From contig JAPOQA010000014.1 in assembly GCA_026710945.1 (NCBI GenBank), positions 110,213-174,212 on the forward strand: 64,000 nucleotides of DNA, given 5' to 3'. Numbering within the stretch: the first letter of the stretch is position 1; the number at the start of each line of letters is the position of its first letter. This stretch comes from Chloroflexota bacterium (GTDB taxonomy: Bacteria > Chloroflexota > UBA11872 > VXOZ01). Shown here piece by piece: positions 1 through 64,000 of this stretch. Under the pieces are notes generated by a model. It was not told the DNA's origin. It worked only from the letters and a program-made list of their open reading frames with translations, and searched no databases. Both the position numbers and the translations under genes were made by a program.

Positions 1-1
1 C

Positions 2-226
2 TGGCTTGCGGAACTGCTCTTCCAATTCAGTGTGGAGGGAGTGGTGGCTTATGAGTACGAGTTCTCGGCGTGCGCACCGCCGCGATGTTCCGCCACAATC
101 ACTGGTATAGCCATCGAAAGTGAAGATCAGGTAGCGGGCGGGGAAATCAAGGCAGTGACGTACCATAAACTGAAGATCGACGTGCAGCCGGAGTGCACGA
201 CGGTGCAAGTAATCTTCGACATCTGA
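2..226 (+). CDS. Archease, C-terminal part (5' end outside window)
   Basis: The frame is open from the first bases of the window and ends in TGA at 226, so only the C-terminal 74 residues are present. The stretch GGEIKAVTYHKLKI followed by a hydrophobic VQVIFDI end is the archetypal archease C-terminus. Archease is the small protein that activates the RNA ligase RtcB by promoting its guanylylation. The rtcB gene starts 14 bases downstream, which is the usual partner arrangement and supports the call. A GTG at 32 could look like a start, but the homology continues upstream of it, so it is internal. Confidence 0.85.
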   Translation, partial: WLAELLFQFSVEGVVAYEYEFSACAPPRCSATITGIAIESEDQVAGGEIKAVTYHKLKIDVQPECTTVQVIFDI

Positions 227-240
227 GCAGGTAAGGTTTC

Positions 241-1713
241 ATGGGAAAGAGCGCGCCACAGAACTGGCGGTCGGTGCTGCGACAGCGGGATGCGGTCCGC
301 TGGGAATTGCCAGTCGAATACATGCCCGGCATGCGTGTGCCGGGGCTGATCTATGCTGATGCGGCCATGATTGATTCGATGGCCGGTGATATGGCGATTC
401 AGCAAGTGGCAAACATGGCCACGCTGCCGGGAATTGTCCGGCATGCCCTTGCCATGCCGGACATCCACTGGGGGTATGGTTTTCCCATTGGGGGCGTTGC
501 GGCGACGCGGGTCGAGGACGGCGTTGTCTCTCCGGGCGGCGTCGGATTTGACATAAATTGCGGCGTGCGGCTCTTGCGCACCAATCTTCACGAGCGGGAA
601 GTAAGGGGCCGTCTGCCGGAGATTATGAATCAACTCTTTCGTGACGTCCCTACCGGTCTGGGGCGCGGCAAGAGGAAGCGCGCCGCGAACATTAACATGG
701 AAGACGCTCTTGCCGCGGGGGCGGCGTGGGCAGTGGAGAACGGTCACGGTAGGCGGGAAGACCTCGCCGCTATCGAAGCGGGAGGGTGTCTGCCCGGCGC
801 CGATCCGACGCAAGTGAGCCAGCGGGCGCGTCAAAGAGGGGCCCCTCAGCTGGGCTCGCTGGGTTCCGGCAATCACTTCTTGGAGATGCAAGTGGTGGAG
901 ACCATTGCGGACGCAGAAGCCGCCCACGCGTTCGGCATCACGGAACCTGGGCAGGTCATGCTTTCCATTCATACCGGCTCTCGCGGGCTAGGCCACCAGG
1001 TGTGCCAGGAATTTCTGGGCACAATGCAGCGCGCGATGGAGAAATACCGCATTACCCTACCAGACAGGCAGTTAGCGTGTGCGCCCATTCAGTCCGAAGA
1101 GGGCCAGGCGTATCTCGGCGCGATGTCCGCTGCGGCAAATTTCGCTTTTGCCAATCGCCAGGCCATTACCGAACGCACACGGCGGGCATTCCAGCACGTG
1201 CTTGGCAGCTCAGAATCTGGAATTGAGATTGGTGTGGTCTATGACGTTGCCCACAACATTGCAAAGATGGAACGTCATCGGGTCAATGGCAAGGAAGCGG
1301 ACCTGTGCGTTCACCGCAAAGGCGCCACCCGCGCACTGCCGGCGGGGGATCCCGACGTGCCCGCGATGTACCGCTCTGTGGGTCAGCCGGTCCTCATCCC
1401 CGGTGACATGGGTCGCTACTCGTATATTCTCGTGGGGCAGGACCGGGCGCGGCACGAGACCTTTGCCTCAACCTGTCATGGCGCGGGACGTGTGCTGAGC
1501 CGGGGTGCGGCCAAGAAGAAGCTGGCCGGTGTCGACCTAACACAGGTGCTCCGCAGCAAGGGCATTGTCGTGCGTGCCCAGAGCAAGGCCGGACTGGCGG
1601 AGGAGGCAAGCGACGCCTATAAGGACGTGCGAGAGGTGGTGAATGTGGTCGAGCAATCCGGCATTGCCCGTGTGGTGGCGCGCGTGCGGCCAATCGGTGT
1701 GATCAAGGGTTGA
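241..1713 (+). CDS. rtcB: RtcB family RNA-splicing ligase
   Basis: GTP- and Mn-dependent ligase joining RNA 3'-phosphate or 2',3'-cyclic phosphate ends to 5'-OH ends. All hallmark metal/GMP residues can be seen: GFDINCGVR (Asp104, Cys107), GSGNHFLE (His212), SIHTGSRG (His244), VAHNIAK (His338) and CHGAGR, whose His413 is the expected guanylylation site. The length of 490 residues is normal for the family. The ATG at 241 follows an AGGTAAGG ribosome site. It sits directly behind archease, its activator, in what appears to be one operon with the AIR-synthase-family gene that follows 4 bases later. Cytoplasmic RNA repair or tRNA maturation role by family knowledge. Confidence 0.96.
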   Translation: MGKSAPQNWRSVLRQRDAVRWELPVEYMPGMRVPGLIYADAAMIDSMAGDMAIQQVANMATLPGIVRHALAMPDIHWGYGFPIGGVAATRVEDGVVSPGGVGFDINCGVRLLRTNLHEREVRGRLPEIMNQLFRDVPTGLGRGKRKRAANINMEDALAAGAAWAVENGHGRREDLAAIEAGGCLPGADPTQVSQRARQRGAPQLGSLGSGNHFLEMQVVETIADAEAAHAFGITEPGQVMLSIHTGSRGLGHQVCQEFLGTMQRAMEKYRITLPDRQLACAPIQSEEGQAYLGAMSAAANFAFANRQAITERTRRAFQHVLGSSESGIEIGVVYDVAHNIAKMERHRVNGKEADLCVHRKGATRALPAGDPDVPAMYRSVGQPVLIPGDMGRYSYILVGQDRARHETFASTCHGAGRVLSRGAAKKKLAGVDLTQVLRSKGIVVRAQSKAGLAEEASDAYKDVREVVNVVEQSGIARVVARVRPIGVIKG

Positions 1714-1717
1714 CTCG

Positions 1718-2740
1718 ATGCTCCAAGGCAAACTACCCGCAGCCCTCTTGTCTCAGTTGCTCAAAGCTATACCAATCGATGACCCGGACGTAATCGTGGG
1801 TCCCCGCTTGGGCGAGGATGCCGCCGTGTTGGACATTGGCAATCGGTACCTCATCGCAAAAAGCGATCCGATTACGTTCACCGCGCATCGCATTGGCTGG
1901 TACGCTTTGCAGATCAATGCCAATGACGTGGCAACGATGGGTGCGCGTCCGCGCTGGTTCCTGGGCACCCTCTTGCTCCCACCCACGTGCAGCGAAGAGA
2001 CAGTAAAGGAGATTTTCGCCGACATCAAGGAAGCGTGCCGGGTGCTGGGTGTCACGCTGGTTGGCGGGCATACGGAGGTGACCGACGGTGTCGTCCGACC
2101 CATCCTTGCCGGGACACTCTTGGGAGAGGTCGCCAAAGACCGGCTAGTCATGAATGCGGACGCGCGGCCCGGGGACGTAATCCTTCTCACTGCAGGCATT
2201 GCGATTGAAGGCACTGCCATTCTTGCACAGGATGCGAGCGAGGAACTCGCGGCCCAAGGCGTGGCGCCGGTCACAATCGCGCGTGCGCGGGCATACCTTG
2301 ACGACCCCGGCATCAGTGTGGTTCGTGCCGCGGAGGCGTTGTGCCGTGCAGTGCATCCACGCGCGATGCACGATCCCACGGAAGGCGGACTGGCAACGGC
2401 TCTGGTTGAACTGGCGGCAGGGGCGGCATGTGGGCTCGCAATCGACCTTGCCACCGTGCCGGTCTTACCGGAGACCGCCGAAATTAGCATGGCTCTAGCG
2501 CTTGACCCACTCGGCTTACTCGCGTCAGGCGCCTTGCTCGCGGTCGTAGCGCCGGATGACGTCGTCAAAGCCTTAACAGCACTGCAGGATTGTGGCATAG
2601 AAGCTGCCGCCATTGGCCGCATGACCGAGCAGGTGGAAGGAGTGCGGATGCAGGTGGAAGGGGCTTGGCACCCAGTACCTACATTCCCGCGCGATGAATT
2701 GGCGCGCTTCTTTGCAGAAGCCGGCGGGAACGAAACGTAG
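1718..2740 (+). CDS. AIR synthase / HypE-like family protein
   Basis: 340 residues with the PurM/HypE/ThiL/SelD fold signature: GEDAAVL near residue 31, then a SDPITFT segment, NANDVATMGARP, the GGHTEVTD nucleotide-binding loop and the C-terminal HDPTEGGLATAL motif. These enzymes bind ATP and phosphorylate or dehydrate small substrates. The closest subfamily by appearance is HypE-like, but the C-terminal cysteine tail of true HypE (thiocarboxamide acceptor) is missing; the protein ends in an ordinary FFAEAGGNET tail. No hydrogenase genes are nearby, so a hydrogenase role is unlikely. It follows rtcB by 4 bases, implying cotranscription. Substrate unknown. Confidence 0.85.
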   Translation: MLQGKLPAALLSQLLKAIPIDDPDVIVGPRLGEDAAVLDIGNRYLIAKSDPITFTAHRIGWYALQINANDVATMGARPRWFLGTLLLPPTCSEETVKEIFADIKEACRVLGVTLVGGHTEVTDGVVRPILAGTLLGEVAKDRLVMNADARPGDVILLTAGIAIEGTAILAQDASEELAAQGVAPVTIARARAYLDDPGISVVRAAEALCRAVHPRAMHDPTEGGLATALVELAAGAACGLAIDLATVPVLPETAEISMALALDPLGLLASGALLAVVAPDDVVKALTALQDCGIEAAAIGRMTEQVEGVRMQVEGAWHPVPTFPRDELARFFAEAGGNET

Positions 2741-2973
2741 CTTTTCTGCACTGCCGCGACGGCGAGACTCTCCGGCTGCGACACATCCGGCCGATGTCGA
2801 ACGTGCGCTAATTGGGCAGGGACTCTATACTTGAAAGAAGATGAATCCTGCTAAGTGTGAAGGTGGGTGCTGCCTAAGAGCGTGGTACGGTTCATGCCGC
2901 TGGCATGTGCAGACCAGAGCAATCAAGAGAAGCCAACTAGCAAGACAAGGAAGTTCAGCAAGGGAGAGAACGG

Positions 2974-4035
2974 ATGCCTAAGGTTATTGACCTGCGCAGC
3001 GATACAGTAAGCATGCCGACCGCGGAAATGCGCGAGGCGATGAGGAATGCGGAAGTCGGTGACGACTGCTATCGAGAAGACCCTTCCGTTAATCGATTGG
3101 AGGCCATGGCGGCGGAAATCACGGGCAAAGAAGCAGCGCTCATGGTCACCAGCGGCACGCAAGGCAACCTCGTGTGCCTCCTCACCCATTGCCGCAATGG
3201 TGACGAGTTCGTTGTAGCAGACGAAGCTCATATCATTACCACTGAGTCTGGCGATTTTGCCTGTGTGGCGGGGGCATCACCCCGCATCGCGCCGTCGGAG
3301 AGGGGCATCCTGACAGCCGACAATATCCGCAGTGTGTTGCGACGGTCCTATGACGCATTTTCTCCCACACGCCTGATCTGTCTTGAAAACACTAACAACC
3401 GTGGCGGCGGGGCGATATATCCGCTGTCCACCCTTGCCGGCATCCGTGAACTGGCCGATGAGCAAGACATAAATGTGCACATGGATGGCGCGCGTGTGTT
3501 CAATGCAGCGGCGGGTTTGGGCGTGCCTGTATCTGAAGTGGTGCAGTACGTAGATTCGGTGACATTCTGCCTCTCCAAGGCATTGAGCGCACCAGTAGGG
3601 TCTATTATTTGCGGTACCGCAGAGTATATAGAAACGGCTCGACGCTTCCGGCGGATGCTCGGCGGCGGCTTGCGGCAGTCCGGCGTGCTAGCCGCGGCCG
3701 GCATTGTCGCGTTGGAGACTATTCCCCAGAAGCTTCCCCAAGATCATGCCAATGCCCGCCGCCTCGGCGAAGGACTTGGCGAGATCGACGGCATTTCCGC
3801 CGATTCCGTGGAGACCAATATGATATACATCGATATTGACCCCTCGCTGGGGGAGGCGCAGCAGCTTGTGGATGAGTTGGCAGCGCGGTCAGTGAAGTGC
3901 AGCGCAGTCTCAGCCGATCGCATTCGCCTCGTAACCTACCACCAAGTCACTGCGGATGACATAGAATCGGCCATTGGGGCCGCGCGGGATGCAGTTGAGG
4001 CGATGTCCGGTGTGCCGGCCGCTGCACAGGTCTGA
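2974..4035 (+). CDS. ltaE: Low-specificity L-threonine aldolase
   Basis: PLP fold-I enzyme cleaving L-threonine/L-allo-threonine to glycine and acetaldehyde. Visible: N-terminal DLRSDTVSMPT, the TSGTQGNL phosphate-binding loop, HMDGAR with the PLP-pairing Asp171, and CLSKALSAPVGS with Schiff-base Lys202. 353 residues is normal. The ATG follows AGGGAGAG with about 7 bases spacing. The 233-base gap upstream (2741-2973) holds a TATACT box at 2826-2831 and a short CATGCC/GGCATG hairpin but no gene. It appears to be monocistronic: the next gene is on the other strand. Confidence 0.94.
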   Translation: MPKVIDLRSDTVSMPTAEMREAMRNAEVGDDCYREDPSVNRLEAMAAEITGKEAALMVTSGTQGNLVCLLTHCRNGDEFVVADEAHIITTESGDFACVAGASPRIAPSERGILTADNIRSVLRRSYDAFSPTRLICLENTNNRGGGAIYPLSTLAGIRELADEQDINVHMDGARVFNAAAGLGVPVSEVVQYVDSVTFCLSKALSAPVGSIICGTAEYIETARRFRRMLGGGLRQSGVLAAAGIVALETIPQKLPQDHANARRLGEGLGEIDGISADSVETNMIYIDIDPSLGEAQQLVDELAARSVKCSAVSADRIRLVTYHQVTADDIESAIGAARDAVEAMSGVPAAAQV

Positions 4036-4138
4036 TACGGCTCTGAGTTTCAGCTTGGGTCAGGAGAGCTGCAGCAATTGCGCAGCGTAATTGGTACTGA
4101 AGCGGATTGCCGCACCTCGTGAGATGACGCGGATGTGT

Positions 4139-5839
4139 CTACTCTTCCTTGTCCTGAGGGGCCTGCAACCGCTGCCGCACTTCATCCGGCGTGAGTGAAG
4201 TCTCCAGAAGTGCGAGTTCAGTGCCCTCCGGCAGGGAGCTTTGCGCAATTTGGGCTTGCGCGGCTTTGAGGTTTCCGCCCGTAAGCGTAACTACGACGCT
4301 GTGCACTTCCGGTTCGGATGCCGCATCTCCGGCCGCTGAAGGCGCCTGACTCTCAGTGACCGTAGACTCTTCTTCTTCCCGTGGGGCCCGGTGCTCCAGA
4401 CGCAGAAAGCGCACATGGTACGCCAACAACGTGATGGCGATCAGCGCCAAACTGACGTTAATGTTCAAAGCATCGATGAAGTCGTTGCCCGAGCCGATGC
4501 CGAGCACGGAACGCAACCCTTGGTAGAGCAGCGTCCCGACTGCAATCACGACGGCGATCACGCTAGCTGATGATACAAGGGAGAGGTAAATGCGGCGCAC
4601 TAGCGACCCTCGTTCTTCACCGCTTTCGTCGGCCTCCAAATCGTGCTGGATTTGGCGCCAATACCACACCCAAGCGGCAAGGCCCACGAGCAGCAACGTC
4701 ACGTAGAGGCTAAGCTGCTGCTGCAGGAATTTCTCAGGCAGATCGAGGGTGTCCGCCTGGCCGGTCAGAATTCCTATGATCAGGCGCAGGATGCCAAATG
4801 CCCCAAATGCCAACAATGAGATGCCTATCGCCGTTAACAGGTACGAGTAAACCCGGCGTATCGACGCCTGGCGCGGCAATTCGGAGACGAGGGCGGCATC
4901 CCTCTGCAGATGATACCGGTGATAGAACCAGCCCGTGGCAGCTACGGCCGCAACTGGAATGATCCATGCCAAGTTATCAAGGAACGCAATTTGATCGTCA
5001 ACGGCATTCAGAATGTTCAAGAGAACCAAATAGAGAATTCGCCCTACTGCCAAGAGAGCGCCGGCTGCGGCAATGCCCACGGACAGATAGAGATAGACCT
5101 TGCGCAGAGCCGATCGTAATTCCGGACTATCGGCAGTGGCGGTTTGGCGCTGGATCATGGCCCAGTGGAATGACCAGCCGACACTTCCGACAACGATCCA
5201 TGCAACGCTGTTTACGATGGGCAATTCCCACCACGCAGCATCGGCTGAATCAGCGCCAAAGAATCGTTGAATAATCGTTGTGAGCAGTGGGATGAGTGAT
5301 GTAACCACTATTCCCAAACTGCCGAAGGATGCGGCGTACCAGTACCAGCGCGTGATGGTTGCGGCCGCTCCGGTCTGAAGCTGCGCGGGTGGTCGCTGGC
5401 GGATATGGTACGTCCAGAACAAACCGTAGATTACCACCTCAGCGAGATGGTCCAGCAAATTGGCCGTTTCGAAGGGATTGCCCGCAAGGCGCGCAAGCGG
5501 AACGAATAGGACCTCCCCTGCTCCCTCGGCGGTCTCAATGAGGGTAACGCCCAGGACGCCTAGAAAAAATAGTGCACGGAGCGGGCTGGTTTCCTCGGCG
5601 CTGTTGCGCGCAAGTCGCTGTGCCCATATCCAATGTCCCAGCCAGAGTGGAGTTCCCACTGCGATCAGTGCGAGGTTTAGGCTCAGTTGTTCGCGCCACC
5701 AGTCACTGCCCAAACTGAACTCGGCGTCTGGCGAGAATGTCAGGAGAGCAAGCCGCAGCAGTTCGCTGCTGGCATGCATGAAAAGCAAGAGGCCGATAAA
5801 GGCAGCAGCAAGAATGTAGAGGCGCCGTACCGTAAGCAT
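4139..5839 (-). CDS. DUF5671-type multi-repeat membrane protein
   Basis: About 566 residues built of four successive modules, each starting with an RRLYIL / RKVYLYL / RRVYSYL / RRIYLSL motif and carrying about four hydrophobic segments, so roughly 14-16 membrane helices in all. That module pattern is DUF5671. The C-terminal ~100 residues are cytoplasm-like, acidic and Gln/Glu-rich. I place the start at the ATG at 5839, which has GGGGAACAAGC in front and fits the module start; an in-frame ATG at 5911 would overlap the upstream gene by 28 bases. No enzymatic motif is visible. Function unknown, possibly envelope-related. Confidence 0.8.
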   Translation of the reverse strand: MLTVRRLYILAAAFIGLLLFMHASSELLRLALLTFSPDAEFSLGSDWWREQLSLNLALIAVGTPLWLGHWIWAQRLARNSAEETSPLRALFFLGVLGVTLIETAEGAGEVLFVPLARLAGNPFETANLLDHLAEVVIYGLFWTYHIRQRPPAQLQTGAAATITRWYWYAASFGSLGIVVTSLIPLLTTIIQRFFGADSADAAWWELPIVNSVAWIVVGSVGWSFHWAMIQRQTATADSPELRSALRKVYLYLSVGIAAAGALLAVGRILYLVLLNILNAVDDQIAFLDNLAWIIPVAAVAATGWFYHRYHLQRDAALVSELPRQASIRRVYSYLLTAIGISLLAFGAFGILRLIIGILTGQADTLDLPEKFLQQQLSLYVTLLLVGLAAWVWYWRQIQHDLEADESGEERGSLVRRIYLSLVSSASVIAVVIAVGTLLYQGLRSVLGIGSGNDFIDALNINVSLALIAITLLAYHVRFLRLEHRAPREEEESTVTESQAPSAAGDAASEPEVHSVVVTLTGGNLKAAQAQIAQSSLPEGTELALLETSLTPDEVRQRLQAPQDKEE

Positions 5840-5883
5840 TGCTTGTTCCCCGCTACGCGAATGGCTGATTGCAGTGACGTTTC

Positions 5884-6411
5884 CTACGCGACGATATTGT
5901 GCAGCATCCATACATCGAAGGGCTTAACGACCTTCCACTCGCCATCGATCTGCCGCAACCGCACTTCAACTTCACGCGAGTACCGGTTAGACTCAAAGAC
6001 TCCAAGGAGACCCAAGGGCGTCGGACGGGAGTACCAGGTAGTAATGTTGACCCGCACGGTGGCCAGACCCTCCACGGTCTCCGCTTCTTCGACCACCAGG
6101 CGCACGCCGGTGTTCAACCCTGAGCGACGCGAAGGTAATAGTGAATAACCGCTATCTTTCTCCCGTTCTTCTATGTCCTCCAGGACTTCCGGCGAGAGAT
6201 AGGACTTTGCCCGGTCATTGTCCCCGCGCGTTGCCGCAACCACAAGATTGTGCACGACGTCTTCGGGCGCGGCGCCGGCACTGTATTCAAGCTCAACCGA
6301 GGTAGGAGAGCGCCATACAAGAACGACGGCGAATACTATGATGAAGAATATGACGATAAGAATCGTCGCCAGAAATCGGTCAATTCCTTTTAGCATCGGA
6401 CCTGCCTGCAA
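5884..6411 (-). CDS. Membrane-anchored NTF2-like (DUF4878-like) protein
   Basis: 175 residues: a short N-terminus, one strong membrane helix at about residues 11-33 (FLATILIVIFFIIVFAVVLV), then a soluble domain beginning EDVVHNLVVAATRGD and ending in a DGEWKVVKPFDVW strand. That layout matches NTF2-like or DUF4878 extracytoplasmic domains (cone-shaped fold), often found in lipoproteins or membrane anchors; here no lipobox is present. ATG at 6411 or 6396 (MLKGIDRF) are both possible. It probably shares a transcript with the DUF5671 gene downstream. No catalytic residues are recognisable. Confidence 0.65.
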   Translation of the reverse strand: MQAGPMLKGIDRFLATILIVIFFIIVFAVVLVWRSPTSVELEYSAGAAPEDVVHNLVVAATRGDNDRAKSYLSPEVLEDIEEREKDSGYSLLPSRRSGLNTGVRLVVEEAETVEGLATVRVNITTWYSRPTPLGLLGVFESNRYSREVEVRLRQIDGEWKVVKPFDVWMLHNIVA

Positions 6412-6447
6412 TTCTCAGTAGCGTGCTGCAAGATCGACTATGAGTCT

Positions 6448-6456
6448 AGTATAGCA
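6448..6456 (-). promoter_or_regulatory. Extended -10 promoter element (TGCTATACT)
   Basis: On the minus strand TGC-TATACT lies 37 bases before the ATG at 6411. It is an extended -10 box with no convincing -35 hexamer, and the same 9-mer occurs in the atp operon promoter. Likely promoter of the two membrane-protein genes 6411-4139. Confidence 0.45.
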
Positions 6457-6644
6457 AGACGGCATTGAAACTAGATAGAAACCTGCAACATGGATTAGCT
6501 TTCAGAAGAGGCACCGGCGTACTACGTTGGAATAGTCGCTTGTGAAGGCTTCTGTAGTGACTCAGGGAGAGATCGCGTAGAATTTAAGGGCAGGAGTTGC
6601 TTCAGACCGGTGCGGCGCGGTACTTGCCGCGAGGAGGATTGTGG

Positions 6645-7349
6645 ATGAGCGTACTCTCAGGAAGGACTCTTGGCGGATTGTGCCTCATTGTGGGCCCGAT
6701 CCTGGCGCTCGTCTTCTTTGTCTTCCAGCCTGGCGGCGTCCTCTACAACAACGCCTTGATGGACAAGGCCGAAGCTACCATTGTCGCTCTGGAGCGCTAC
6801 CATGCTCTGGCAAACCTCACGGGTATCGGTATTGCGCTGGGACTAACTCTCGCCCTCTACGGCCAATTCGCACTTCTGCGCAGCTTGCAGAGTGACACAG
6901 GCGATGAGGCTCTTTCTCAGTTGGGCCTGTTGTTTCTGGCGGTGGGCGCAATCGGTTGGGTAGTGATGCAGGGGCTGAACCTGGAAATGGCCGATACGAA
7001 CACGGAAAGTGCTGCCTCCTTCCAGTCAGCCGCAGCCGTTTTCAGGGTTGAATTCGGGATAAGCCTGATCGCGGGTCTTTGTGTCGCGCTGGGATTTTTG
7101 CTCTTTAGTTTGGGACTTGCAACCAGAAAGGGTTTCAACCGTATTGCCGCCGGGATCATTGCCGTTGTCTCGCTCATCGCGCTCGTGAGTCAGATCATCG
7201 GCATCAGCGTCACGTCTCTAACGAATTCCATGATCCAGATAGCACGGCTTTGCTTTGTCTTTTGGGCAGTCTGGAGCATATTACTTGGCGTGGGCTTGCT
7301 CCGACGGAAAAGTTTGAAGCCGGTTGAGGAAATCGGAGACCAGCCGTAG
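6645..7349 (+). CDS. Six- to seven-helix membrane protein (DUF4386-like layout)
   Basis: 234 residues with about six hydrophobic segments: LGGLCLIVGPILALVFFVF, ANLTGIGIALGLTLALYG, LGLLFLAVGAIGWVVMQG, ISLIAGLCVALGFLLFSLG, IAAGIIAVVSLIALVSQII and LCFVFWAVWSILLGVGLL. The order resembles small DUF4386-type integral membrane proteins, but I see no diagnostic motif. The start is decided by a strong GAGGAGG at 6631-6637 seven bases before ATG 6645; an in-frame ATG at 6597 has no such site. It stands alone between divergent and downstream genes. Function unknown. Confidence 0.7.
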   Translation: MSVLSGRTLGGLCLIVGPILALVFFVFQPGGVLYNNALMDKAEATIVALERYHALANLTGIGIALGLTLALYGQFALLRSLQSDTGDEALSQLGLLFLAVGAIGWVVMQGLNLEMADTNTESAASFQSAAAVFRVEFGISLIAGLCVALGFLLFSLGLATRKGFNRIAAGIIAVVSLIALVSQIIGISVTSLTNSMIQIARLCFVFWAVWSILLGVGLLRRKSLKPVEEIGDQP

Positions 7350-7650
7350 GGTTTGATTCAGTCTTAGCTATGCCTCTACAGGCAAGGTGCGAACGCAAAT
7401 ACGCTTACAGAGTCTGGCGCCATCAATTGGCGTGCACTTCAACGTGTGGCAGACGTCGAGGCTCCGTAAGCTAGGGTGTACAACCGGCATGGCCCTTCGA
7501 CGCACAATAGCCGTGTGACGATAGCAAGAATTGGCAGGAAGGGCACTATTTCTTGTGCCTTTGGCTGCAGAGTCGTGCAGCCCAATGCCGAGACCGTATA
7601 ATTGATCCGAGGATCGGCAAATCCTGACAGCAGTGGCGGAGGAATCTCTC
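7350..7650. other. Intergenic region, no gene seen
   Basis: 300 bases between two membrane-protein genes. The only signal I see is a perfect TATAAT at 7597-7602 (plus strand) and the ribosome site at 7638-7643. No RNA gene or inverted repeat with a T-run was found. Confidence 0.5.
7597..7602 (+). promoter_or_regulatory. Putative -10 box (TATAAT)
   Basis: Perfect consensus -10 hexamer 48 bases before the GTG at 7651. The -35 position (about 7574-7579) is poor, so this is a weak prediction. Confidence 0.3.
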
Positions 7651-8028
7651 GTGCGCGTCTTGTTACTCCGAAGTTTGGCAGTGCTGGTTGCCGTAGTGAT
7701 TGCGAGCCGCTTTGCGCTTGTGGAATTCACCGACAGCGGCGATTGGCTTTCGCTCATTGTTTTTGCAGTAGGGGTGGCTTTGATCAACGCGGTGATCGGG
7801 CCGGTACTCAAGGTCATTTCGTTTCCGGTGACAGTACTGACCTTAGGCATCTGGATTCTTGTTTTGAACGGCCTGCTGTTCTGGTTGGGTACCGCCCTCT
7901 TGCCAGGGGTTGAGCTGGCTGAGTCGGGCCGACCGACCTTACTCTCGGCCATGCTTGTTGCACTTATCATTAGTGTGGTCAGCTTTGCCGTCAATAGAGT
8001 TGTGAAAGAGGACGAAGACAAAGAATGA
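7651..8028 (+). CDS. Phage holin family 4 (YvlD-like) small membrane protein
   Basis: 125 residues with four membrane helices: LRSLAVLVAVVIASRFAL, WLSLIVFAVGVALINAVIG, a VLTLGIWILVLNGLLFWLG segment, and LLSAMLVALIISVVSFAV, then a charged tail. The NAVIGPVLKVISFPVTVLTLG segment is typical of Pfam Phage_holin_4_2 / YvlD, a chromosomal membrane family despite its name. The start is GTG 7651 because GGAGGA at 7638-7643 sits seven bases ahead; the GTG at 7633 would overlap that site. No phage genes are near, so a lysis role is not implied. Confidence 0.8.
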   Translation: MRVLLLRSLAVLVAVVIASRFALVEFTDSGDWLSLIVFAVGVALINAVIGPVLKVISFPVTVLTLGIWILVLNGLLFWLGTALLPGVELAESGRPTLLSAMLVALIISVVSFAVNRVVKEDEDKE

Positions 8029-8071
8029 GTTTGCACGACCGTACCTCAAGCAATTAAAGGACTTAGGCGAA

Positions 8072-9100
8072 ATGCGAATCTTGGTGACTGGCGCCGCAGG
8101 ATTCATTGGAAGTAACTATGTGCGCTTCGTCCTTTCGGAGTATCCGGATGCCGATGTGGTGGCGGTGGATAAACTAACGTACGCCGGCAACCTGGACAAT
8201 CTCGCCGCTCTTGAAGAAAACTCTCGGTTTCAATTCGTACATGCTGACATTTGTGATGCCGGTGCAATTGATGAAGCGATGGCGGGCTGTGACGCCCTCG
8301 TCAACATTGCCGCGGAGAGTCATGTGGACCGCTCGGTAATGGACCCGGCGGCGTTCGTACGGACGAATGTGGAGGGAATCCGCGTACTCTTGGAAGCGGC
8401 CCGCGCGCACGGCGTGGAGCGTATCGTGCAGGTGAGCACTGACGAGGTATACGGACATGTGCCTGTAGGCACCTCAACCGAGGATGCGCGCCTGGCGCCC
8501 CGCAACCCCTATTCGGCCAGCAAGGCCGGGGGTGAGTTGCTGGCCCTTGCATATTTCACCAGCTTTGGTCTGCCGGTGATGATTACGCGCGGCGCCAACA
8601 CTATCGGCCCCCGCCAGTATCCGGAGAAGGTGGTACCGGTTTTTGTCACCAACGCCATCGACGACAAGCCATTGCCCATCTACGGAGAGGGTGAAGCCGT
8701 ACGCAATTACATGTACGTTGCAGACCACTGCGCCGGTGTCGATCTCGTCTTGCGAAGGGGGGAACCTGGCGCAGTATACAATGTCGGCGTGGAGTTTGAG
8801 GTTAACACAGTAACGCTGGCGACGAGTATTTTAGATGCTCTCGGCAAGCCGCATGCATTGATGCGGTTAATTGAGGATCGCCCCGGCCATGACTTCCGCT
8901 ATAGTCTGGACTCATCCCGCCTTGCGGCGCTCGGCTGGCAGCCGCAGTACGCGTTCCAACAAGCATTGGTGGAGACGGTGAACTGGTATGTCGACAATGA
9001 GGACTGGTGGCGACCCATCAAGTCCGGCGGGTATGGGGAGTATTACGAGCGGAACTATGCCGAACGGCTTGCCCGCTCGCGTCCCCTCGTCGCAGGATAG
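8072..9100 (+). CDS. rfbB: dTDP-glucose 4,6-dehydratase
   Basis: Second step of dTDP-L-rhamnose synthesis, converting dTDP-glucose to dTDP-4-keto-6-deoxyglucose with bound NAD. Visible: Rossmann GAAGFIGSNYV at residues 7-17, DKLTYAGNL, AAESHVDRS, the STDEVYG catalytic segment and YSASKAGG with the Tyr-x-x-x-Lys dyad. 342 residues is standard. The partner reductase RmlD is in this window at 33.0-33.8 kb, but RmlA and RmlC are not visible. The gene stands alone, convergent with the dehydratase pair. Cytoplasmic; product would feed cell-surface polysaccharide. Confidence 0.93.
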   Translation: MRILVTGAAGFIGSNYVRFVLSEYPDADVVAVDKLTYAGNLDNLAALEENSRFQFVHADICDAGAIDEAMAGCDALVNIAAESHVDRSVMDPAAFVRTNVEGIRVLLEAARAHGVERIVQVSTDEVYGHVPVGTSTEDARLAPRNPYSASKAGGELLALAYFTSFGLPVMITRGANTIGPRQYPEKVVPVFVTNAIDDKPLPIYGEGEAVRNYMYVADHCAGVDLVLRRGEPGAVYNVGVEFEVNTVTLATSILDALGKPHALMRLIEDRPGHDFRYSLDSSRLAALGWQPQYAFQQALVETVNWYVDNEDWWRPIKSGGYGEYYERNYAERLARSRPLVAG

Positions 9101-9134
9101 GCTCCACTCCGCACACTAGTGGCGGCATTCAAGT

Positions 9135-9542
9135 CTACGGCTTGAGCTCCGCGCTGCCTGTAACCAGGTCATTGCCGTCTTCATCACGGCAGCCGACCGT
9201 GATCTGAAGGCTGCCCGTCTCGCTGTCTACCTTCTTGATAGTTCCCCAGGCGGTTACCGTGCTTCCCACGTAGGCCGGCTTGCGGAACCTGACCTTCAAC
9301 TGACCTGACGTGATCCATGCCTCTCCAAACGTGGTTGTTAGCATCTCCATGACATACGCGAGTAGCAGCATCCCGTGAGCGATCGGACGTTCGAACGGTG
9401 TGGTGGCGGCAAATGCTGGATCAGTATGTATAGGGTTATGATCTCCGCTCGCCGCCGCATAACTCTGTAGCGATTCCAGCGTTATTGATCGTGAGCGGGC
9501 AGGCAATTCAGCGCCAGGTCCCCAACGCTCGCTTGCACTCAT
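9135..9542 (-). CDS. MaoC-like hotdog dehydratase subunit
   Basis: 135 residues with the hydratase-2 motif YAAASGDHNPIH followed by AHGML, including the catalytic Asp34 and His39. These proteins hydrate or dehydrate enoyl/3-hydroxyacyl thioesters. Its start overlaps the end of the upstream FAS1-like dehydratase by 4 bases, so the two are translationally coupled and probably form a heterodimer, as HadB with HadA in mycobacteria. This subunit carries the active-site pair. The acyl-CoA or acyl-ACP substrate cannot be read from sequence. Confidence 0.88.
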   Translation of the reverse strand: MSASERWGPGAELPARSRSITLESLQSYAAASGDHNPIHTDPAFAATTPFERPIAHGMLLLAYVMEMLTTTFGEAWITSGQLKVRFRKPAYVGSTVTAWGTIKKVDSETGSLQITVGCRDEDGNDLVTGSAELKP

Positions 9543-9937
9543 TCCGCTTCCTCACTCCCGGGCATCATCAGCATAGAGCGGCCTGACAATATCGGTCGAT
9601 TTTGGTGAAAGGCCGTAATCTCAACCACAATCACGTCCATACCGGCCCGTGACGTGGCCTGGACGACTTCTGCGGTCGCGGTGAGCGTACTGTCTACTGG
9701 GGCGATGTCTTGGAACGAGAACTCCTGGGTAGCGTGTACCGAACCGGGCGGTAGTCCAATGGCCTCTATAAGCCCCGCTAGGACCCATGCCGCAATTGCC
9801 AGCGGTGGCGCAACGTTGCCGTCGCCGTGGTACAGCGGACTCTCACTGCCGACCGCGGCAAGATACTGCTGCACTCTGTCGGGGGAAACGTGTACCGTTT
9901 GTTCAGGAAAGCGATAACCGACGGAAAACCGAGGCAT
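9539..9937 (-). CDS. FAS1-like / MaoC N-terminal dehydratase subunit (HadA-like)
   Basis: 132 residues from the ATG at 9937 (MPRFSVGYRFP), which has AAAGAGA upstream; an earlier ATG at 10000 adds 21 residues unlike the family. The segments YLAAVGSESPLYHG, GSVHATQEFSFQDIAPVDSTLTA and a final GRSMLMMP strand match the FAS1-type dehydratase region (hotdog fold without the Asp-His pair). It is the expected non-catalytic, acyl-chain-binding partner of the MaoC gene that overlaps it by 4 bases. Confidence 0.8.
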   Translation of the reverse strand: MPRFSVGYRFPEQTVHVSPDRVQQYLAAVGSESPLYHGDGNVAPPLAIAAWVLAGLIEAIGLPPGSVHATQEFSFQDIAPVDSTLTATAEVVQATSRAGMDVIVVEITAFHQNRPILSGRSMLMMPGSEEAE

Positions 9938-10254
9938 GTCTCTTTGCTCGTTCAGCGCTAGGTATGGGTAACCGGGATGGCGCGACCCACACACCTGCAT
10001 TGAATTCCACTACAGCGACTCTGTCGGCTGCAATTCTACTCCTCATTCACGCCTGAAGGATGCAAGCCACTGCGGCCCATTATAGCCGCAAAGGCTGCGC
10101 CCATTCCAGATGCACGTACGCGCCCACCATATGCGTGAAGTTGGTGTACAATAACCAGCAAAACACCCATCACCTGACTCGGATTGCACTGAAGTACGCG
10201 CAAGGTACCAACTGAAGATTCTTTGATAGCAAAGATTCCGAGCAAGGGGTCGAA
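9938..10254. other. Intergenic region between divergent genes
   Basis: About 317 bases separating the minus-strand dehydratase pair from the plus-strand CsoR gene. It holds a TATAAT on the minus strand at 10079-10084 and a TACAAT on the plus strand at 10147-10152, both without a convincing -35. I could not identify a clear CsoR-type palindromic operator. Confidence 0.4.
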
Positions 10255-10614
10255 TTGTCTGAAACGCCGAACGGACACCGCTATCAAACCGAGCAGCAGG
10301 CCTTGCTCAATCGGCTGCGGCGCATCGAGGGCCAGGTGCGGGGCATTCAGCGCATGGTTGCGGAAGACCGCTATTGCGTGGAAATCCTCCAACAAATGGC
10401 GGCAATTACGTCCGGTTTACAGGAAGTCTCGCTGATTGTGTTGAGGAACCACATCGAGGGATGCGTATCGGAAGCGATTCGTTCCGGCGAAGAGGAAGAA
10501 CTCATCGAGGAGTTGATGAACGCGATTCGAAACGGTGTCGGCCGTTGGGTGGTTCCCCCGCACACGGCGAGTACGACGGAGCCGGTATCAAGAATATTTC
10601 AACAAGAGGAGTAA
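10255..10614 (+). CDS. csoR: CsoR/FrmR family metal-sensing repressor
   Basis: 119 residues, all-helical DUF156 family: LLNRLRRIEGQVRGIQRMV then YCVEILQQM and a helix with NHIEGCV. The Cu(I) ligand triad Cys41-His66-Cys70 has the exact 25/4 spacing of CsoR copper sensors, so copper rather than formaldehyde (FrmR) is the likely signal. The start is TTG at 10255, five bases after AAGGGG. It is followed three bases later by a Gfo/Idh dehydrogenase rather than a copper exporter, which is unusual: no copA or copZ is in view, so its target is unclear. Confidence 0.88.
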   Translation: MSETPNGHRYQTEQQALLNRLRRIEGQVRGIQRMVAEDRYCVEILQQMAAITSGLQEVSLIVLRNHIEGCVSEAIRSGEEEELIEELMNAIRNGVGRWVVPPHTASTTEPVSRIFQQEE

Positions 10615-10617
10615 ACT

Positions 10618-11613
10618 ATGGCACGTGTTGGCTGGGGCATTATTGGATGCGGCGACATCGCGAACAAAGCCGTGGCGCCTGCCGTCAACGAGGATCCAAA
10701 TAGTAGCCTTGTTGCCTTCGCGAGTAGCAGCCAGGAGCGGGCGGAGGACTTCTCGACGAGGCATGGCGCGCAGCGGGCTTATAGCGACATTGAAGCGTTC
10801 CTCGCAGACCCGGAGATTGATGTAGTCTATGCCGCCAGTCGCGTGTATGAGCATCTGCCGCAGACAATTGCTTCCGCGGCGGTGGGCAAACACGTGCTCT
10901 GCGAAAAGCCGATGGCGCTCACGGATGCCGAGTGCCGTGAGATGATCTCTGCCTGTCAGCAGGCCGGTGTGAATTTGGCGATCGCCTACTACCGGCGCTA
11001 CTATCCCAAGAACATCAAGATCAAGGAGCTACTCGCTAGCGGGGCAATCGGCACACCGGTCTTGGTGCGCATGGTCTTGACCGGCAACTACGACCCGACG
11101 CCGGATGACCCGAAGATCTGGCGCGTAGACCCGGCGAAAAGTGCCGGGGGTCCGATCGCAGACGTAGGCTCCCATCGACTCGATCTCCTTTGCCACTGGT
11201 TTGGCGATCCTGTTGCGGTGGCGGCCCGCAACGAGACGCTCGTGCACTCGTATCCCGCGGACGATGCGGATGTGCTATTGATCAAGATGGCAAGCGGCGT
11301 TCAGGTGACCGCCTCCTTTCACTGGAGCATAGGCGTCGGTTACGACACGATTGAGATATTTGGAACGGAAGGAGCGCTGTTCAGCACACCTACCGATGGG
11401 GCGAATCTGGTCCTGAAGCATGCCGCGGGTACCGAGGAATTTGACCTCCCGAATGCGGAGAATAAGCACTCACCGCTTGTCGAGGACTTTAGCGCGAGGG
11501 TCCTGGCAGGTGAACCGCCGCTCTACTCGGGTGAAGACGGAGCCAAAGCAACGCGCATCATAGAGACCTCTTTCGCAGCAAGCCGCGCCGAAAAGTGGGT
11601 GACAATCGAATGA
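10618..11613 (+). CDS. Gfo/Idh/MocA family oxidoreductase
   Basis: 331 residues. N-terminal Rossmann domain with GIIGCGDIANK, the VLCEKPMAL motif whose Lys is catalytic in the family, then the alpha/beta substrate domain with YYRRYYP and GGPIADVGSHRLDLLCHW containing the His of the usual DxxxHxxD-like signature. Such enzymes oxidise sugars, inositols or related polyols with NAD(P). It starts 3 bases after csoR and its stop overlaps the ATG of the next gene (ATGA), so it is translationally coupled to the PLP enzyme. Substrate unknown. Confidence 0.9.
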   Translation: MARVGWGIIGCGDIANKAVAPAVNEDPNSSLVAFASSSQERAEDFSTRHGAQRAYSDIEAFLADPEIDVVYAASRVYEHLPQTIASAAVGKHVLCEKPMALTDAECREMISACQQAGVNLAIAYYRRYYPKNIKIKELLASGAIGTPVLVRMVLTGNYDPTPDDPKIWRVDPAKSAGGPIADVGSHRLDLLCHWFGDPVAVAARNETLVHSYPADDADVLLIKMASGVQVTASFHWSIGVGYDTIEIFGTEGALFSTPTDGANLVLKHAAGTEEFDLPNAENKHSPLVEDFSARVLAGEPPLYSGEDGAKATRIIETSFAASRAEKWVTIE

Positions 11614-12707
11614 TGAACATAATTGGCCGACCGGCAGAAGACATCGACACGCCGGCACTGTTGGTCGATCTCGACATCTTGGATCGCAACGTTGCTCACA
11701 TGGCACGCGTCATCATCCATGATGCGGGCATCAATTGGCGTCCGCACACCAAAGGCATCAAGTCGCCTGCCATAGCGCACTTACTTGTGGATGCCGGCGC
11801 AATTGGGGTTACATGCGCCAAGCTCGGTGAAGCCGAGGTGATGGCCGCAGGCGGCATCCGCAGTATTCTCATCGCTAACCAGATCGTTGGACCCCAGAAG
11901 ATTGAACGGCTGGTCAACCTCCGCAGGCATGCCGACGTGATTCCTGCCGTGGACAACGAGGACAATGTCCGCGAGATTGCCGAAGCGGCGGCACGCAAGG
12001 GCGTGCGGCAACGCGTAGTGGTTGAAATCAACGTAGGCATCGACCGGGCCGGGGTGCTTCCAGGCGAGCCGGTACTTAGCTTGGCAAAGAAGGTCGCATC
12101 TTACCCAAGTCTTGAGTTCGCGGGGGTCATGGCGTGGGAAGCGTTGGTTCTCGGCGCCAAGGATGATGCTGAGAAAGCGCGCATGGTCAAAACGGCTATC
12201 TCACAGCTCACCGAAAGTGCAGATCGTTGTCGCGATGCTGGGTTACCGGTGGAAATCGTGAGTTGCGGCGGCAGCGGGACGTATTGGCACACCGCGTTCC
12301 AGCCGGGCGTAACTGAAATCCAGGGCGGAGGCGGCATTTTTTGCGACATTACGTACCGCGAGCGGTTCGGGGTAAAGCATGATTATGCGCTTACGGTTCT
12401 CTCAACCGTAACCAGTAGGCCCGCACCGACGCGCATCATCTGCGACGCGGGCAAGAAGACGATGAGTACGGATGCAAGCACCCCCAAGCCCTGTGGTCTG
12501 CCTGAAGTCGCCTCCGTAGGTTGTTCGGCAGAGCATGGGACAATTCACCTGGTAGAGGGGTCCGATATTCCCCGCGTCGGAGACAAGATTTCGTTCATTG
12601 TGGGCTATGGGGATACGACCGTGTTCCTGCACGACAACTTCTACGGCATTCGCGACGGCCGCGTGGAGGTGGTGTGGCCGATACTCGGTCGCGGCAAACT
12701 GCAGTGA
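11610..12707 (+). CDS. D-threonine aldolase / D-serine dehydratase-like PLP enzyme
   Basis: 365 residues of the alanine-racemase fold type III: DTPALLVDLDILDRNV, then WRPHTKGIKS with the PLP lysine, INVGIDRAGV, and a C-terminal beta domain ending GRVEVVWPILGRGK, the signature of the DSD1/D-threonine-aldolase family. At the place where characterised members have a His-x-Cys or His-x-Asp metal pair this protein reads GYGDTTVF, so the histidine seems replaced by tyrosine. Start chosen as the ATG overlapping the stop of the upstream dehydrogenase. Coupling suggests both act on one beta-hydroxy or amino acid substrate. Confidence 0.82.
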   Translation: MMNIIGRPAEDIDTPALLVDLDILDRNVAHMARVIIHDAGINWRPHTKGIKSPAIAHLLVDAGAIGVTCAKLGEAEVMAAGGIRSILIANQIVGPQKIERLVNLRRHADVIPAVDNEDNVREIAEAAARKGVRQRVVVEINVGIDRAGVLPGEPVLSLAKKVASYPSLEFAGVMAWEALVLGAKDDAEKARMVKTAISQLTESADRCRDAGLPVEIVSCGGSGTYWHTAFQPGVTEIQGGGGIFCDITYRERFGVKHDYALTVLSTVTSRPAPTRIICDAGKKTMSTDASTPKPCGLPEVASVGCSAEHGTIHLVEGSDIPRVGDKISFIVGYGDTTVFLHDNFYGIRDGRVEVVWPILGRGKLQ

Positions 12708-12714
12708 GAAAAAC

Positions 12715-12756
12715 GAATCGCTCTCAAGCCTCGCTTCGGCGGCAAGAGAGCGATTC
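12715..12756 (-). terminator. Hairpin terminator with UUCG loop, between convergent genes
   Basis: A perfect 10-bp stem (AATCGCTCTC / GAGAGCGATT, extendable by one G-C pair) encloses an inner CGC-TTCG-GCG tetraloop stem. On the minus strand it is followed by CGTTTTTC, so it best terminates the Trm112-like gene; on the plus strand it lies 8 bases after the PLP-enzyme stop but has only a weak T-rich tail. Probably bidirectional. Confidence 0.7.
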
Positions 12757-12833
12757 TGAATTTCGTACGCATGCCTTGAATTGCGCGTTTACGACAGGCG
12801 TCGCACCGTTCGTGCCCGTCTCTAAAGCGAGAT

Positions 12834-13085
12834 CTACCCTGTGGGAATGCCCATCTCGATCAACATTACCGGGATGTTCTCATCAATTCGGTAGATTGTG
12901 GCGCCGTCATCGGTAATCAGCCCTTCTTCCAGCGGCTTGTCGACCACGTTGCCGTCTTGATACGTGACCTCGTCGCTTTCAATGCGGGAATTAAGCTGGC
13001 TGATCTCATCACTTGAAAGAGGGCGCAACTGCGCCTTGGTAGCGGGGCACCGCAGGATTTCGAGTAGTTGTTCGCTTATGGGCAT
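12834..13085 (-). CDS. Trm112-like small protein
   Basis: 83 residues beginning MPISEQLLEILRCPATKAQL, which is the Trm112/YcaR family opening, and ending in a RIDENIPVMLIEMG strand typical of the same family. Trm112 proteins are small zinc-ribbon activators of methyltransferases. Only the first Cys of the usual CPxC zinc site remains (CPAT), so metal binding may be lost, as in many bacterial members. ATG at 13085 follows GGAG with 10 bases spacing. It stands alone, ending near the hairpin at 12715-12756. Confidence 0.78.
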   Translation of the reverse strand: MPISEQLLEILRCPATKAQLRPLSSDEISQLNSRIESDEVTYQDGNVVDKPLEEGLITDDGATIYRIDENIPVMLIEMGIPTG

Positions 13086-13323
13086 GGCATCAAGTCTCCG
13101 GGGTAATGAGTGAGTTTTCGCACATTTCGTATTAGCGAGGACCGTTGCTGCTGACAATCAAATGTGACAAGGGCTTGCTTATGGTCCGAACACACGAGGC
13201 CTAAAACAGGCATGAACGTGTCAATCATATTCACATTTGTCAGTCTGCCTGTCCCCTGTTTCAAAGGTAGGAGCGCAATGTAAGCTCTATTCATCCTCAG
13301 TCTAAGAACGGCGCAATGCACTG

Positions 13324-13956
13324 TCAACCAGACCGTGCCCTGACTACACGATACGGAATCTTGCCAAGTCGGGTGAGAACGGTAGGTCCTAAATTGAAGA
13401 GCGCAAGATCGGCAATGAAGTGGACGATTATGGGTGTAAGAATCGTGCCAGACACCAAGAAAAGGAGTCCGAACAAGACACCTCCTGCAGTAGCAAGCAG
13501 CAGGAACGGCAGCGGGAATCCGGCTATACGGTGAATGAAGCCGAATATTACGGCAACGCCGATGAAACCCACCGCCGCAGGCAAGAATCCTATACTCATC
13601 GCCCACGACTGCAGCATGCCCCGAAAGAAGAGTTCCTCGGCAGGCGCATTAAAGAAGAGGAAGTATCCATCCTCGATGGCGTGGGCGCGGCGGGACGCCA
13701 AGCTGTGGATTGGCCAATAGCGCGCGCGGAACAGCGTACAGGCAGCAAATGCCGGAATGCCAGTGCCCAGGATGAGTGCGACGTCTAGGCCGGTAATGCG
13801 CCAGGAGAGCTTTAGCGTTTCGGCCCCACCTGCCAGGGCATAGGCCCAAACAAGAGCCACAATCGCGAATGGGAGGAGCCGACGAACAACATCCCAGCCT
13901 ATCCACCGCAGCGAGTCGCGCGCCGTACGGAAGGGAATAGCGGGCGTACGGTTCAT
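13324..13956 (-). CDS. CPBP (CAAX/Abi-type) intramembrane protease
   Basis: 210 residues with about six to seven membrane helices. Motif 1 is APAEELFFRGML (EExxxR), motif 2 FGFIHR, and motif 3 HFIADLALF, together the signature of CPBP glutamic intramembrane endopeptidases (the bacterial Rce1-like family). Motif 3 has Asp in place of the more frequent Asn. Substrate cannot be predicted. It lies 18 bases downstream of ruvB on the same strand and may be read through from that operon. Integral membrane protein. Confidence 0.85.
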   Translation of the reverse strand: MNRTPAIPFRTARDSLRWIGWDVVRRLLPFAIVALVWAYALAGGAETLKLSWRITGLDVALILGTGIPAFAACTLFRARYWPIHSLASRRAHAIEDGYFLFFNAPAEELFFRGMLQSWAMSIGFLPAAVGFIGVAVIFGFIHRIAGFPLPFLLLATAGGVLFGLLFLVSGTILTPIIVHFIADLALFNLGPTVLTRLGKIPYRVVRARSG

Positions 13957-13974
13957 AAGTCGTGAATCCGTAAT

Positions 13975-15009
13975 CTAATCGAAGAGGCGGGGCTGATCTT
14001 TGTCAGCGGCTTCACCGGCGTCAAGCCCCAAGTGCTCGTATGCCGCGGAGAGCACCACTCGTCCACGTGGCGTTTTGGCCAGGAAGCCAAGTTGCATCAG
14101 ATACGGTTCGTAGACATCCTCGATGGTCTGCGCTTCATCGCCAATTGCTGCCGCTAGAGTGTCGATACCGACCGGCCCGCCGCCAAACTTCTCGAGAATT
14201 GTCATGAGAATCGTCCGATCCACCGCGTCCAGCCCTAGTCCATCGATCTCCAGGCTTTCCAAGCAGTCTTCAGCCAGGGAGGAGGTGATACGTCCGTCGC
14301 CTTTCACCTGCGCCCAGTCTCGGATGCGACGCAGCAGTCGATTGGTTATGCGCGGCGTGCCGCGCGATCGCTGGGCGATTTCATTTATTCCTGCTTTGTC
14401 AATTACCACACCCAAGATTCCGGCTGAACGGTGGACGATTTTTCGCATGGCGTCAATGTCATAGTACTCCATGTGGAAGTGTGCACCGAAGCGGTCCCGC
14501 AGAGGGGAACTGACCAGGGCAAGCCGGGTGGTTGCTCCTATGAGCGTGAATTGGGGTAGCGAGAGACGTATACTGCGCGCCGCCATGCCTTTGCCCATGA
14601 CAATATCTAAAGCAAAGTCCTCCATCGCCGGATAGAGTATCTCTTCCACGGCACGATGGAGGCGATGCACTTCGTCAATGAAGAGGATGTCATGCGAACG
14701 TACGTTAGAAAGGATTGCTGCCAGGTCTCCCGCACGCTCGATGGCCGGCCCGGCGGTGACTCTGATGTTGACGCCCATTTCGGTAGCCAACACGTTTGCA
14801 AACGTTGTCTTGCCCAGCCCAGGCGGGCCATGGAAAAGAGTATGATCAAGCGGCTCCTGCCGCTGTTTCGCGGCAGTGATGGCAATACGCAAGTGCTCCC
14901 GCACTTTTTCCTGGCCGATGCACTCTTCCAGGGAGCGCGGACGCAGCGACTGCGCAACTTGGAGGTCTTCCGGCTCCTCTTGCGGCGCAACGACGCGTGT
15001 GTCGGTCAT
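13975..15009 (-). CDS. ruvB: Holliday junction branch migration helicase RuvB
   Basis: AAA+ motor of the RuvAB branch-migration complex. 344 residues from the ATG at 15009, which follows AAGGAATGAGC; an upstream in-frame start at 15048 lacks support. Seen: [19 protein letters not shown], Walker [10 protein letters not shown], Walker [11 protein letters not shown], sensor [20 protein letters not shown] and the C-terminal winged helix with [18 protein letters not shown]. It follows ruvA by 133 bases on the same strand, the normal ruvC-ruvA-ruvB order. Confidence 0.97.
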
Positions 15010-15142
15010 GTGCTCATTCCTTGCAAATGAACTCGGATTCGCTCGCACTGTAAGTCGTGCACTTCAACGTCTGCGCTTGACCTCTCAAAGAGCTTGGTTC
15101 GATGGCATTGTAGGGTGCGAGAGGTACCTTGCCAATACTGAT

Positions 15143-15724
15143 TTAGGCCCCAAGATGGCGCAGCGCGGCTCCAACACGCAATTCGACCGACGCGGCTGCT
15201 TGCACCTCCGGTTGCGCGAGCGCATGAGCGATCTCTGCGGTCGAGTATCCCAGCGCCGCCAGCGCATCGGCGGTTTCATCGGGGGCGCCTGTGGTTTCAT
15301 GTGACGCCGCCAACTTCCCGCGTAGTTCAAGGACGATACGACTGGCGGTCCGCTTGCCTAGACCGCTCACGAGTGTGAGCTGCCGCAGGTCCTCGCTTTC
15401 AATCGCAGTTACAAATTGCTCAGGAGCGAACGTCGAGAGGATGGCTAGCGCGAGTCTCGGCCCCACACCGTTCACGGTCTGTACTTGGTCGAAGAGAGCT
15501 GCTTGCTGTTCTGAGGTAAAGCCAAAGAGTTCTAGCCGGTCGTCGCGAACAAGCAGCCTCGTCGCAAGCTTGACGGTACTGCCAACTGCGCCGAGTTCTT
15601 GCACAACGTTGGCAGGCACGACGACGCGCAAGCCAATGCCGCCGACTGTGTCAGAACCGCCGACCTGAATAGTTACGGACTCCAGGTCGCTGCTTACGAG
15701 TTCTCCCCGGATAAAGGCAATCAT
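15143..15724 (-). CDS. ruvA: Holliday junction branch migration protein RuvA
   Basis: 193 residues: an N-terminal OB domain (MIAFIRGELV), helix-hairpin-helix segments FDQVQTVNGVGPRLALAIL and RQLTLVSGLGKRTASRIVLEL, and a C-terminal three-helix domain DALAALGYSTAEIAHAL that contacts RuvB. It binds the four-way junction as a tetramer. The ATG overlaps the ruvC stop by 4 bases, indicating coupled translation. Confidence 0.95.
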   Translation of the reverse strand: MIAFIRGELVSSDLESVTIQVGGSDTVGGIGLRVVVPANVVQELGAVGSTVKLATRLLVRDDRLELFGFTSEQQAALFDQVQTVNGVGPRLALAILSTFAPEQFVTAIESEDLRQLTLVSGLGKRTASRIVLELRGKLAASHETTGAPDETADALAALGYSTAEIAHALAQPEVQAAASVELRVGAALRHLGA

Positions 15725-16212
15725 GTTTGTGCAAGGAGTTGCTGCGCGGAGCGCATGTGGGCGTGGCAGATTGCTACGGCAAGAGCGTCGGCTGCGTCGT
15801 CGGGTGTGGGAGGTTTCTGGAGTGCGAGCGCGATGGACACCATCGTTTGCACCTGGCGCTTGTCAGCCCTGCCATACCCCACGAGCGTTTGCTTGATCTG
15901 AAGCGGCGAATAGTCGCTGACGGGACAGCCGGCTTCGGCGGCGCGCAAGAGCACAACTCCCCTGGCTTCACCAACGGCAAAGGCGGTCGTTACGTTCTGA
16001 TTGAAGAAGAGTCGCTCCACAGCAACCTCATCGGGTGCGGCGGATTCAATGACCTCTCCGAGCTGTCGATAGATTGAAAGGAGACGCTTGGGTTGGCTGT
16101 CTTTGGCAGGCGTCGTGATGCAACCAAATGTAACAAGGGAAGGTTGTGGCGAATCTTCGATAACGCCGTAGCCGAGACGGGCAGTGCCCGGATCGATGCC
16201 AAGGATGCGCAT
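15721..16212 (-). CDS. ruvC: Crossover junction endodeoxyribonuclease RuvC
   Basis: 163 residues of the RNase H fold resolvase. MRILGIDPGTARLGYGVI carries the first catalytic Asp, VAVERLFFNQNVTTAF the Glu, and the C-terminal PTPDDAADALAVAICH the last acidic pair. Normal length. It lies 9 bases behind yebC and overlaps ruvA, in the widespread yebC-ruvC-ruvA-ruvB order. Confidence 0.96.
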   Translation of the reverse strand: MRILGIDPGTARLGYGVIEDSPQPSLVTFGCITTPAKDSQPKRLLSIYRQLGEVIESAAPDEVAVERLFFNQNVTTAFAVGEARGVVLLRAAEAGCPVSDYSPLQIKQTLVGYGRADKRQVQTMVSIALALQKPPTPDDAADALAVAICHAHMRSAQQLLAQT

Positions 16213-16221
16213 GAGGTCATC

Positions 16222-16992
16222 CTAACCTGATAACGCCGAATTCGTTGAGAACGCGACCATCAATTCGTCGGTCAACTCAAGATTTGTGTAGACCTTCTGG
16301 ACGTCGTCGAGGTCTTCCACCTGCTCGATAAGCCGCATAGACTGGGTAGCCTTGTCGGTTTCCGGTTCCGACATGGTCTTAGGAACGCGAGTTAACTCAG
16401 CACTATCCACCGTGTAACCACCCTCTTCCATGCCTCGGCGCACGGCTTCAAGTTGCTCGATGAGGGTAATCACAACCAGCGTGCCTTCTTCTTCCTGCAC
16501 GTCTTCCGCGCCCAGTTCAATAGACTCCAGCATAGCCTCGTCCGGGTCGCTGCCGTTGAGTTCGATGATGATCTGTCCTCGGGTGTCGAACATCCACGCC
16601 ACACTACCGGATTCGCCCAGATTGCCACCCCCACGTGCCAGCACGTTGCGGAGCTCTGCAACTGTGCGGTTTCGATTGTCCGTCAGCGCCTCGATGAAGA
16701 AAGCCGCGCCTCCCGGCCCATAACCCTCATAGTTGATATCCTCCAGCCGAGCGGCGTCTTCGAGCTCGCCGCTGCCACGCTTGACGGCGCGCTCGATGGT
16801 ATCAGCGGGCATATTGGCGTCTTTCGCCCGCTGAATAGCCAGGCGCAAGCGAAAGTTCGTCTCCGGATCGCCGCCGCCATCTCGGGCGGCCACCGTGATT
16901 TCGCGACCCAATTTCGTATAGAGCTGCCCTCGTTTTGCGTCGTTGGCTGCCTTTTGGCGCTTGATTTGCGCCCATTTTGAATGTCCTGCCAT
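16222..16992 (-). CDS. yebC: YebC/PmpR (TACO1) family protein
   Basis: 256 residues beginning MAGHSKWAQIKRQKAANDAKRG, the invariant YebC N-terminus, with YEGYGPGGAAFFIEALTDNRNRT and a C-terminal LEDLDDVQKVYTNLEL. Members act as transcription regulators or ribosome-associated translation factors relieving polyproline stalling. The ATG at 16992 follows GGAGAGTGAGC; an in-frame start 7 codons earlier is not needed. First gene of the ruv operon, with an extended -10 promoter about 110 bases upstream. Confidence 0.95.
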   Translation of the reverse strand: MAGHSKWAQIKRQKAANDAKRGQLYTKLGREITVAARDGGGDPETNFRLRLAIQRAKDANMPADTIERAVKRGSGELEDAARLEDINYEGYGPGGAAFFIEALTDNRNRTVAELRNVLARGGGNLGESGSVAWMFDTRGQIIIELNGSDPDEAMLESIELGAEDVQEEEGTLVVITLIEQLEAVRRGMEEGGYTVDSAELTRVPKTMSEPETDKATQSMRLIEQVEDLDDVQKVYTNLELTDELMVAFSTNSALSG

Positions 16993-17440
16993 GCTCACTC
17001 TCCTAGGCAACACGCAGACTAGCGCGGACGGTCTTTCAGGGGGTCAAAAGCGTTGCGAGGACGTCTCTAGTGCCTGTAGTGAATAACGGATTTGCTACAG
17101 CCATTATAGCACTTCTCTCCGTCTTGGCCCGGGGTAAAAGTATAGGTAGCGGTGAAACAACTGAAAGCAAATACAGACTACGTGCAAAGGCTGAGCAGAG
17201 GTAGCGAAATGCCTGCTGCAGTCGCCGCATTGAGCCTGCTGCGCTCGATGCAATCAGATGTGCGGATTAGTGATGAGGTGTGGTGGGATGTGCGGGCGCG
17301 GAGGGCAACCGACGGTTGGCTGAAGCAATTCAGACGCCAAAAGCACCTGGCGAGGATTCTGAGAGCACTACCTTGTATCTCGCGGCAATTCCCAAACCGC
17401 ACACTCCATCGTGAGCGACCGCCGGCACGTTGAAGTGACC
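16993..17440. other. Intergenic region upstream of yebC
   Basis: About 450 bases between yebC and mreB, both on the minus strand. It contains the yebC promoter at 17103-17111. A 93-codon plus-strand frame (17152-17433) is rich in Arg, lacks homology that I recognise and has no ribosome site, so I do not call it. No terminator was evident after mreB. Confidence 0.5.
17103..17111 (-). promoter_or_regulatory. Extended -10 promoter of the yebC-ruv operon
   Basis: Minus-strand TGC-TATAAT, a perfect extended -10 box, 110 bases before the yebC ATG. No good -35 is present, as usual for extended -10 promoters. The same TGCTATA core precedes the atp operon. Confidence 0.6.
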
Positions 17441-18451
17441 CTAGCGAAAACTGACCAGGCTGCGCTTTAGCGTGTCAAAGTACTGCATCGCCACCCCGGT
17501 GCCCAGCGCGACACTGATGAGGGGAGTGTCGGCAAGATAGCACGCAATGCCGGTTTCCTGCGTGAGGAGCCCGTCTAGATTGCGAAGCAGGGAACCGCCG
17601 CCTGTCATCACAATGCCTCGATCGATAATATCTGAAGCAAGTTCCGGCGGTGTCTTTTCCAGAACGTCACGAGCGCACTTAACGATTATGCCGATGGTCT
17701 CTTGAATCGCTTCAGTTATCTCATCTGATGTGATAGTAATGGTTCTTGGCAGGCCTGCTACCTGATCTCTGCCGCGCACTTCAAGTGAAATCGGCTGGTC
17801 CAAGGGAAGTGCACTGCCTACGGCAATCTTTACCTCTTCAGCGGTACCTTCACCGATCAAGAGGTTATAGTGTCTCTTGACATAATTGAGAATTGTCGAG
17901 TCGATGCGCCGTCCGCCCACCCGTACCGATTGGCAAACTACAATCGCGTTGAGTGAGAGAACGGCTACTTCAGTAGTGCCACCGCCTATGTTGATTACCA
18001 TGCTGCCGCTGGCGGAGGATATGGGCACATTGGCGCCGAGCGCCGCGGCAAGCGGCTCCTCGATCAGATAGGCATTGCCGGCGCCGGCCGAGACGACTGC
18101 ATCATGCACGGCGCGCCGCTCGACGCTGGTAATTCCGGTTGGCACAGAGACCATCACGTCTGGCTTGAAGAAGCGTACACGACCGCAGACCCGCCGAATT
18201 AGATGGCGTATCATCTCTTGGGTCACCACGTAATCAGCGATCACACCTTCGCGCATCGGTCGGACAACGGCAATATTACTCGGCGCCCTACCAATCATTT
18301 GGCGTGCCTCGTCGCCAATAGTCTCTACGCGATTGTCTTCCGTGGATACGGCAACGACTGAAGGGCCATTAATGGTGATGCCCCGTCCCGGTACGTATAC
18401 CAGCACGTTGGCAGTTCCCAGATCGATGCCGATTTGCTGTGCACCAAACAT
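17441..18451 (-). CDS. mreB: Rod shape-determining protein MreB/Mbl
   Basis: 336-residue actin-fold ATPase: IGIDLGTANVLVYVPGRG (phosphate-1), GSMVINIGGGTTEVAVLSL (phosphate-2) and GIVMTGGGSLLRNLDGLL (adenosine) are all visible. It forms membrane-associated filaments directing peptidoglycan synthesis. No mreC or mreD follows. It lies 8 bases behind murA on the same strand, consistent with joint control of wall synthesis. Confidence 0.95.
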   Translation of the reverse strand: MFGAQQIGIDLGTANVLVYVPGRGITINGPSVVAVSTEDNRVETIGDEARQMIGRAPSNIAVVRPMREGVIADYVVTQEMIRHLIRRVCGRVRFFKPDVMVSVPTGITSVERRAVHDAVVSAGAGNAYLIEEPLAAALGANVPISSASGSMVINIGGGTTEVAVLSLNAIVVCQSVRVGGRRIDSTILNYVKRHYNLLIGEGTAEEVKIAVGSALPLDQPISLEVRGRDQVAGLPRTITITSDEITEAIQETIGIIVKCARDVLEKTPPELASDIIDRGIVMTGGGSLLRNLDGLLTQETGIACYLADTPLISVALGTGVAMQYFDTLKRSLVSFR

Positions 18452-18459
18452 CTAGCTTG

Positions 18460-19740
18460 CTATTCCATTGCGACGTGCGCGCCGAGAGCTATCAAGTCCT
18501 CCGGCAGTGACTCATACCCCCGAAACACGTGATGCATGTCCGTCACGCGTGTTGTGCCCTCAGCAGCAAGGGCCGCAAGCAAGAGGGCGACACCTGAACG
18601 GATATCGAGTGCGCGCACCGAGGCTGCCTGCAAGAGTGTGGGCCCGTGAATGTATGCTTTCTCGCCGGATACCCGAATATCGGCTCCCATCTTGCGCAAC
18701 TCTTCCACGTAGTTAAAGCGCGCCTCAAATACGCGCTCGTGAATTACGCTCTCCCCGGTTGCTTGCGTAAGCAAGGCACAAATCTGTGGCTGTAAGTCTG
18801 TGGGAAAGCCGGGAAAGTGAATTGCCTGCACTTCCACGGCTCGCAGAGGGTAGCTCGCCGACACCCTAATGGGATCAAGCGTTCCCTGTATGGTAACACC
18901 GCATTGGGAAAGTTTATAGAGCAGGGGTTCCATATGATCGTAATTCGTGTTGTGAATAGTCACGTCACCACCGGTGATAGCGCTGGCGAACGCAAATGTC
19001 CCTGCCTCATGTCTGTCCGGTATCACGTCCCATTCCGCGCCGTGGAGACTCTCTACTCCCTCAATCTCAATCGTATTGGTGCCTGCGCCGTGGACGCGCG
19101 CTCCCATTTGATTGAGGCAATCGGCCAGTGCCACCACCTCCGGTTCTGAGGAGGCATGCCGAATCACGCTCGTACCCTTCGCCAATGCGGCGGCAAGCAT
19201 GAGATTCTCAGTGCCGGTATGGCTGGGATAGTCCAGGTAGAGCCGAGCACCGCTAAGTCGTCTGGCGGACAGGCGATAGTCCTGGTCTTGGCTCTCCACT
19301 GTGGCGCCCATTGCCTCGAAGCCAAGCAAGTCCACGTTTACGGGCCGCTCTCCGATCTTGCAGCCGCCGGGATGCACGGAGGACACTTCACCGACACGTG
19401 TCAGCAGCGGTCCGGTCACCAGAAAAGAAGCGCGAAAACTCGTGGCTATTTCCGTGGGCGTGCGCGTCGATGAAATCGTCTCTGCTGTAATTGCAATAGT
19501 CCGCCGGTTCGTGTCCACCTCCACACGGGCGCCCAAGCTGGTGAGCAGATTGGCCATTGCCTCGATATCGCGAATGAAAGGTGGATTGTGCAGAACGCAC
19601 GTTTCATTCGTAAGCAAGGCTGCTGCCATGAGAGGCAACGCGCAGTTCTTCGAACCTCGGGCCCGCACCTCGCCGTACAAGCGATTTCCGCCAGAGACGA
19701 CGGCAGTATCGGCTTGCGTTCGTTGCTTCAGTGCTGTCAT
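18460..19740 (-). CDS. murA: UDP-N-acetylglucosamine 1-carboxyvinyltransferase
   Basis: First committed step of peptidoglycan synthesis, transferring enolpyruvate from PEP to UDP-GlcNAc. 426 residues with GSKNCALPLMAAALL (Lys31-Asn32), SFLVTGPLL, and HPGGCKIGERPVN with the catalytic Cys127, the residue alkylated by fosfomycin, so a drug-sensitive form is expected. Late motifs GFPTDLQPQ and FEARFNYVEEL are present. ATG at 19740 follows GGAGCAGCCCTGA. Placed downstream of the ATP synthase operon and directly before mreB. Confidence 0.96.
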   Translation of the reverse strand: MTALKQRTQADTAVVSGGNRLYGEVRARGSKNCALPLMAAALLTNETCVLHNPPFIRDIEAMANLLTSLGARVEVDTNRRTIAITAETISSTRTPTEIATSFRASFLVTGPLLTRVGEVSSVHPGGCKIGERPVNVDLLGFEAMGATVESQDQDYRLSARRLSGARLYLDYPSHTGTENLMLAAALAKGTSVIRHASSEPEVVALADCLNQMGARVHGAGTNTIEIEGVESLHGAEWDVIPDRHEAGTFAFASAITGGDVTIHNTNYDHMEPLLYKLSQCGVTIQGTLDPIRVSASYPLRAVEVQAIHFPGFPTDLQPQICALLTQATGESVIHERVFEARFNYVEELRKMGADIRVSGEKAYIHGPTLLQAASVRALDIRSGVALLLAALAAEGTTRVTDMHHVFRGYESLPEDLIALGAHVAME

Positions 19741-19828
19741 TCAGGGCTGCTCCTGAGGAAGACCACACGCACCAAGAACCGTTTAGCTGCTAAGAAGGGC
19801 CGCCGGTAGGAAAGCGACAGAAATGGGA

Positions 19829-19933
19829 TCAGAATGAAAAGTAGGTAATCTGCGGGGCCCGGCCGAACCGTCGTTCAAACTGCTGCGAGATTACGTCGCG
19901 ATACCGCTTCCGAATTTCCTCTGCAGTGTTCAT
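19829..19933 (-). CDS. 34-codon ORF translationally coupled to atpC
   Basis: The atpC stop and this ATG share an ATGA overlap at 19933-19930. The frame encodes 34 residues starting MNTAEEIRKRYRDV and ending in an aromatic ITYFSF tail; it is basic and would form one amphipathic helix (EEIRKRYRDVISQQFERRF). No family is known to me. The exact 4-nt coupling, the helical composition and the place as last cistron of the atp operon argue that it is real rather than chance. It ends 88 bases before murA. Confidence 0.5.
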   Translation of the reverse strand: MNTAEEIRKRYRDVISQQFERRFGRAPQITYFSF

Positions 19934-20364
19934 CGCGCCTGAGAAGAACCGCGCCTGCGTCGCGCTTGTTGCGCTATACGCAGACGAATTAGCGCACGCC
20001 GCATGGCTGCCTCAGCGGCTGCGAGTTCCGCACCTTCACGCTTTTCGCTGAGGGCTTCTTCGGCGCGCTGACGCGCCTCTTCTGCGCGTTCGACATCAAT
20101 CTCTTCGGCACGTTCAGAGGCATCTGCCAGGACTGCTACCCGATTGTCCCGTACTTCCAAGAATCCTCCCGTTACAAAGAAGGATTCTTCCTCCTCACCC
20201 TTGCGCATTATGAGTTCACCAGGGGCCAAGGCAGTCATAAGCGGCGCGTGGCGCGGCAAGATTCCTACCACGCCTTCCGATGCCGGAGCCCGCACGGAAG
20301 CAACTGCCTCCGCCGTGAGAACTACACGCTCGGCGGTTATGATCTCAATGCGAAGCGATGCCAT
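19930..20364 (-). CDS. atpC: ATP synthase epsilon subunit
   Basis: 144 residues: N-terminal beta sandwich (MASLRIEIITAERVV, ILPRHAPLMTALAPGELI, GGFLEVRDNRVAVLADASERAEEID) and a C-terminal helical hairpin of Glu/Ala/Arg-rich repeats ending in an Arg-rich tail. It is the rotor subunit that couples gamma to the c-ring and may inhibit ATP hydrolysis. Starts 2 bases after atpD stop and overlaps the 34-codon ORF that follows. Confidence 0.95.
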   Translation of the reverse strand: MASLRIEIITAERVVLTAEAVASVRAPASEGVVGILPRHAPLMTALAPGELIMRKGEEEESFFVTGGFLEVRDNRVAVLADASERAEEIDVERAEEARQRAEEALSEKREGAELAAAEAAMRRALIRLRIAQQARRRRGSSQAR

Positions 20365-20366
20365 GA

Positions 20367-22717
<2,351 letters not shown>

Positions 22718-24250
22718 TTACGCTGCTCCTGACTGCACGGAAGGCTGGAAAACATCCTGCTTGAATTGACTGATTGCTGCCGTCAATTTCTCTTCAACCT
22801 CTTCAGGGAGGGCTTGGGATTCCCTTATCTCATCCGCTACCTCGCGGTGGCTGGCAGAGATATGTTGCAGCAATTCGGTGACAAAGCGGTCGATGTCATT
22901 TACAGCAACGTCGTCCAACTCACCGGCATTCAGGGCAAAAATGCTGATTACCTGGTTTTCAACAGACAGTGGGACGTACTGAGGCTGTTTCAAAATTTCC
23001 ATCGCCCGTTGTCCACGTTCGAGTTGCTGCCGTGTAACACGGTCGAGGTCCGAGCCGATTTGCGCGAAAGCGGCGAGTTCACGGTACTGCGCCATGTCCA
23101 AGCGCAGCCTTCCGGCCACCTGTTTCATCGCCTTGATCTGCGCATCTCCACCGACGCGTGAAACCGAGATACCGGCATTCACGGCCGGCCGCTGGCCGGC
23201 ATAGAAGAGGTCCGGCTCAAGGTATATCTGCCCATCCGTAATCGAAATCACATTTGTGGGGATGTACGCAGATACGTCCCCGGCTTGAGTCTCGATGATG
23301 GGTAGTGCGGTCAGCGTGCCGCCGCCATGGTCTTCATTGAGACAGGAAGCCCGTTCCAGTAAGCGCGAGTGGAGATAGAAGACGTCGCCGGGATAGGCCT
23401 CACGGCCGGGTGGGCGGCGCAGCAACAGGGATACCTGTCGATATGCCCAGGCATGCTTGCTGAGGTCGTCGTAGATGACCAGGGCGTCCTGGCCTCTATC
23501 TCGGAAATACTCGCCCATAGTGCACCCGGCGAATGGAGAGAGATAGAGCAGAGCCGCGGGATCGGACGCCCCTGCGGCTACAATGATGGTGTGGTCCATT
23601 GCGCCGTTGCGGTCGAGAATCGTCATGACGTTGGCGATGTCTGACTCTTTCTGACCGATGGCGACATAAATGCAGACTACATCCTTGCCCTTTTGGTTAA
23701 TGATTGTATCCAGCGCAATCGCCGTCTTTCCGGTCTGACGGTCGCCGATGATAAGTTCGCGCTGGCCGCGGCCAATGGGAATCATTGAGTCGATGGCCTT
23801 GATTCCAGTCTGCAACGGGACATTCACGCTTTTTCGCGTGACGACACCGGGGGCCACTTTTTCAATCACGCTTGTCTCTGTCGTATTGATCGGCCCTTTG
23901 CCGTCCACGGGTTGACCTAGCGAATTGACCACCCGTCCGGCGAGTTCAGGTCCGATAGGGACGGACATAACGCGTCCGGTGCCTCGCACCTCGTCACCCT
24001 CTTTGATCTCCTCGTAAGGGCCCATGATGACCGCACCGACGGTGTCTTCTTCCAAATTCAATGCGAGACCAAAGACTCCGTTGGAGAACTCCAAGATTTC
24101 ACTGCTCATAACTCCGGAAAGGCCGAAGATACGAGCAATGCCGTCTCCCGCTTCAACCACGGTGCCGACGTCAACCGCCTCGCTCGGGCGATCGAACGCT
24201 TCAATCTGTTGGCGAAGTGCGGAGGCAATATCCTCAGACTTGATGCTCAA
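22718..24250 (-). CDS. atpA: ATP synthase F1 alpha subunit
   Basis: 510 residues with Walker [14 protein letters not shown], the regulatory-site region [44 protein letters not shown] and the C-terminal [13 protein letters not shown]. Non-catalytic nucleotide-binding subunit alternating with beta. 26 bases after atpH. Normal in every respect. Confidence 0.97.
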
Positions 24251-24276
24251 GAGGCCCTCTCTCCTTTCCGAGCGCG

Positions 24277-24813
24277 CTAGATTACACGCGCCAGTTGCTC
24301 TTCCATCGCCCTTAGCGACGCTCGGACGCTAAGGTCTTGCAGGCGGTCTTCTTCGCGTAGTATAAGTCCGCCAACAATGGCGGGATCTACTGTTTCCTCC
24401 AAATGCACGCTGCGGCCATCTCTGCCCAGCGAATTCTTGAGTTGCTGTCGCAAGTCCTCCGTCAGTGGTGCCGCGCTGGTCACGTGTACGCGCGCTATTC
24501 CTTCAATTCGGTCCGCTTCTCGCAACACCTGTCGAGCTAGCTGCGATAGACTGCGCACCGCGCGATCCTCAATGAGAATTCTCAACAGCTCCTGACCGGC
24601 GGCAGACAGATGGCCGCCAATTGAACGTTGCACAGCATCCATCCGCTCCCCCAAAGACAGGCGCGGGTCTTCCAAGAAGTGCCGTATGGTGCGGTCCTCG
24701 CCAATCGCCAGGAGAGCCGTCATGTCACGCCGCCATTGGTCGAGGGTATTCGTCTTTCGCGCGAAGTCCAGCACACCGCGGCTGTAGCGGCGGACATTGG
24801 TAGCGCTGCTCAC
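24277..24813 (-). CDS. atpH: ATP synthase delta subunit
   Basis: 178 residues: [18 protein letters not shown]-terminal helical domain and C-terminal [19 protein letters not shown] and [30 protein letters not shown] domain, the OSCP/delta signature. Links F1 to the b-subunit stator. Its ATG overlaps the atpF stop by 4 bases. Confidence 0.93.
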
Positions 24814-25304
24814 GACGACTCTTCCAAATCTGCAACGAGGCGGGCCGTGAGTTGGCGGTCCTTCTCTGAATCGAAACTCTCTTGAATGAGCTTTCCGGCC
24901 ACAGCGACAGAGAGCGACGCAACCTCTTGGCGCAATTCACGGCGAGCGTGCCCAATTTCAGCACGGAGTTCTTCTTGGCCTCTCTCCAGAATGCGCTGCG
25001 CTTCCTGCTGAGCATTGGCGACGCTTTCATCGCGTAAGCGCTCAGCCGCCGCCGTCGCGTCATCGATGATCTTGCGCGCATGAGCGCGCGACTCTTCAAG
25101 CTGGCGCTCATACTCTTCGCGGAGATTCTCTGCCTCACTGCGCGCACGTTCCGCTGCCTCTTGGCCCTCGCGGATACGCTCCTTCCGCTGATCGAGCATG
25201 TTTAGCACGGGGCGGTAAAGCAGACGGTGCAGCAGAAAGACGAGAAGCAGAAAGTTGATGATCTGGAAGGCGAGATAGAACGGGTTGATCCCAAGCTCGC
25301 CCAT
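24810..25304 (-). CDS. atpF: ATP synthase F0 b subunit
   Basis: 164 residues: one N-terminal membrane helix (FYLAFQIINFLLLVFLLHRLL) followed by a long charged coiled coil of Glu/Arg/Ala repeats, the peripheral stalk. Only one b-type gene is present, so a homodimer is expected. Overlaps atpH by 4 bases; 72 bases after atpE. Confidence 0.94.
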   Translation of the reverse strand: MGELGINPFYLAFQIINFLLLVFLLHRLLYRPVLNMLDQRKERIREGQEAAERARSEAENLREEYERQLEESRAHARKIIDDATAAAERLRDESVANAQQEAQRILERGQEELRAEIGHARRELRQEVASLSVAVAGKLIQESFDSEKDRQLTARLVADLEESS

Positions 25305-25376
25305 AGCGGTACCTTCTCCCTTTTGCCTGATGTATCTCGAGTCTATCTAGAATCGGCAGTGCGATTCTCGAATGCC

Positions 25377-25607
25377 TTACCCTAGGAAAATAAGCAGGAT
25401 CGCCGTTAGCAACGAGTAGATTGCAATCGCCTCGGCGAGGCCCGCACCAATGATAAGGGTGTTGCGAACGTCATTCGCGGCTTCTGGATTGCGACCAATT
25501 GCCTCCATAGCGCCGCGCACCGCAATTCCGATGCCCAAGCCCGGACCAATAGCTCCGACGCCCATTGCGATACCCGCAGCCAACTTTGCAGCAGTTTCCG
25601 GATCCAT
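25377..25607 (-). CDS. atpE: ATP synthase F0 c subunit
   Basis: 76-residue helical hairpin with glycine motif GPGLGIGIAV, loop RNPEA and carboxylate Glu59 in the second helix. The residue after Glu59 is Ala (AEAIAIY) rather than Ser/Thr, and the first helix lacks the Na+-binding Gln, so the ring should translocate protons. Normal length; forms the membrane rotor. Confidence 0.95.
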   Translation of the reverse strand: MDPETAAKLAAGIAMGVGAIGPGLGIGIAVRGAMEAIGRNPEAANDVRNTLIIGAGLAEAIAIYSLLTAILLIFLG

Positions 25608-25683
25608 GGATTCCTCTTCTCCTTACTCTTACCACTACTAGTTCGGTACGATAAACCTAACTGCTCTTACGCGTGACAAAACC

Positions 25684-26451
25684 CTAGGAATGCGCTTCCT
25701 CGTGTTCATGTTCACCGCTCATGGCCAGTCCAAGGAAGATTAGTGTGAGCATGGTGAAGATGAGCGCTTGGATTAGTCCGAAGAGAACCTCCAAGACCAT
25801 GAAAGCGGCTCCTACCAACGGTATGCGCATCACCAAGAGCAAGACTTCTCCAGCAAAGATATTGCCAAAAAGACGGACTGAGAGCGACACCGGCACAAAA
25901 GATTCGATCGCAATGTTTATCAGGATCAGTATTGGCAGGGGGCCTGCCAGGTGCTTTAGGTATCCCAGTGGCTTGTGAACGATTAGTCCCGCGGAGTGGA
26001 TGAGAATGAAAGCGATCAACGCCATACCGATTGTCATATTGAGGTCGCTGTTGGCAGCTCGAAAGATCGGTATGAAAATCTCGTGCCCCTTGCCGTCGTC
26101 TCCCCAAACGCCAATGCTGTTGAAGCCTGGCAAGAGTCCCATCCAGTTCGCAACAACAATGTAGATGAAGAACGTCGCAATGATAGGAAATACGATGCGG
26201 GCGCGGGCACCGACGACGCCCTCAACAATTTCGTAGAGCATGCCGACAATGGCTTCGGCAAAATTCTGTAGGCCGCTCGGGACCAATTGCATGTTACGCG
26301 TGGCAAGGATGGAGGCAATCACCAGCAGCGCCATGACGATCCAGGCGGTAAAGATGGTGTTGGTGATTGTAATAGGGCCTATGTGAAACAGGGGTTCCGC
26401 AGCCAGCGAAATGTGCAGTCCTTTGAAGCCAATGATTTCCAGGAAATCCAT
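25684..26451 (-). CDS. atpB: ATP synthase F0 a subunit
   Basis: 255 residues with about six helices. The half-channel helix SVRLFGNIFAGE carries the essential Arg193, and FRAANSDLNMTIGMALIAF and the C-terminal ALIFTMLTLIFLGLA are typical. The His-rich acidic tail (GEHEHEEAHS) is common. Lies between atpZ and atpE. Confidence 0.96.
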   Translation of the reverse strand: MDFLEIIGFKGLHISLAAEPLFHIGPITITNTIFTAWIVMALLVIASILATRNMQLVPSGLQNFAEAIVGMLYEIVEGVVGARARIVFPIIATFFIYIVVANWMGLLPGFNSIGVWGDDGKGHEIFIPIFRAANSDLNMTIGMALIAFILIHSAGLIVHKPLGYLKHLAGPLPILILINIAIESFVPVSLSVRLFGNIFAGEVLLLVMRIPLVGAAFMVLEVLFGLIQALIFTMLTLIFLGLAMSGEHEHEEAHS

Positions 26452-26459
26452 AGTGCTCC

Positions 26460-26687
26460 CTACACCTGCAATCGAAAGAGCTGGTAGAGCGTACCAAAGC
26501 TCAACAATAACCCGATTAACATACCTACGAGAACCAGCAACGGACCCGTGCCGAACCGTTCGTCAAGATAGTTGCCGGCCCAAACACCACCGAGCACAAA
26601 TGCGCCCACTACAAAGCCGAATTGGAGCGCGAACATTCCCGCTCGCAGCGGCCCTATCTCGATGCGCTTCTTGGGCTGGGGCGGCAT
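26460..26687 (-). CDS. atpZ: AtpZ/AtpI-family ATP synthase accessory protein
   Basis: 75 residues with two membrane helices (FALQFGFVVGAFVLGGVWAG, LLVLVGMLIGLLLSFGTLY) flanking a YLDERFGTGP loop, the AtpZ/AtpI pattern. Such proteins help c-ring assembly or Mg2+/Ca2+ transport. ATG 26687 has GAGGAAGG just ahead; an earlier in-frame start at 26720 would place the start next to the promoter -10. First gene of the operon. Confidence 0.85.
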   Translation of the reverse strand: MPPQPKKRIEIGPLRAGMFALQFGFVVGAFVLGGVWAGNYLDERFGTGPLLVLVGMLIGLLLSFGTLYQLFRLQV

Positions 26688-26710
26688 TGTCCTTCCTCTT
26701 GCGTCAAGCA

Positions 26711-26739
26711 AGTATAGCATACGCCGATGTCCGCCTCAA
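26711..26739 (-). promoter_or_regulatory. Sigma-70-type promoter of the atp operon
   Basis: Minus-strand TTGAGG, exactly 17 bases, TATACT, with TGC before the -10 (extended -10). It lies 24 bases before the atpZ ATG at 26687, so the leader would be short. This is the best-formed promoter on the minus strand. Confidence 0.75.
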
Positions 26740-26825
26740 AGCCTCCGCGCGCATGTGCATTATTTCACAATCTTTTTAATTTGTCTACAAGCGAGGTTGA
26801 TTAATTGGATCATTGAACCCGTTCC

Positions 26826-27953
26826 TCAGCGAGCGCGTGTCAGTAGGTCTTGTATGGAAACTGAAGCTCCGTCTCGACCGGCTGAGACATTTGCGCCGAG
26901 CACGGCAGCCAGACTGTACATCGCATCGCTAAAGGGACTGCGAATGTATGACGGGTCGCCCTGCGCTACCGCTCTAACGAATGCGCGGTTGGCTTCAAGC
27001 GTGGCGTCGCCGCGATTGCCTGCGGGCAATCGATGCCGCAGTACTTCGGCTGATGGCGGCGTGCGAGGAGTGTACGCTCCGTCATGAAAGTAGGCGACCG
27101 GTCCTTGGGGCTCCAGGCTCAGATGGCCGTGGTCCCACAGCACGTGCATGTAGCTTTCCTGATAGAAGACTCGGGCCAAACGCGACATAATTAGGTGTCC
27201 CACAGCCCCATTGGCAAATGTGTACGTCACGCTATAGGCTGTCGGATTGTCGCCTTCAATAGCGGCAAGTGCGGAGTCCCGTGGCACGTAATGAGCTTGT
27301 ACGCTGTCAATCTCACCGCACCAGTAACGCATCAAATCAGTCTGGTGAATGCCGGCTTCGACGACCGAACTGCCGGACCAATCTTGAAAGGCAGTCCAAA
27401 CCCGGCTCGCCGGTCCGCCAAGGTCTTCGGTCGGTGTGTGCTTCGCGTTATGGCTTTCCACGCTTCCCGTGTGAACCATGGTTGCCATGACGATGCGCTT
27501 GCCTCGCAGATACTCGTGCATTGCGGCATGCCAGGCATCGTAGCGCTCCTGAAAGCCAACTGCAGCAATGACGTTGTTGCGTTCAATGGCAACATCCATG
27601 GCGTGCGCTTCTTGGAGGTCGAGACTCATGGGCTTTTCCACAAAGAGGTTGAGGCCCCGTTCCGCGGCGCACACCACCTCGCCGTTGTGGCGGTTAGGTG
27701 GAATGCACACGTAGAGCGCCTCTAGTTCCTCTGCTGCCTGGAGCGTGTCTAAGGAAGTGTAGCGGCGGACACTCTCCTGTCGATAATCAGGAACATGACG
27801 GCGGATCTTCTCTTCCACCAGATTGGGTTCGTGCATGTCCCCGAGCGCGGCGACCTGAGCCACTCCCTCTTCCTGCAAACGCCAAAGCGCTGCCAGGTGT
27901 TGCAATCCGCGCTGACCGATGCCAAGAATGCCGATCCGAGGTGGTGCGGTCAC
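26826..27953 (-). CDS. Gfo/Idh/MocA family oxidoreductase
   Basis: 375 residues from a GTG at 27953, preceded by GGAG ten bases away and directly followed by the Rossmann start PRIGILGIGQRGLQHL; an upstream in-frame ATG at 28040 would add 29 unlikely residues. The FVEKPMSLD motif carries the catalytic Lys, and VVEAGIHQTDLMRYW the His/Asp of the substrate domain. A sugar or polyol NAD(P) dehydrogenase, substrate unknown. Followed on the same strand by the atp promoter; preceded by SDR and hydroxyacid dehydrogenase genes, perhaps one catabolic set. Confidence 0.88.
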   Translation of the reverse strand: MTAPPRIGILGIGQRGLQHLAALWRLQEEGVAQVAALGDMHEPNLVEEKIRRHVPDYRQESVRRYTSLDTLQAAEELEALYVCIPPNRHNGEVVCAAERGLNLFVEKPMSLDLQEAHAMDVAIERNNVIAAVGFQERYDAWHAAMHEYLRGKRIVMATMVHTGSVESHNAKHTPTEDLGGPASRVWTAFQDWSGSSVVEAGIHQTDLMRYWCGEIDSVQAHYVPRDSALAAIEGDNPTAYSVTYTFANGAVGHLIMSRLARVFYQESYMHVLWDHGHLSLEPQGPVAYFHDGAYTPRTPPSAEVLRHRLPAGNRGDATLEANRAFVRAVAQGDPSYIRSPFSDAMYSLAAVLGANVSAGRDGASVSIQDLLTRAR

Positions 27954-28279
27954 GTTATCGTTGCTCCTACGTGGAATCTCTTTGGGCTTACTGTGCTCTC
28001 CGGCGTTCAACGTCACTCTCCCCGTAACAATTGCAGCCAAGCCCTCTATCGCAGCCTTCAGAAGTAAGGCTGGATACCCGGCACGCGTAAGCGGGAGAAC
28101 GTGTTGGGCTCGTGTCTACGTCACGCGCCGTTCAACGCTTGAATACTCTAAATGTAAGGGCAAGCGGATGTTCGAGCGAATTCAAGAAAACAAGGTACGC
28201 GCTAACATTAGGCGCGGCACTCCCATGCCGAGCCTCTCCCGGGCCTTCTCACTCCTTCTCGCGACCCATGACACGAGCA

Positions 28280-29116
28280 TCAGTAAGGGAGTTGGGTGTC
28301 TGGATTCTCTTGCATGTAGTGTGCGAGGCGAACACCGAGATTCTCCTGCAACTGAATGCTGAGACCACCGTCAACTACCAGGGCGTGACCCGTAATGAAA
28401 CTCGCCTGTGCCGAGCAGAGGAACGCGATTGCGCTGGCAATTTCCTCCGGCTTCCCGCAGCGCCGCAGGGGGTACTGCTCTTCAAAGAACGCGTAGCCGC
28501 TTGGATTGTCCTCCCACATGCGGGCCTGGATATTCTCGGTGACAATGTGGCCCGGGCAGATAGCGTTCACGCGAATGCCACGCGGGCCGAGATCAATTGC
28601 CATCTGACGTGTCATGCCGATCACTGCACTCTTGCTCGCTTCGTAGACGAGAAAGCCGGGCGATTGTAAGAGGCCATGCACGGACGAGATATTGATGATG
28701 TTGCCGCCCCCATTCTTCTCAATGTGCGGAACTGCGTACTTGCTGGCGAGGAAGAGGGCTTTGGCCATTACCGCTAAGCCGGAATCCCAGGCTTCTTCTG
28801 TCGTCTCGAGAATGCTCGTGTCTTGGGCCGACGTCGGGGAGTACGCGTTATTCACAAGAATATCCACCCGTCCCCAATGCTCCACGGCCCTGTCGATGGT
28901 TTTGACGATGTCGGCGTGGTCACCCACATCTGCCAACACAACTTCAGCCTCACCGCCCGCCTCACGAATGCCGGAGGCATTCTCCCTTGCCGCTTCCTCG
29001 TTGATGTCAGCAATGAGGACCTTTCCGCCGTCGGCGGCCAGCCGTCGCGCGGTAGCGCCACCGATTCCCAATGCGCCCCCCGTCACTATGGCTACTTGTC
29101 CCGACAAGTCAAACAT
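28280..29116 (-). CDS. Short-chain dehydrogenase/reductase
   Basis: 278 residues of a classical SDR: TGGALGIGG cofactor loop, ADINEE (acidic residue after strand 2 suggests NAD preference), LVNNAYS, INISSVHG, and catalytic Tyr158-x-x-x-Lys162 in VYEASKS; C-terminal VDGGLSIQLQ. The tail after residue 250 is a little longer than usual (LGVRLAHYMQENPD). It follows the 2-hydroxyacid dehydrogenase by 25 bases on the same strand. Confidence 0.92.
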   Translation of the reverse strand: MFDLSGQVAIVTGGALGIGGATARRLAADGGKVLIADINEEAARENASGIREAGGEAEVVLADVGDHADIVKTIDRAVEHWGRVDILVNNAYSPTSAQDTSILETTEEAWDSGLAVMAKALFLASKYAVPHIEKNGGGNIINISSVHGLLQSPGFLVYEASKSAVIGMTRQMAIDLGPRGIRVNAICPGHIVTENIQARMWEDNPSGYAFFEEQYPLRRCGKPEEIASAIAFLCSAQASFITGHALVVDGGLSIQLQENLGVRLAHYMQENPDTQLPY

Positions 29117-29141
29117 AGGCCTACTCTTTCCGTCTCAGCAA

Positions 29142-30140
29142 CTAATCGCTTGCAGATTGTTGTAGCGTTACGCGCGCCAAGACCTCCGGATTGACGACAC
29201 TTTCCGGCATATTCGCTTGCAGTACCTGGGCGACTGCCTGGGCTGTGCGCGTCTGCAGAGCCGCAAGCGACTCCTCACTATAGAAGGCGACGTGGGGAGA
29301 GACGATCAGGTTCTCCTGTTTGAGGAGCGGGTCGCTCGGGTCAGGCGGTTCCTGGGGAAGCACGTCGACTCCGGCAGCGGCAATGTGCCCGGCACCAAGC
29401 GCCTCTGCCAAGGCAGCACTCTCGACCAAGCCGCCGCGGGAGGTATTGATGAAGATCGCGCCAGGTTTCATGAGGCGGAATCGCTCCCGATCGAACATGA
29501 GCGTGGTTTCAGGTGTGAGAGGAAGATGCAAGCTGACAAAGTCACACTCTTTCAGCAAGTCTGGCAAGCTGACTGCGCGGCAGCCTGCTCGTTGGGCATC
29601 CCCAGACGTCAAATGAGGGCTGTACGCAAGCACCCGCAGTCCCAGAGCGTGCGCTTTGGCCGCCACCCGGCGGCCGGTCTGTCCAAAGCCGACAATACCC
29701 AATGTCTTGCCATGGATGCGGAAGAGCGGCATGCCCACTTTGCTATTCCAATTCTCTGCGCGCACCGCTCTATCGTAGCGGGTTAGTCGCCGGGCGCAGG
29801 CGAAGAGGAGGGCAAGCGTGTGTTCTGCTACTTCCTCCACACAGTAGTCCGGCACATTCGTTACTACTACGTCGCGGCCCGTGGCTACGTCCACAGCAAT
29901 GTTGTCTACGCCGATGCCGTACCGCGCTATGACTCTGAGCTGATCTGTAGCGCGCACGACTGCAGGTGTGACGGAGGCAAAACACGTCATGATGCCGTCA
30001 ACGCCAGCGGCAAGTTGTACCAAAGTCTCTTCATCACCACTTGGTGATGGGACCAACTCGACGCCAAGCGGCTCGAGGACTGTTCGCTCTCTGTCCAGCG
30101 CGGGCCAAACGTAATCGGTGATGAGAACGCGGTAGCGCAT
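29142..30140 (-). CDS. D-isomer-specific 2-hydroxyacid dehydrogenase
   Basis: 332 residues. NAD-binding GIVGFGQTGRRVAAKA, NTSRGGLVES with catalytic Arg, VLPQEPPDPSDPLL with the Glu region, and VSPHVAFYSEES with the catalytic His. It is of the CtBP/phosphoglycerate-dehydrogenase-like branch and lacks an ACT domain, so it is probably catabolic (glyoxylate/hydroxypyruvate or sugar-acid) rather than serA. Heads a minus-strand run with the SDR. Confidence 0.9.
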   Translation of the reverse strand: MRYRVLITDYVWPALDRERTVLEPLGVELVPSPSGDEETLVQLAAGVDGIMTCFASVTPAVVRATDQLRVIARYGIGVDNIAVDVATGRDVVVTNVPDYCVEEVAEHTLALLFACARRLTRYDRAVRAENWNSKVGMPLFRIHGKTLGIVGFGQTGRRVAAKAHALGLRVLAYSPHLTSGDAQRAGCRAVSLPDLLKECDFVSLHLPLTPETTLMFDRERFRLMKPGAIFINTSRGGLVESAALAEALGAGHIAAAGVDVLPQEPPDPSDPLLKQENLIVSPHVAFYSEESLAALQTRTAQAVAQVLQANMPESVVNPEVLARVTLQQSASD

Positions 30141-30170
30141 ACATTCTCCTTGTAAGCGGAGTTATGGCGG

Positions 30171-31283
30171 CTATTTGGACTTGCCACTGCGCGCAAGAAC
30201 TATGAGCAAAGCAGCAACGATGACACCAAGAATGCCCAACGCGTAGATCTTCTGCAGCGGCGTGGGCAGCAATAACGCTATCGCGCCAAAAGCGGCCGCC
30301 AGCGACCAGTAGACGAGCGCAATGCCAAGGGGAGGCAGCCCTAGTTCCGACAGGCGATGATGCAAGTGGCTCGTATCCCGTTGGTAGAAGCGGCCGCCTC
30401 GCAATGTACGGCGAATAATAGACCACGCCACGTCAATGGCGGGTACCCCAAAGATCAGTAATGTCGTGGCTAGTTTTGCTCCACCAATGATGGCTATAGT
30501 GCCTAGGGCGAAACCGAGGAAATGGGCCCCGCTGTCGCCCATGATGATGCGCGCACGATAGACATTGAAGGGAAGAAAGCCGAGGATCGCTCCGGCGAGG
30601 ATGAGCGGCAGAAACGCTAAGCTGAATTGCTGCAACGACATACTGAGGAAAAAGAGCACTCCCGCCCCAATGAACGAGAGCCCTCCGGCCAGTCCGTCAT
30701 AGCCGTCTACGAAATTTATAGCATTCATCATGCCTACAATCCAAAAGAGCGTGATGAACACCGACAGCCAATAAGGAAAGAAAATGTGGCCGTCCATGTA
30801 GGTAGCAATGCCACTCAAGAAGGAGATGTTTCCACCGAATGGATCGCGGACGAATTCAATGAAAATCCCGAAAAAGACAGCTATACCGGCCGCGGCAACC
30901 TGCGCGATGAATTTGGGAAGGGGTGGTAGGCCGCGAACGTCATCAATGAACATGACGAGCGTAATCAAGCCGGCGCCCAGCAGAAGACCCAGGATCTTCG
31001 GGTCTAACGACAGATCCTCGCGCAGCCACACCGTTGCAAGTAAGATGCCGGCAAATGCCGCAAAGATGGCGAGACCGCCAATCCGTGGAACCGGCCTCTT
31101 GTGCACCCTCCCTACGCCAGGCTGATCCAACCATTGCATACGCAGCGCCGTACGTCGCACGGCGTCGGTCAGGAGTAAAGCAACAACTGTCGCAGAGAAA
31201 AGGGCAAACAGAAGGGTGCTGGTAGCAGGTTGCACAACTCTACCCGGAGTGAGTATTGCGAAGGTGGGACTGTGTCCGCCCAT
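30171..31283 (-). CDS. Undecaprenyl-phosphate sugar-1-phosphate transferase (WecA/TagO/MraY family)
   Basis: 370 residues with about ten or eleven membrane helices. Active-site signatures: HKRPVPRIGGLAIF, MFIDDVRGL (Asp pair), NAINFVDGYDGLAGG, MGDSGAHFLGF and HLHHRL. The HIP-type end loop and the GlcNAc-like spacing favour WecA/TagO over MraY. It starts surface polysaccharide or teichoic-acid-like polymers on a lipid carrier. A TATACT abuts the ATG at 31283, so the true start may lie inside (a GTG at 31235 is in frame). Confidence 0.88.
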   Translation of the reverse strand: MGGHSPTFAILTPGRVVQPATSTLLFALFSATVVALLLTDAVRRTALRMQWLDQPGVGRVHKRPVPRIGGLAIFAAFAGILLATVWLREDLSLDPKILGLLLGAGLITLVMFIDDVRGLPPLPKFIAQVAAAGIAVFFGIFIEFVRDPFGGNISFLSGIATYMDGHIFFPYWLSVFITLFWIVGMMNAINFVDGYDGLAGGLSFIGAGVLFFLSMSLQQFSLAFLPLILAGAILGFLPFNVYRARIIMGDSGAHFLGFALGTIAIIGGAKLATTLLIFGVPAIDVAWSIIRRTLRGGRFYQRDTSHLHHRLSELGLPPLGIALVYWSLAAAFGAIALLLPTPLQKIYALGILGVIVAALLIVLARSGKSK

Positions 31284-31369
31284 AAGTATACCATCACCTT
31301 TCGCTGCATTACCTGTTTAGACGCAAGCGCCGCCGTGGCGGTACAATAACGGTATGGGAGGATGTCGTC

Positions 31370-31840
31370 ATGCGCATGACAGAGTATGCAATGAATGATA
31401 CCGAGAGAGGCCCCCAAAGACTTCCTGAGCATCGACCGGAGCAACACATTGAAGAAAGCGACCCTCTGGGATTTCTCGGCGGCTTTGTCGCGGGCGCCAT
31501 GTGCAGCGCGGTGGGCTCGACAACGTGGCTGTGGTCGCTCGGCGTCTTGCTACTAAATGTAGTACCGCAACTTGATAGGTTCACCCAGCCTACGCGGCCG
31601 CTACTGAACTTGGACCGCCTAATCGGAACCGCCGGTGAGGACTATGCATTGTTCGTTTTGATTGGGGGATTGTTCTTTTCTTTCTTGCCCATCGCACTCG
31701 CACTCTCCTTAAAAGAAGGTGGGCAGACGTTGAGTCTGCGCAACGGCCTGTTCATCGGCTGGATGCTGGGCCTCTTCTCCATTCCAATAATGGTCTTTCA
31801 GGCGTTCACCGAGTCCTTGGGAAGGCTCCCTAGGCTTTAG
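31370..31840 (+). CDS. Hypothetical two- to three-helix membrane protein
   Basis: 156 residues; hydrophilic N-terminal 30 residues, then helices near residues 33-65 (LGGFVAGAMCSAVG...), 95-115 (ALFVLIGGLFFSFLPIALAL) and 125-145 (GLFIGWMLGLFSIPIMVF). No motif recognised. ATG at 31370 is supported by GGGAGGA seven bases before it. Lone gene, divergent from the WecA-like gene. Confidence 0.6.
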   Translation: MRMTEYAMNDTERGPQRLPEHRPEQHIEESDPLGFLGGFVAGAMCSAVGSTTWLWSLGVLLLNVVPQLDRFTQPTRPLLNLDRLIGTAGEDYALFVLIGGLFFSFLPIALALSLKEGGQTLSLRNGLFIGWMLGLFSIPIMVFQAFTESLGRLPRL

Positions 31841-32120
31841 ACACGCCAGGACTGACTTGCTGGGTTCGCGAGAGGGGTCCGGGGAAGCGCCATCCGCAGA
31901 GTTCCTGTTAAGATTAGTAGTATCTAGCGTGTTTCGTTCCCACCGACCAACAAGTCTCACACTTAACACTGTTGACATTCCAAGAATAGGGTAGAGTTGC
32001 AATGGGTAGAGTGTCAGGGCGTTTCCAGGCACTTTGCATTTGGCTTTGTGAGTGACTCTCGGCTCGGTGTTGCATCTCAATGAGGAAGGATTCGAAGATT
32101 TCCGGTAGAGACTGAATCGA

Positions 32121-32840
32121 ATGAAGTTTCTAGTCAGATTGGGGACAATGTCACAGAATCCACCAGAATTTGAGATGAGTTCAGTACAAGGCGAATATCT
32201 GATTCGCGTGTACACGACGCTTCGCGAGGGGTCACGAGTAGTTGGATCTCGCCTGGCAGAACGGCTGGGAGTTTCCGCGTCGGCGGTGACACAGGCTTTC
32301 CAACGCATGGAGCGACAGGGGCTCGCCGTCATTGACCACGACTGGGGTCTTCAATTGACGCCTGAAGGGCGTAGCATAGCTGAATCGATTATTCGCCGGC
32401 ACTACCTAATTGAGAGGCTACTGGTTGATACGTTGGGGTTCGATTGGGCCGATGCCGATGATGAAGCGGAACGCCTGGAACACGCACTTTCATCTAAATT
32501 AGAAACCTACCTATTCGAGAGTCTTGGAGAGCCGACAACGTGCCCACATGGGAACCCGTTTCCAGGGTCGCCGGATGAGGAACGGTTGCTAGGCGCACGA
32601 AAGCTGACAGAAACAAGGGTGGGGGAGAGCGTCGTGATTCTCCGCATCACCGAAGAAGGTGAAGACGACGGCGATCTTCTCCGCTTTGCACATAGCCAGG
32701 GCCTGCTGCCAGGATCGCCAGTCTTGGTCGAAGACATTGACCTGCGAGCAGGACAGCTACTACTGAGTACAGATGAGCGCAAGGTCGTTATTTCGGTGCG
32801 CTGGGCTCAAAGTGTTCGCGTTTCCGGCCCAGTCTCTTAG
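32121..32840 (+). CDS. DtxR/MntR-family metal-dependent regulator with FeoA-like domain
   Basis: 239 residues in three parts: winged helix (EYLIRVYTTLREGSR, AERLGVSASAVTQAFQRM, LQLTPEGRSIAE), a helical dimerisation/metal domain (RRHYLIERLLVDTLGFDWADADDEAERLEHALS, with the HxxxE-type ligands), CPHGNPFP, and a C-terminal SH3-like FeoA domain. This is the Fe2+/Mn2+ homeostasis repressor family. Start at 32121 is uncertain; ATG 32148 and 32175 are in frame and closer to the family N-terminus. No metal transporter is adjacent. Motifs are given in parts. Confidence 0.87.
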   Translation: MKFLVRLGTMSQNPPEFEMSSVQGEYLIRVYTTLREGSRVVGSRLAERLGVSASAVTQAFQRMERQGLAVIDHDWGLQLTPEGRSIAESIIRRHYLIERLLVDTLGFDWADADDEAERLEHALSSKLETYLFESLGEPTTCPHGNPFPGSPDEERLLGARKLTETRVGESVVILRITEEGEDDGDLLRFAHSQGLLPGSPVLVEDIDLRAGQLLLSTDERKVVISVRWAQSVRVSGPVS

Positions 32841-32965
32841 GTAGATTCACTCGCGGCGCTCGCGCGTTTGGCCGCTACTTATCTCTGTCACAGACATGGC
32901 GACATTGACGAACCTAGGTAGTTTGTCGCTGTCTGGAGAGCCCGTTCGGAGGTTACCGGCTGTTG

Positions 32966-33835
32966 CTACCCTCGCGATCCCGCTCGCAGGGCTGCCAAAT
33001 GGTCGGCAAGCGCATCTTGCCAGGGCCGAAGGTCGTCCTGATGGAGGGCTGCCAGCCGCTCGTTTGCCAATACGGAGTAGGGAGGGCGCGCCGCCGGCGT
33101 AACGTACTTCTTCGACGATGTCGGAGAAAGCGCTGCGTCGACGCCCACTAACGCAAAGATTGTTTTGGCGAATTCGTACCAGGTGCACGAACCGGCGTTG
33201 GTTATGTGGACGACGCCTGAAATGTCTTGCCCAATCAACCACGCTACTTTCTCAGCCAGGTCTCTGGTTGAGGTAGGCGTGCACACTTGGTCATCAACGA
33301 CCCGGAGCGCCGACCCCTCTCCGGCCTTGCGAAGCATCGTTTGGACGAAGTTGCCTCCTCTGCCGCCGGCGCCCGCAACGCCGTACAGGCCGCACGTTCG
33401 CACTATCACCGCTCTCCGCCACGTAACTTGCGCAAGATACTCTCCGGCCAGCTTGGAAGTCCCATAGACGGACAGGGGCGCCGGTGGATCGTCTTCGGTT
33501 AGTGGAGCGCGTTTCGCCTGACCGCCAAACACGTAGTCTGTGCTGAAGTGCACAAATCGTGCATTCTGCTCTGCACAGAGTTGGGCGAGATGACGTACGG
33601 CGAGAGCATTCGTGGCAAAGGCGGTCTCCGCTTGTGCCTCACAGTCGTCTACGCGATGAAAGGCAGCGGTATTAATGAGCACATCCGGCCTGAATGAACG
33701 AACAATCTCAGCGGTCCGGCCGGCGTTGCAAATGTCTAGGTCCTGGCGCGGCGGCGCAAGTACTTCATATTGAGAGAGTGAGAGCCTGAGGTCGTACGCT
33801 AGCTGTCCGTTCCCGCCTGTGATAAGGATTCGCAT
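32966..33835 (-). CDS. rfbD: dTDP-4-dehydrorhamnose reductase
   Basis: 289 residues, extended SDR: MRILITGGNGQLAYDL, NTAAFHRVDDCE, FSTDYVFGG, and catalytic YGTSKLAGE (Tyr-x-x-x-Lys), then RTCGLYG and a DQVCTPTSTRDLAE substrate segment. It makes dTDP-L-rhamnose with NAD(P)H, the last step of the pathway whose second enzyme (rfbB) is at 8.1 kb. The two genes are unlinked here. Confidence 0.92.
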   Translation of the reverse strand: MRILITGGNGQLAYDLRLSLSQYEVLAPPRQDLDICNAGRTAEIVRSFRPDVLINTAAFHRVDDCEAQAETAFATNALAVRHLAQLCAEQNARFVHFSTDYVFGGQAKRAPLTEDDPPAPLSVYGTSKLAGEYLAQVTWRRAVIVRTCGLYGVAGAGGRGGNFVQTMLRKAGEGSALRVVDDQVCTPTSTRDLAEKVAWLIGQDISGVVHITNAGSCTWYEFAKTIFALVGVDAALSPTSSKKYVTPAARPPYSVLANERLAALHQDDLRPWQDALADHLAALRAGSRG

Positions 33836-34063
33836 TCCACCCTCGTCGTTACACTTCTCGCCGCATACCCGCTTTGCTTAACATACATCAGCCTGCACGC
33901 ACTGAGGTTTTCAGTAGTGTACTACTTTGAAAATGAGCACGGTCGCCGCTATCCTGGACAAACGACTTGGGGTGCATTGATGTTCGAGGAAGCTACACAT
34001 AAGAGAAGGCATAGGGGACACAAAGTAGTGTACTTGTCAGAATTTCGAGTGAGGATTCTTTAG

Positions 34064-35221
34064 TTGTCGCAGCCAACGCTACGTAACCCGGCAGCATCGT
34101 CACCCGACGCGCCAGACATAGACGTCGCAATTGTCGGCGGGGGACCTGGGGGGCTTGCCGCCGCCCAGCAGTTGGGCAAGCGGGGTATCGCAAGCGTGGT
34201 TCTTGAGAAGGGCGGTTACCCCGGTTGGATGTGGAGCAAGACGTACGAGAGTCTCCGCCTGCACACCGGCAAGCACCTGAGCGCGTTGCCTGGAATGCCG
34301 TACCCAAGTGGGACCAGCCTTTTCCCTTCACGTGGGGAATTCATGGATTATCTCAAAGACTACGTGGCGCAATTCAGTCTGCCCCTGCGGGTTGGTGTAG
34401 AGGTGCAGGCGCTTGAGCGGCAAGCGGACACATGGAGAATCAAGACGAGTGAAGGTTGGGTTACGGCGCGCGCCGTAGTCGTAGCAACCGGCATCATGTC
34501 GTCGCCGCTTGTGCCCAGCCAACTTAGGTCGGAATCTTTCGAGGGATACCTCATCCACAGTTCGGACTACAGGAGGCCATCGCCATTCTTACACCAGCGT
34601 GTGTTAGTCGTTGGCGTAGGCAATTCCGGAGCGGAGATTGCGGCGGAGCTTGCAAGTGCCGGTGTACGTGTGGCGATATCTGTCCGTTCGGGAGTGAACA
34701 ACGTGCCTCGAAGCGTCGTTGGGCTTCCGAGCCAATACCTGGGGTGGGCAATCTCCTGGCTGCCTCGTCCAATCCAACAGCGATTGACACGGACGTTTGG
34801 GCTCGTGGGAGCCGTAGTCCGGGGCGGCAACCCAATCCCGCGCAAAAAGGGGTTCGGCAATTGCCCGGACGTACCCCTCATCGGTATGAAGCTGGCCAAC
34901 GCCGTGCGATCTGGTGCTATCGCCCTCCTGCCTGGCATCGATCGTTTCACGCCGGATGGAGCGACATTTGCTGATGGCACACAACACGCGTTCGACGCGG
35001 TGATTCTGGCTACCGGATACAGGTCGTCCATTGAGTGGATGGGAGCTTACAACGCCAGAGATGCTTGCGGATTCGCTAAACGACGAGACCGCGTGAGAAG
35101 CCTTGAATTCCCTAATCTCTACTTCATTGGTCACAACTACGATGGCAGGGGCGGTCTCTACAATATCGCCGTGGACGCAAAGCGGATTGCCCGGGTAGTG
35201 TTGAGCCGTCAAAGGCTGTGA
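34064..35221 (+). CDS. FMO-like FAD/NADP-dependent monooxygenase
   Basis: 385 residues: FAD-binding VAIVGGGPGGLAAAQQL near residue 20, FMO-type WSKTYESLRLHTGK, NADP-binding VVGVGNSGAEIAAELA, and ATGYRSSIEW near the C-terminus. This combination is seen in class B flavin monooxygenases, including YUCCA-like enzymes. TTG start at 34064, eight bases after GAGGA. Its 3' end overlaps the convergent membrane-protein gene by 13 bases. Substrate unknown; cytosolic. Confidence 0.88.
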   Translation: MSQPTLRNPAASSPDAPDIDVAIVGGGPGGLAAAQQLGKRGIASVVLEKGGYPGWMWSKTYESLRLHTGKHLSALPGMPYPSGTSLFPSRGEFMDYLKDYVAQFSLPLRVGVEVQALERQADTWRIKTSEGWVTARAVVVATGIMSSPLVPSQLRSESFEGYLIHSSDYRRPSPFLHQRVLVVGVGNSGAEIAAELASAGVRVAISVRSGVNNVPRSVVGLPSQYLGWAISWLPRPIQQRLTRTFGLVGAVVRGGNPIPRKKGFGNCPDVPLIGMKLANAVRSGAIALLPGIDRFTPDGATFADGTQHAFDAVILATGYRSSIEWMGAYNARDACGFAKRRDRVRSLEFPNLYFIGHNYDGRGGLYNIAVDAKRIARVVLSRQRL

Positions 35222-35628
35222 TAGCTGCCAAAGGACCAAAGCGCTGTTGCCAACACCATATGAAACCAGATTGGGATCGTCCGTTTGAGCCATCTCCTTT
35301 CCGGCTTGAGCTTCATCGTTAGAATATAGCGCGCTAACATCGCACCGAAGTAGACTGCTGCGGCAGCCCTGAGGGGCGTCGCCAACATGCCCCACCAGCT
35401 CGAAGCAAAGAGACCCTCAGTCCGGTAAACGTCGGCAGCAATGACTGCCAGGAGCGAAAACAGAATTAGCTGCGCAGGGAGCAGGTAGCGGTAGGGCATC
35501 AATCCCGAGTACCAGTGTTCCATCGCAGGCAACCAGCGAGGCGAGAACAAGACGACTACCACTTGTCCCAGCACTCGTAACCCAAACAAGACAGTACATA
35601 CAAGGAGGATTAGAGGTTCCTGGGACAT
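35209..35628 (-). CDS. Hypothetical four-helix membrane protein
   Basis: 139 residues with four hydrophobic segments (ILLVCTVLFGLRVLGQVVVV, YLLPAQLILFSLLAVIAADV, LRAAAAVYFGAMLARYI, IPIWFHMVLATALWSFG) and basic loops (KLKPERRWLKR). No family recognised. Coding is supported by clean helix periodicity and a normal ATG; the convergent 13-base overlap with the monooxygenase is tolerable. Confidence 0.55.
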   Translation of the reverse strand: MSQEPLILLVCTVLFGLRVLGQVVVVLFSPRWLPAMEHWYSGLMPYRYLLPAQLILFSLLAVIAADVYRTEGLFASSWWGMLATPLRAAAAVYFGAMLARYILTMKLKPERRWLKRTIPIWFHMVLATALWSFGSYHSL

Positions 35629-36325
35629 GTCTTCAACCTCGTGCTCGTCGACGATGCAAGTTTCTCGGCCGGCTCTAACTCTTTAGGGATGAGAATCTAC
35701 ATGCAGCCAGCTACTCGGTTGCCTATGCGACACCCAGAAATAGGGCTGCAATTTCCGTAACCACGCCAATGCGATTTCAAACAGCTTCCATTCTATATGT
35801 TAGCTTGACATGGGCACTCCCAATTGGTAGGTTAATGGCCAGAAATCACAGTGATGATTCTACGATTTGGTGGTCTCTGGCTAATTGGTCGGCAGAAAAT
35901 ATTGTAGAATTATTGCACCCAATGAACCGAGTGGCTACACAACTGGGGATAACTCGGATCTTGGGCAAGTGTTTTGTCCTCGCACTGCTTTGGCATCTCC
36001 CTTCTTTAGAGAGGAGACGAGATGCACATTGACGGTGGGGAGACGGTGAGGAAACCTAACAAGACTTTCATTGTAGTTTCCAGGGGGCAGTGGAGAGAAA
36101 GGAGCAGAGTGCTCGCGCAGACCGTTCGTCGAGAATGAGCCTGAGCAATTCATTGATCGTGTTACCCTGTGGCGAGAAAATCATCGGTTCCAATTGGACG
36201 TGGATTCGGTATGTTCCCGCCCTTGCTGTCATAAGTCACGTGCAGGATTTAGAGGTTGAGAACGACTTAGAGTTCAGGTATGGTGTTCAGCAAGACCAAG
36301 TTGCAATGTTAAGGAGATGCGCCCA
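35629..36325. other. Long intergenic region before the signalling operon
   Basis: About 700 bases. Short frames exist but none has both a ribosome site and recognisable protein character. A TTGACA at 35805-35810 with a 17-base spacer to TAGGTT is a possible promoter, though 490 bases from the first gene. The AAGGAG at 36311-36316 is the ribosome site of the STAS gene. AT content is visibly higher than in the flanks. Confidence 0.45.
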
Positions 36326-36664
36326 ATGGGAGTAACTACGGAGCGGCAAGATAACACACTGATTGCAAAGACCGATGGTCGCATTGATGGGGCGAATGCC
36401 CGTGAATTTCAGGATGCCTTAGACGCCGCCATTGACTCGAGTGAGCGTGCCGTCGTCTTGGACCTGGAAGAAGTTTCGTATATCAGTAGTGCCGGCTTGC
36501 GAGTTATCCTCCTAACAGCCAAGTCGTTGCAGAAGCAAGACGCGAAGTTTGCCGTCTGCTCGCTCTCAGAATCAATTCGAGAGATATTCGAGATCAGCGG
36601 CTTTGATCAAATCATTGCCGTGCACGATTCTCGAGATGAAGCAATAGACGCACTCAAGAATTAA
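36326..36664 (+). CDS. STAS-domain anti-sigma factor antagonist
   Basis: 112 residues, SpoIIAA/RsbV-like: LIAKTDGRIDGANAREF, AVVLDLEEVSYISSAGLRVIL with the phosphorylatable Ser-Ser-Ala-Gly-Leu motif, and a closing IFEISGFDQIIAVHDSRDEA. ATG 36326 is nine bases after AAGGAG; the ATG at 36317 overlaps that site. It should be released by dephosphorylation and then bind the anti-sigma kinase two genes downstream. Confidence 0.92.
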   Translation: MGVTTERQDNTLIAKTDGRIDGANAREFQDALDAAIDSSERAVVLDLEEVSYISSAGLRVILLTAKSLQKQDAKFAVCSLSESIREIFEISGFDQIIAVHDSRDEAIDALKN

Positions 36665-36754
36665 CCCGCCCATTCTTGCGCAGCATCGAGAATTCAACTG
36701 GCCCGTGGGTACTCCCTACAGGGTCAGATAATGCAGTTCTCGAGGAAGGGAACG

Positions 36755-37915
36755 ATGGAACCACCTTACAAAATCCTCGTTGTCGACGATGAACCGGACC
36801 TTGAGCCGCTCATGCTGCAGCGAATGCGTCGCCACATTCGGGCGGGACGCTATTCGTTCGTCTTCGCTCAGAACGGAGTTGAAGCGCTTGAACGCCTGAC
36901 CGAAGAGGATGACATTGATATGGTTCTCTCCGATATCAATATGCCTCGCATGGATGGCTTAACGCTGCTTGAACAGATTCCCAAGGTCGATCCCAACATC
37001 CGCTCCGTAATCGTTTCAGCATACGGAGACATGAAGAACATCCGCACGGCCATGAATCGTGGCGCTTTCGACTTTGTAACCAAACCGTTAGACTTTGCAG
37101 ACCTTCAAATCACAATCGATCGCACATTGAGTCATATGACTGAATGGCGAGAAGCACTCTCTTCGCGTGACAAACTGGTTGCATTGCAGAATGAACTGAA
37201 TGTCGCCAGCCAGATCCAGCAGTCGATTTTGCCAACAATATTTCCTAAAGGCGAAAACTACAAAATTTATGCCAGCATGGAACCTGCGCGCAATGTTGGG
37301 GGAGACTTCTTTGACGTTTTGACTTTGGATGCCGGCATGGTTGGCCTTGCGATTGCGGACGTATCCGACAAAGGCGTACCCGCTGCCCTATTCATGATGT
37401 CTAGCCGCACGCTTCTGAAGGGCTCTGCCATCGGCATAGGAGAGCCGGGCCAGGTGCTGTGTGAGGTAAACGATTTGCTTCATGAAGACAATGACACGGG
37501 AATGTTCGTCACTGTTCTGTATGCGGTCTATAGTCCGACGAGTGGAGAATTAGCCTATGCCAACGGCGGGCACAATAGTCCTCTGCTGGTGCGTCCGGAT
37601 GGGAGTTCATCGCTGCTTCCCCTTACAGGTGGCATTGCGCTTGGTGTCATGCCTGAATTGCCATACCAACAGCAGACGGTGACCCTGGCTCCAGGCGATC
37701 TTGCGTTCCTCTACACAGACGGAGTCACCGAGGCCATGAACGCCGAGGGAGAGGAATTTGGCGTGGAGCGCCTGCAGGAAGTGTTTGCAACCAACCCTCC
37801 CCGGGATCCAGAAGAGGCAAACGAGGCGGTTTTTGCTGCGGTGAGTGAGTTTGCCGGCGAAACACCCCAGTCTGACGACATAACATGCTTAGCATTGTAT
37901 CGTAGCGAGTCGTAA
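36755..37915 (+). CDS. Response regulator-PP2C (RsbU/SpoIIE-like) phosphatase
   Basis: 386 residues. Residues 6-125 are a receiver domain (ILVVDDEPD; phospho-acceptor Asp60 in LSDINMP; Lys in VTKPLD). A short coiled coil (LQNELNVASQIQQSILP) leads into a PPM/PP2C domain with GGDFFDV, IADVSDKGVPAALFM, YANGGHNSPLLV, FLYTDGVTEA and SDDITCLAL metal-site residues. It should dephosphorylate the STAS protein when the receiver is phosphorylated, presumably by the histidine kinase at the end of the operon. ATG 36755 follows GAGGAAGG. Confidence 0.93.
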   Translation: MEPPYKILVVDDEPDLEPLMLQRMRRHIRAGRYSFVFAQNGVEALERLTEEDDIDMVLSDINMPRMDGLTLLEQIPKVDPNIRSVIVSAYGDMKNIRTAMNRGAFDFVTKPLDFADLQITIDRTLSHMTEWREALSSRDKLVALQNELNVASQIQQSILPTIFPKGENYKIYASMEPARNVGGDFFDVLTLDAGMVGLAIADVSDKGVPAALFMMSSRTLLKGSAIGIGEPGQVLCEVNDLLHEDNDTGMFVTVLYAVYSPTSGELAYANGGHNSPLLVRPDGSSSLLPLTGGIALGVMPELPYQQQTVTLAPGDLAFLYTDGVTEAMNAEGEEFGVERLQEVFATNPPRDPEEANEAVFAAVSEFAGETPQSDDITCLALYRSES

Positions 37916-37917
37916 AG

Positions 37918-38337
37918 TTGGGTAGCGAGCTGAATTTAAAGGTCGAGACTAGACGTGACGAGCTCGATCGGGTCTCGACAGCAATAGAGAGCTTTGGCCT
38001 GGAAGCAGACTGGCCGATAGATCTCATATTCAAGGTGAACCTGGCCCTTGAAGAGCTCGTGATCAATGTCATGAATTATGGCCATGATGGTGGACTCCAT
38101 GAGATCGATATCACCTTAACCTCCGATGAGGATTCCCTCACCATCGAAATTGTAGATGACGGCCGACCCTTTGATCCGTTGCATGACGCACCTAAACCCG
38201 ATGTGAACGCCGAACTAGAGGATAGAGACATAGGTGGTTTGGGCATTCATTTTGTACGCAAGATGATGGATGACGTGCGCTACCGTCGGGAAGAGGGAAA
38301 GAACCACTTGACCCTGGTTACGAGCTTAGCAAAATGA
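37918..38337 (+). CDS. Anti-sigma regulatory factor, HATPase_c (RsbW-like) kinase
   Basis: 139 residues of the GHKL fold: NLALEELVINVMNYGHDGG (N box), IEIVDDGRPFDP (G1), GGLGIHFVRKMMDDVRYRR (G2) and a final NHLTLVTSLAK strand. It is the serine kinase / sigma-binding partner of the STAS protein. TTG start at 37918, only 2 bases after the phosphatase stop, with a weak ribosome site; its stop overlaps the next ATG (ATGA). No cognate sigma factor gene is in the window. Confidence 0.9.
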   Translation: MGSELNLKVETRRDELDRVSTAIESFGLEADWPIDLIFKVNLALEELVINVMNYGHDGGLHEIDITLTSDEDSLTIEIVDDGRPFDPLHDAPKPDVNAELEDRDIGGLGIHFVRKMMDDVRYRREEGKNHLTLVTSLAK

Positions 38338-39614
38338 ACACCGTCTCCTGCATTCCTGCGGCCTCGTTGGTTCGCTTAGGAAACAGGGTGGCAGTTGGGT
38401 TTCTCTTAGCCACCCTTCTCATCGGTTGCTCCACTTCTGCTCAAGAAGGCGATTCGGTAGTTGCGGAAGCTTCGGCAACACCGGAGACAGTTACCGAAGA
38501 TTCTCAGTCTCTTGCCCCCGGTGTCACGGAGGATCAAGTCCTCTTCGGGCAATCCGCAGCTTTCAGCGGCCCCGCGGAAGAGCTTGGCACAAACATGGAA
38601 TTCGGCATTAGGGCCGCTTTCCATGAAGTCAACCAGAAGGGCGGCGTCCATGGACGGGAGCTCATGCTACTCCAATTGGATGACGCCTACGAACCGGAAG
38701 CCGCGATTGAAAACACGAGAGAGCTCATTGAGGAGTACGGTGTTTTCGCGCTCATTGGAGCCGTTGGCACGCCGACCTCCCGCTCCGCGGTGCCGGTTGC
38801 CTTCGAAGCAGGTGTGCCGTACATTGCCCCCTTCACCGGCGCCGAATTCCTGCGCAACTCTGACCTGTTCAATGTCGTAAACATGCGCGCCTCCTACTTT
38901 CAAGAGACCGAAGAAATGGTGGAGCGCCTGACGACGGACTTGGGTATCACCCGCATCGGAGTCTTGTACCAGGACGATTCCTATGGTCGGGCCGGCTACA
39001 ACGGCGTGCGGCGGGCTCTTGATAAGCGCAACATGGAAATGGTTTCGATTGGGGTCTATGCGCGTAACACCACTGCAGTTAAGGCGGCTTTGCTTGATCT
39101 CCGTCGCGGCGACCCTGAAGCGGTAATCATGATTGGCGCCTATAAGCCGGTCGCCGCCCTTATCCTCTGGGCGCGGCAAATAGGCTTAGACCCGGTGTTC
39201 ATGACCGTGTCATTCGTGGGTAGCAATGCTCTGGCACAGGAGCTTGGACCAGCCGGGGAGGGCGTGTTCGTAACACAGGTGGTCCCGTTTCCCACGGATG
39301 AGAACCAGCAAATCGTCAAAGAGTATCGGCGTGCCATTCGGGAATTTTCCGCGTGGCACGATCCCGGCTTTGTCTCTTTAGAGGGTTACCTCGCCGGACG
39401 CTTGGCAATTGCCGGGCTTGAGCGCTGTGGGCCGCAGCCTACACGAGAGTGCTTCCTCGATAGCATTCGCAACACCGGCATAATCGACCTTAGCGGTTTT
39501 GAGCTTAACTATGGAGCGGAAGATAACCAGGGTTCAGACGAAGTTTTTCTGACGATGATCGGACCAGATGGCACGTATCAGCCTATGAGTTCACTTCGGG
39601 ATTTGAACCGGTGA
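38334..39614 (+). CDS. ABC-type ligand-binding lipoprotein (Peripla_BP_6 family)
   Basis: 426 residues. Signal with lipobox LLIGC (Cys32), an acidic linker, then a LivJ/urea-type type-I binding protein: ILFGQSAAFSGPAEELG, FALIGAVGTPTSRSAVPV, GVPYIAPFTGAEFLR, RIGVLYQDDSYGRAGYNGV. No permease or ATPase genes follow, so it is unlikely to serve transport here. It overlaps the anti-sigma gene and the histidine kinase gene by 4 bases each, suggesting that it is the ligand sensor presenting a small amide or amino acid to the kinase. Confidence 0.9.
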   Translation: MNTVSCIPAASLVRLGNRVAVGFLLATLLIGCSTSAQEGDSVVAEASATPETVTEDSQSLAPGVTEDQVLFGQSAAFSGPAEELGTNMEFGIRAAFHEVNQKGGVHGRELMLLQLDDAYEPEAAIENTRELIEEYGVFALIGAVGTPTSRSAVPVAFEAGVPYIAPFTGAEFLRNSDLFNVVNMRASYFQETEEMVERLTTDLGITRIGVLYQDDSYGRAGYNGVRRALDKRNMEMVSIGVYARNTTAVKAALLDLRRGDPEAVIMIGAYKPVAALILWARQIGLDPVFMTVSFVGSNALAQELGPAGEGVFVTQVVPFPTDENQQIVKEYRRAIREFSAWHDPGFVSLEGYLAGRLAIAGLERCGPQPTRECFLDSIRNTGIIDLSGFELNYGAEDNQGSDEVFLTMIGPDGTYQPMSSLRDLNR

Positions 39615-41773
39615 TTGAGCAAATCAGGGGCTTGCTGGAAAGCCGCTACAGGATCTCAACACAGCTCTACTTGGGCATTGGCGGCGCTGTGGCGCTCGTT
39701 ATTGCGGCCAGTCTTGTCGGGTGGTTCTCCTTCAACCGCGTCGGTGAAGTCCAGAGCCGTGTGAACGAAGGCAGCGTCCCCGAAATGGAAGCTGCCTTTC
39801 GCGTGGCACAACATAGCAACTCATTAGAGGCCGCGGCCCCACGGCTGACGAGCGCCGCGACGCCGGAAGACTTCAACCGAGTCGCTGCCAGCATTGACGA
39901 AGCGCATGCCGCGCTGGAAGAGCAGTTGGCAATCCTGGAGCAGGCCGACGCGGGAGATGACCGCTTTGCGCGCGTTCGCGCCCGCGCGGATGCGCTTATT
40001 TCCAATATAGGTGCAGTTGAGACCGGGATGTCGGAGTCGTTCCAGCTTAACGATCAGAGTGAGCAGTTGCGCGTAGAACTAGCGACCACGCGAGGCAATC
40101 TGGAAGACATTCTGACCCCCCTGATTGATGATCAGATTTTCTATCTCATCACAGGCTATAGCGTAATCGGAGGGTCTGCTGCGGCGCGGGAAAACCACTT
40201 TTCCGAGGAAGAATTCAATCGATATCGCCACTTAGAAATCTTGAGCAGAGAAGCGAATGTCGCTACTGAGCTCTTGGCGAATTCTTATGTTGTTTCCGAT
40301 GCTTCTTTTGTCGAGCCACTGCGAGAACGCTTCGAGTCGGCGCAGAGCCGAATTGAACGCAGCCTTTTCGCACTGGTGGATGCGCCATTCTATGCAGAGC
40401 TTGCCCCAATCTTTGACGAGTTGTTTGCATTAGGGAGTGTATTCGCCTTGCGCTCGCAGCAGTTGCGGCTCATACAGCACCAGGATGACCTATTGGCGAG
40501 CAACAATGACTTGGCTAATGAGCTTTTGGGCGAGGTAGAAGGTCTCGTGAGTGCGGCCTCGGACAGCGTAGAGGAAGCAACACAGGCTTCTACGCAGGCT
40601 ATCCTGACCGGTCGGCTCCTCCTTCTTGCTATCGGTATTGTTAGTATCATCGGCGCCCTCATAATTGTGTGGCTCTTCGTTGGTCGGGTCGTGGTGCGCC
40701 GCATTGAGATGCTTTCGGGTTGGATGCGTGGCATGGCAGGCGGCGATCTGGAAACGCAAGTGGAGATTGGGGGACGTGACGAAGTGGCGGAGATGGCTGC
40801 TGCCTTGGAGGTATTCCGCCGCCATGCCCTCGAAGTGCAGCGCCTCAATCTGGTTGAGAAACTCGCCGATGAACTACAGGGCAAGAACGATGAACTCGAG
40901 AGCGTTTTGGCGGACCTCCGCAAGGCGCAAGACCAGATTGTCATGCGCGAAAAGCTGGCAGCTCTGGGTGAACTAACCGCAGGCGTGGCCCATGAAATCA
41001 AGAACCCGCTTAATTTCGTCAAGAATTTCTCCGAATCTTCAGCAGACCTTCTCGAAGAACTACGAGAGGTGCTCGGTGAAAACGGCGGTGAATTGAGCGG
41101 AGATGACCGCGATCTCATTGATGAGATATCGGATGATCTTACCGGAAACCTTGAGCGCATTCGCACGCACGGGGAACGCGCCAACCGCATCGTTCACGAT
41201 ATGCTATCCATGGGTCGCGGCACCGGTGGCATGCAACCCACAAATCTCAACAATCTGCTCGATGAGCACGCCCGCCTTGCCTATCACAGTAAGCGCGCCA
41301 CTGATCCGGACTTCCAGTTGGACCTGAAGCAGGAATTGGACCCGGAGATGGGAGAGGTCGAGGTCGTTCCGCAGGACTTGGGCCGTGTCTTCCTGAATAT
41401 GGTGAGCAACGCCTGTGATGCAACCGATGAGCGTCGGCGCGCTATTGAGCAGGCAGGCGGCGATAACTACAGCCCGACAGTTTGGCTTGCGACAAAGCGC
41501 GGCGAGGAATTCGCCGAAATTCGCATAAGAGACAATGGCTCCGGCATCCCGCCGGACGTCCAGGAAAAGATCTTCAACCCCTTCTTTACCACCAAGCCTA
41601 CCGATAAAGGCACCGGTCTGGGGCTTGCCATGTCCAGCGACATCGTACGCCGCCGGGGCGGCACTATCCGAGTGCAGTCCGAACCCGGTGAGTTTACTGA
41701 AATGACCATAGAGATTCCCCTTGAACCCGTTGCAATTGAGGAAGACGCCGACGAAGCGGTAGTCCAGGCATAG
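39611..41773 (+). CDS. HAMP-containing sensor histidine kinase
   Basis: 720 residues. TM1 about 19-41, an extracytoplasmic helical region of about 290 residues, TM2 about 336-360, HAMP about 360-415, coiled coil, HisKA with His461 in AGVAHEIKNPLNF, and HATPase with NMVSNACDATDE, RDNGSGIPP, FFTTKPTDKGTGLGLAM. GTG start overlapping the stop of the binding protein gene. The large extracytoplasmic region may dock the lipoprotein. Probable phosphodonor for the receiver domain of the PP2C protein. Confidence 0.92.
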   Translation: MIEQIRGLLESRYRISTQLYLGIGGAVALVIAASLVGWFSFNRVGEVQSRVNEGSVPEMEAAFRVAQHSNSLEAAAPRLTSAATPEDFNRVAASIDEAHAALEEQLAILEQADAGDDRFARVRARADALISNIGAVETGMSESFQLNDQSEQLRVELATTRGNLEDILTPLIDDQIFYLITGYSVIGGSAAARENHFSEEEFNRYRHLEILSREANVATELLANSYVVSDASFVEPLRERFESAQSRIERSLFALVDAPFYAELAPIFDELFALGSVFALRSQQLRLIQHQDDLLASNNDLANELLGEVEGLVSAASDSVEEATQASTQAILTGRLLLLAIGIVSIIGALIIVWLFVGRVVVRRIEMLSGWMRGMAGGDLETQVEIGGRDEVAEMAAALEVFRRHALEVQRLNLVEKLADELQGKNDELESVLADLRKAQDQIVMREKLAALGELTAGVAHEIKNPLNFVKNFSESSADLLEELREVLGENGGELSGDDRDLIDEISDDLTGNLERIRTHGERANRIVHDMLSMGRGTGGMQPTNLNNLLDEHARLAYHSKRATDPDFQLDLKQELDPEMGEVEVVPQDLGRVFLNMVSNACDATDERRRAIEQAGGDNYSPTVWLATKRGEEFAEIRIRDNGSGIPPDVQEKIFNPFFTTKPTDKGTGLGLAMSSDIVRRRGGTIRVQSEPGEFTEMTIEIPLEPVAIEEDADEAVVQA

Positions 41774-42132
41774 GGTATACTAGGGACTTCCAGCAGTTGA
41801 ATAACGAAGTTAGGCTGTAGGGTGCAATCTAGTCGGCAGGAACTGTGCTTCTGCTTGGGCAACGCAGTTTTCTGGAGTGAGGCACGGTCCTGAAAGGCTC
41901 TCAGCGGCCGCAGACTTTTGGTGTACTGCGGGCAAGCAGGATACCCTTCGCACAGGAGTGTGCAGAGTCTATCTTGAATTTACTTGCGCAGTTTGGTACT
42001 GTGCTGGCGGGATTCAATTACGCGTTTTCCACTAAACTACAGGAATACCGCCAATTCAGAGACTTGCCCGACGCTATGGTGTGTCCCAGATACGAGAAAC
42101 GAGCGAAATGTGCCTGCTAAGCGAGTTATGCC
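41774..42132. other. Intergenic region between two operons
   Basis: 359 bases between the kinase and the ATP-grasp gene. A TATACT at 41776-41781 lies just behind the kinase stop but has no -35. I see no gene, hairpin with T-run or RNA. Confidence 0.4.
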
Positions 42133-43593
42133 GTGAACTTTGATGACTATCAGCTTGACGCAGATGTCTACGATGAAATGTTCCTGCCTGACGGCACCCC
42201 CCGTAAACACAGCCGAGACCTTCACGAGATTCTTTGCCAGTTAACTTCCGAAGAGCTGGTTAGCATTCAGGATAGGGTTACACGATCCTTCTCCAATGAA
42301 GGCATTACTTTCACGGTGTACGGCGACGACGAGGCTGATGAGCGCATAATTCCAATCGACTCTCTGCCCCGCATCCTCTCAAACACTGAGTGGCAGAGGA
42401 TCGAATCCGGTCTCAAGCAGCGAATCAAAGCGCTGAATATCTTCCTAGAGGATGTATACGGGGAGTCTCAAACCAAGAACCTCTATGGTGAGCCGCGCAT
42501 CGTTCATGACGGTGTGATTCCCGTGGATATGGTGCGCGGATGCCCGCAATACCGGGTCGAGATGCGCGGGTTTTCGGCCCCCCACGGCACGTGGGTCGCA
42601 GTCTGCGGCTCAGACTTGGTGCGCACCAGCGAGGGTTTCTGCGTGCTAGAGGATAACCTGCGCGTTCCCTCCGGTGTATCCTATATGCTAGCCAACCGCG
42701 AGGCAGTAAAGAAGAGCTTCCGCCGCCTGTATCGGCGCTCTCGCGTGCGAGAAATCGAGAACTACGGTCAGGTGCTCCAAACAACCCTACGGGAACTCGC
42801 GCCGGGCGGGCAATCCGACCCCACGATAGTCTTGCTGACTCCGGGTGTATATAATTCCGCCTTCTACGAGCACATCTTCTTGGCGCGCGAAATCGGTGCA
42901 GAGCTCGTGGAGGGCCGCGACCTGCTTGTCAACAACGGTTTTGTTTACATGCGCACTACCACGGGGCTGCGGCGGGTAGACGTTGTTTACCGGCGTGTGG
43001 ACGACGATTTCCTGGACCCGCTGGTTTTTCGCCCGGATTCGCTTCTCGGCGTGCCGGGACTTCTACACGCCTACAAACTTGGGAACGTCGCCCTGGTGAA
43101 TGCGCCGGGCACGGGCGTTGCCGACGACAAGAGCATGTACGCGTACGTGCCCGACATGATTCGCTACTACCTCGGAGAGGAACCGATCCTTGCCAACGTG
43201 GAGACGTTTCTCTGTCGGCGACGCGAGGACTTGGAATATACGCTTGACAATTTACAAGACCTAGTGGTAAAACGTGTCGGTGAATCCGGTGGCTACGGCA
43301 TGCTGATTGGCCCCCACTCTACTCCTGAAGAGCGGGATGAATTTGCTGAACAGTTGCGCGCGGACCCAGCCGGATTTATCTCACAGCCAGTTCTTGCGCT
43401 CTCGCGGTCGCCATGCTTCATCGAAGGAAACTTCGAGCCACGTCACGTGGACTTGCGACCGTTTGTGCTGCATGGCCGCGAGACCCGCATCGTTCCCGGG
43501 GCGTTCTGCCGTGTCGCCTTGCGCCGCGGCAGCTTGGTAGTCAATTCTAGTCAAGGAGGAGGAGGCAAGGACTTCTGGGTGGTGGAAGACTGA
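42133..43593 (+). CDS. Circularly permuted type 2 ATP-grasp protein
   Basis: 486 residues of the CPT2 ATP-grasp family (COG2308): YDEMFLPDGTPRKH opening, GVIPVDMVRGCPQYRVE, FCVLEDNLRVPSGVSYML, MRTTTGLRRVDVVYRRVDDDFLDP, LANVETFLCRR, VVKRVGESGGYGMLIGP, and HVDLRPFVLHG near the end. These enzymes are predicted amide/peptide ligases; the exact product is unknown. It heads a run in which alpha-E and transglutaminase genes, its regular partners, follow after an inserted ammonium transporter. Confidence 0.93.
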   Translation: MNFDDYQLDADVYDEMFLPDGTPRKHSRDLHEILCQLTSEELVSIQDRVTRSFSNEGITFTVYGDDEADERIIPIDSLPRILSNTEWQRIESGLKQRIKALNIFLEDVYGESQTKNLYGEPRIVHDGVIPVDMVRGCPQYRVEMRGFSAPHGTWVAVCGSDLVRTSEGFCVLEDNLRVPSGVSYMLANREAVKKSFRRLYRRSRVREIENYGQVLQTTLRELAPGGQSDPTIVLLTPGVYNSAFYEHIFLAREIGAELVEGRDLLVNNGFVYMRTTTGLRRVDVVYRRVDDDFLDPLVFRPDSLLGVPGLLHAYKLGNVALVNAPGTGVADDKSMYAYVPDMIRYYLGEEPILANVETFLCRRREDLEYTLDNLQDLVVKRVGESGGYGMLIGPHSTPEERDEFAEQLRADPAGFISQPVLALSRSPCFIEGNFEPRHVDLRPFVLHGRETRIVPGAFCRVALRRGSLVVNSSQGGGGKDFWVVED

Positions 43594-43621
43594 TCATTGT
43601 ATCTCAAAGGAGAGAGGGTAC

Positions 43622-45019
43622 ATGGTATTCACGGACGCACTTGCACGTCATCGCCGTATCGCAGTAATTGCGGCAGTCTTGATCCTGACATTTCTCTATT
43701 TCTTGCTCCGACCGGCGGTTGCCCATGCAGCGGCAGATAGCGAAACTACGTTCGTCCTCAATACGTTTGCATTCCTAATCTGGGGTGTGTTGGTGATGTG
43801 GATGGCTGCGGGCTTCACGATGCTCGAGGCCGGCGCGGTACGCACCAAGAACGCCTCCATGATTTGCCTAAAAAACATCGGTCTTTACTCCATCGCCGGG
43901 CTTGCTTACTTCTTCGTCGGCTACAACCTTATGTACATCGACGTCGACGTCGAGCGGTTTGGGGGACTGGTAGGATCGCTTAGCCTACTCTATGGCCCAT
44001 CATCCGATGAACTCGCCTTGCTGGATGGCGATCAAAGCGCTGCGGCGGCTGTGATCGAGAGCGGCTACTCCGTCATGTCCGACTGGTTCTTCCAGATGGT
44101 CTTCGTCGCGACCACCGCGTCCATCATTTCCGGCGCCCTGGCCGAGCGGGTTAAAATGTGGTCGTTCTTCCTCTTCATTCTTGTCCTCACAGCATTCATC
44201 TACCCAGTGGTAGGCGCTTGGACATGGGGTGGCGGCTGGCTGGCTGATATGGGCTTCCAGGATTTTGCCGGCTCAACTATCGTACACAGCACTGGCGGCT
44301 GGGCGGCGCTTGCGGGCGTGATCATCGTCGGCCCCCGCCTTGGCAAGTACCGCAAGGACGGCACCGTTAGACCCACTCCACCTTCCAACGTGCTCCTCGT
44401 GACGTTGGGCGTATTCATCCTGTGGTTAGGCTGGTTCGGATTTAATGGCGGCTCGCAACTGGCGCTGGGAAGCGCTATAGATGCAGTCGCGATAGGTCAC
44501 GTGTTGGTGAATACTAACCTTGCCGCGGCAGGAGGCGTGATGGCCGCCCTCATCATTTCGCGGCCGCTCTTGGGCCGGACTGACCTCTTTGCCGGCTTGA
44601 ATGGCGCGATTGCCGGTCTCGTCTCAATTACGGCTGGACCCGATATTACGCAGCACTATTGGGCCGTCATCATCGGCGCTATCGGCGGCATCATCTGCAC
44701 CCTCGCCATATTGTTGCTTGAAAAAGTCAAGCTGGACGATGTTGTCGGGGCAATCCCCGCCCACTTGTTCGCGGGCGTTTGGGGAACTCTGGCGGTTGCC
44801 ATTGCCGCCGGCGCCAATATCGGCGTGCAAGTTATCGGCATTCTTGCCATAGGCGCATTTGTTTTCATAGTCTCGCTGGTCCTCTGGAAAGTACTCGATG
44901 TGGTTCTCAGCTTGCGGGTCTCCGAGCAGGTCGAGCGCCTGGGACAAGACACGGCAGAGCTGGGATTAGAAGCCTATCCCGAGTTTGTACTCATGCCTGA
45001 AGAGCATGATGATGACTAG
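43622..45019 (+). CDS. amt: Ammonium transporter (Amt family)
   Basis: 465 residues, N-terminal signal-like helix then eleven membrane helices. Family signatures: MWMAAGFTMLEAGAVRTKN, DWFFQMVFVATTASIISGA, ALAERVKMWSF, STIVHSTGGWAALAG with pore His222, and GAIPAHLFAGVWGTL with His381, so the twin-His pore is intact. It has a cytoplasmic acidic tail. ATG follows AAAGGAGAGAGGGTAC. No glnB/glnK gene is adjacent, which is the usual partner. Its place between ATP-grasp and alpha-E genes is unusual. Confidence 0.95.
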   Translation: MVFTDALARHRRIAVIAAVLILTFLYFLLRPAVAHAAADSETTFVLNTFAFLIWGVLVMWMAAGFTMLEAGAVRTKNASMICLKNIGLYSIAGLAYFFVGYNLMYIDVDVERFGGLVGSLSLLYGPSSDELALLDGDQSAAAAVIESGYSVMSDWFFQMVFVATTASIISGALAERVKMWSFFLFILVLTAFIYPVVGAWTWGGGWLADMGFQDFAGSTIVHSTGGWAALAGVIIVGPRLGKYRKDGTVRPTPPSNVLLVTLGVFILWLGWFGFNGGSQLALGSAIDAVAIGHVLVNTNLAAAGGVMAALIISRPLLGRTDLFAGLNGAIAGLVSITAGPDITQHYWAVIIGAIGGIICTLAILLLEKVKLDDVVGAIPAHLFAGVWGTLAVAIAAGANIGVQVIGILAIGAFVFIVSLVLWKVLDVVLSLRVSEQVERLGQDTAELGLEAYPEFVLMPEEHDDD

Positions 45020-45047
45020 CGTATGCAGGAACTGAGAAACTAAACCA

Positions 45048-46013
45048 ATGCTCTCACGCAGCGCACAGGGCCTCTACTGGATGGGGCGGTATCTTGAGCG
45101 GGCGCAGCACCTCTGCCGCCTTCTGCAACTGCAGACGGCGGCTTTGGTGGACCGCCCCGTCCAGGAAATCTACTTTGGGTGGAGTCGTATTTACATAACT
45201 GTAAATCGGCTGCCGCCCGGCGGCAGCCTGGAATTCACCGATAGCGATGACTTCACGCTGGCAGACTCGTACACGCTGGCGGATGATCTCACCTTCGAGC
45301 GTTCCAATCCCGGCTCCGTCTGGAGTTGCTTTGCCATGGCGCGGGAAAACGCCCGTCAAACGCGCAATTGCGTGAGCGCAGAGATGTGGTCGCACTTAAA
45401 CCTGGTCTACCTGCGGCTGCAAGATCGAGACATACAGGACATCTGGACCACATCCCCCGAGAGTTTCTACAGCCGGACCACCAACGAGATTGACACCTTC
45501 ATGGGTGTAGCCGCAGGCACCATGTACCGTGACGAAGGTTGGCACTTTCTGCAGCTTGGTCGCTTCATTGAACGCGCCCAACTCGCAGTCTCGTTGTTTC
45601 TTGCCCAACTCGCTTCTGAAGTCCACTTCGAAGAGTCATCCGAAGCGGACTGGATTAGCTTGCTACGCGCCTACCATGCTTTGGAAGTCTATAACCGCAG
45701 TTATAGCGTGGAAATGCAGCCGGGCCAGGTGTTGGATCTGCTTGTCACCGATCCGCTGCTACCTGATTCGTTGTGCCAGTCCCTCGACGTCTTGGGAGCC
45801 CAGCTAGACGCAATTGGCAAGGGTCCAAGTGCCGAATCCAGTGGCGCCACACGTCGGCTTGCCGGTCGCTTAGGATCGTTGATCCATTACGAATGGCCGG
45901 ACCAGGAAGACCGGAAGGAGACCTTGCAGGACTTGGGCGCGTTCTGCCGGGACCTTCACAGCCTCATTGTGCAGACGTATTTCGATTACCAAGTCGACGA
46001 TTCCCCTGTCTAA
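45048..46013 (+). CDS. Alpha-E domain protein (DUF403)
   Basis: 321 residues, all-helical: MLSRSAQGLYWMGRYLERAQHL at the N-terminus, ENARQTRNCVSAEMWSHLN, FLQLGRFIERAQL and repeated helical E/R motifs, diagnostic of the alpha-E family. It always travels with CPT ATP-grasp and transglutaminase-like proteins and is assumed to assist peptide synthesis or modification. 28 bases after amt, 7 bases before the transglutaminase gene. Confidence 0.92.
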   Translation: MLSRSAQGLYWMGRYLERAQHLCRLLQLQTAALVDRPVQEIYFGWSRIYITVNRLPPGGSLEFTDSDDFTLADSYTLADDLTFERSNPGSVWSCFAMARENARQTRNCVSAEMWSHLNLVYLRLQDRDIQDIWTTSPESFYSRTTNEIDTFMGVAAGTMYRDEGWHFLQLGRFIERAQLAVSLFLAQLASEVHFEESSEADWISLLRAYHALEVYNRSYSVEMQPGQVLDLLVTDPLLPDSLCQSLDVLGAQLDAIGKGPSAESSGATRRLAGRLGSLIHYEWPDQEDRKETLQDLGAFCRDLHSLIVQTYFDYQVDDSPV

Positions 46014-46020
46014 TGACGCC

Positions 46021-46998
46021 ATGGCCGGATCGAACCGCTTCGAGATCGCGCACACTTCTCATTACCGGTACTCGTCTCCGGCGCGGCACTCGGTGATGTC
46101 GCTCTGCCTGCAGCCGCGCAACAGCGTCAAGCAGCAACTCGTGCACTTCGATCTGACCACAGAGCCTGTTTCCCACTACAGTGTAGGGATTGATCCCTAC
46201 GGGAACACGAAACACGTCTTTAGCGTGCATCAATGGCACGAGTCCCTTAAGATTACCGCCCGCGCCACAGTAGATATGGGTCCGGTCGTCCAGCTTCCTA
46301 CCTCTTTGGACTCCGGAGCTTGGGACAAGATTCACGCGTGGCGCGATTCTTTCGCGCTCTGGGACTTTACGCACGATAGCCCGCTGGCGCAGTCATCGCC
46401 CGCCCTCACGGCCTTCATCGAGCGGGAGGGCATCAAGCCTGACGACGATCCCCTTCAGGCCCTCGGTTCACTATCTGAACAGTTGAATCGCGCTTTCGAC
46501 TACGTGCCCGGCAGCACGTCGGTTGCCTCACCCATCGAGCACATTTTGGAATCCGGCCGGGGCGTGTGTCAGGACTATGCCCACGTCATGATTGCCGTTG
46601 CGCGCTCGTGGGGCGTGCCGTCGCGCTACGTCTCCGGCTACGTCCATGTAACAGGCGAAGGCCGCGCGCACGCGCCTACCCTCGCGCAGATGCAGACTTC
46701 GCCGCAGACGCAGGCTTCGTCACAGACGCCGACCTCGTCGCAGACGCAGACCTCGTCAGATTCGCCGCAGACCGCCACCCACGCGTGGGTAGAATGCCGC
46801 TTGCCCGGCCTCGGCTGGGTGGGATTCGATCCCACGAATCAGACCCTGGCCGGCAACCATCACGTCTCTATCGCTATAGGACGTGACTATCAGGACGTGC
46901 CACCGTCTAAGGGCGTACTGCACGGCTTCGTTGAGAGTGACCTCGAGGTGGACGTCCGCATGCGCCTGCTGCCGCCAGCGCCGGCCGAAACGGCGTGA
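46021..46998 (+). CDS. Transglutaminase-like protease-fold protein with Q/T/S insert
   Basis: 325 residues: bacterial N-terminal beta domain (FEIAHTSHYRYSSPA), then the transglutaminase core with catalytic Cys183 (GVCQDYAHVM), His254 (ATHAWVEC) and Asp270 (GFDPTNQ). Between Cys and His sits an unusual 28-residue Gln/Thr/Ser-rich stretch (about residues 223-250) encoded by 18-bp tandem repeats. The family may act as a peptidase or amide transferase. ATG 46021 follows the alpha-E stop by 7 bases; third partner of the ATP-grasp set. Confidence 0.9.
   Translation: MAGSNRFEIAHTSHYRYSSPARHSVMSLCLQPRNSVKQQLVHFDLTTEPVSHYSVGIDPYGNTKHVFSVHQWHESLKITARATVDMGPVVQLPTSLDSGAWDKIHAWRDSFALWDFTHDSPLAQSSPALTAFIEREGIKPDDDPLQALGSLSEQLNRAFDYVPGSTSVASPIEHILESGRGVCQDYAHVMIAVARSWGVPSRYVSGYVHVTGEGRAHAPTLAQMQTSPQTQASSQTPTSSQTQTSSDSPQTATHAWVECRLPGLGWVGFDPTNQTLAGNHHVSIAIGRDYQDVPPSKGVLHGFVESDLEVDVRMRLLPPAPAETA
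46705..46758 (+). repeat. Three 18-bp tandem repeats inside the transglutaminase gene
   Basis: Units at 46705, 46723 and 46741, each starting CAGACG and ending TCGTC(A/G), encode QTQASS, QTPTSS and QTQTSS. Partial units flank them (46693-46704, 46759-46776). All are multiples of three, so the frame is kept. Confidence 0.85.
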
Positions 46999-47213
46999 CC
47001 GGCGGCGTCCTGCCCGCAGCAAGTCGCCGGAACCCGCGCGGTAGCGTTCGCCAGCCTCTGTTACCATCGAGATGTCGCTGACAGCGCACACGGTATCGCA
47101 AGCGTCGCGGCGAAACCGTGCATGTAGATTCGTCCAGGTTAGCCCGTTCTGCCGCAGACTACGCAGCAATTCAGCTTAGCGCCTGCTCGCTCATTCCATA
47201 GGAGAGTGCAACC

Positions 47214-47402
47214 ATGCGGAAAACACTGAAGAAGATTGCCCACATCGCGCTCTTCTTGGTGGCAATCATTGTCTTTTATCTCGGACTAGGCATCGGCTTG
47301 ACGGCGAATCCCACGCTCGGCACCGCCCTCTGGGTTGTCGCCATAGCCATCGCCGTCGCCAACCTGTTTTGGATCCTCCGCTCACGCTTGCGGCAAGAGT
47401 GA
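47214..47402 (+). CDS. Small two-helix membrane protein
   Basis: 62 residues: basic N-terminus (MRKTLKKIAH), helix IALFLVAIIVFYLGLGIGL, short loop, helix ALWVVAIAIAVANLFWIL and a basic end (RSRLRQE). GGAGAG lies ten bases before the ATG. It follows the transglutaminase gene by 215 bases. No known family. Confidence 0.6.
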   Translation: MRKTLKKIAHIALFLVAIIVFYLGLGIGLTANPTLGTALWVVAIAIAVANLFWILRSRLRQE

Positions 47403-47589
47403 CCACACTAGGGCAAGTTAGATTGCTCCCAGGAAACTAACTTTGACTAATCACTTGACGACTGTCGCACAATTCTGTTGGTGCCTTGCTCTCATCATCC
47501 GCAATGCTAGATGGAATACAGAGTTTGCTGAGTGTAGCTATAGGCCCGTCGATAGATCCGTGCCAACTAAGAACGTCAGGTAACTACCC

Positions 47590-49347
47590 TTAAAGGTTGT
47601 TGTCACTCTTGAATTTGGCAAAGTCAGTGTAAACCGATAGGAACACCGGAGCACCTGTAAATGACAACGGCGAAACTGGACCCGTAATCATGAAAGTATA
47701 CTGTGATGGTCGGATTGCCTGAGGGTCAACGAAAGATCGATAGAGGTCTAGAGCTTCTGGGTCCCCTATGGTTTCACGGAGGCGTTGCAGCTCAGTACCT
47801 GAGGTAAGACCATACCCAAAGCTGCGCACTCTGAGTTGAGAGTAAATGCCTCGGCGCAATGAATTGATCTCCTGGGTAATGAACATCCAACCAAGACCGA
47901 ATTTTCTGGTAGTTCGAACATAATCTACTAGTCGGTCAGCAAGGGAAATAGATTCGTCGTCTTCAGGGCTCTCCGCCGCGAAGCGTTGAGCTTCGTCGAA
48001 GACAACCATTGTATTGAGAGTGCGGTTTTCTTTAAAGCGACTTTCTGCAACTCTTGCGATAGAACCGCAAATCTCACGTAGTAAACGTGCCTTAATGCGA
48101 GTTGTCTCTAGGATAGCGGCAGGTGAATCGGAATCGGCAACTCCTGAAACATCCTTGCTAGATACGTCAACTATTATCACCGGACGTGTCTGCACATCAG
48201 TATTCAACAGACCGTGTAGCACAGATTCCATGGATTCTCGGTTTCCACCACTGAGATTCTTGCTTGAAAACAGTGAGTGGAGTGGCTCAAATTGATCCCG
48301 AGCCATCCGAAAGACCTGTTCGTTGTCCAAAATTGAATGAATCTGTGCCGATAGCTTCTTTCTGTGTTGTATTGTTGCATAAATTCGCTCAATAGCTGAG
48401 TCGTCGCCTGCAAGAACTTCCAATACACTCCGCAAGAGCGACGCAGCATCTTTCTCTGGCCAGTTTTCTTGACTTTGAACGACACGTGTAAGTTCGGCTA
48501 CCGCCGATTCAGATGGATCTTTGCTACGAATTGATAGGAGGTCTTTGAAGAAGCGAGTGCTTTCCAATAGCTCAATAAACAGGGGTGCGTTTTTTCGAAG
48601 GCGCAGGTCTTGAGAAACAGACAGCACTTTGACCTCTCTCCCCATCTCCTTCGAGCATCTCTGAAGTGAGAAAGGAAGGCCTGCCTCGCTCGCGAATTGT
48701 CCTTGTGGATCAATGATGAGTATTCCGAGATCAGTGTGGCGTGCATATGCAGCGAGCAAGTATGCAGCGAAACCTGACTTACCACTCCCAGTCATTCCAA
48801 AGATGCCAATATGATATGCTTCGCCAGCACCACCAGTCGCCGCGGAACCAAAGTGGCGGAGAGTCAAAGGTAGCCTAACATCCTCCATGCCGTAAGCCAT
48901 CCCCAACCGTATGATGTTGCTCTCGTGGCGTCGAAGAAGATTAGACAAGAATTGGTCCGTAATTTTTCGCACTCGGGCACCCGTTGTCGGGGACATAGCA
49001 AGGGCTCCGCCACTTTCCTTGGCAGGACTTCCACATGCAGGATTCTCATGGTCTGCGATATAGACAGCTTGCACGGCCACATCAGCCGTTCGAACATCAC
49101 CAACCGCGCTAAGATGCGGAAGACTGCCATGATGCTTGAGAACTCCTCGCATGTTTGGATCCTCATGCCATCGATTTGATGTCTTAATCTCCATGACAGT
49201 ACCTAGAGCGATTAAGTAGCTGTTGTCTAGCTGATGAATCAGGGAGACAAGCTGGCCGCGCAGCGGAAAGTCGGCAGCATCTTCCATGATGTCAACGGTC
49301 ACTCTTGCCGTTGTACTGGGAGAACCCACCAATCCTATCTCATCCAT
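47590..49347 (-). CDS. HerA-like DNA-translocating ATPase
   Basis: 585 residues. N-terminal HAS-barrel-like beta region (to about residue 150), then a FtsK/HerA ATPase: Walker A GIFGMTGSGKS (Lys190), ILIIDPQGQFASEAG, Walker B MVVFDEAQRFA, and FGLGWMFITQEINSLRRG sensor with an Arg-rich C-terminal part. HerA forms hexameric rings that pump DNA into NurA. The gene starts 2 bases after a NurA-domain gene, its standard partner. Here the pair is preceded by a DUF4338 gene and lies among defence genes, so a defence role is more likely than archaeal-style end resection. Confidence 0.88.
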   Translation of the reverse strand: MDEIGLVGSPSTTARVTVDIMEDAADFPLRGQLVSLIHQLDNSYLIALGTVMEIKTSNRWHEDPNMRGVLKHHGSLPHLSAVGDVRTADVAVQAVYIADHENPACGSPAKESGGALAMSPTTGARVRKITDQFLSNLLRRHESNIIRLGMAYGMEDVRLPLTLRHFGSAATGGAGEAYHIGIFGMTGSGKSGFAAYLLAAYARHTDLGILIIDPQGQFASEAGLPFSLQRCSKEMGREVKVLSVSQDLRLRKNAPLFIELLESTRFFKDLLSIRSKDPSESAVAELTRVVQSQENWPEKDAASLLRSVLEVLAGDDSAIERIYATIQHRKKLSAQIHSILDNEQVFRMARDQFEPLHSLFSSKNLSGGNRESMESVLHGLLNTDVQTRPVIIVDVSSKDVSGVADSDSPAAILETTRIKARLLREICGSIARVAESRFKENRTLNTMVVFDEAQRFAAESPEDDESISLADRLVDYVRTTRKFGLGWMFITQEINSLRRGIYSQLRVRSFGYGLTSGTELQRLRETIGDPEALDLYRSFVDPQAIRPSQYTFMITGPVSPLSFTGAPVFLSVYTDFAKFKSDNNL

Positions 49348-49349
49348 AG

Positions 49350-50465
49350 TCAGACCCCCTCGGTACGATATGAGCGAATCAGGACCTCTGAGAGCTCAGG
49401 TCTGCCCATACCGCTTAGACCAAGTTGTACGGCGGTCTGGAGCGCACTTAGACCCAGGCCTACGGACTTAGCCATTACGTCCGAAAGATATTGTGGGTAC
49501 GGCTCTCTGACGAATGGCCCAGTGATCTGACTGCTAAGTGTTGAGCAGAGAATGTCTAAATCGGGCTCTTGCACTACAGGCTTAATCTCCAGGCGAAATG
49601 CAGGAGACAGCCGGTCTGGCTTAAAGTATGTAAACATAAGTCTTCGTTCTTTAAGCGGTAGGATTGCGTCTGTGAAAGACTGCTCTAAGTCCTCATCTGC
49701 GGAAGATCCAGCGTTGAAGTGTAAGGTCTGCCAGGGGTGTTTTGGAACTTGCTGGGGAACTAGCAACTCTCCAGGCTCCAGGAGGAGGCCCATGAGATAC
49801 TTGTCATCTCCTGGTAACGAAATTCCCAACTGGGCTTCCAACCTGTCTGCAATCGTATTCGACGAATCGTACTTAGGCATAGCTATGATGTCAGGGTTAG
49901 AGCAGACTTCAGCTAAGCCCTTTTCAGTACCAAGACGCTTCCATACACGTCGGGCTTCACTACGAATGTCTGGTGACTCAGAGCTCAAGGCTGAATTTAG
50001 CTGAATTACAAGGGTCAAGTGTGACCCATCAAGAATCCGCAGGCTATGGGGTGCCACTTCCAATATCGCGATTTCCGATGCAACCATGACTCCTCTCGCC
50101 AAGCGTTCGGCGTCCACATTGTGCCTGGCTACATTGGTCCACCATTCGTACTGAGTGGAGTCCCAGATAGTTGTTGATCCCAGACCTTCCACACCGACCC
50201 CAACTGCTAGTGATAGGTCAATCGCAGAGGTTCGCTCTACAGCGAATCCGCCATCAATTCCAGCAATTGAACAGGGGGACATGTTCTTGAATGTGCGGAT
50301 GAGGCCAAGGTCTAGCAGTACACTTCTTAAACGATCACGAGAGTCGAGCACTGGGGCAAGTAGACTTGCGACCTCCTCGACGACTTCGCCTGCACCTGCG
50401 AGAAGATCCCTCAAAAGGTCCTCAGGCAGTCGAGCATACCCTTCACGACTTTCATTCGACAACAT
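49350..50465 (-). CDS. NurA-domain nuclease
   Basis: 371 residues. SIAGIDGGFAVER carries the first metal Asp (Asp71), RILDGSHLTL the second (Asp146), and the C-terminus has REPYPQYLSDVMAKSVG, the usual NurA closing segment but without the His that often stands there. NurA is a 5'-3' nuclease driven by HerA, whose gene follows after 2 bases. 29 bases separate it from the DUF4338 gene upstream. Confidence 0.82.
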   Translation of the reverse strand: MLSNESREGYARLPEDLLRDLLAGAGEVVEEVASLLAPVLDSRDRLRSVLLDLGLIRTFKNMSPCSIAGIDGGFAVERTSAIDLSLAVGVGVEGLGSTTIWDSTQYEWWTNVARHNVDAERLARGVMVASEIAILEVAPHSLRILDGSHLTLVIQLNSALSSESPDIRSEARRVWKRLGTEKGLAEVCSNPDIIAMPKYDSSNTIADRLEAQLGISLPGDDKYLMGLLLEPGELLVPQQVPKHPWQTLHFNAGSSADEDLEQSFTDAILPLKERRLMFTYFKPDRLSPAFRLEIKPVVQEPDLDILCSTLSSQITGPFVREPYPQYLSDVMAKSVGLGLSALQTAVQLGLSGMGRPELSEVLIRSYRTEGV

Positions 50466-50494
50466 AAGGGTGTTGACTCATTTGTCAGATGTGT

Positions 50495-51685
50495 CTATTT
50501 GTTCCAAAGAAGATAGGTCTTGGGGTCAAACTTCCGGTAAGACTTGTTCCGCCCTGCCCTTGGAAGAAGCCAACGCTCCTTGAAGTGCGAAAATAGACTC
50601 TCCATGTCACTACACGAGTAGTCCAACACATTTTCATAACCTGAAAGGAATTGCCGACTATTGGTGGCCAGTGGTGCCACAAACACCTGGCGCCTAATTC
50701 CGTGGAAGTTAAGAGAATGGGGCAGTCCCAATTTGCGAAGTGCTTTTCGCACTACCTCTCTCCTGCTGCGAAATCCAGTTCCCCAATTCTTATTCTTGGC
50801 AGTTGGGCTGCAATTGGCTTCCACGAACGAATACAGCTCGTCGTACAGACCATTTGCAAAGTGAAACTCTCCTGATCCCAAAGTGAATCCGACTGGTTCA
50901 AATACTAGGCGGCCATGAAACCGAATTCTATTGTACATAGAAGAGCGGCCCAACGCAGATGTCGTGGTAAGCATAGCAACTCTAGAGTCCCCACTTGCAC
51001 CACTAATTAGCGCGGTCTTCTGTGCATACTTACGCTCGAAAGTGCTTCGAACCTCATTGCTTGTAGCCAGCATGGCAATGAGTTTTCCACCCAAGAGATT
51101 AGAATATGGTGGAACGGCACCAAGTACGTAGGCATCCAATACGTGGCGCAAACGGATTCTTCTCTCTGACGAGTTCCATCCAATCCACTGGTCTCTTGCT
51201 GCCAAGCCAAATACTGGATCACCAATGCCAATAACTCCTATGAGCCTATTGTTATGGGAGTCGAGAACCAAGAATCTTATGCGTCGTCCGTAGCCTGAAG
51301 ACACAGGAATGCTCCAGTGAAGAGCCGCATAGCGAAAGAGCAATTCATCTTGAGTACCAGGCAATACCTCCACAAGTCGAGGAGCAATGCAATGCGGATT
51401 CACTTCAGAACCGGCGGCAATTCGCTCAATGAGCATAGGTTCTTTTGAACGTAGACCAGAAGCTCGCTCAATTCTGTGTTGTACTGCGAGGAAGTGTAGC
51501 CTCCTAAGTAACTCTTTGTCGGTATGGTCTGGAGGCTGTATTCCTGATTCTGTCAAGACAAATCCTTGATCCTTTAGAGATTGGATTACCCTCTCCCGCA
51601 GTAAGTTAACGCTTGAGTCGTCTTCCTCTGGGGATTCCTGAGGATTTTGATTGTTGTCTGCATGCTTGGGATTTATATCTGTCAT
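50495..51685 (-). CDS. DruA-like DUF4338 protein
   Basis: 396 residues. The middle has the DUF4338/DruA core: RIRFLVLDSHNNRLIGVIGIGDPVFGL split over two strands, RDQWIGW, then VPPYSNLLGGKLIAMLATSNEV and TTTSALGRSSMYNRI. DUF4338 is the DruA component of Druantia anti-phage systems, function unproven. No DruB-E homologue is present; instead NurA and HerA follow on the same strand within 30 bases. ATG at 51685; a TTG at 51697 is also possible. C-terminal half is basic, consistent with nucleic-acid binding. Motif segments are abbreviated. Confidence 0.75.
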   Translation of the reverse strand: MTDINPKHADNNQNPQESPEEDDSSVNLLRERVIQSLKDQGFVLTESGIQPPDHTDKELLRRLHFLAVQHRIERASGLRSKEPMLIERIAAGSEVNPHCIAPRLVEVLPGTQDELLFRYAALHWSIPVSSGYGRRIRFLVLDSHNNRLIGVIGIGDPVFGLAARDQWIGWNSSERRIRLRHVLDAYVLGAVPPYSNLLGGKLIAMLATSNEVRSTFERKYAQKTALISGASGDSRVAMLTTTSALGRSSMYNRIRFHGRLVFEPVGFTLGSGEFHFANGLYDELYSFVEANCSPTAKNKNWGTGFRSRREVVRKALRKLGLPHSLNFHGIRRQVFVAPLATNSRQFLSGYENVLDYSCSDMESLFSHFKERWLLPRAGRNKSYRKFDPKTYLLWNK

Positions 51686-51837
51686 CGAGAAATTCAACTC
51701 TAACAGTCAGCTCACCCTTACTTATGACCAATAGCGACCAATCGTAGATCAAGATGAATTAGCTCGTTTCCACATTAGCAACTCTCCGAGGATTGTGAAA
51801 GGCTTCGCTCCCAATTGATACCCAAGACCATCCAAAA

Positions 51838-54714
51838 TTGGATGAAGGTAGCGCCTACGTTTCGCCGCTTGTGGAGCGCATTGCGGTTATCCGAGCAGAA
51901 ATTTTTCAGCGGGCGCGTGAGTCGGATTGGGCTATAGACAAGCTGCAACTCACCGATCAGGCCATCATCCGGCGCATGGTGCTGAAGCGCTGCATCTACG
52001 GTGTAGATAAGAACCCGCTGGCCGTGGAGCTGGCCAAGGTCTCGCTCTGGCTCCATAGCTTCACCGTCGGCGCGCCGCTCTCGTTCCTGGACCACCACCT
52101 GCGTTGCGGTGACTCGCTGCTTGGCATGCGCGTGACGGAAGCCGTTGACGAACTGAATCGACTGGGCGGCTTGGCCGCATGGTCAGCTATGACAGGCGCG
52201 GAGAATGCCGCCGCGGGCATGCAGCGCATCGAGTCCCTTTCTGATGCCGACGTGGCCGAGGTGCGGGAGTCCGCGGCGCTCTTTCAGGGTGTGGAAGAGA
52301 CCACCGCCGAACTCCGCGGCCTGCTTGACATACTCTGCGGCATGCGCTGGCTGACTGCGGGCATGAAAAAGCAAGAGCGCACGCTCTTTGAGTTACCTTT
52401 GCTCGAGACCTTAGACCAAAAACCTGTCGACGCCTTCAAGCTCCTGGCGCACGGGCCGGACGCAATTGAGTCTCAAACACCGGTTGGCATCGCTCATTCC
52501 CGCGCAGACAGCAACCGTCATTTGGGCGCACTCGGGAATCCATCTTCGCCTGATGCAGCATCTTCCGGTAGCGCAGGTTCGCACGAGACGTGCGCGCAAC
52601 CTGCGTCCGAAGAGGGCAGAGAATCGGCGGACGATGCGGGCGGGCAAGCCTCCGCGCTACGCCGCCATTCCCGCGCAAGCGCCTCGCTCCGTCATTCCCG
52701 CTTGCGCGGGAATCCATCTTCCTCCGAATCCGTGGACTCGCCTGCCAGCGGGAACCCATATTCCCCGCCTAAGATGGACTCCCGTTTTCACGGGAGTGAC
52801 GACCAGAAGCCCGCCCAACCATCCTCCGGTAGCGCAGGTTTGCAACCTGCGTCCGGCGGAGGGAAAGAATCGAAAACGCGGGCCAGTGACCAACGTGCCG
52901 CAACCGAATTCGCAACCCTCTGGCGCAACGCTAGAACTATCGCCGACCGGGAGACCTTCCTGCACTGGGAGGTGGCGTTTCCGGGGGTGTGGCAAAAGTG
53001 GCAGGACGCGCAGCCGGCCGGCGGGGTCGACGCCGTGATCGGCAATCCGCCCTCGGACCGTATCAAGCTGCAGGAGGTGGAGTGGTTCGCCACCCGCGCG
53101 CCGGAACTCGCCCGCGCCCCCACCGCGGCGGCGCGCCGGGCTGAAATTGCGGCGTTGCGCAAGCAGGGCGACCCGCTGGCGGCGGACTTCGATGACGCCA
53201 AAGCCCGCGCCGACAGCCTGGGCAAACTGGTGCGGGCTTCCGGCCACTATCCCCTGCTGGGCGGAGGTAACATAAATCTCTATTCGCTCTTCGTCGAGAA
53301 CGCCTTGCGCCTGGTCAAAACCGACGGTCTGGTCGGCCTGCTCACCCCGTCCGGCATCTATGCCGATAAGACCGCGGCCAAGTTCTTTAAGTCGGTTTCC
53401 ACTCGCGGGCGTGTGGCCGGACTGTACGACTTTGAAAACAGGAAGATCTTCTTCAAGGACGTGCACGCCTCGTTCAAGTTCTGCGCCCTCATCGTTGGCG
53501 GCACGGCACGGCGGTTCGACGAGACCGCATGCGCTTTCTTCCTCCACGACACCAAGACCATCACCGATGCTGACCGCTGCTTCCCGTTGGCGCCGGAGGA
53601 CTTCGCCCGCGTCAATCCCAACACCGGCACCGCCCCGGTCTTCCGCACCCGCCGCGACGCCGACATCACCCGCGCCATCTACGCCCGCCACCCCGTCCTC
53701 GTCAACCGCTCCGACGGGGGTGAGAAGAAAACCTGGCCGGTCAAGTACGTGCGCATGTTCGACATGACCAACGACTCCCACCTCTTCCGCACCGCCACGC
53801 AGCTAGACGAAGAAGGCTTCTATCCCGTCCAAGGCAACCGCTGGCAACGCGGGAAGGAGCTCTATCTGCCTCTCTACCAAGGCCGCATGATCCATCAATT
53901 TGACCATCGCGCCAACTCAGTTCGGGTCAATCTTGAGAGCACCCACAACCCTTACCTCAGCGAAGAGGTTAGCGAATTGCAGCACGCGAACCCGAAATTC
54001 CTACCCCAATCTGAGTATTGGGTCCCCGCTCAGAATGTAGGTTCGGCACTGCCTTTGAATCGGGAGTATGTTCTAGGCATTCGTCACATTACCCGGCCTA
54101 CAGATGCGAGAACCGCAATCACCGCCATTGCGCCGTTTTCTGGCTTTGGCAACAGCATTCCAATTCTTACATTGGACGAAATAGCCATGGGTGAACCCAG
54201 GGAGTCTCGAGAAGATGGGATAGACTTCCGTGCAACCACACTGGCCTGCCTTGTGGCAAACCTGAACTCAATCTGCCTAGACTTCATTACAAGACAGAAG
54301 ATTCAGGGCGCGAACTTCAACCTGTTCATCATCGAGCAACTCCCCGTGATCGCCCCCGCCGGCTACGACCGCCAATTCGGCCAGACCACCGCCCTTGCCC
54401 TCATCCGCGACCACGTGCTACGCCTCACCTACACCGCCCACGACATGGCGCCGTTCGCCCGCGACCTCGGCTACACCGGCCCTCCCTTCATTTGGAATGA
54501 AGAAGAGCGCCGCCACCTCCGCGCCCGCCTCGACGCCTGCTACTTCCACCTCTACGGCATCTCCCGCAACGACGCCGCCTACATCCTCAGCACCTTCCCC
54601 ATCGTCCAACGCCAAGACCAAGCCACATTCGGTACCTACCGCACCCAAAACCTCATCCTCGCCTACATGAACGCCCTCACCGCCGGCGACACCAAAACCG
54701 TGGTAGATTTGTAA
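51838..54714 (+). CDS. Eco57I-type DNA methyltransferase / type IIG-like protein, 5'-truncated
   Basis: 958-residue frame opening at TTG 51838 with the upstream stop at 51796. It starts in the middle of the methyltransferase domain: DEGSAYVSPLVERIA and GVDKNPLAVELAK (SAM motif II) and RCGDSLLG (III) are present, but motif I (the CGSGxF loop) and everything before it are missing. Motif IV reads NPPS (Ser406) instead of NPP(Y/W/F). C-terminal target-recognition-like region includes INLYSLFVENALRLVK and IIEQLPVIAP. Residues about 219-345 derive from inserted palindromic repeats. Probably inactive as a methyltransferase. Confidence 0.7.
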   Translation: MDEGSAYVSPLVERIAVIRAEIFQRARESDWAIDKLQLTDQAIIRRMVLKRCIYGVDKNPLAVELAKVSLWLHSFTVGAPLSFLDHHLRCGDSLLGMRVTEAVDELNRLGGLAAWSAMTGAENAAAGMQRIESLSDADVAEVRESAALFQGVEETTAELRGLLDILCGMRWLTAGMKKQERTLFELPLLETLDQKPVDAFKLLAHGPDAIESQTPVGIAHSRADSNRHLGALGNPSSPDAASSGSAGSHETCAQPASEEGRESADDAGGQASALRRHSRASASLRHSRLRGNPSSSESVDSPASGNPYSPPKMDSRFHGSDDQKPAQPSSGSAGLQPASGGGKESKTRASDQRAATEFATLWRNARTIADRETFLHWEVAFPGVWQKWQDAQPAGGVDAVIGNPPSDRIKLQEVEWFATRAPELARAPTAAARRAEIAALRKQGDPLAADFDDAKARADSLGKLVRASGHYPLLGGGNINLYSLFVENALRLVKTDGLVGLLTPSGIYADKTAAKFFKSVSTRGRVAGLYDFENRKIFFKDVHASFKFCALIVGGTARRFDETACAFFLHDTKTITDADRCFPLAPEDFARVNPNTGTAPVFRTRRDADITRAIYARHPVLVNRSDGGEKKTWPVKYVRMFDMTNDSHLFRTATQLDEEGFYPVQGNRWQRGKELYLPLYQGRMIHQFDHRANSVRVNLESTHNPYLSEEVSELQHANPKFLPQSEYWVPAQNVGSALPLNREYVLGIRHITRPTDARTAITAIAPFSGFGNSIPILTLDEIAMGEPRESREDGIDFRATTLACLVANLNSICLDFITRQKIQGANFNLFIIEQLPVIAPAGYDRQFGQTTALALIRDHVLRLTYTAHDMAPFARDLGYTGPPFIWNEEERRHLRARLDACYFHLYGISRNDAAYILSTFPIVQRQDQATFGTYRTQNLILAYMNALTAGDTKTVVDL
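52517..52546 (+). repeat. 30-bp dispersed palindromic element, copy 1 (degenerate)
   Basis: Starts GTCATT and ends GGGAATCCATCTT, same length and ends as the copy at 52691. The left arm has decayed. Lies inside the methyltransferase frame. Confidence 0.6.
52561..52616 (+). repeat. Palindromic element type A, copy 1
   Basis: TCTTCCGGTAGCGCAGGTT and AACCTGCGTCCGAAGAGGG arms around a GC-rich loop. Shares both arms with the copy at 52822. Confidence 0.75.
52691..52720 (+). repeat. 30-bp dispersed palindromic element, copy 2
   Basis: ATTCCCGC-TTGC-GCGGGAAT perfect 8-bp hairpin followed by CCATCTT. Lies within the methyltransferase frame and does not break it. Confidence 0.8.
52771..52800 (-). 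repeat. 30-bp dispersed palindromic element, copy 3 (inverted)
   Basis: Reverse complement reads GTCACTCCCGT-GAAA-ACGGGAGTCCATCTT: same element in the opposite orientation with compensatory changes in both arms (ACTCCCGT / ACGGGAGT). Confidence 0.75.
52822..52863 (+). repeat. Palindromic element type A, copy 2
   Basis: TCCTCCGGTAGCGCAGGTT-TGC-AACCTGCGTCC, shorter loop than the copy at 52561. The GCGCAGGTT/AACCTGCG(T) arms pair. Confidence 0.75.
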
Positions 54715-54809
54715 TAGGGCTTTGAAACATCCTAAGGTTGATGGACATTAGCTATCTCTGCATCTGGATTATTAGTCGAATGTTCAGACTATTCTAGGGA
54801 GCGTGGGTA

Positions 54810-55934
54810 TTGCCATTTGAATTAGAACTCCTTGAAACTCTACTCCATGAGGAAGAAGGAGCCTCGCTTGACTTTAAGGCGGCACAGTATCCTTTTGACA
54901 AGGCTGACATCGGCCAGAAAGCAAAATTGCTCAAAGATATCTTGGCCTTTACGAATTCCTGGCGCCGAGCAACCGCCTACATACTGATTGGCGTGGAAGA
55001 GGTGAAGGGAAAGCGGAGCAGAATTCTCGGCGTAACAGAGCATCTGGACGATGCCCGTCTCCATCAGTTTGTTAATGGAAAGACCCAACGTCCTGTCGAG
55101 TTCATCTACAAGATTGTGCAAATCGAGGGCGTTGAAATTGGTGTCATTGAAATCCCCCTGCAAGATCGTCCTGTGTATTTGAAAAAGCGGTATGGCGACC
55201 TGGGTAGCAGTGACGTTTACATTAGAGATGGTAGTTCGACGAGGGTTGCCACGCCCGATGAGATTGCGAAGATGGGAAGTCAAGGTGTGTTGGAAGAGAC
55301 ACCGCAATTTTCGCTTGACTGGGCAGACCTTGATTCAAGAACTGCGCTTGAGTCGCCATGTATACTGCACTCTCTGGCACTTTTTCCGCCTCTTCCCGAC
55401 GATACATTCACACCACCGCGTTCTGCTTATCTAACCGTGGATATCGGTCGGAACCCAAGATATTCTGAGGAGGTCATCTGGTGTACATTCGAGAGGGCCT
55501 TCTTTATTGGGATTGGTGTGAAACTCTACAATAAAAGCGGAGTGCTTGGGAAAAACATAAGATTTGAAGGAGTTCTGAGCAAGTCCGGCGGGGTAGAAGT
55601 GAAAGAGGTGCTGAAGAGTATACCCATCGAAGGCATACAGACAGTGCCATTTGACTCGATGCCTCTGGTTGGCCAAAAGCCTGAGACCCACTTGGAAGAC
55701 CGTAATGATGAGTGGGAGATCGTCGTGGAATTTGGGGATATTCGGCCACGAGAAACAGTGTGGACGACTAATCCGTTTTGGTTCGGCTGTGCGCATCCTA
55801 CACTAGCAAAACTGGAAGGGCAGTTGTTTGGTGACAACTTACGCGAGCCAACACCTTGCTCGCTGGAGATCCAGTTCGAGGCAGAGCAAAGACCGATGAC
55901 AGAGGTTGACGCGGCACCCTACCTAGATCAATAG
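54810..55934 (+). CDS. Schlafen AlbA_2-domain protein
   Basis: 374 residues. The first 150 match the AlbA_2 (Schlafen core-like) domain: LLHEEEGASLDFKAAQYPF, KLLKDILAFTNSWRRATAYILIGV and IEIPLQDRPVYLKKRYG then VYIRDGSSTRVATPDEI. The rest is beta-rich and unassigned. AlbA_2 proteins bind nucleic acids; several occur in defence or toxin settings, Schlafen relatives cut tRNA. TTG start at 54810 after AGGGAGCG. It sits between the decayed methyltransferase and a CBASS operon. Segments abbreviated. Confidence 0.78.
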   Translation: MPFELELLETLLHEEEGASLDFKAAQYPFDKADIGQKAKLLKDILAFTNSWRRATAYILIGVEEVKGKRSRILGVTEHLDDARLHQFVNGKTQRPVEFIYKIVQIEGVEIGVIEIPLQDRPVYLKKRYGDLGSSDVYIRDGSSTRVATPDEIAKMGSQGVLEETPQFSLDWADLDSRTALESPCILHSLALFPPLPDDTFTPPRSAYLTVDIGRNPRYSEEVIWCTFERAFFIGIGVKLYNKSGVLGKNIRFEGVLSKSGGVEVKEVLKSIPIEGIQTVPFDSMPLVGQKPETHLEDRNDEWEIVVEFGDIRPRETVWTTNPFWFGCAHPTLAKLEGQLFGDNLREPTPCSLEIQFEAEQRPMTEVDAAPYLDQ

Positions 55935-56049
55935 AGATGCAGGGCAAACCAGGTCACGATTTGTTGATTTGGTAGGACCTATCACTGCCTATCGGGCATC
56001 GTAAGCGAATTGGCTGCTTACGTCATCGGCATTGGAGAAGAAATCCGCT

Positions 56050-56928
56050 ATGGCAATTCCCAAACCACAACTAAGCAGATGGTCTCACCATGGACCTCAG
56101 GAAGCTTCGATTCGCACTCATCAAGCAATAAGATCGGCGCTCGAGGCCCACTCCTGGCCTCAAGGAATGACATATGATGTCTATCTTCAGGGCTCCTACA
56201 AAAACGACACCAACATCCGTGGAGACAGCGACGTTGATGTAGTTGTGCAACTTACCTCTGCATTTAGGCATGACGCAAGTTTGCTGTCCCCATTGGAACA
56301 GAATCAGCTAGACTCGACATTCTCTACAGCCCTGTACGATTGGGGTGACTTCAGACGCGAAACACTTAAAGCCCTAGTGAATTGGTTCGACAACAGCTTA
56401 GTGGCTCAAGGCAACAAATCAATCAAGATAAAAGCTAACCCTCCAAGGTTAGCAGCCGACGTCGTTGTTTGTATGGAGTACCGGAGGTATCTCAACTATT
56501 ACTCATACGTAGAAGGCATCACATTTTGGGCATTGCAGGACAAGTACTGGATCATCAATTTTCCGACAGAGCATTACAAGAATGGTGCGGCCAAGAGCGT
56601 CAGCACTTTTGACAGGTACAAGCGCACTGTGCGAATGTTCAAGAATGCCCGCAATTTCCTGGAGTCCAATGGAATAATCAATGCTGTGCTGGCCCCATCT
56701 TACTTTATTGAATCTCTTCTCTATAATGCGCCTAACGCAACATTTCAATACGGATTTCAGGATACCTACTGTTCAATTGTGAAATGGATGGCTTCAACCA
56801 ATCTCAATGAGCTTGTTTGCCAGAATGGTCAGCAATACTTGTTCGGGCCGTCTCCCGATCAGTGGTCAGTGGCGGAGGCTCGGGCTTTTGTAAACAGTTT
56901 AGTGGCGTTGTGGGAATTCTGGAGTTGA
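56050..56928 (+). CDS. CD-NTase (CBASS cyclic-oligonucleotide synthase)
   Basis: 292 residues of the DNA-polymerase-beta-like nucleotidyltransferase fold: the LQGSYKNDTNIRGDSDVD motif holds Gly48-Ser49 and catalytic Asp61/Asp63, and AADVVVCMEYR provides the third carboxylate Asp137. The OAS-like helical C-terminal half (FDRYKRTVRMFKNARNFL, APSYFIESLLYN) follows. On infection such enzymes make cyclic di- or trinucleotides. ATG 56050 follows GGAGAAG by nine bases. The next gene, one base away, is a Cap15-like effector, which fixes this as a CBASS cyclase. Confidence 0.9.
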   Translation: MAIPKPQLSRWSHHGPQEASIRTHQAIRSALEAHSWPQGMTYDVYLQGSYKNDTNIRGDSDVDVVVQLTSAFRHDASLLSPLEQNQLDSTFSTALYDWGDFRRETLKALVNWFDNSLVAQGNKSIKIKANPPRLAADVVVCMEYRRYLNYYSYVEGITFWALQDKYWIINFPTEHYKNGAAKSVSTFDRYKRTVRMFKNARNFLESNGIINAVLAPSYFIESLLYNAPNATFQYGFQDTYCSIVKWMASTNLNELVCQNGQQYLFGPSPDQWSVAEARAFVNSLVALWEFWS

Positions 56929-56929
56929 G

Positions 56930-57529
56930 GTGGATCAAGTGCATCCTTACCAGGCGGATAGTAGGGAGTGGGTACTGGTTTCCCTCGCCATAGTCAGTGT
57001 CTTGTTAGTTTGGCTCCTTGATGTTGGCTTGGATTCCATCAGTTTTGAACCCCCCTGGTGGATTAGCGCGCCATCGTTTGTGGGAATCTACACGCTCCTC
57101 TATAAAGTGTTTGACCTCCACCTATGGAGATTGGGACTTCTACGGAGCCTCAAGCTAGTTGAGGTGCCAGATTTAAATGGCAAGTGGTCGGGCTGGGTCA
57201 AATCGTCACATACACAGAGCACCGTTGCAAATCCAGTCTCAGTATATATACGGCAAAGCTGGTCCAAGATAGTCTTCAGACTCGAGACCGAACACTCTCG
57301 CTCGAATAGTATTGCGGCGGCGATTAGGACGGATGACCTTCCATATCCCGAATTCGTGCACCTCTACGTGAACGAGCCTAAGTCGACTGCCCTCGACACG
57401 ATGAACATCCACAAGGGTACAGCGACGCTTGAGCTAAAGGGTACGATACTTGAGGGCGAATACTATTCAGGCAGGGGAAGAAGAGAGTTTGGAACGCTTA
57501 GGTTGTGCCGGGATGAAGGCCCCATGTGA
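56930..57529 (+). CDS. Cap15-like CBASS effector (2TM + beta barrel)
   Basis: 199 residues: two N-terminal membrane helices (about 14-34 and 45-65), then a beta-rich domain starting VPDLNGKWSGWVKSS and VSVYIRQSWSKIVFRLET with SRSNSIAAAI and a TATLELKGTILEGEYY strand pair. This is the S-2TM/Cap15 architecture, where cyclic nucleotide binding to the barrel makes the protein oligomerise and damage the inner membrane. GTG start, 1 base after the CD-NTase stop, with GGAG five bases before. A complete two-gene type I CBASS. Confidence 0.85.
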   Translation: MDQVHPYQADSREWVLVSLAIVSVLLVWLLDVGLDSISFEPPWWISAPSFVGIYTLLYKVFDLHLWRLGLLRSLKLVEVPDLNGKWSGWVKSSHTQSTVANPVSVYIRQSWSKIVFRLETEHSRSNSIAAAIRTDDLPYPEFVHLYVNEPKSTALDTMNIHKGTATLELKGTILEGEYYSGRGRREFGTLRLCRDEGPM

Positions 57530-57707
57530 CATAATGAGGTTTTTTGGAGTGCAAAAGGCCAAGTACAAGGATTGCCAAGCGCTCTTGCCTAAGGTTTCAC
57601 GGCGGACACTGCAGCGCGACCTGAGGGCACTGGTGGAAAGGGGATTGCTCCAGCGTCGGGCAGGCACGAACCGCTTGGAGTACGTGCTGGCGCATAGCTC
57701 CGGCTGA
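57513..57707 (+). CDS. Small winged-helix-like ORF downstream of CBASS
   Basis: 64 residues if it starts at ATG 57513, which overlaps the effector end by 17 bases. VSRRTLQRDLRALVERGLLQRRAGTNRLEYVL is a textbook recognition helix plus wing of DeoR/Fic-C-terminal type, but the protein is too short for a whole regulator. It may be the surviving C-terminal part of a larger Fic-family or regulator gene. No convincing ribosome site. Confidence 0.4.
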   Translation: MKAPCDIMRFFGVQKAKYKDCQALLPKVSRRTLQRDLRALVERGLLQRRAGTNRLEYVLAHSSG

Positions 57708-57877
57708 ACTTGCGACAAACTTGCGCCACAACTTGCGACAGAATTGTCACACCGCCCCCACGTCATGAGTCTGGCACGGGGGCTTGCGCTAGACAAGAAG
57801 GGGGTATGCTCGGGGCGGGACCGGTTGGCAGGCTGGCAAACCAATCCGGTCCTCGCGGGTGTCTGGGGCGCAATGCC

Positions 57878-58546
57878 TTATTGCGGCTTGTCGTCCAGCA
57901 GGCCGTTGCGGACGGCCCAGACCACCATTTCCTGAATCGACTTCGCCCCCAGTTTGTCCCGGATGACGTAGATGGCGTTACGAATAGTCAAGGGCCGGTT
58001 GCCGCGCGCATCGGCAATCTTTGCGTACGACATGCCTTGGGCGAAGAGGGTGAGTATTTCCTGCTCCCGTTCGGTGAGATTGTCCAGATCCGGTGACTCG
58101 GGTTTCTCGCCAGCGGAGCGAATTCTGTTGAATACCCGCCTTGTCAGGTCGCCGGGCATGCTGAATTCGCCGCTGGCTACCTCCTGGATTGTGGAGAGGA
58201 GTTTCTGTTTGCCGGAGAATTTTTGCAGATAGCCCGTAGCGCCAGCGGAAACCGCCGCGATGACGGCGTCCTCATCGGTCGATGCCGTCAGCATCAGTAC
58301 GCGTGTATCCGGCACCGAATCCATGATCTCTCGACACGCGTCGATGCCGTTCATTTCCGGCATCATCACATCCATAATAATCACGTCGGGCCTGACGTCT
58401 TGGGCCAGGGCCACAGCCTCCACCCCATTCTGAGCCTGGCCCACCACCTCAAACGCCCCAGAAAGCTTCAAGACTTCCTTCAGACCATCTCGCATGATCG
58501 AATGATCGTCCACGATCATAACTGTCGTAAGCGGTACTGTAGACAA
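57878..58546 (-). CDS. NarL/FixJ-family response regulator
   Basis: 222 residues: receiver domain (MIVDDHSIMRDGLKEVL; phospho-Asp59 in IIMDVMMPEMNG; Thr and Lys switch residues in MLTASTDED and YLQKFSG) and a LuxR-type HTH (LTEREQEILTLFAQGMSYAKIADARGN). TTG start at 58546, eight bases after AGGAGG that lies in the kinase gene's end; 1 base gap between them. Partner of the adjacent kinase. DNA target unknown. Confidence 0.93.
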   Translation of the reverse strand: MSTVPLTTVMIVDDHSIMRDGLKEVLKLSGAFEVVGQAQNGVEAVALAQDVRPDVIIMDVMMPEMNGIDACREIMDSVPDTRVLMLTASTDEDAVIAAVSAGATGYLQKFSGKQKLLSTIQEVASGEFSMPGDLTRRVFNRIRSAGEKPESPDLDNLTEREQEILTLFAQGMSYAKIADARGNRPLTIRNAIYVIRDKLGAKSIQEMVVWAVRNGLLDDKPQ

Positions 58547-58547
58547 T

Positions 58548-59819
58548 TCATGTTCCTCCTTCTACCGAATTGTACTCTACTACGCACGTTACCGTTGTGC
58601 CTTGGCCGGACATGCCCGATTCAACGTCCAGTCTGCCACCCATGCGCTCGGCGTCGGCTCTCATGTTCTTGAAGCCGTGCCCGCGAACGGCATAGTCATC
58701 CGGCAGGCCGATGCCGTCGTCGGACAGTGACATGCGCAAGCCGTTCTCATGAAAGGCAAGCTCTATAGTGACCCTATCGGCGCGCGCGTGGCGAAAGGCA
58801 TTGGTCAATGCGTTATGCGCTATCGAGAAGAGCAAACTGCGCGTGACCGGGGAGAGCGGCGGTTCGGCGCCTCTCAGCACCACATCAGAATGGACCGACG
58901 TGATCGCGGTGAATGACTCCGCATGGGATTGCAACACGTGGCCCAATTCTCTGCCTTCAAGAATGAGGCCAATATCGATGGGATGCCGCAATTCCCACAT
59001 GGCCGACTTCGAGAGTTCGTACGTCGCCTCAAGTTTATCGACCAGCGCCTGATTGGACTTGTCTGCCAACTCGATTGCAGTTTCAATTCCCATCCCGATC
59101 ATATAGGCAGACTGGGCAGTCGTGTCATGTATGGTTTGAGTGAGTTGGATCCGCTCGCGATGGAGCTCCCGCTCACGTTCCACGGCCTCTCGCCGCTTGT
59201 TCCTCTCAGAACTGGATACAAGATTGACAGATGCCACAATCGCATACATCACGACAATTCTGGCAAAGAGCGCCTTCTCGTCTCTCGCGTCAAAGTCCAA
59301 GCCCTCTCCAGCCGTCAAGCTCACCACTACGTATAGCAGGGCGACCATTGTCACCCACCCAAAGCTCAGACGGTACGAACTGAAGAAAACTGCAAACCAA
59401 ACCAGGGCGGGATAATAGAGTAAGTAAAAGAAGAAATGGCTAAATCCACCGGCAACAATCATGCCGCCTGTTATCAGGATTACATCCATCGCGCTAAGCG
59501 CGAGTATCCAATGCAAAGTGACTGTGCGACCGGTCTGAACGCGATAGTGTACGTACCCATTGAGTGCGACCAACACCAAGAAACACAATATGTATGCAGC
59601 ATACGTGAAGTAGGTGAATACAGGTCGGTAAATCAGCTCGATCAGGCAGGCAATGCAAATGAACCAACGTACCCATACGGAAATCTTGGCCGGATAGCGA
59701 ATCTCTTCAGGATCAGTAATATCCAAGTTGAATTGACGACAATAGAAGGAGTGCGCCGCAGCTAGTGTTGCTGCTACTGTTCGAATTGGTAAGATTGATC
59801 CAATCGGAAACGAGCTCAA
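58548..59819 (-). CDS. DesK/NarX-like sensor histidine kinase
   Basis: 423 residues. Five or six membrane helices between about 50 and 200, then HisKA_3 with His231 in QTIHDTTAQSAYMIGMG, and HATPase with SIAHNALTNAFRHARA, LSDDGIGLPDDY and GHGFKNMRADAERMGG. The start is uncertain: TTG 59819 has no ribosome site, and a different minus-strand frame (59961-59713) upstream looks partly protein-like, so a frameshift or a downstream start cannot be excluded. Pairs with the NarL-type regulator. Confidence 0.9.
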   Translation of the reverse strand: MSSFPIGSILPIRTVAATLAAAHSFYCRQFNLDITDPEEIRYPAKISVWVRWFICIACLIELIYRPVFTYFTYAAYILCFLVLVALNGYVHYRVQTGRTVTLHWILALSAMDVILITGGMIVAGGFSHFFFYLLYYPALVWFAVFFSSYRLSFGWVTMVALLYVVVSLTAGEGLDFDARDEKALFARIVVMYAIVASVNLVSSSERNKRREAVERERELHRERIQLTQTIHDTTAQSAYMIGMGIETAIELADKSNQALVDKLEATYELSKSAMWELRHPIDIGLILEGRELGHVLQSHAESFTAITSVHSDVVLRGAEPPLSPVTRSLLFSIAHNALTNAFRHARADRVTIELAFHENGLRMSLSDDGIGLPDDYAVRGHGFKNMRADAERMGGRLDVESGMSGQGTTVTCVVEYNSVEGGT

Positions 59820-60504
59820 GTCTAAGTATTGCCTCTCGGATCACTAGAATGAGTCTGCCTTCCCAGCATACCCTCTCGATGAGTTCAGGATTCCATGTGT
59901 CGGCAAAGGCGAAACTCATCAAGCCTTGCATGTACTCTACCTCTTTTGCAGATATTGTCAAGATACATTAGTATCTAACAAATGGATATGAATGTATTGA
60001 TACGTTCTGCCGGTGAGAGGTTCTAGTTCTAAGTCTTAGTCTATACGCAACCGTGGAGGATACCTGGCCGATCTGGGTAAGATTGCAATGTTTAGGAAAC
60101 TGGAAAATTACATGGGACTGGGGAGACAGCGGCTAAGAACCCCACCCGTCCCGGCAGTTGAGCGGTTTGAGACAAGACTCCAAGATGACCTAGCCTGTCC
60201 CTAATTTGACGAGCAAGCGTCGGTGAGACCGGGTGGGCTAAACGACCGGGGCACCCGTGAAACTGGGAGGCAGAGATTAGAACTCTACGTAGTTCAAATC
60301 CAGGTAGGACTGCCCGGCAGTACGGCAAGAAGTGGGAGCAAGGAAATCCGGCCAAACTTAGGGCCCGCGCACCTTGGGGCCTTAGCCAAACTTGCGCATT
60401 GGTCGCCAACCCTATCCTGCAGGGTCGCAAGATTGCCTGGGCAATGCATTAGCTCTCCCGCACTATGGCAACAACGGTGTACTTGTCTGTTGCCAACCGC
60501 ATTC
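59820..60504. other. Long intergenic region between kinase and tRNA-Leu
   Basis: About 685 bases. Only the 82-codon minus-strand frame ending inside the kinase gene (59961-59713) has any protein character. From 60000 to 60500 I find no ribosome site, recognisable RNA or terminator. Confidence 0.45.
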
Positions 60505-60589
60505 TGGTGGGGACGGCGGGACTCGAACCCGCACGCCTTGCGGCACATGATCCTAAGTCATGCTCGTCTTCCAGTTCCGACACGTCCCC
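60505..60589 (-). tRNA. tRNA-Leu (anticodon TAG)
   Basis: Minus-strand GGGGACG acceptor pairs with CGTCCCC, discriminator A and encoded CCA (60507-60505). Anticodon stem CATGA/TCATG with loop CTTAGGA gives anticodon TAG (reads CUN). A long variable arm (TGCCGCAAGGCG) and the GCGGG-TTCGAGT-CCCGC T-arm confirm a class II leucine tRNA. Confidence 0.95.
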
Positions 60590-60808
60590 GCACCTTCCAT
60601 TCTAGCAGCGGCGCGGCAGTGGAACTAGATGGCAATATCGCCAGACTTCGCAACCGTTCGCGCTTCGACAGGGACTTGGCGCAGCCGCCTCATCACGAAC
60701 GGTTGGGGTGGCAAGTTGCGAGGTGGAAGAGGGCCCATCAAGAATTCAACACGAATCGGCAGTGCTGGCGCTGCCTGCGCACTTCGACAAGCTCAGTGCG
60801 AACGGTTA

Positions 60809-60906
60809 AAGGACCTCAGCCTAAGGACCTCAGCCTAAGGACCTCAGCTTATGGACCTCAACTTAAGGATCACAGCTTAAGGATCACAGCTTGAGGACCT
60901 CAGCAC
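60809..60906 (+). repeat. Seven 14-bp tandem repeats
   Basis: Seven consecutive 14-base units starting 60809, 60823, 60837, 60851, 60865, 60879, 60893; consensus AAGGACCTCAGCTT with changes such as GATCACAG in units 5 and 6. Exactly 98 bases without gaps. Confidence 0.9.
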
Positions 60907-60964
60907 GAACGGAACCAGTGGGAGCTCAGCGGGAACGGATTTGGTGGAAGCTCAGCGCGAACGG
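60899..60964 (+). repeat. 26-bp direct repeats carrying CTCAGCNCGAACGG
   Basis: CTCAGCACGAACGG at 60899, CTCAGCGGGAACGG at 60925 and CTCAGCGCGAACGG at 60951 are spaced exactly 26 bases; a fourth copy with GTGCG lies at 60792. This fits the TTCGACAAGCTCAGTGCGAACGG-type dispersed element seen at 60784-60805 (shown split). Confidence 0.7.
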
Positions 60965-61115
60965 GAGACAGATACACGGATCGGGTGGTCAATGCCAACA
61001 CCTTCTGGCGTAGGTCTGCAGCCGGCCTGGCATAGGTTTATAGCCGGCACTACCGGTCAACAAGAGCGCAGGATGCAAAACCTTCGCTACCCATCAATCC
61101 GAACCCGTGAGACCA

Positions 61116-62507
61116 CTACTGTCCATTCCTTGCCGCGACCTGCTCGGCGATTTCCTCAGCGGGGTAGGTGAGGATTTCCGCAAGGGTCGGGTGGTAGTGG
61201 GGGATGCGCATAAAGTCCTGCGCTGTAGCACGATAGTGAAGTGCCACGATACACTCGTGGATCAACTCGCCCCCTTCCGGTCCCAGCACTTGGTAGCCGA
61301 GAAGCTCACCCGTCTGCGCGTGGCCGATCATCTTCACGAAGCCGCGTGTTTCGCCCAGGCAGAGCGCCTTGCCATGGTCGTTGAACGGATAAGAAGCGGT
61401 GACGATGGGAATGTCTTTAGCGGTGGCCTCCTTCTCCGTCATGCCCACGCGTCCGTACTGCGGCTCGGTGAAGATGACGATGGGCACGACGCGGTAGTCC
61501 ATGTATTGCGGCGGACCGGCGTCGAGGGCGTTGTGGGCCGCAATCTCGCCCTGTTGGATAGCCACATGCACAATGTCGAATGAGACCGTTACATCGCCAA
61601 CGGCAAAGATGTTCGGGTTGGACGTGCGCATGGCGGTATCAGTGGCAATGCCGCGCGAAGTGCTCTCCACACCGGCGGCGCCAAGGTTTAGACTTTCCAA
61701 GTACGGACTGCGCCCGGTGGCGACCAGGATGTGGTCGACTTCGATGACGCTCTCGGTGTCGTCCTGCAGCAGATGCAGCACTTTCTTGCCGTTGCGTTGC
61801 GCTACGGCCGTAAGGCGGGTGGCGCAACGCACGTCCATACCATCTTCCCGCAGGTATTCCTCCAACGCCGTGCCCACCGCATCATCTTCGTTGCTTAGGA
61901 TGCAGTTACTGCGCTGCAAGAGGGTGACGGCCGCACCAAGCCGTGAGTAGAATTGCCCTAACTCCAAGCCGATTGGACCGCCGCCAAGTACGCAGATTGA
62001 CTCCGGCAACTCTTCCAACTCCAGCGCATCGTCGCTGGTCAGGTAACCAGCTTCCTCCAGCCCCGGAACTTTGGGCACGAATGGTACCGATCCGGTGGCA
62101 ATGATGAATTTGGGCGCCGAGAGAACATGGTCGCCCACTCGGACACGCTCGGCCGAGAGGAATCGCGCTGCGCCATCGATCAATGCGATGTCCGGGGCGT
62201 TGAGTTGCTCAATGCGATAGTCTGCAAATCCCTCTATGAGCCGTCGCTTACGGGCGATGATGGCGGGCAGATCGGGCGTAAGCGTACGGGTACCAATGCC
62301 CAGCTCTGCCGCGTGTTGGGATTGGTAGAGACGATTGGACGAGGCAAGGATGGCTTTGCTGGGCATGCAACCCCGCAAGATACACAGGCCGCCCAACGGC
62401 CCTTGCTCTGCTATCGCCACACGAGCGCCCGCCTCAGCAGCCGTGCGCGCGGCGGCGTAGCCGGCGCTGCCGCCGCCAAGAACGACCAGGTCGAAACGAT
62501 CATCCAA
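61116..62507 (-). CDS. Dihydrolipoamide dehydrogenase-like pyridine nucleotide-disulfide oxidoreductase
   Basis: 463 residues: FAD site VVLGGGSAGYAAA, redox pair Cys42/Cys47 in GGLCILRGCMPSK, NAD site CVLGGGPIGLELGQFYSRLG, FAVGDVTVS, and the C-terminal HYHPTLAEIL with the base His. Group I flavoprotein as Lpd, mercuric reductase and glutathione reductase. The CILRGC spacing (x4) is canonical but the residues differ from typical Lpd (CLNVGC), so a mercuric-reductase-like or unspecialised reductase is possible. No 2-oxoacid dehydrogenase genes are adjacent. Confidence 0.88.
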   Translation of the reverse strand: MDDRFDLVVLGGGSAGYAAARTAAEAGARVAIAEQGPLGGLCILRGCMPSKAILASSNRLYQSQHAAELGIGTRTLTPDLPAIIARKRRLIEGFADYRIEQLNAPDIALIDGAARFLSAERVRVGDHVLSAPKFIIATGSVPFVPKVPGLEEAGYLTSDDALELEELPESICVLGGGPIGLELGQFYSRLGAAVTLLQRSNCILSNEDDAVGTALEEYLREDGMDVRCATRLTAVAQRNGKKVLHLLQDDTESVIEVDHILVATGRSPYLESLNLGAAGVESTSRGIATDTAMRTSNPNIFAVGDVTVSFDIVHVAIQQGEIAAHNALDAGPPQYMDYRVVPIVIFTEPQYGRVGMTEKEATAKDIPIVTASYPFNDHGKALCLGETRGFVKMIGHAQTGELLGYQVLGPEGGELIHECIVALHYRATAQDFMRIPHYHPTLAEILTYPAEEIAEQVAARNGQ

Positions 62508-62602
62508 GGGTCTTCCATTCTCCTCGTGTCATTGCAATTGCTGCGTACGCGATAGATTTTGGCATTCGTCTATGCTGCATCGGTATGCCATTGGGGGACT
62601 AT

Positions 62603-63445
62603 TCACCCGGCGGGTGTTCCCATTCCACCCACAGCCGTAATCACCGCTTCACTGTCTTTCAGCCAGGCGTGATTCGGATCGTCCCTGGGGGCCAGCACTC
62701 GTTGATTCCCGGCGAGAATCCAAAGGTAATAGAGCTGATAGCCCGGTCCTGCGACGACAGGATGGTACCCCCGAGGAATGGCCACCACGTCGCCATCTTC
62801 AACCGTGTATGACTCATTCAGCGAGCCGTCGTCAGTATAAACCCGCTGCATGCCAAAGCCGCGCGGGGGACTGATTCGGAAGAGGTAGGCCTCTTCATGT
62901 TCGGATTCGTGAGGCGGGTCGTCCACCTCATGCTTGTGCGGCGGCGCGCTGCTCCAGAATCCCGGTGGATTGTACGTCTCGCCTAGAACCATCGTGTGCG
63001 CGGGAAAAGGTGCGTCGACAATGTCGTAGATGGTGCGATACCAGTTGCCTTTTCCAACTTTGCGCAGCTTGAGTTGATCGGCGGTGATCACCTGGGAATT
63101 CATGCCCGCCTTGCCGGGCGTACTACAGATTATCAGCTCCAGCGCTGAACTTCCCTCCGCACGGACCTCCCACGTTTGCTCAGGCGCTACGAAGACAGTT
63201 GACGAGGGACCGGCAAAGACGTTTTGGCGCGCACAGCGGTGAGCGATGCCATGGGACTCCACGGCAATCGTCCCTGCCCCCGCCTGCAGCACGAGAGCAG
63301 ATTCCCACGCGCCAGTTTCACCGGCGTAGGCTTCGCCGGGCGCCAACCGCAAGACAGCAATGCGAATGCGGTCGAGCGAGGGATGTCCATCGGCAACGAC
63401 TGCGTGATGACCCAGACCTGTAGGCGCTTTGTGGAGGAGATTCAT
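62603..63445 (-). CDS. iolB: 5-deoxy-glucuronate isomerase (IolB/KduI-like)
   Basis: 280 residues from ATG 63445 (MNLLHKAPTGLG), preceded by AAAGGATCAATCG. Bicupin fold; the metal site is in the second half: PPHKHEVDD and SEHEEAYLFR, with DGDVVAIPRGYHPVVAGPGY and the YYLWILAG closing segment typical of IolB. It isomerises 5-deoxy-D-glucuronate in myo-inositol catabolism. No other iol genes are seen, although Gfo/Idh dehydrogenases of the inositol-type family occur elsewhere in the window. Motifs given in parts. Confidence 0.88.
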   Translation of the reverse strand: MNLLHKAPTGLGHHAVVADGHPSLDRIRIAVLRLAPGEAYAGETGAWESALVLQAGAGTIAVESHGIAHRCARQNVFAGPSSTVFVAPEQTWEVRAEGSSALELIICSTPGKAGMNSQVITADQLKLRKVGKGNWYRTIYDIVDAPFPAHTMVLGETYNPPGFWSSAPPHKHEVDDPPHESEHEEAYLFRISPPRGFGMQRVYTDDGSLNESYTVEDGDVVAIPRGYHPVVAGPGYQLYYLWILAGNQRVLAPRDDPNHAWLKDSEAVITAVGGMGTPAG

Positions 63446-63771
63446 CGATTGATCCTTTCTCGCAACATCTGAGCAACTGCGCACAGCGCAAGTCGCATCA
63501 GAAGTGGTGCCATCTCCATACAAGATCATTCGGTTTGCTCTACGGTACCCAATGCACCGTAGCGCTGCAATAATTGAGACTCGCCAAATGCCTTGACTCT
63601 GTGGACTTCCGGTTACTATAATCGTCTAGATTAGGCAGTTGCGCTCATGCAACTGGCTGAGGTTTGCGGAGGAGTTGGGGCTCCCAATTCTCCGCCATCC
63701 ACTTGTTGAAGTCGTTAGCGACTTAGGGCGAACGAGCCGCTGCTGTACGTCAGGAATTCGAGGATACAAGC
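63446..63771. other. Intergenic region with plus-strand promoter
   Basis: 326 bases between the divergent iolB-like gene and the terminal membrane-protein gene. Holds the promoter at 63593-63622. A 111-codon plus-strand frame starting 63639 overlaps the better-supported gene and has no recognisable homology. Confidence 0.5.
63593..63622 (+). promoter_or_regulatory. Near-consensus sigma-70-type promoter
   Basis: TTGACT, 18 bases, TATAAT; 149 bases before the ATG at 63772. The closest match to consensus in the window. Confidence 0.75.
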
Positions 63772-64000
63772 ATGCCTCCGCTTACAATTGTCTTTGGTGT
63801 CGTCGGCGCGTTTCTCTTGGCCGCTGGGCTGATTGGCAGGGCCGCGGGGCGCCGCCCTTCAGTATCTTTGGGTGTCACCGTCGTGGGTGTTGTATTGCTC
63901 GCTGTCTCGGTGATCTTCTTGGTTTCCGGTACTTCAGATACGGAGTCAACGGAGAGCGCAGGCGTAACCATTAATGTAAGCAGCACGGCAACGGCGGCAC
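63772..64000 (+). CDS. Membrane protein, N-terminal part (runs off window)
   Basis: Open frame from ATG 63772 to the window end, at least 76 residues: helix LTIVFGVVGAFLLAAGLIG, basic loop RAAGRRPS, helix VGVVLLAVSVIFLVSG, then a Ser/Thr-rich polar stretch (SDTESTESAG) likely outside the membrane. GAGGA lies seven bases before the ATG, and a strong promoter is upstream. Continuation unknown. Confidence 0.65.
   Translation, partial: MPPLTIVFGVVGAFLLAAGLIGRAAGRRPSVSLGVTVVGVVLLAVSVIFLVSGTSDTESTESAGVTINVSSTATAA

What the first reader, a model, noticed from the sequence alone, without database searches (positions are those of the whole stretch)
49350..51685. DruA-like protein coupled to NurA-HerA: candidate undescribed defence system
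Seen: three minus-strand genes with gaps of 29 and 2 bases, DUF4338 (DruA core), NurA and HerA (HerA extends to 47590). Known: DruA belongs to Druantia with DruB-E, and HerA pairs with NurA or with other effectors in defence, but I know of no described system that joins DruA to NurA-HerA. Inference: HerA-NurA would be the DNA-degrading motor, DruA the recognition or activating part.
Basis: partly seen in the sequence, partly recalled or inferred. Interest (0 to 1): 0.85.

Follow-up and report, generated by a model that had tools for sequence, protein, structure and literature searches.

The report
DruA-NurA-HerA three-gene defence cassette
Three adjacent bacterial genes, encoding a DruA-family protein, a NurA-type nuclease and a HerA-type DNA motor, recur side by side in many genomes as one compact set that is predicted to destroy invading DNA, with DruA likely marking the cell's own DNA as off limits.

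Summary
In detail: druA (PF14236), a NurA-fold nuclease and a HerA-type ATPase lie head to tail on the minus strand, gaps 29 and 2 bases. The coupling is not accidental: among 400 genomes of the window's phylum, all 16 with both DruA and a strong match to this NurA have them side by side, DruA first. The triad also occurs in a second phylum sample and in IMG/VR contigs, and a very different NurA-HerA pair joins DruA in another gene order in two genomes. In the window a 4.45-kb, lower-GC segment holding just these genes stands where four relatives have the start of a type IIG restriction gene, and the host has a separate core NurA. So this is an accessory cassette, not housekeeping repair. DruA's model is a GNAT fold; phage Mu Mom, a DNA-modifying GNAT, ranks first but tied, without profile similarity. 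No description of the triad was found in the papers and libraries searched. Best reading: a restriction-like defence in which HerA-NurA degrades DNA and DruA likely writes a self mark. Defence rests on context; DruA's role is inferred and untested.

The parts
50495..51697 (-). druA: DruA/DUF4338 protein (396 aa from ATG at 51685; 400 aa from TTG at 51697), predicted GNAT fold
   Evidence: (PF14236 356.8 bits)
49350..50465 (-). nurA: NurA-fold nuclease, 371 aa, Asp71/Glu131/Asp146 conserved
47590..49347 (-). herA: HerA-type hexameric ATPase (predicted), 585 aa, Walker A Lys190, Walker B Asp451-Glu452
   Evidence: (DUF87 58.3 bits)
47397..51840 (.). segment not aligned to the same site of four same-genus relatives; holds only the triad; edges 47374-47396 and 51841-51854 depending on the relative
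   Evidence: GC 49-50% in the 2-kb blocks 48001-52000 against 57% and 63% beside them
51838..54714 (+). remaining part of a type IIG restriction-methylase gene that lacks its start in the window
54810..57529 (+). neighbouring defence-like genes: SLFN/AlbA_2 protein, CD-NTase, Cap15 effector (context, not part of the triad)

Best explanation
The three genes form an accessory cassette that is predicted to work as a restriction-like defence: a HerA ring would feed double-stranded DNA into a NurA nuclease that destroys it, while DruA, a protein predicted to have a GNAT fold, likely writes a chemical mark on the cell's own DNA that keeps the machine off it. Shown here: the genes and their conserved adjacency, the predicted NurA and GNAT folds, conserved active-site residues, a lower-GC segment at a site where relatives have another gene, and a separate core NurA in the same genome. 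Inferred from relatives: that HerA and NurA form a complex and cut double-stranded DNA. Inferred and untested: that the target is phage or plasmid DNA, and that DruA is the writer rather than a sensor or an effector.
For: Adjacency in 16 of 16 genomes with both genes. A second, very different NurA-HerA pair next to DruA in 2 of 2 genomes that carry that NurA; its HerA is closest to TdpA among solved structures (E 3.7e-22). 3 of 8 DruA loci of IMG/VR contigs hold the triad. GNAT fold of DruA with phage Mu Mom in the first row, and 54-66% identity of 25 DruA to the window's. NurA and HerA folds and residues. Cassette standing in a type IIG gene, beside CBASS-type and AlbA_2 genes. Second, stronger NurA in 5 of 5 near-complete genomes of the genus, so repair has its own pair. 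Relatives: Thermococcus HerA-NurA cuts both strands of dsDNA (PMC12977600, passages); DruA-type Druantia is listed under DNA modification in PMC12904381 (passages).
Against: Mom is tied within 1 Z with spermidine and other acetyltransferases and profile comparison with the Mom family gave nothing. By eye the usual CoA-binding R/Q-x-x-G-x-G/A motif (recalled) is not kept in DruA. In some proteins DruA is fused to an SspF-like restriction part, and PMC10853773 suggests a back-up effector role for GNAT parts of DndF (passages). Three genomes have this NurA-HerA without DruA, and in the second phylum sample DruA mostly stands elsewhere (triad in 1, convergent form in 1, of 18 DruA genomes). Of the neighbours scanned, several triads sit among ordinary genes. 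No activity was tested.
Confidence: 0.4

Rival explanations
1. DruA is the sensor or adaptor: it would bind a phage-specific DNA structure or protein and load or switch on the HerA-NurA nuclease.
For: DruA sits first in the operon and with several motor-nucleases: NurA-HerA, DruE with a DruK-like nuclease, fused to an SspF-like part. Invariant residues are spread over the N- and C-terminal parts too.
Against: A sensor of phage parts would be expected to vary fast; DruA keeps 54-66% identity to the window's across 25 others. A GNAT fold is mostly an enzyme fold.
Confidence: 0.28
2. DruA is a GNAT-type effector that would act on a host molecule when HerA-NurA meets foreign DNA, giving abortive infection.
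For: GNAT fold; PMC10853773 proposes such co-effector roles for DUF4338 fused to DndF (passages).
Against: HerA-NurA is itself an effector; no toxin-antitoxin layout with DruA in the triads mapped.
Confidence: 0.14
3. The triad is a DNA-repair set, DruA being an accessory of end processing by HerA-NurA.
For: NurA-HerA is studied as an end-resection pair (PMC9960219, passages).
Against: Accessory: in 2 of 6 genomes of the genus, standing in a restriction gene, while 5 of 5 near-complete genomes have a separate NurA with a HerA 2.5 kb away in G000.
Confidence: 0.08
4. DruA is an accidental neighbour of nurA-herA.
For: DruA often stands without NurA-HerA; three genomes have the pair alone.
Against: 16 of 16 genomes with both have them adjacent, plus a second arrangement.
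Confidence: 0.03

Closest known systems
TdpABC (phosphorothioate defence; role of TdpC recalled, no paper held)
   Different: No TdpC was looked for; here DruA stands beside the pair
Druantia type I
   Same: DruA
   Different: No DruE helicase in the operon or the genome; motor and nuclease are HerA and NurA
Archaeal and Deinococcus HerA-NurA
   Same: Same two folds
   Different: Accessory, with DruA, beside a separate core NurA
SIR2-HerA and HerA-DUF4297 defences
   Same: HerA-type ATPase with a paired effector; HerA profile hits their HerA chains among others (names of systems recalled)
   Different: The partner is a NurA fold plus DruA, no SIR2 or DUF4297 domain
Mom-family GNAT with endonuclease (jumbo phages)
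   Same: GNAT fold coupled with a DNA nuclease; read as modification plus restriction in PMC7824862 (passages)
   Different: DruA shows no profile similarity to Mom; nuclease is a HerA-driven NurA
DndF/SspF proteins with N-terminal DUF4338
   Same: DUF4338 joined to a DNA-restriction machine (PMC10853773 passages; L100, L101)
   Different: Fusion, not an operon with NurA-HerA

Membership tests
Druantia | DruE helicase, common to the three described types (PMC13316683, passages) | tested here: not met
   No DruE match in the genome (the same search rings in 12 of 14 control genomes); none among the operon's genes
Druantia | DruA (type I) | tested here: met
   PF14236 356.8 bits; PDLC00002 369.4 bits
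HerA-NurA pair | NurA fold with acidic active-site residues | tested here: met
HerA-NurA pair | HerA-type ATPase with Walker A and B | tested here: met
   DUF87 58.3 bits; Lys190, Asp451, Glu452 in 17 of 17
HerA-NurA pair | physical complex that translocates and cuts DNA | not testable with these tools
   Only single chains could be modelled
TdpABC | TdpC phosphorothioate writer | not tested
   No TdpC model or sequence was at hand
GNAT superfamily | GNAT fold | tested here: met
GNAT superfamily | acyl-CoA binding and transfer | not testable with these tools
   By eye the usual CoA motif (recalled) is not kept
Mom family | profile similarity to Mom | tested here: not met
   hhalign probability 0.7%, E 0.076; no PF25680 match
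SIR2-HerA / HerA-DUF4297 | SIR2 or DUF4297 effector | tested here: not met
   No such domain in the three genes
Restriction-modification system | a DNA mark that protects self DNA | not testable with these tools
   Needs nucleoside analysis and deletion tests

The most novel reading that the evidence does not exclude
DruA is the writer of an unknown, acyl-type DNA base mark and HerA-NurA is a processive nuclease that spares marked DNA: a restriction-modification principle without a methylase or a phosphorothioate, in which one GNAT-fold writer has been combined with several different DNA-destroying engines (two kinds of NurA-HerA, DruE with a DruK-like nuclease, SspF-like proteins).
Probability: 0.3. 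Interest if true: 0.9.

Novelty: new variant of a known kind. Interest (0 to 1): 0.7.

Why it matters
DruA has been a named defence protein without a known job. Here it recurs with a compact motor-nuclease whose enzymes are well studied, in a 4.45-kb, three-gene cassette that can be moved whole into a laboratory strain. That makes DruA's role directly testable: leaving druA out should be toxic if it writes a self mark, and harmless but defenceless if it is a sensor. If the writer reading holds, it would point to a new kind of DNA mark and bear on Druantia as well.

Tried and rejected
Mom membership: hhalign of 26 DruA against 29 Mom rows (Mu plus 28 of the 120 listed of 852 hits) found nothing; Mom stays a fold-level likeness, tied with ordinary GNATs. 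No Mom name was seen among the 50 rows shown of the viral library.

Partner exchange inside the first assembly: identities cross (window-L081: DruA 53%, NurA 29%, HerA 37%; L081-L076: 37%, 57%, 70%) and DruA distances hardly track the others, but AU tests do not reject joint inheritance (p 0.57 and 0.13). Suggested, not shown.

A fixed fourth gene: a type IIG gene overlaps herA in L004 and L010, but the neighbours scanned at other triads differ. G300 (L089) has a HerA-like protein three genes after DruA and a 429-aa protein with an ALDGS motif; its NurA identity is too weak to claim. Promoter and terminator scans were at the shuffled level; short repeats in the cassette look like chance and I saw no transposase-sized gene in it. 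DruA and the second NurA have no sequence relative among solved structures at E below 0.5.

Plasmids and phages: no phage match to this NurA; six plasmid regions opened; the five with annotation show no triad (three have DruA with a DEAD/DEAH helicase), the sixth (L160) has no annotation and was not analysed.

Literature: searches for Tdp found nothing relevant. One search's single paper (a gut review) was not opened; the term also matches the word Druantia. The founding Druantia paper and most subscription papers are not held, so an earlier description there cannot be excluded.

Full report
WHAT IS THERE. Searches confirm three minus-strand genes: druA 50495-51697 (ATG at 51685), nurA 49350-50465, herA 47590-49347, gaps 29 and 2. 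The window is G000:C14:110213-174212. Its nearest triad relative is a Dehalococcoidia assembly (L002), so I take the phylum to be Chloroflexota (inference).

RECURRENCE. An alignment of 35 NurA (of 120 listed) matched 29 of 400 genomes of the phylum: 19 strongly (over 85 bits) and 10 weakly (42-54 bits, not counted as this kind). PF14236 matched 29 of 400. Sixteen genomes have both a strong NurA and DruA; all 16 have them adjacent, DruA first, same strand: 15 on one contig, and G334 across a contig break with a 76-aa DruA piece left before nurA. In G148 and G366 the frames are broken up; in G055 and G120 DruA is short and divergent (about 112 bits). The other three strong-NurA genomes (G126, G174, G182, one genus) have NurA-HerA without DruA. 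Of the 29 DruA genomes, 16 have this setting, two the second one (G064, G371), G265 has DruE and a DruK-like nuclease, G116 shows the same layout (not scanned), and nine are other settings or cut by contig ends, among them G295 and G353, where DruA is fused to an SspF-like part, and G300 and G331 with a HerA-like gene a few genes away. The genome-contig scan gave 8 loci: three triads (L002-L004; L003 cut within herA), one triad split over two contigs (L008, L009), L005 with DruA convergent behind NurA-HerA, L006 with two genes between and herA in two frames, L007 with the upstream side unseen. In the phylum sample centred on the Streptomyces genome of L005, DruA is in 18 of 396. I looked at regions of 17 of the 18 (not G746, nor every further place in G622 and G677); G533 has the triad, G400 the convergent form, the rest no NurA or HerA by my models, several on contigs under 6 kb. 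In IMG/VR contigs found with DruA alone, 3 of 8 loci hold the triad, one of them the contig already met. Thirteen longest-contig lengths are shared between the 120 listed NurA and 120 listed DruA proteins, one being the window's own; suggestive only.

SECOND ASSEMBLY. In G064 and G371 the order is NurA-HerA-DruA. Their NurA are 65% and their HerA 78% identical to each other; the first assembly's HerA profile gives them only 39-41 bits and its NurA profile nothing at E 1e-4. This NurA is in 2 of 400 genomes, both in this setting. This HerA's best solved relative is TdpA (E 3.7e-22). That TdpA-TdpB work with a phosphorothioate writer, TdpC, is recalled; no paper on it was held.

AN ACQUIRED CASSETTE. 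Same-genus genomes G069, G149, G109 and G213 have a type IIG gene beside the same transglutaminase gene, and in G069 the same AlbA_2, CD-NTase and Cap15 genes follow. The IIG gene is one open frame of 1457 aa in G109 and lies in two frames in G069 and G149; G213 was seen in part. In the window the aligned blocks stop at 47374-47396 and resume at 51841-51854; the 4.45 kb between hold only the triad where the relatives have 1.8-1.9 kb with the start of the IIG gene, and no significant match to that start was found in the window. GC is 49-50% in the 2-kb blocks there, 57% and 63% beside them (finer). G109 has its own, distant triad elsewhere. All 5 near-complete genomes of the genus have another, stronger NurA; in G000 a HerA lies 2.5 kb from it on C40. 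So the triad is accessory.

EVOLUTION. NurA and HerA distances agree (r 0.987, 0 of 2000 permutations); DruA's agree poorly (0.18 and 0.16; 70 and 83 of 2000) (16 loci). Identities cross. AU tests leave joint inheritance open.

MECHANISM. HerA-NurA of Thermococcus cuts both strands of dsDNA and needs NurA Asp49; the authors doubt a resection role and suggest defence (PMC12977600, passages). For DruA I commit to a writer of a self mark because of its GNAT fold, its conservation, its place in a TdpABC-like layout and its several partners. PMC12904381 (passages) lists Druantia under DNA modification and says a phage protein, Druad1, evades type I Druantia by promoting methylation of phage DNA; its source was not held. 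Every step about DruA's job is inference.

KNOWN OR NEW. Full-text searches DruA+NurA+HerA, DUF4338+NurA, Druantia+DruA (40 of 47 listed), HerA+NurA+anti-phage, DUF4338, and phosphorothioate+HerA+NurA+thermophil showed no description of the triad in titles, abstracts or the passages I opened; most listed papers were not opened. PMC12458937 and PMC8565338 hold none of the words DruA, HerA, NurA. No PADLOC model hits this NurA. Druantia is not met for lack of DruE. I rate it a new variant of a known kind: a HerA-nuclease defence coupled to DruA.

Noticed in passing
window 56032-57529 (+): A CD-NTase (NF053871 304 bits, under its cut-off of 350) followed by a Cap15-type effector: a CBASS-like pair two genes beyond the triad's insertion point.
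   Followed up: partly
window 54810-55934 (+): SLFN/AlbA_2 protein with a weak PADLOC PDC-S50 match; kept beside the CBASS-like pair in G069.
   Followed up: no
L100 5879-9658, L101 5896-9639: About 1250-aa proteins joining a long DruA form to an SspF-like part.
   Followed up: partly
L159 (Halobaculum plasmid) 5235-14678: Two DruA-annotated genes in a row, followed downstream by a gene annotated as DNA translocase FtsK.
   Followed up: no
L005 3263-4819, L006 6827-8002: HTH plus M78-peptidase proteins (RmrA/PD-Lambda-2_B-like) directly before nurA in the two actinobacterial loci.
   Followed up: partly
L004 10846-14043, L010 10825-14088: A type IIG restriction-methylase-like gene overlaps the end of herA by 4 bases in both.
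   Followed up: partly
DruA model m3500fea95df4 against viral proteins: Giant-virus proteins (Faunusvirus, Yasminevirus, Dasosvirus) share the DruA fold by Foldseek, best E 4.4e-16.
   Followed up: no
L161 (Euzebya plasmid) 5860-12870: A distant NurA-like gene and a DUF87 gene, with a RuvA gene and a DNA cytosine methyltransferase gene close downstream.
   Followed up: no
L083-L085 (G182, G174, G126): NurA-HerA of this kind without DruA; in L083 the gene directly upstream is glycosyltransferase-like.
   Followed up: partly
window 60505-60589 (-): tRNA-Leu gene (Rfam) right of the defence genes; not tested as an integration site.
   Followed up: no
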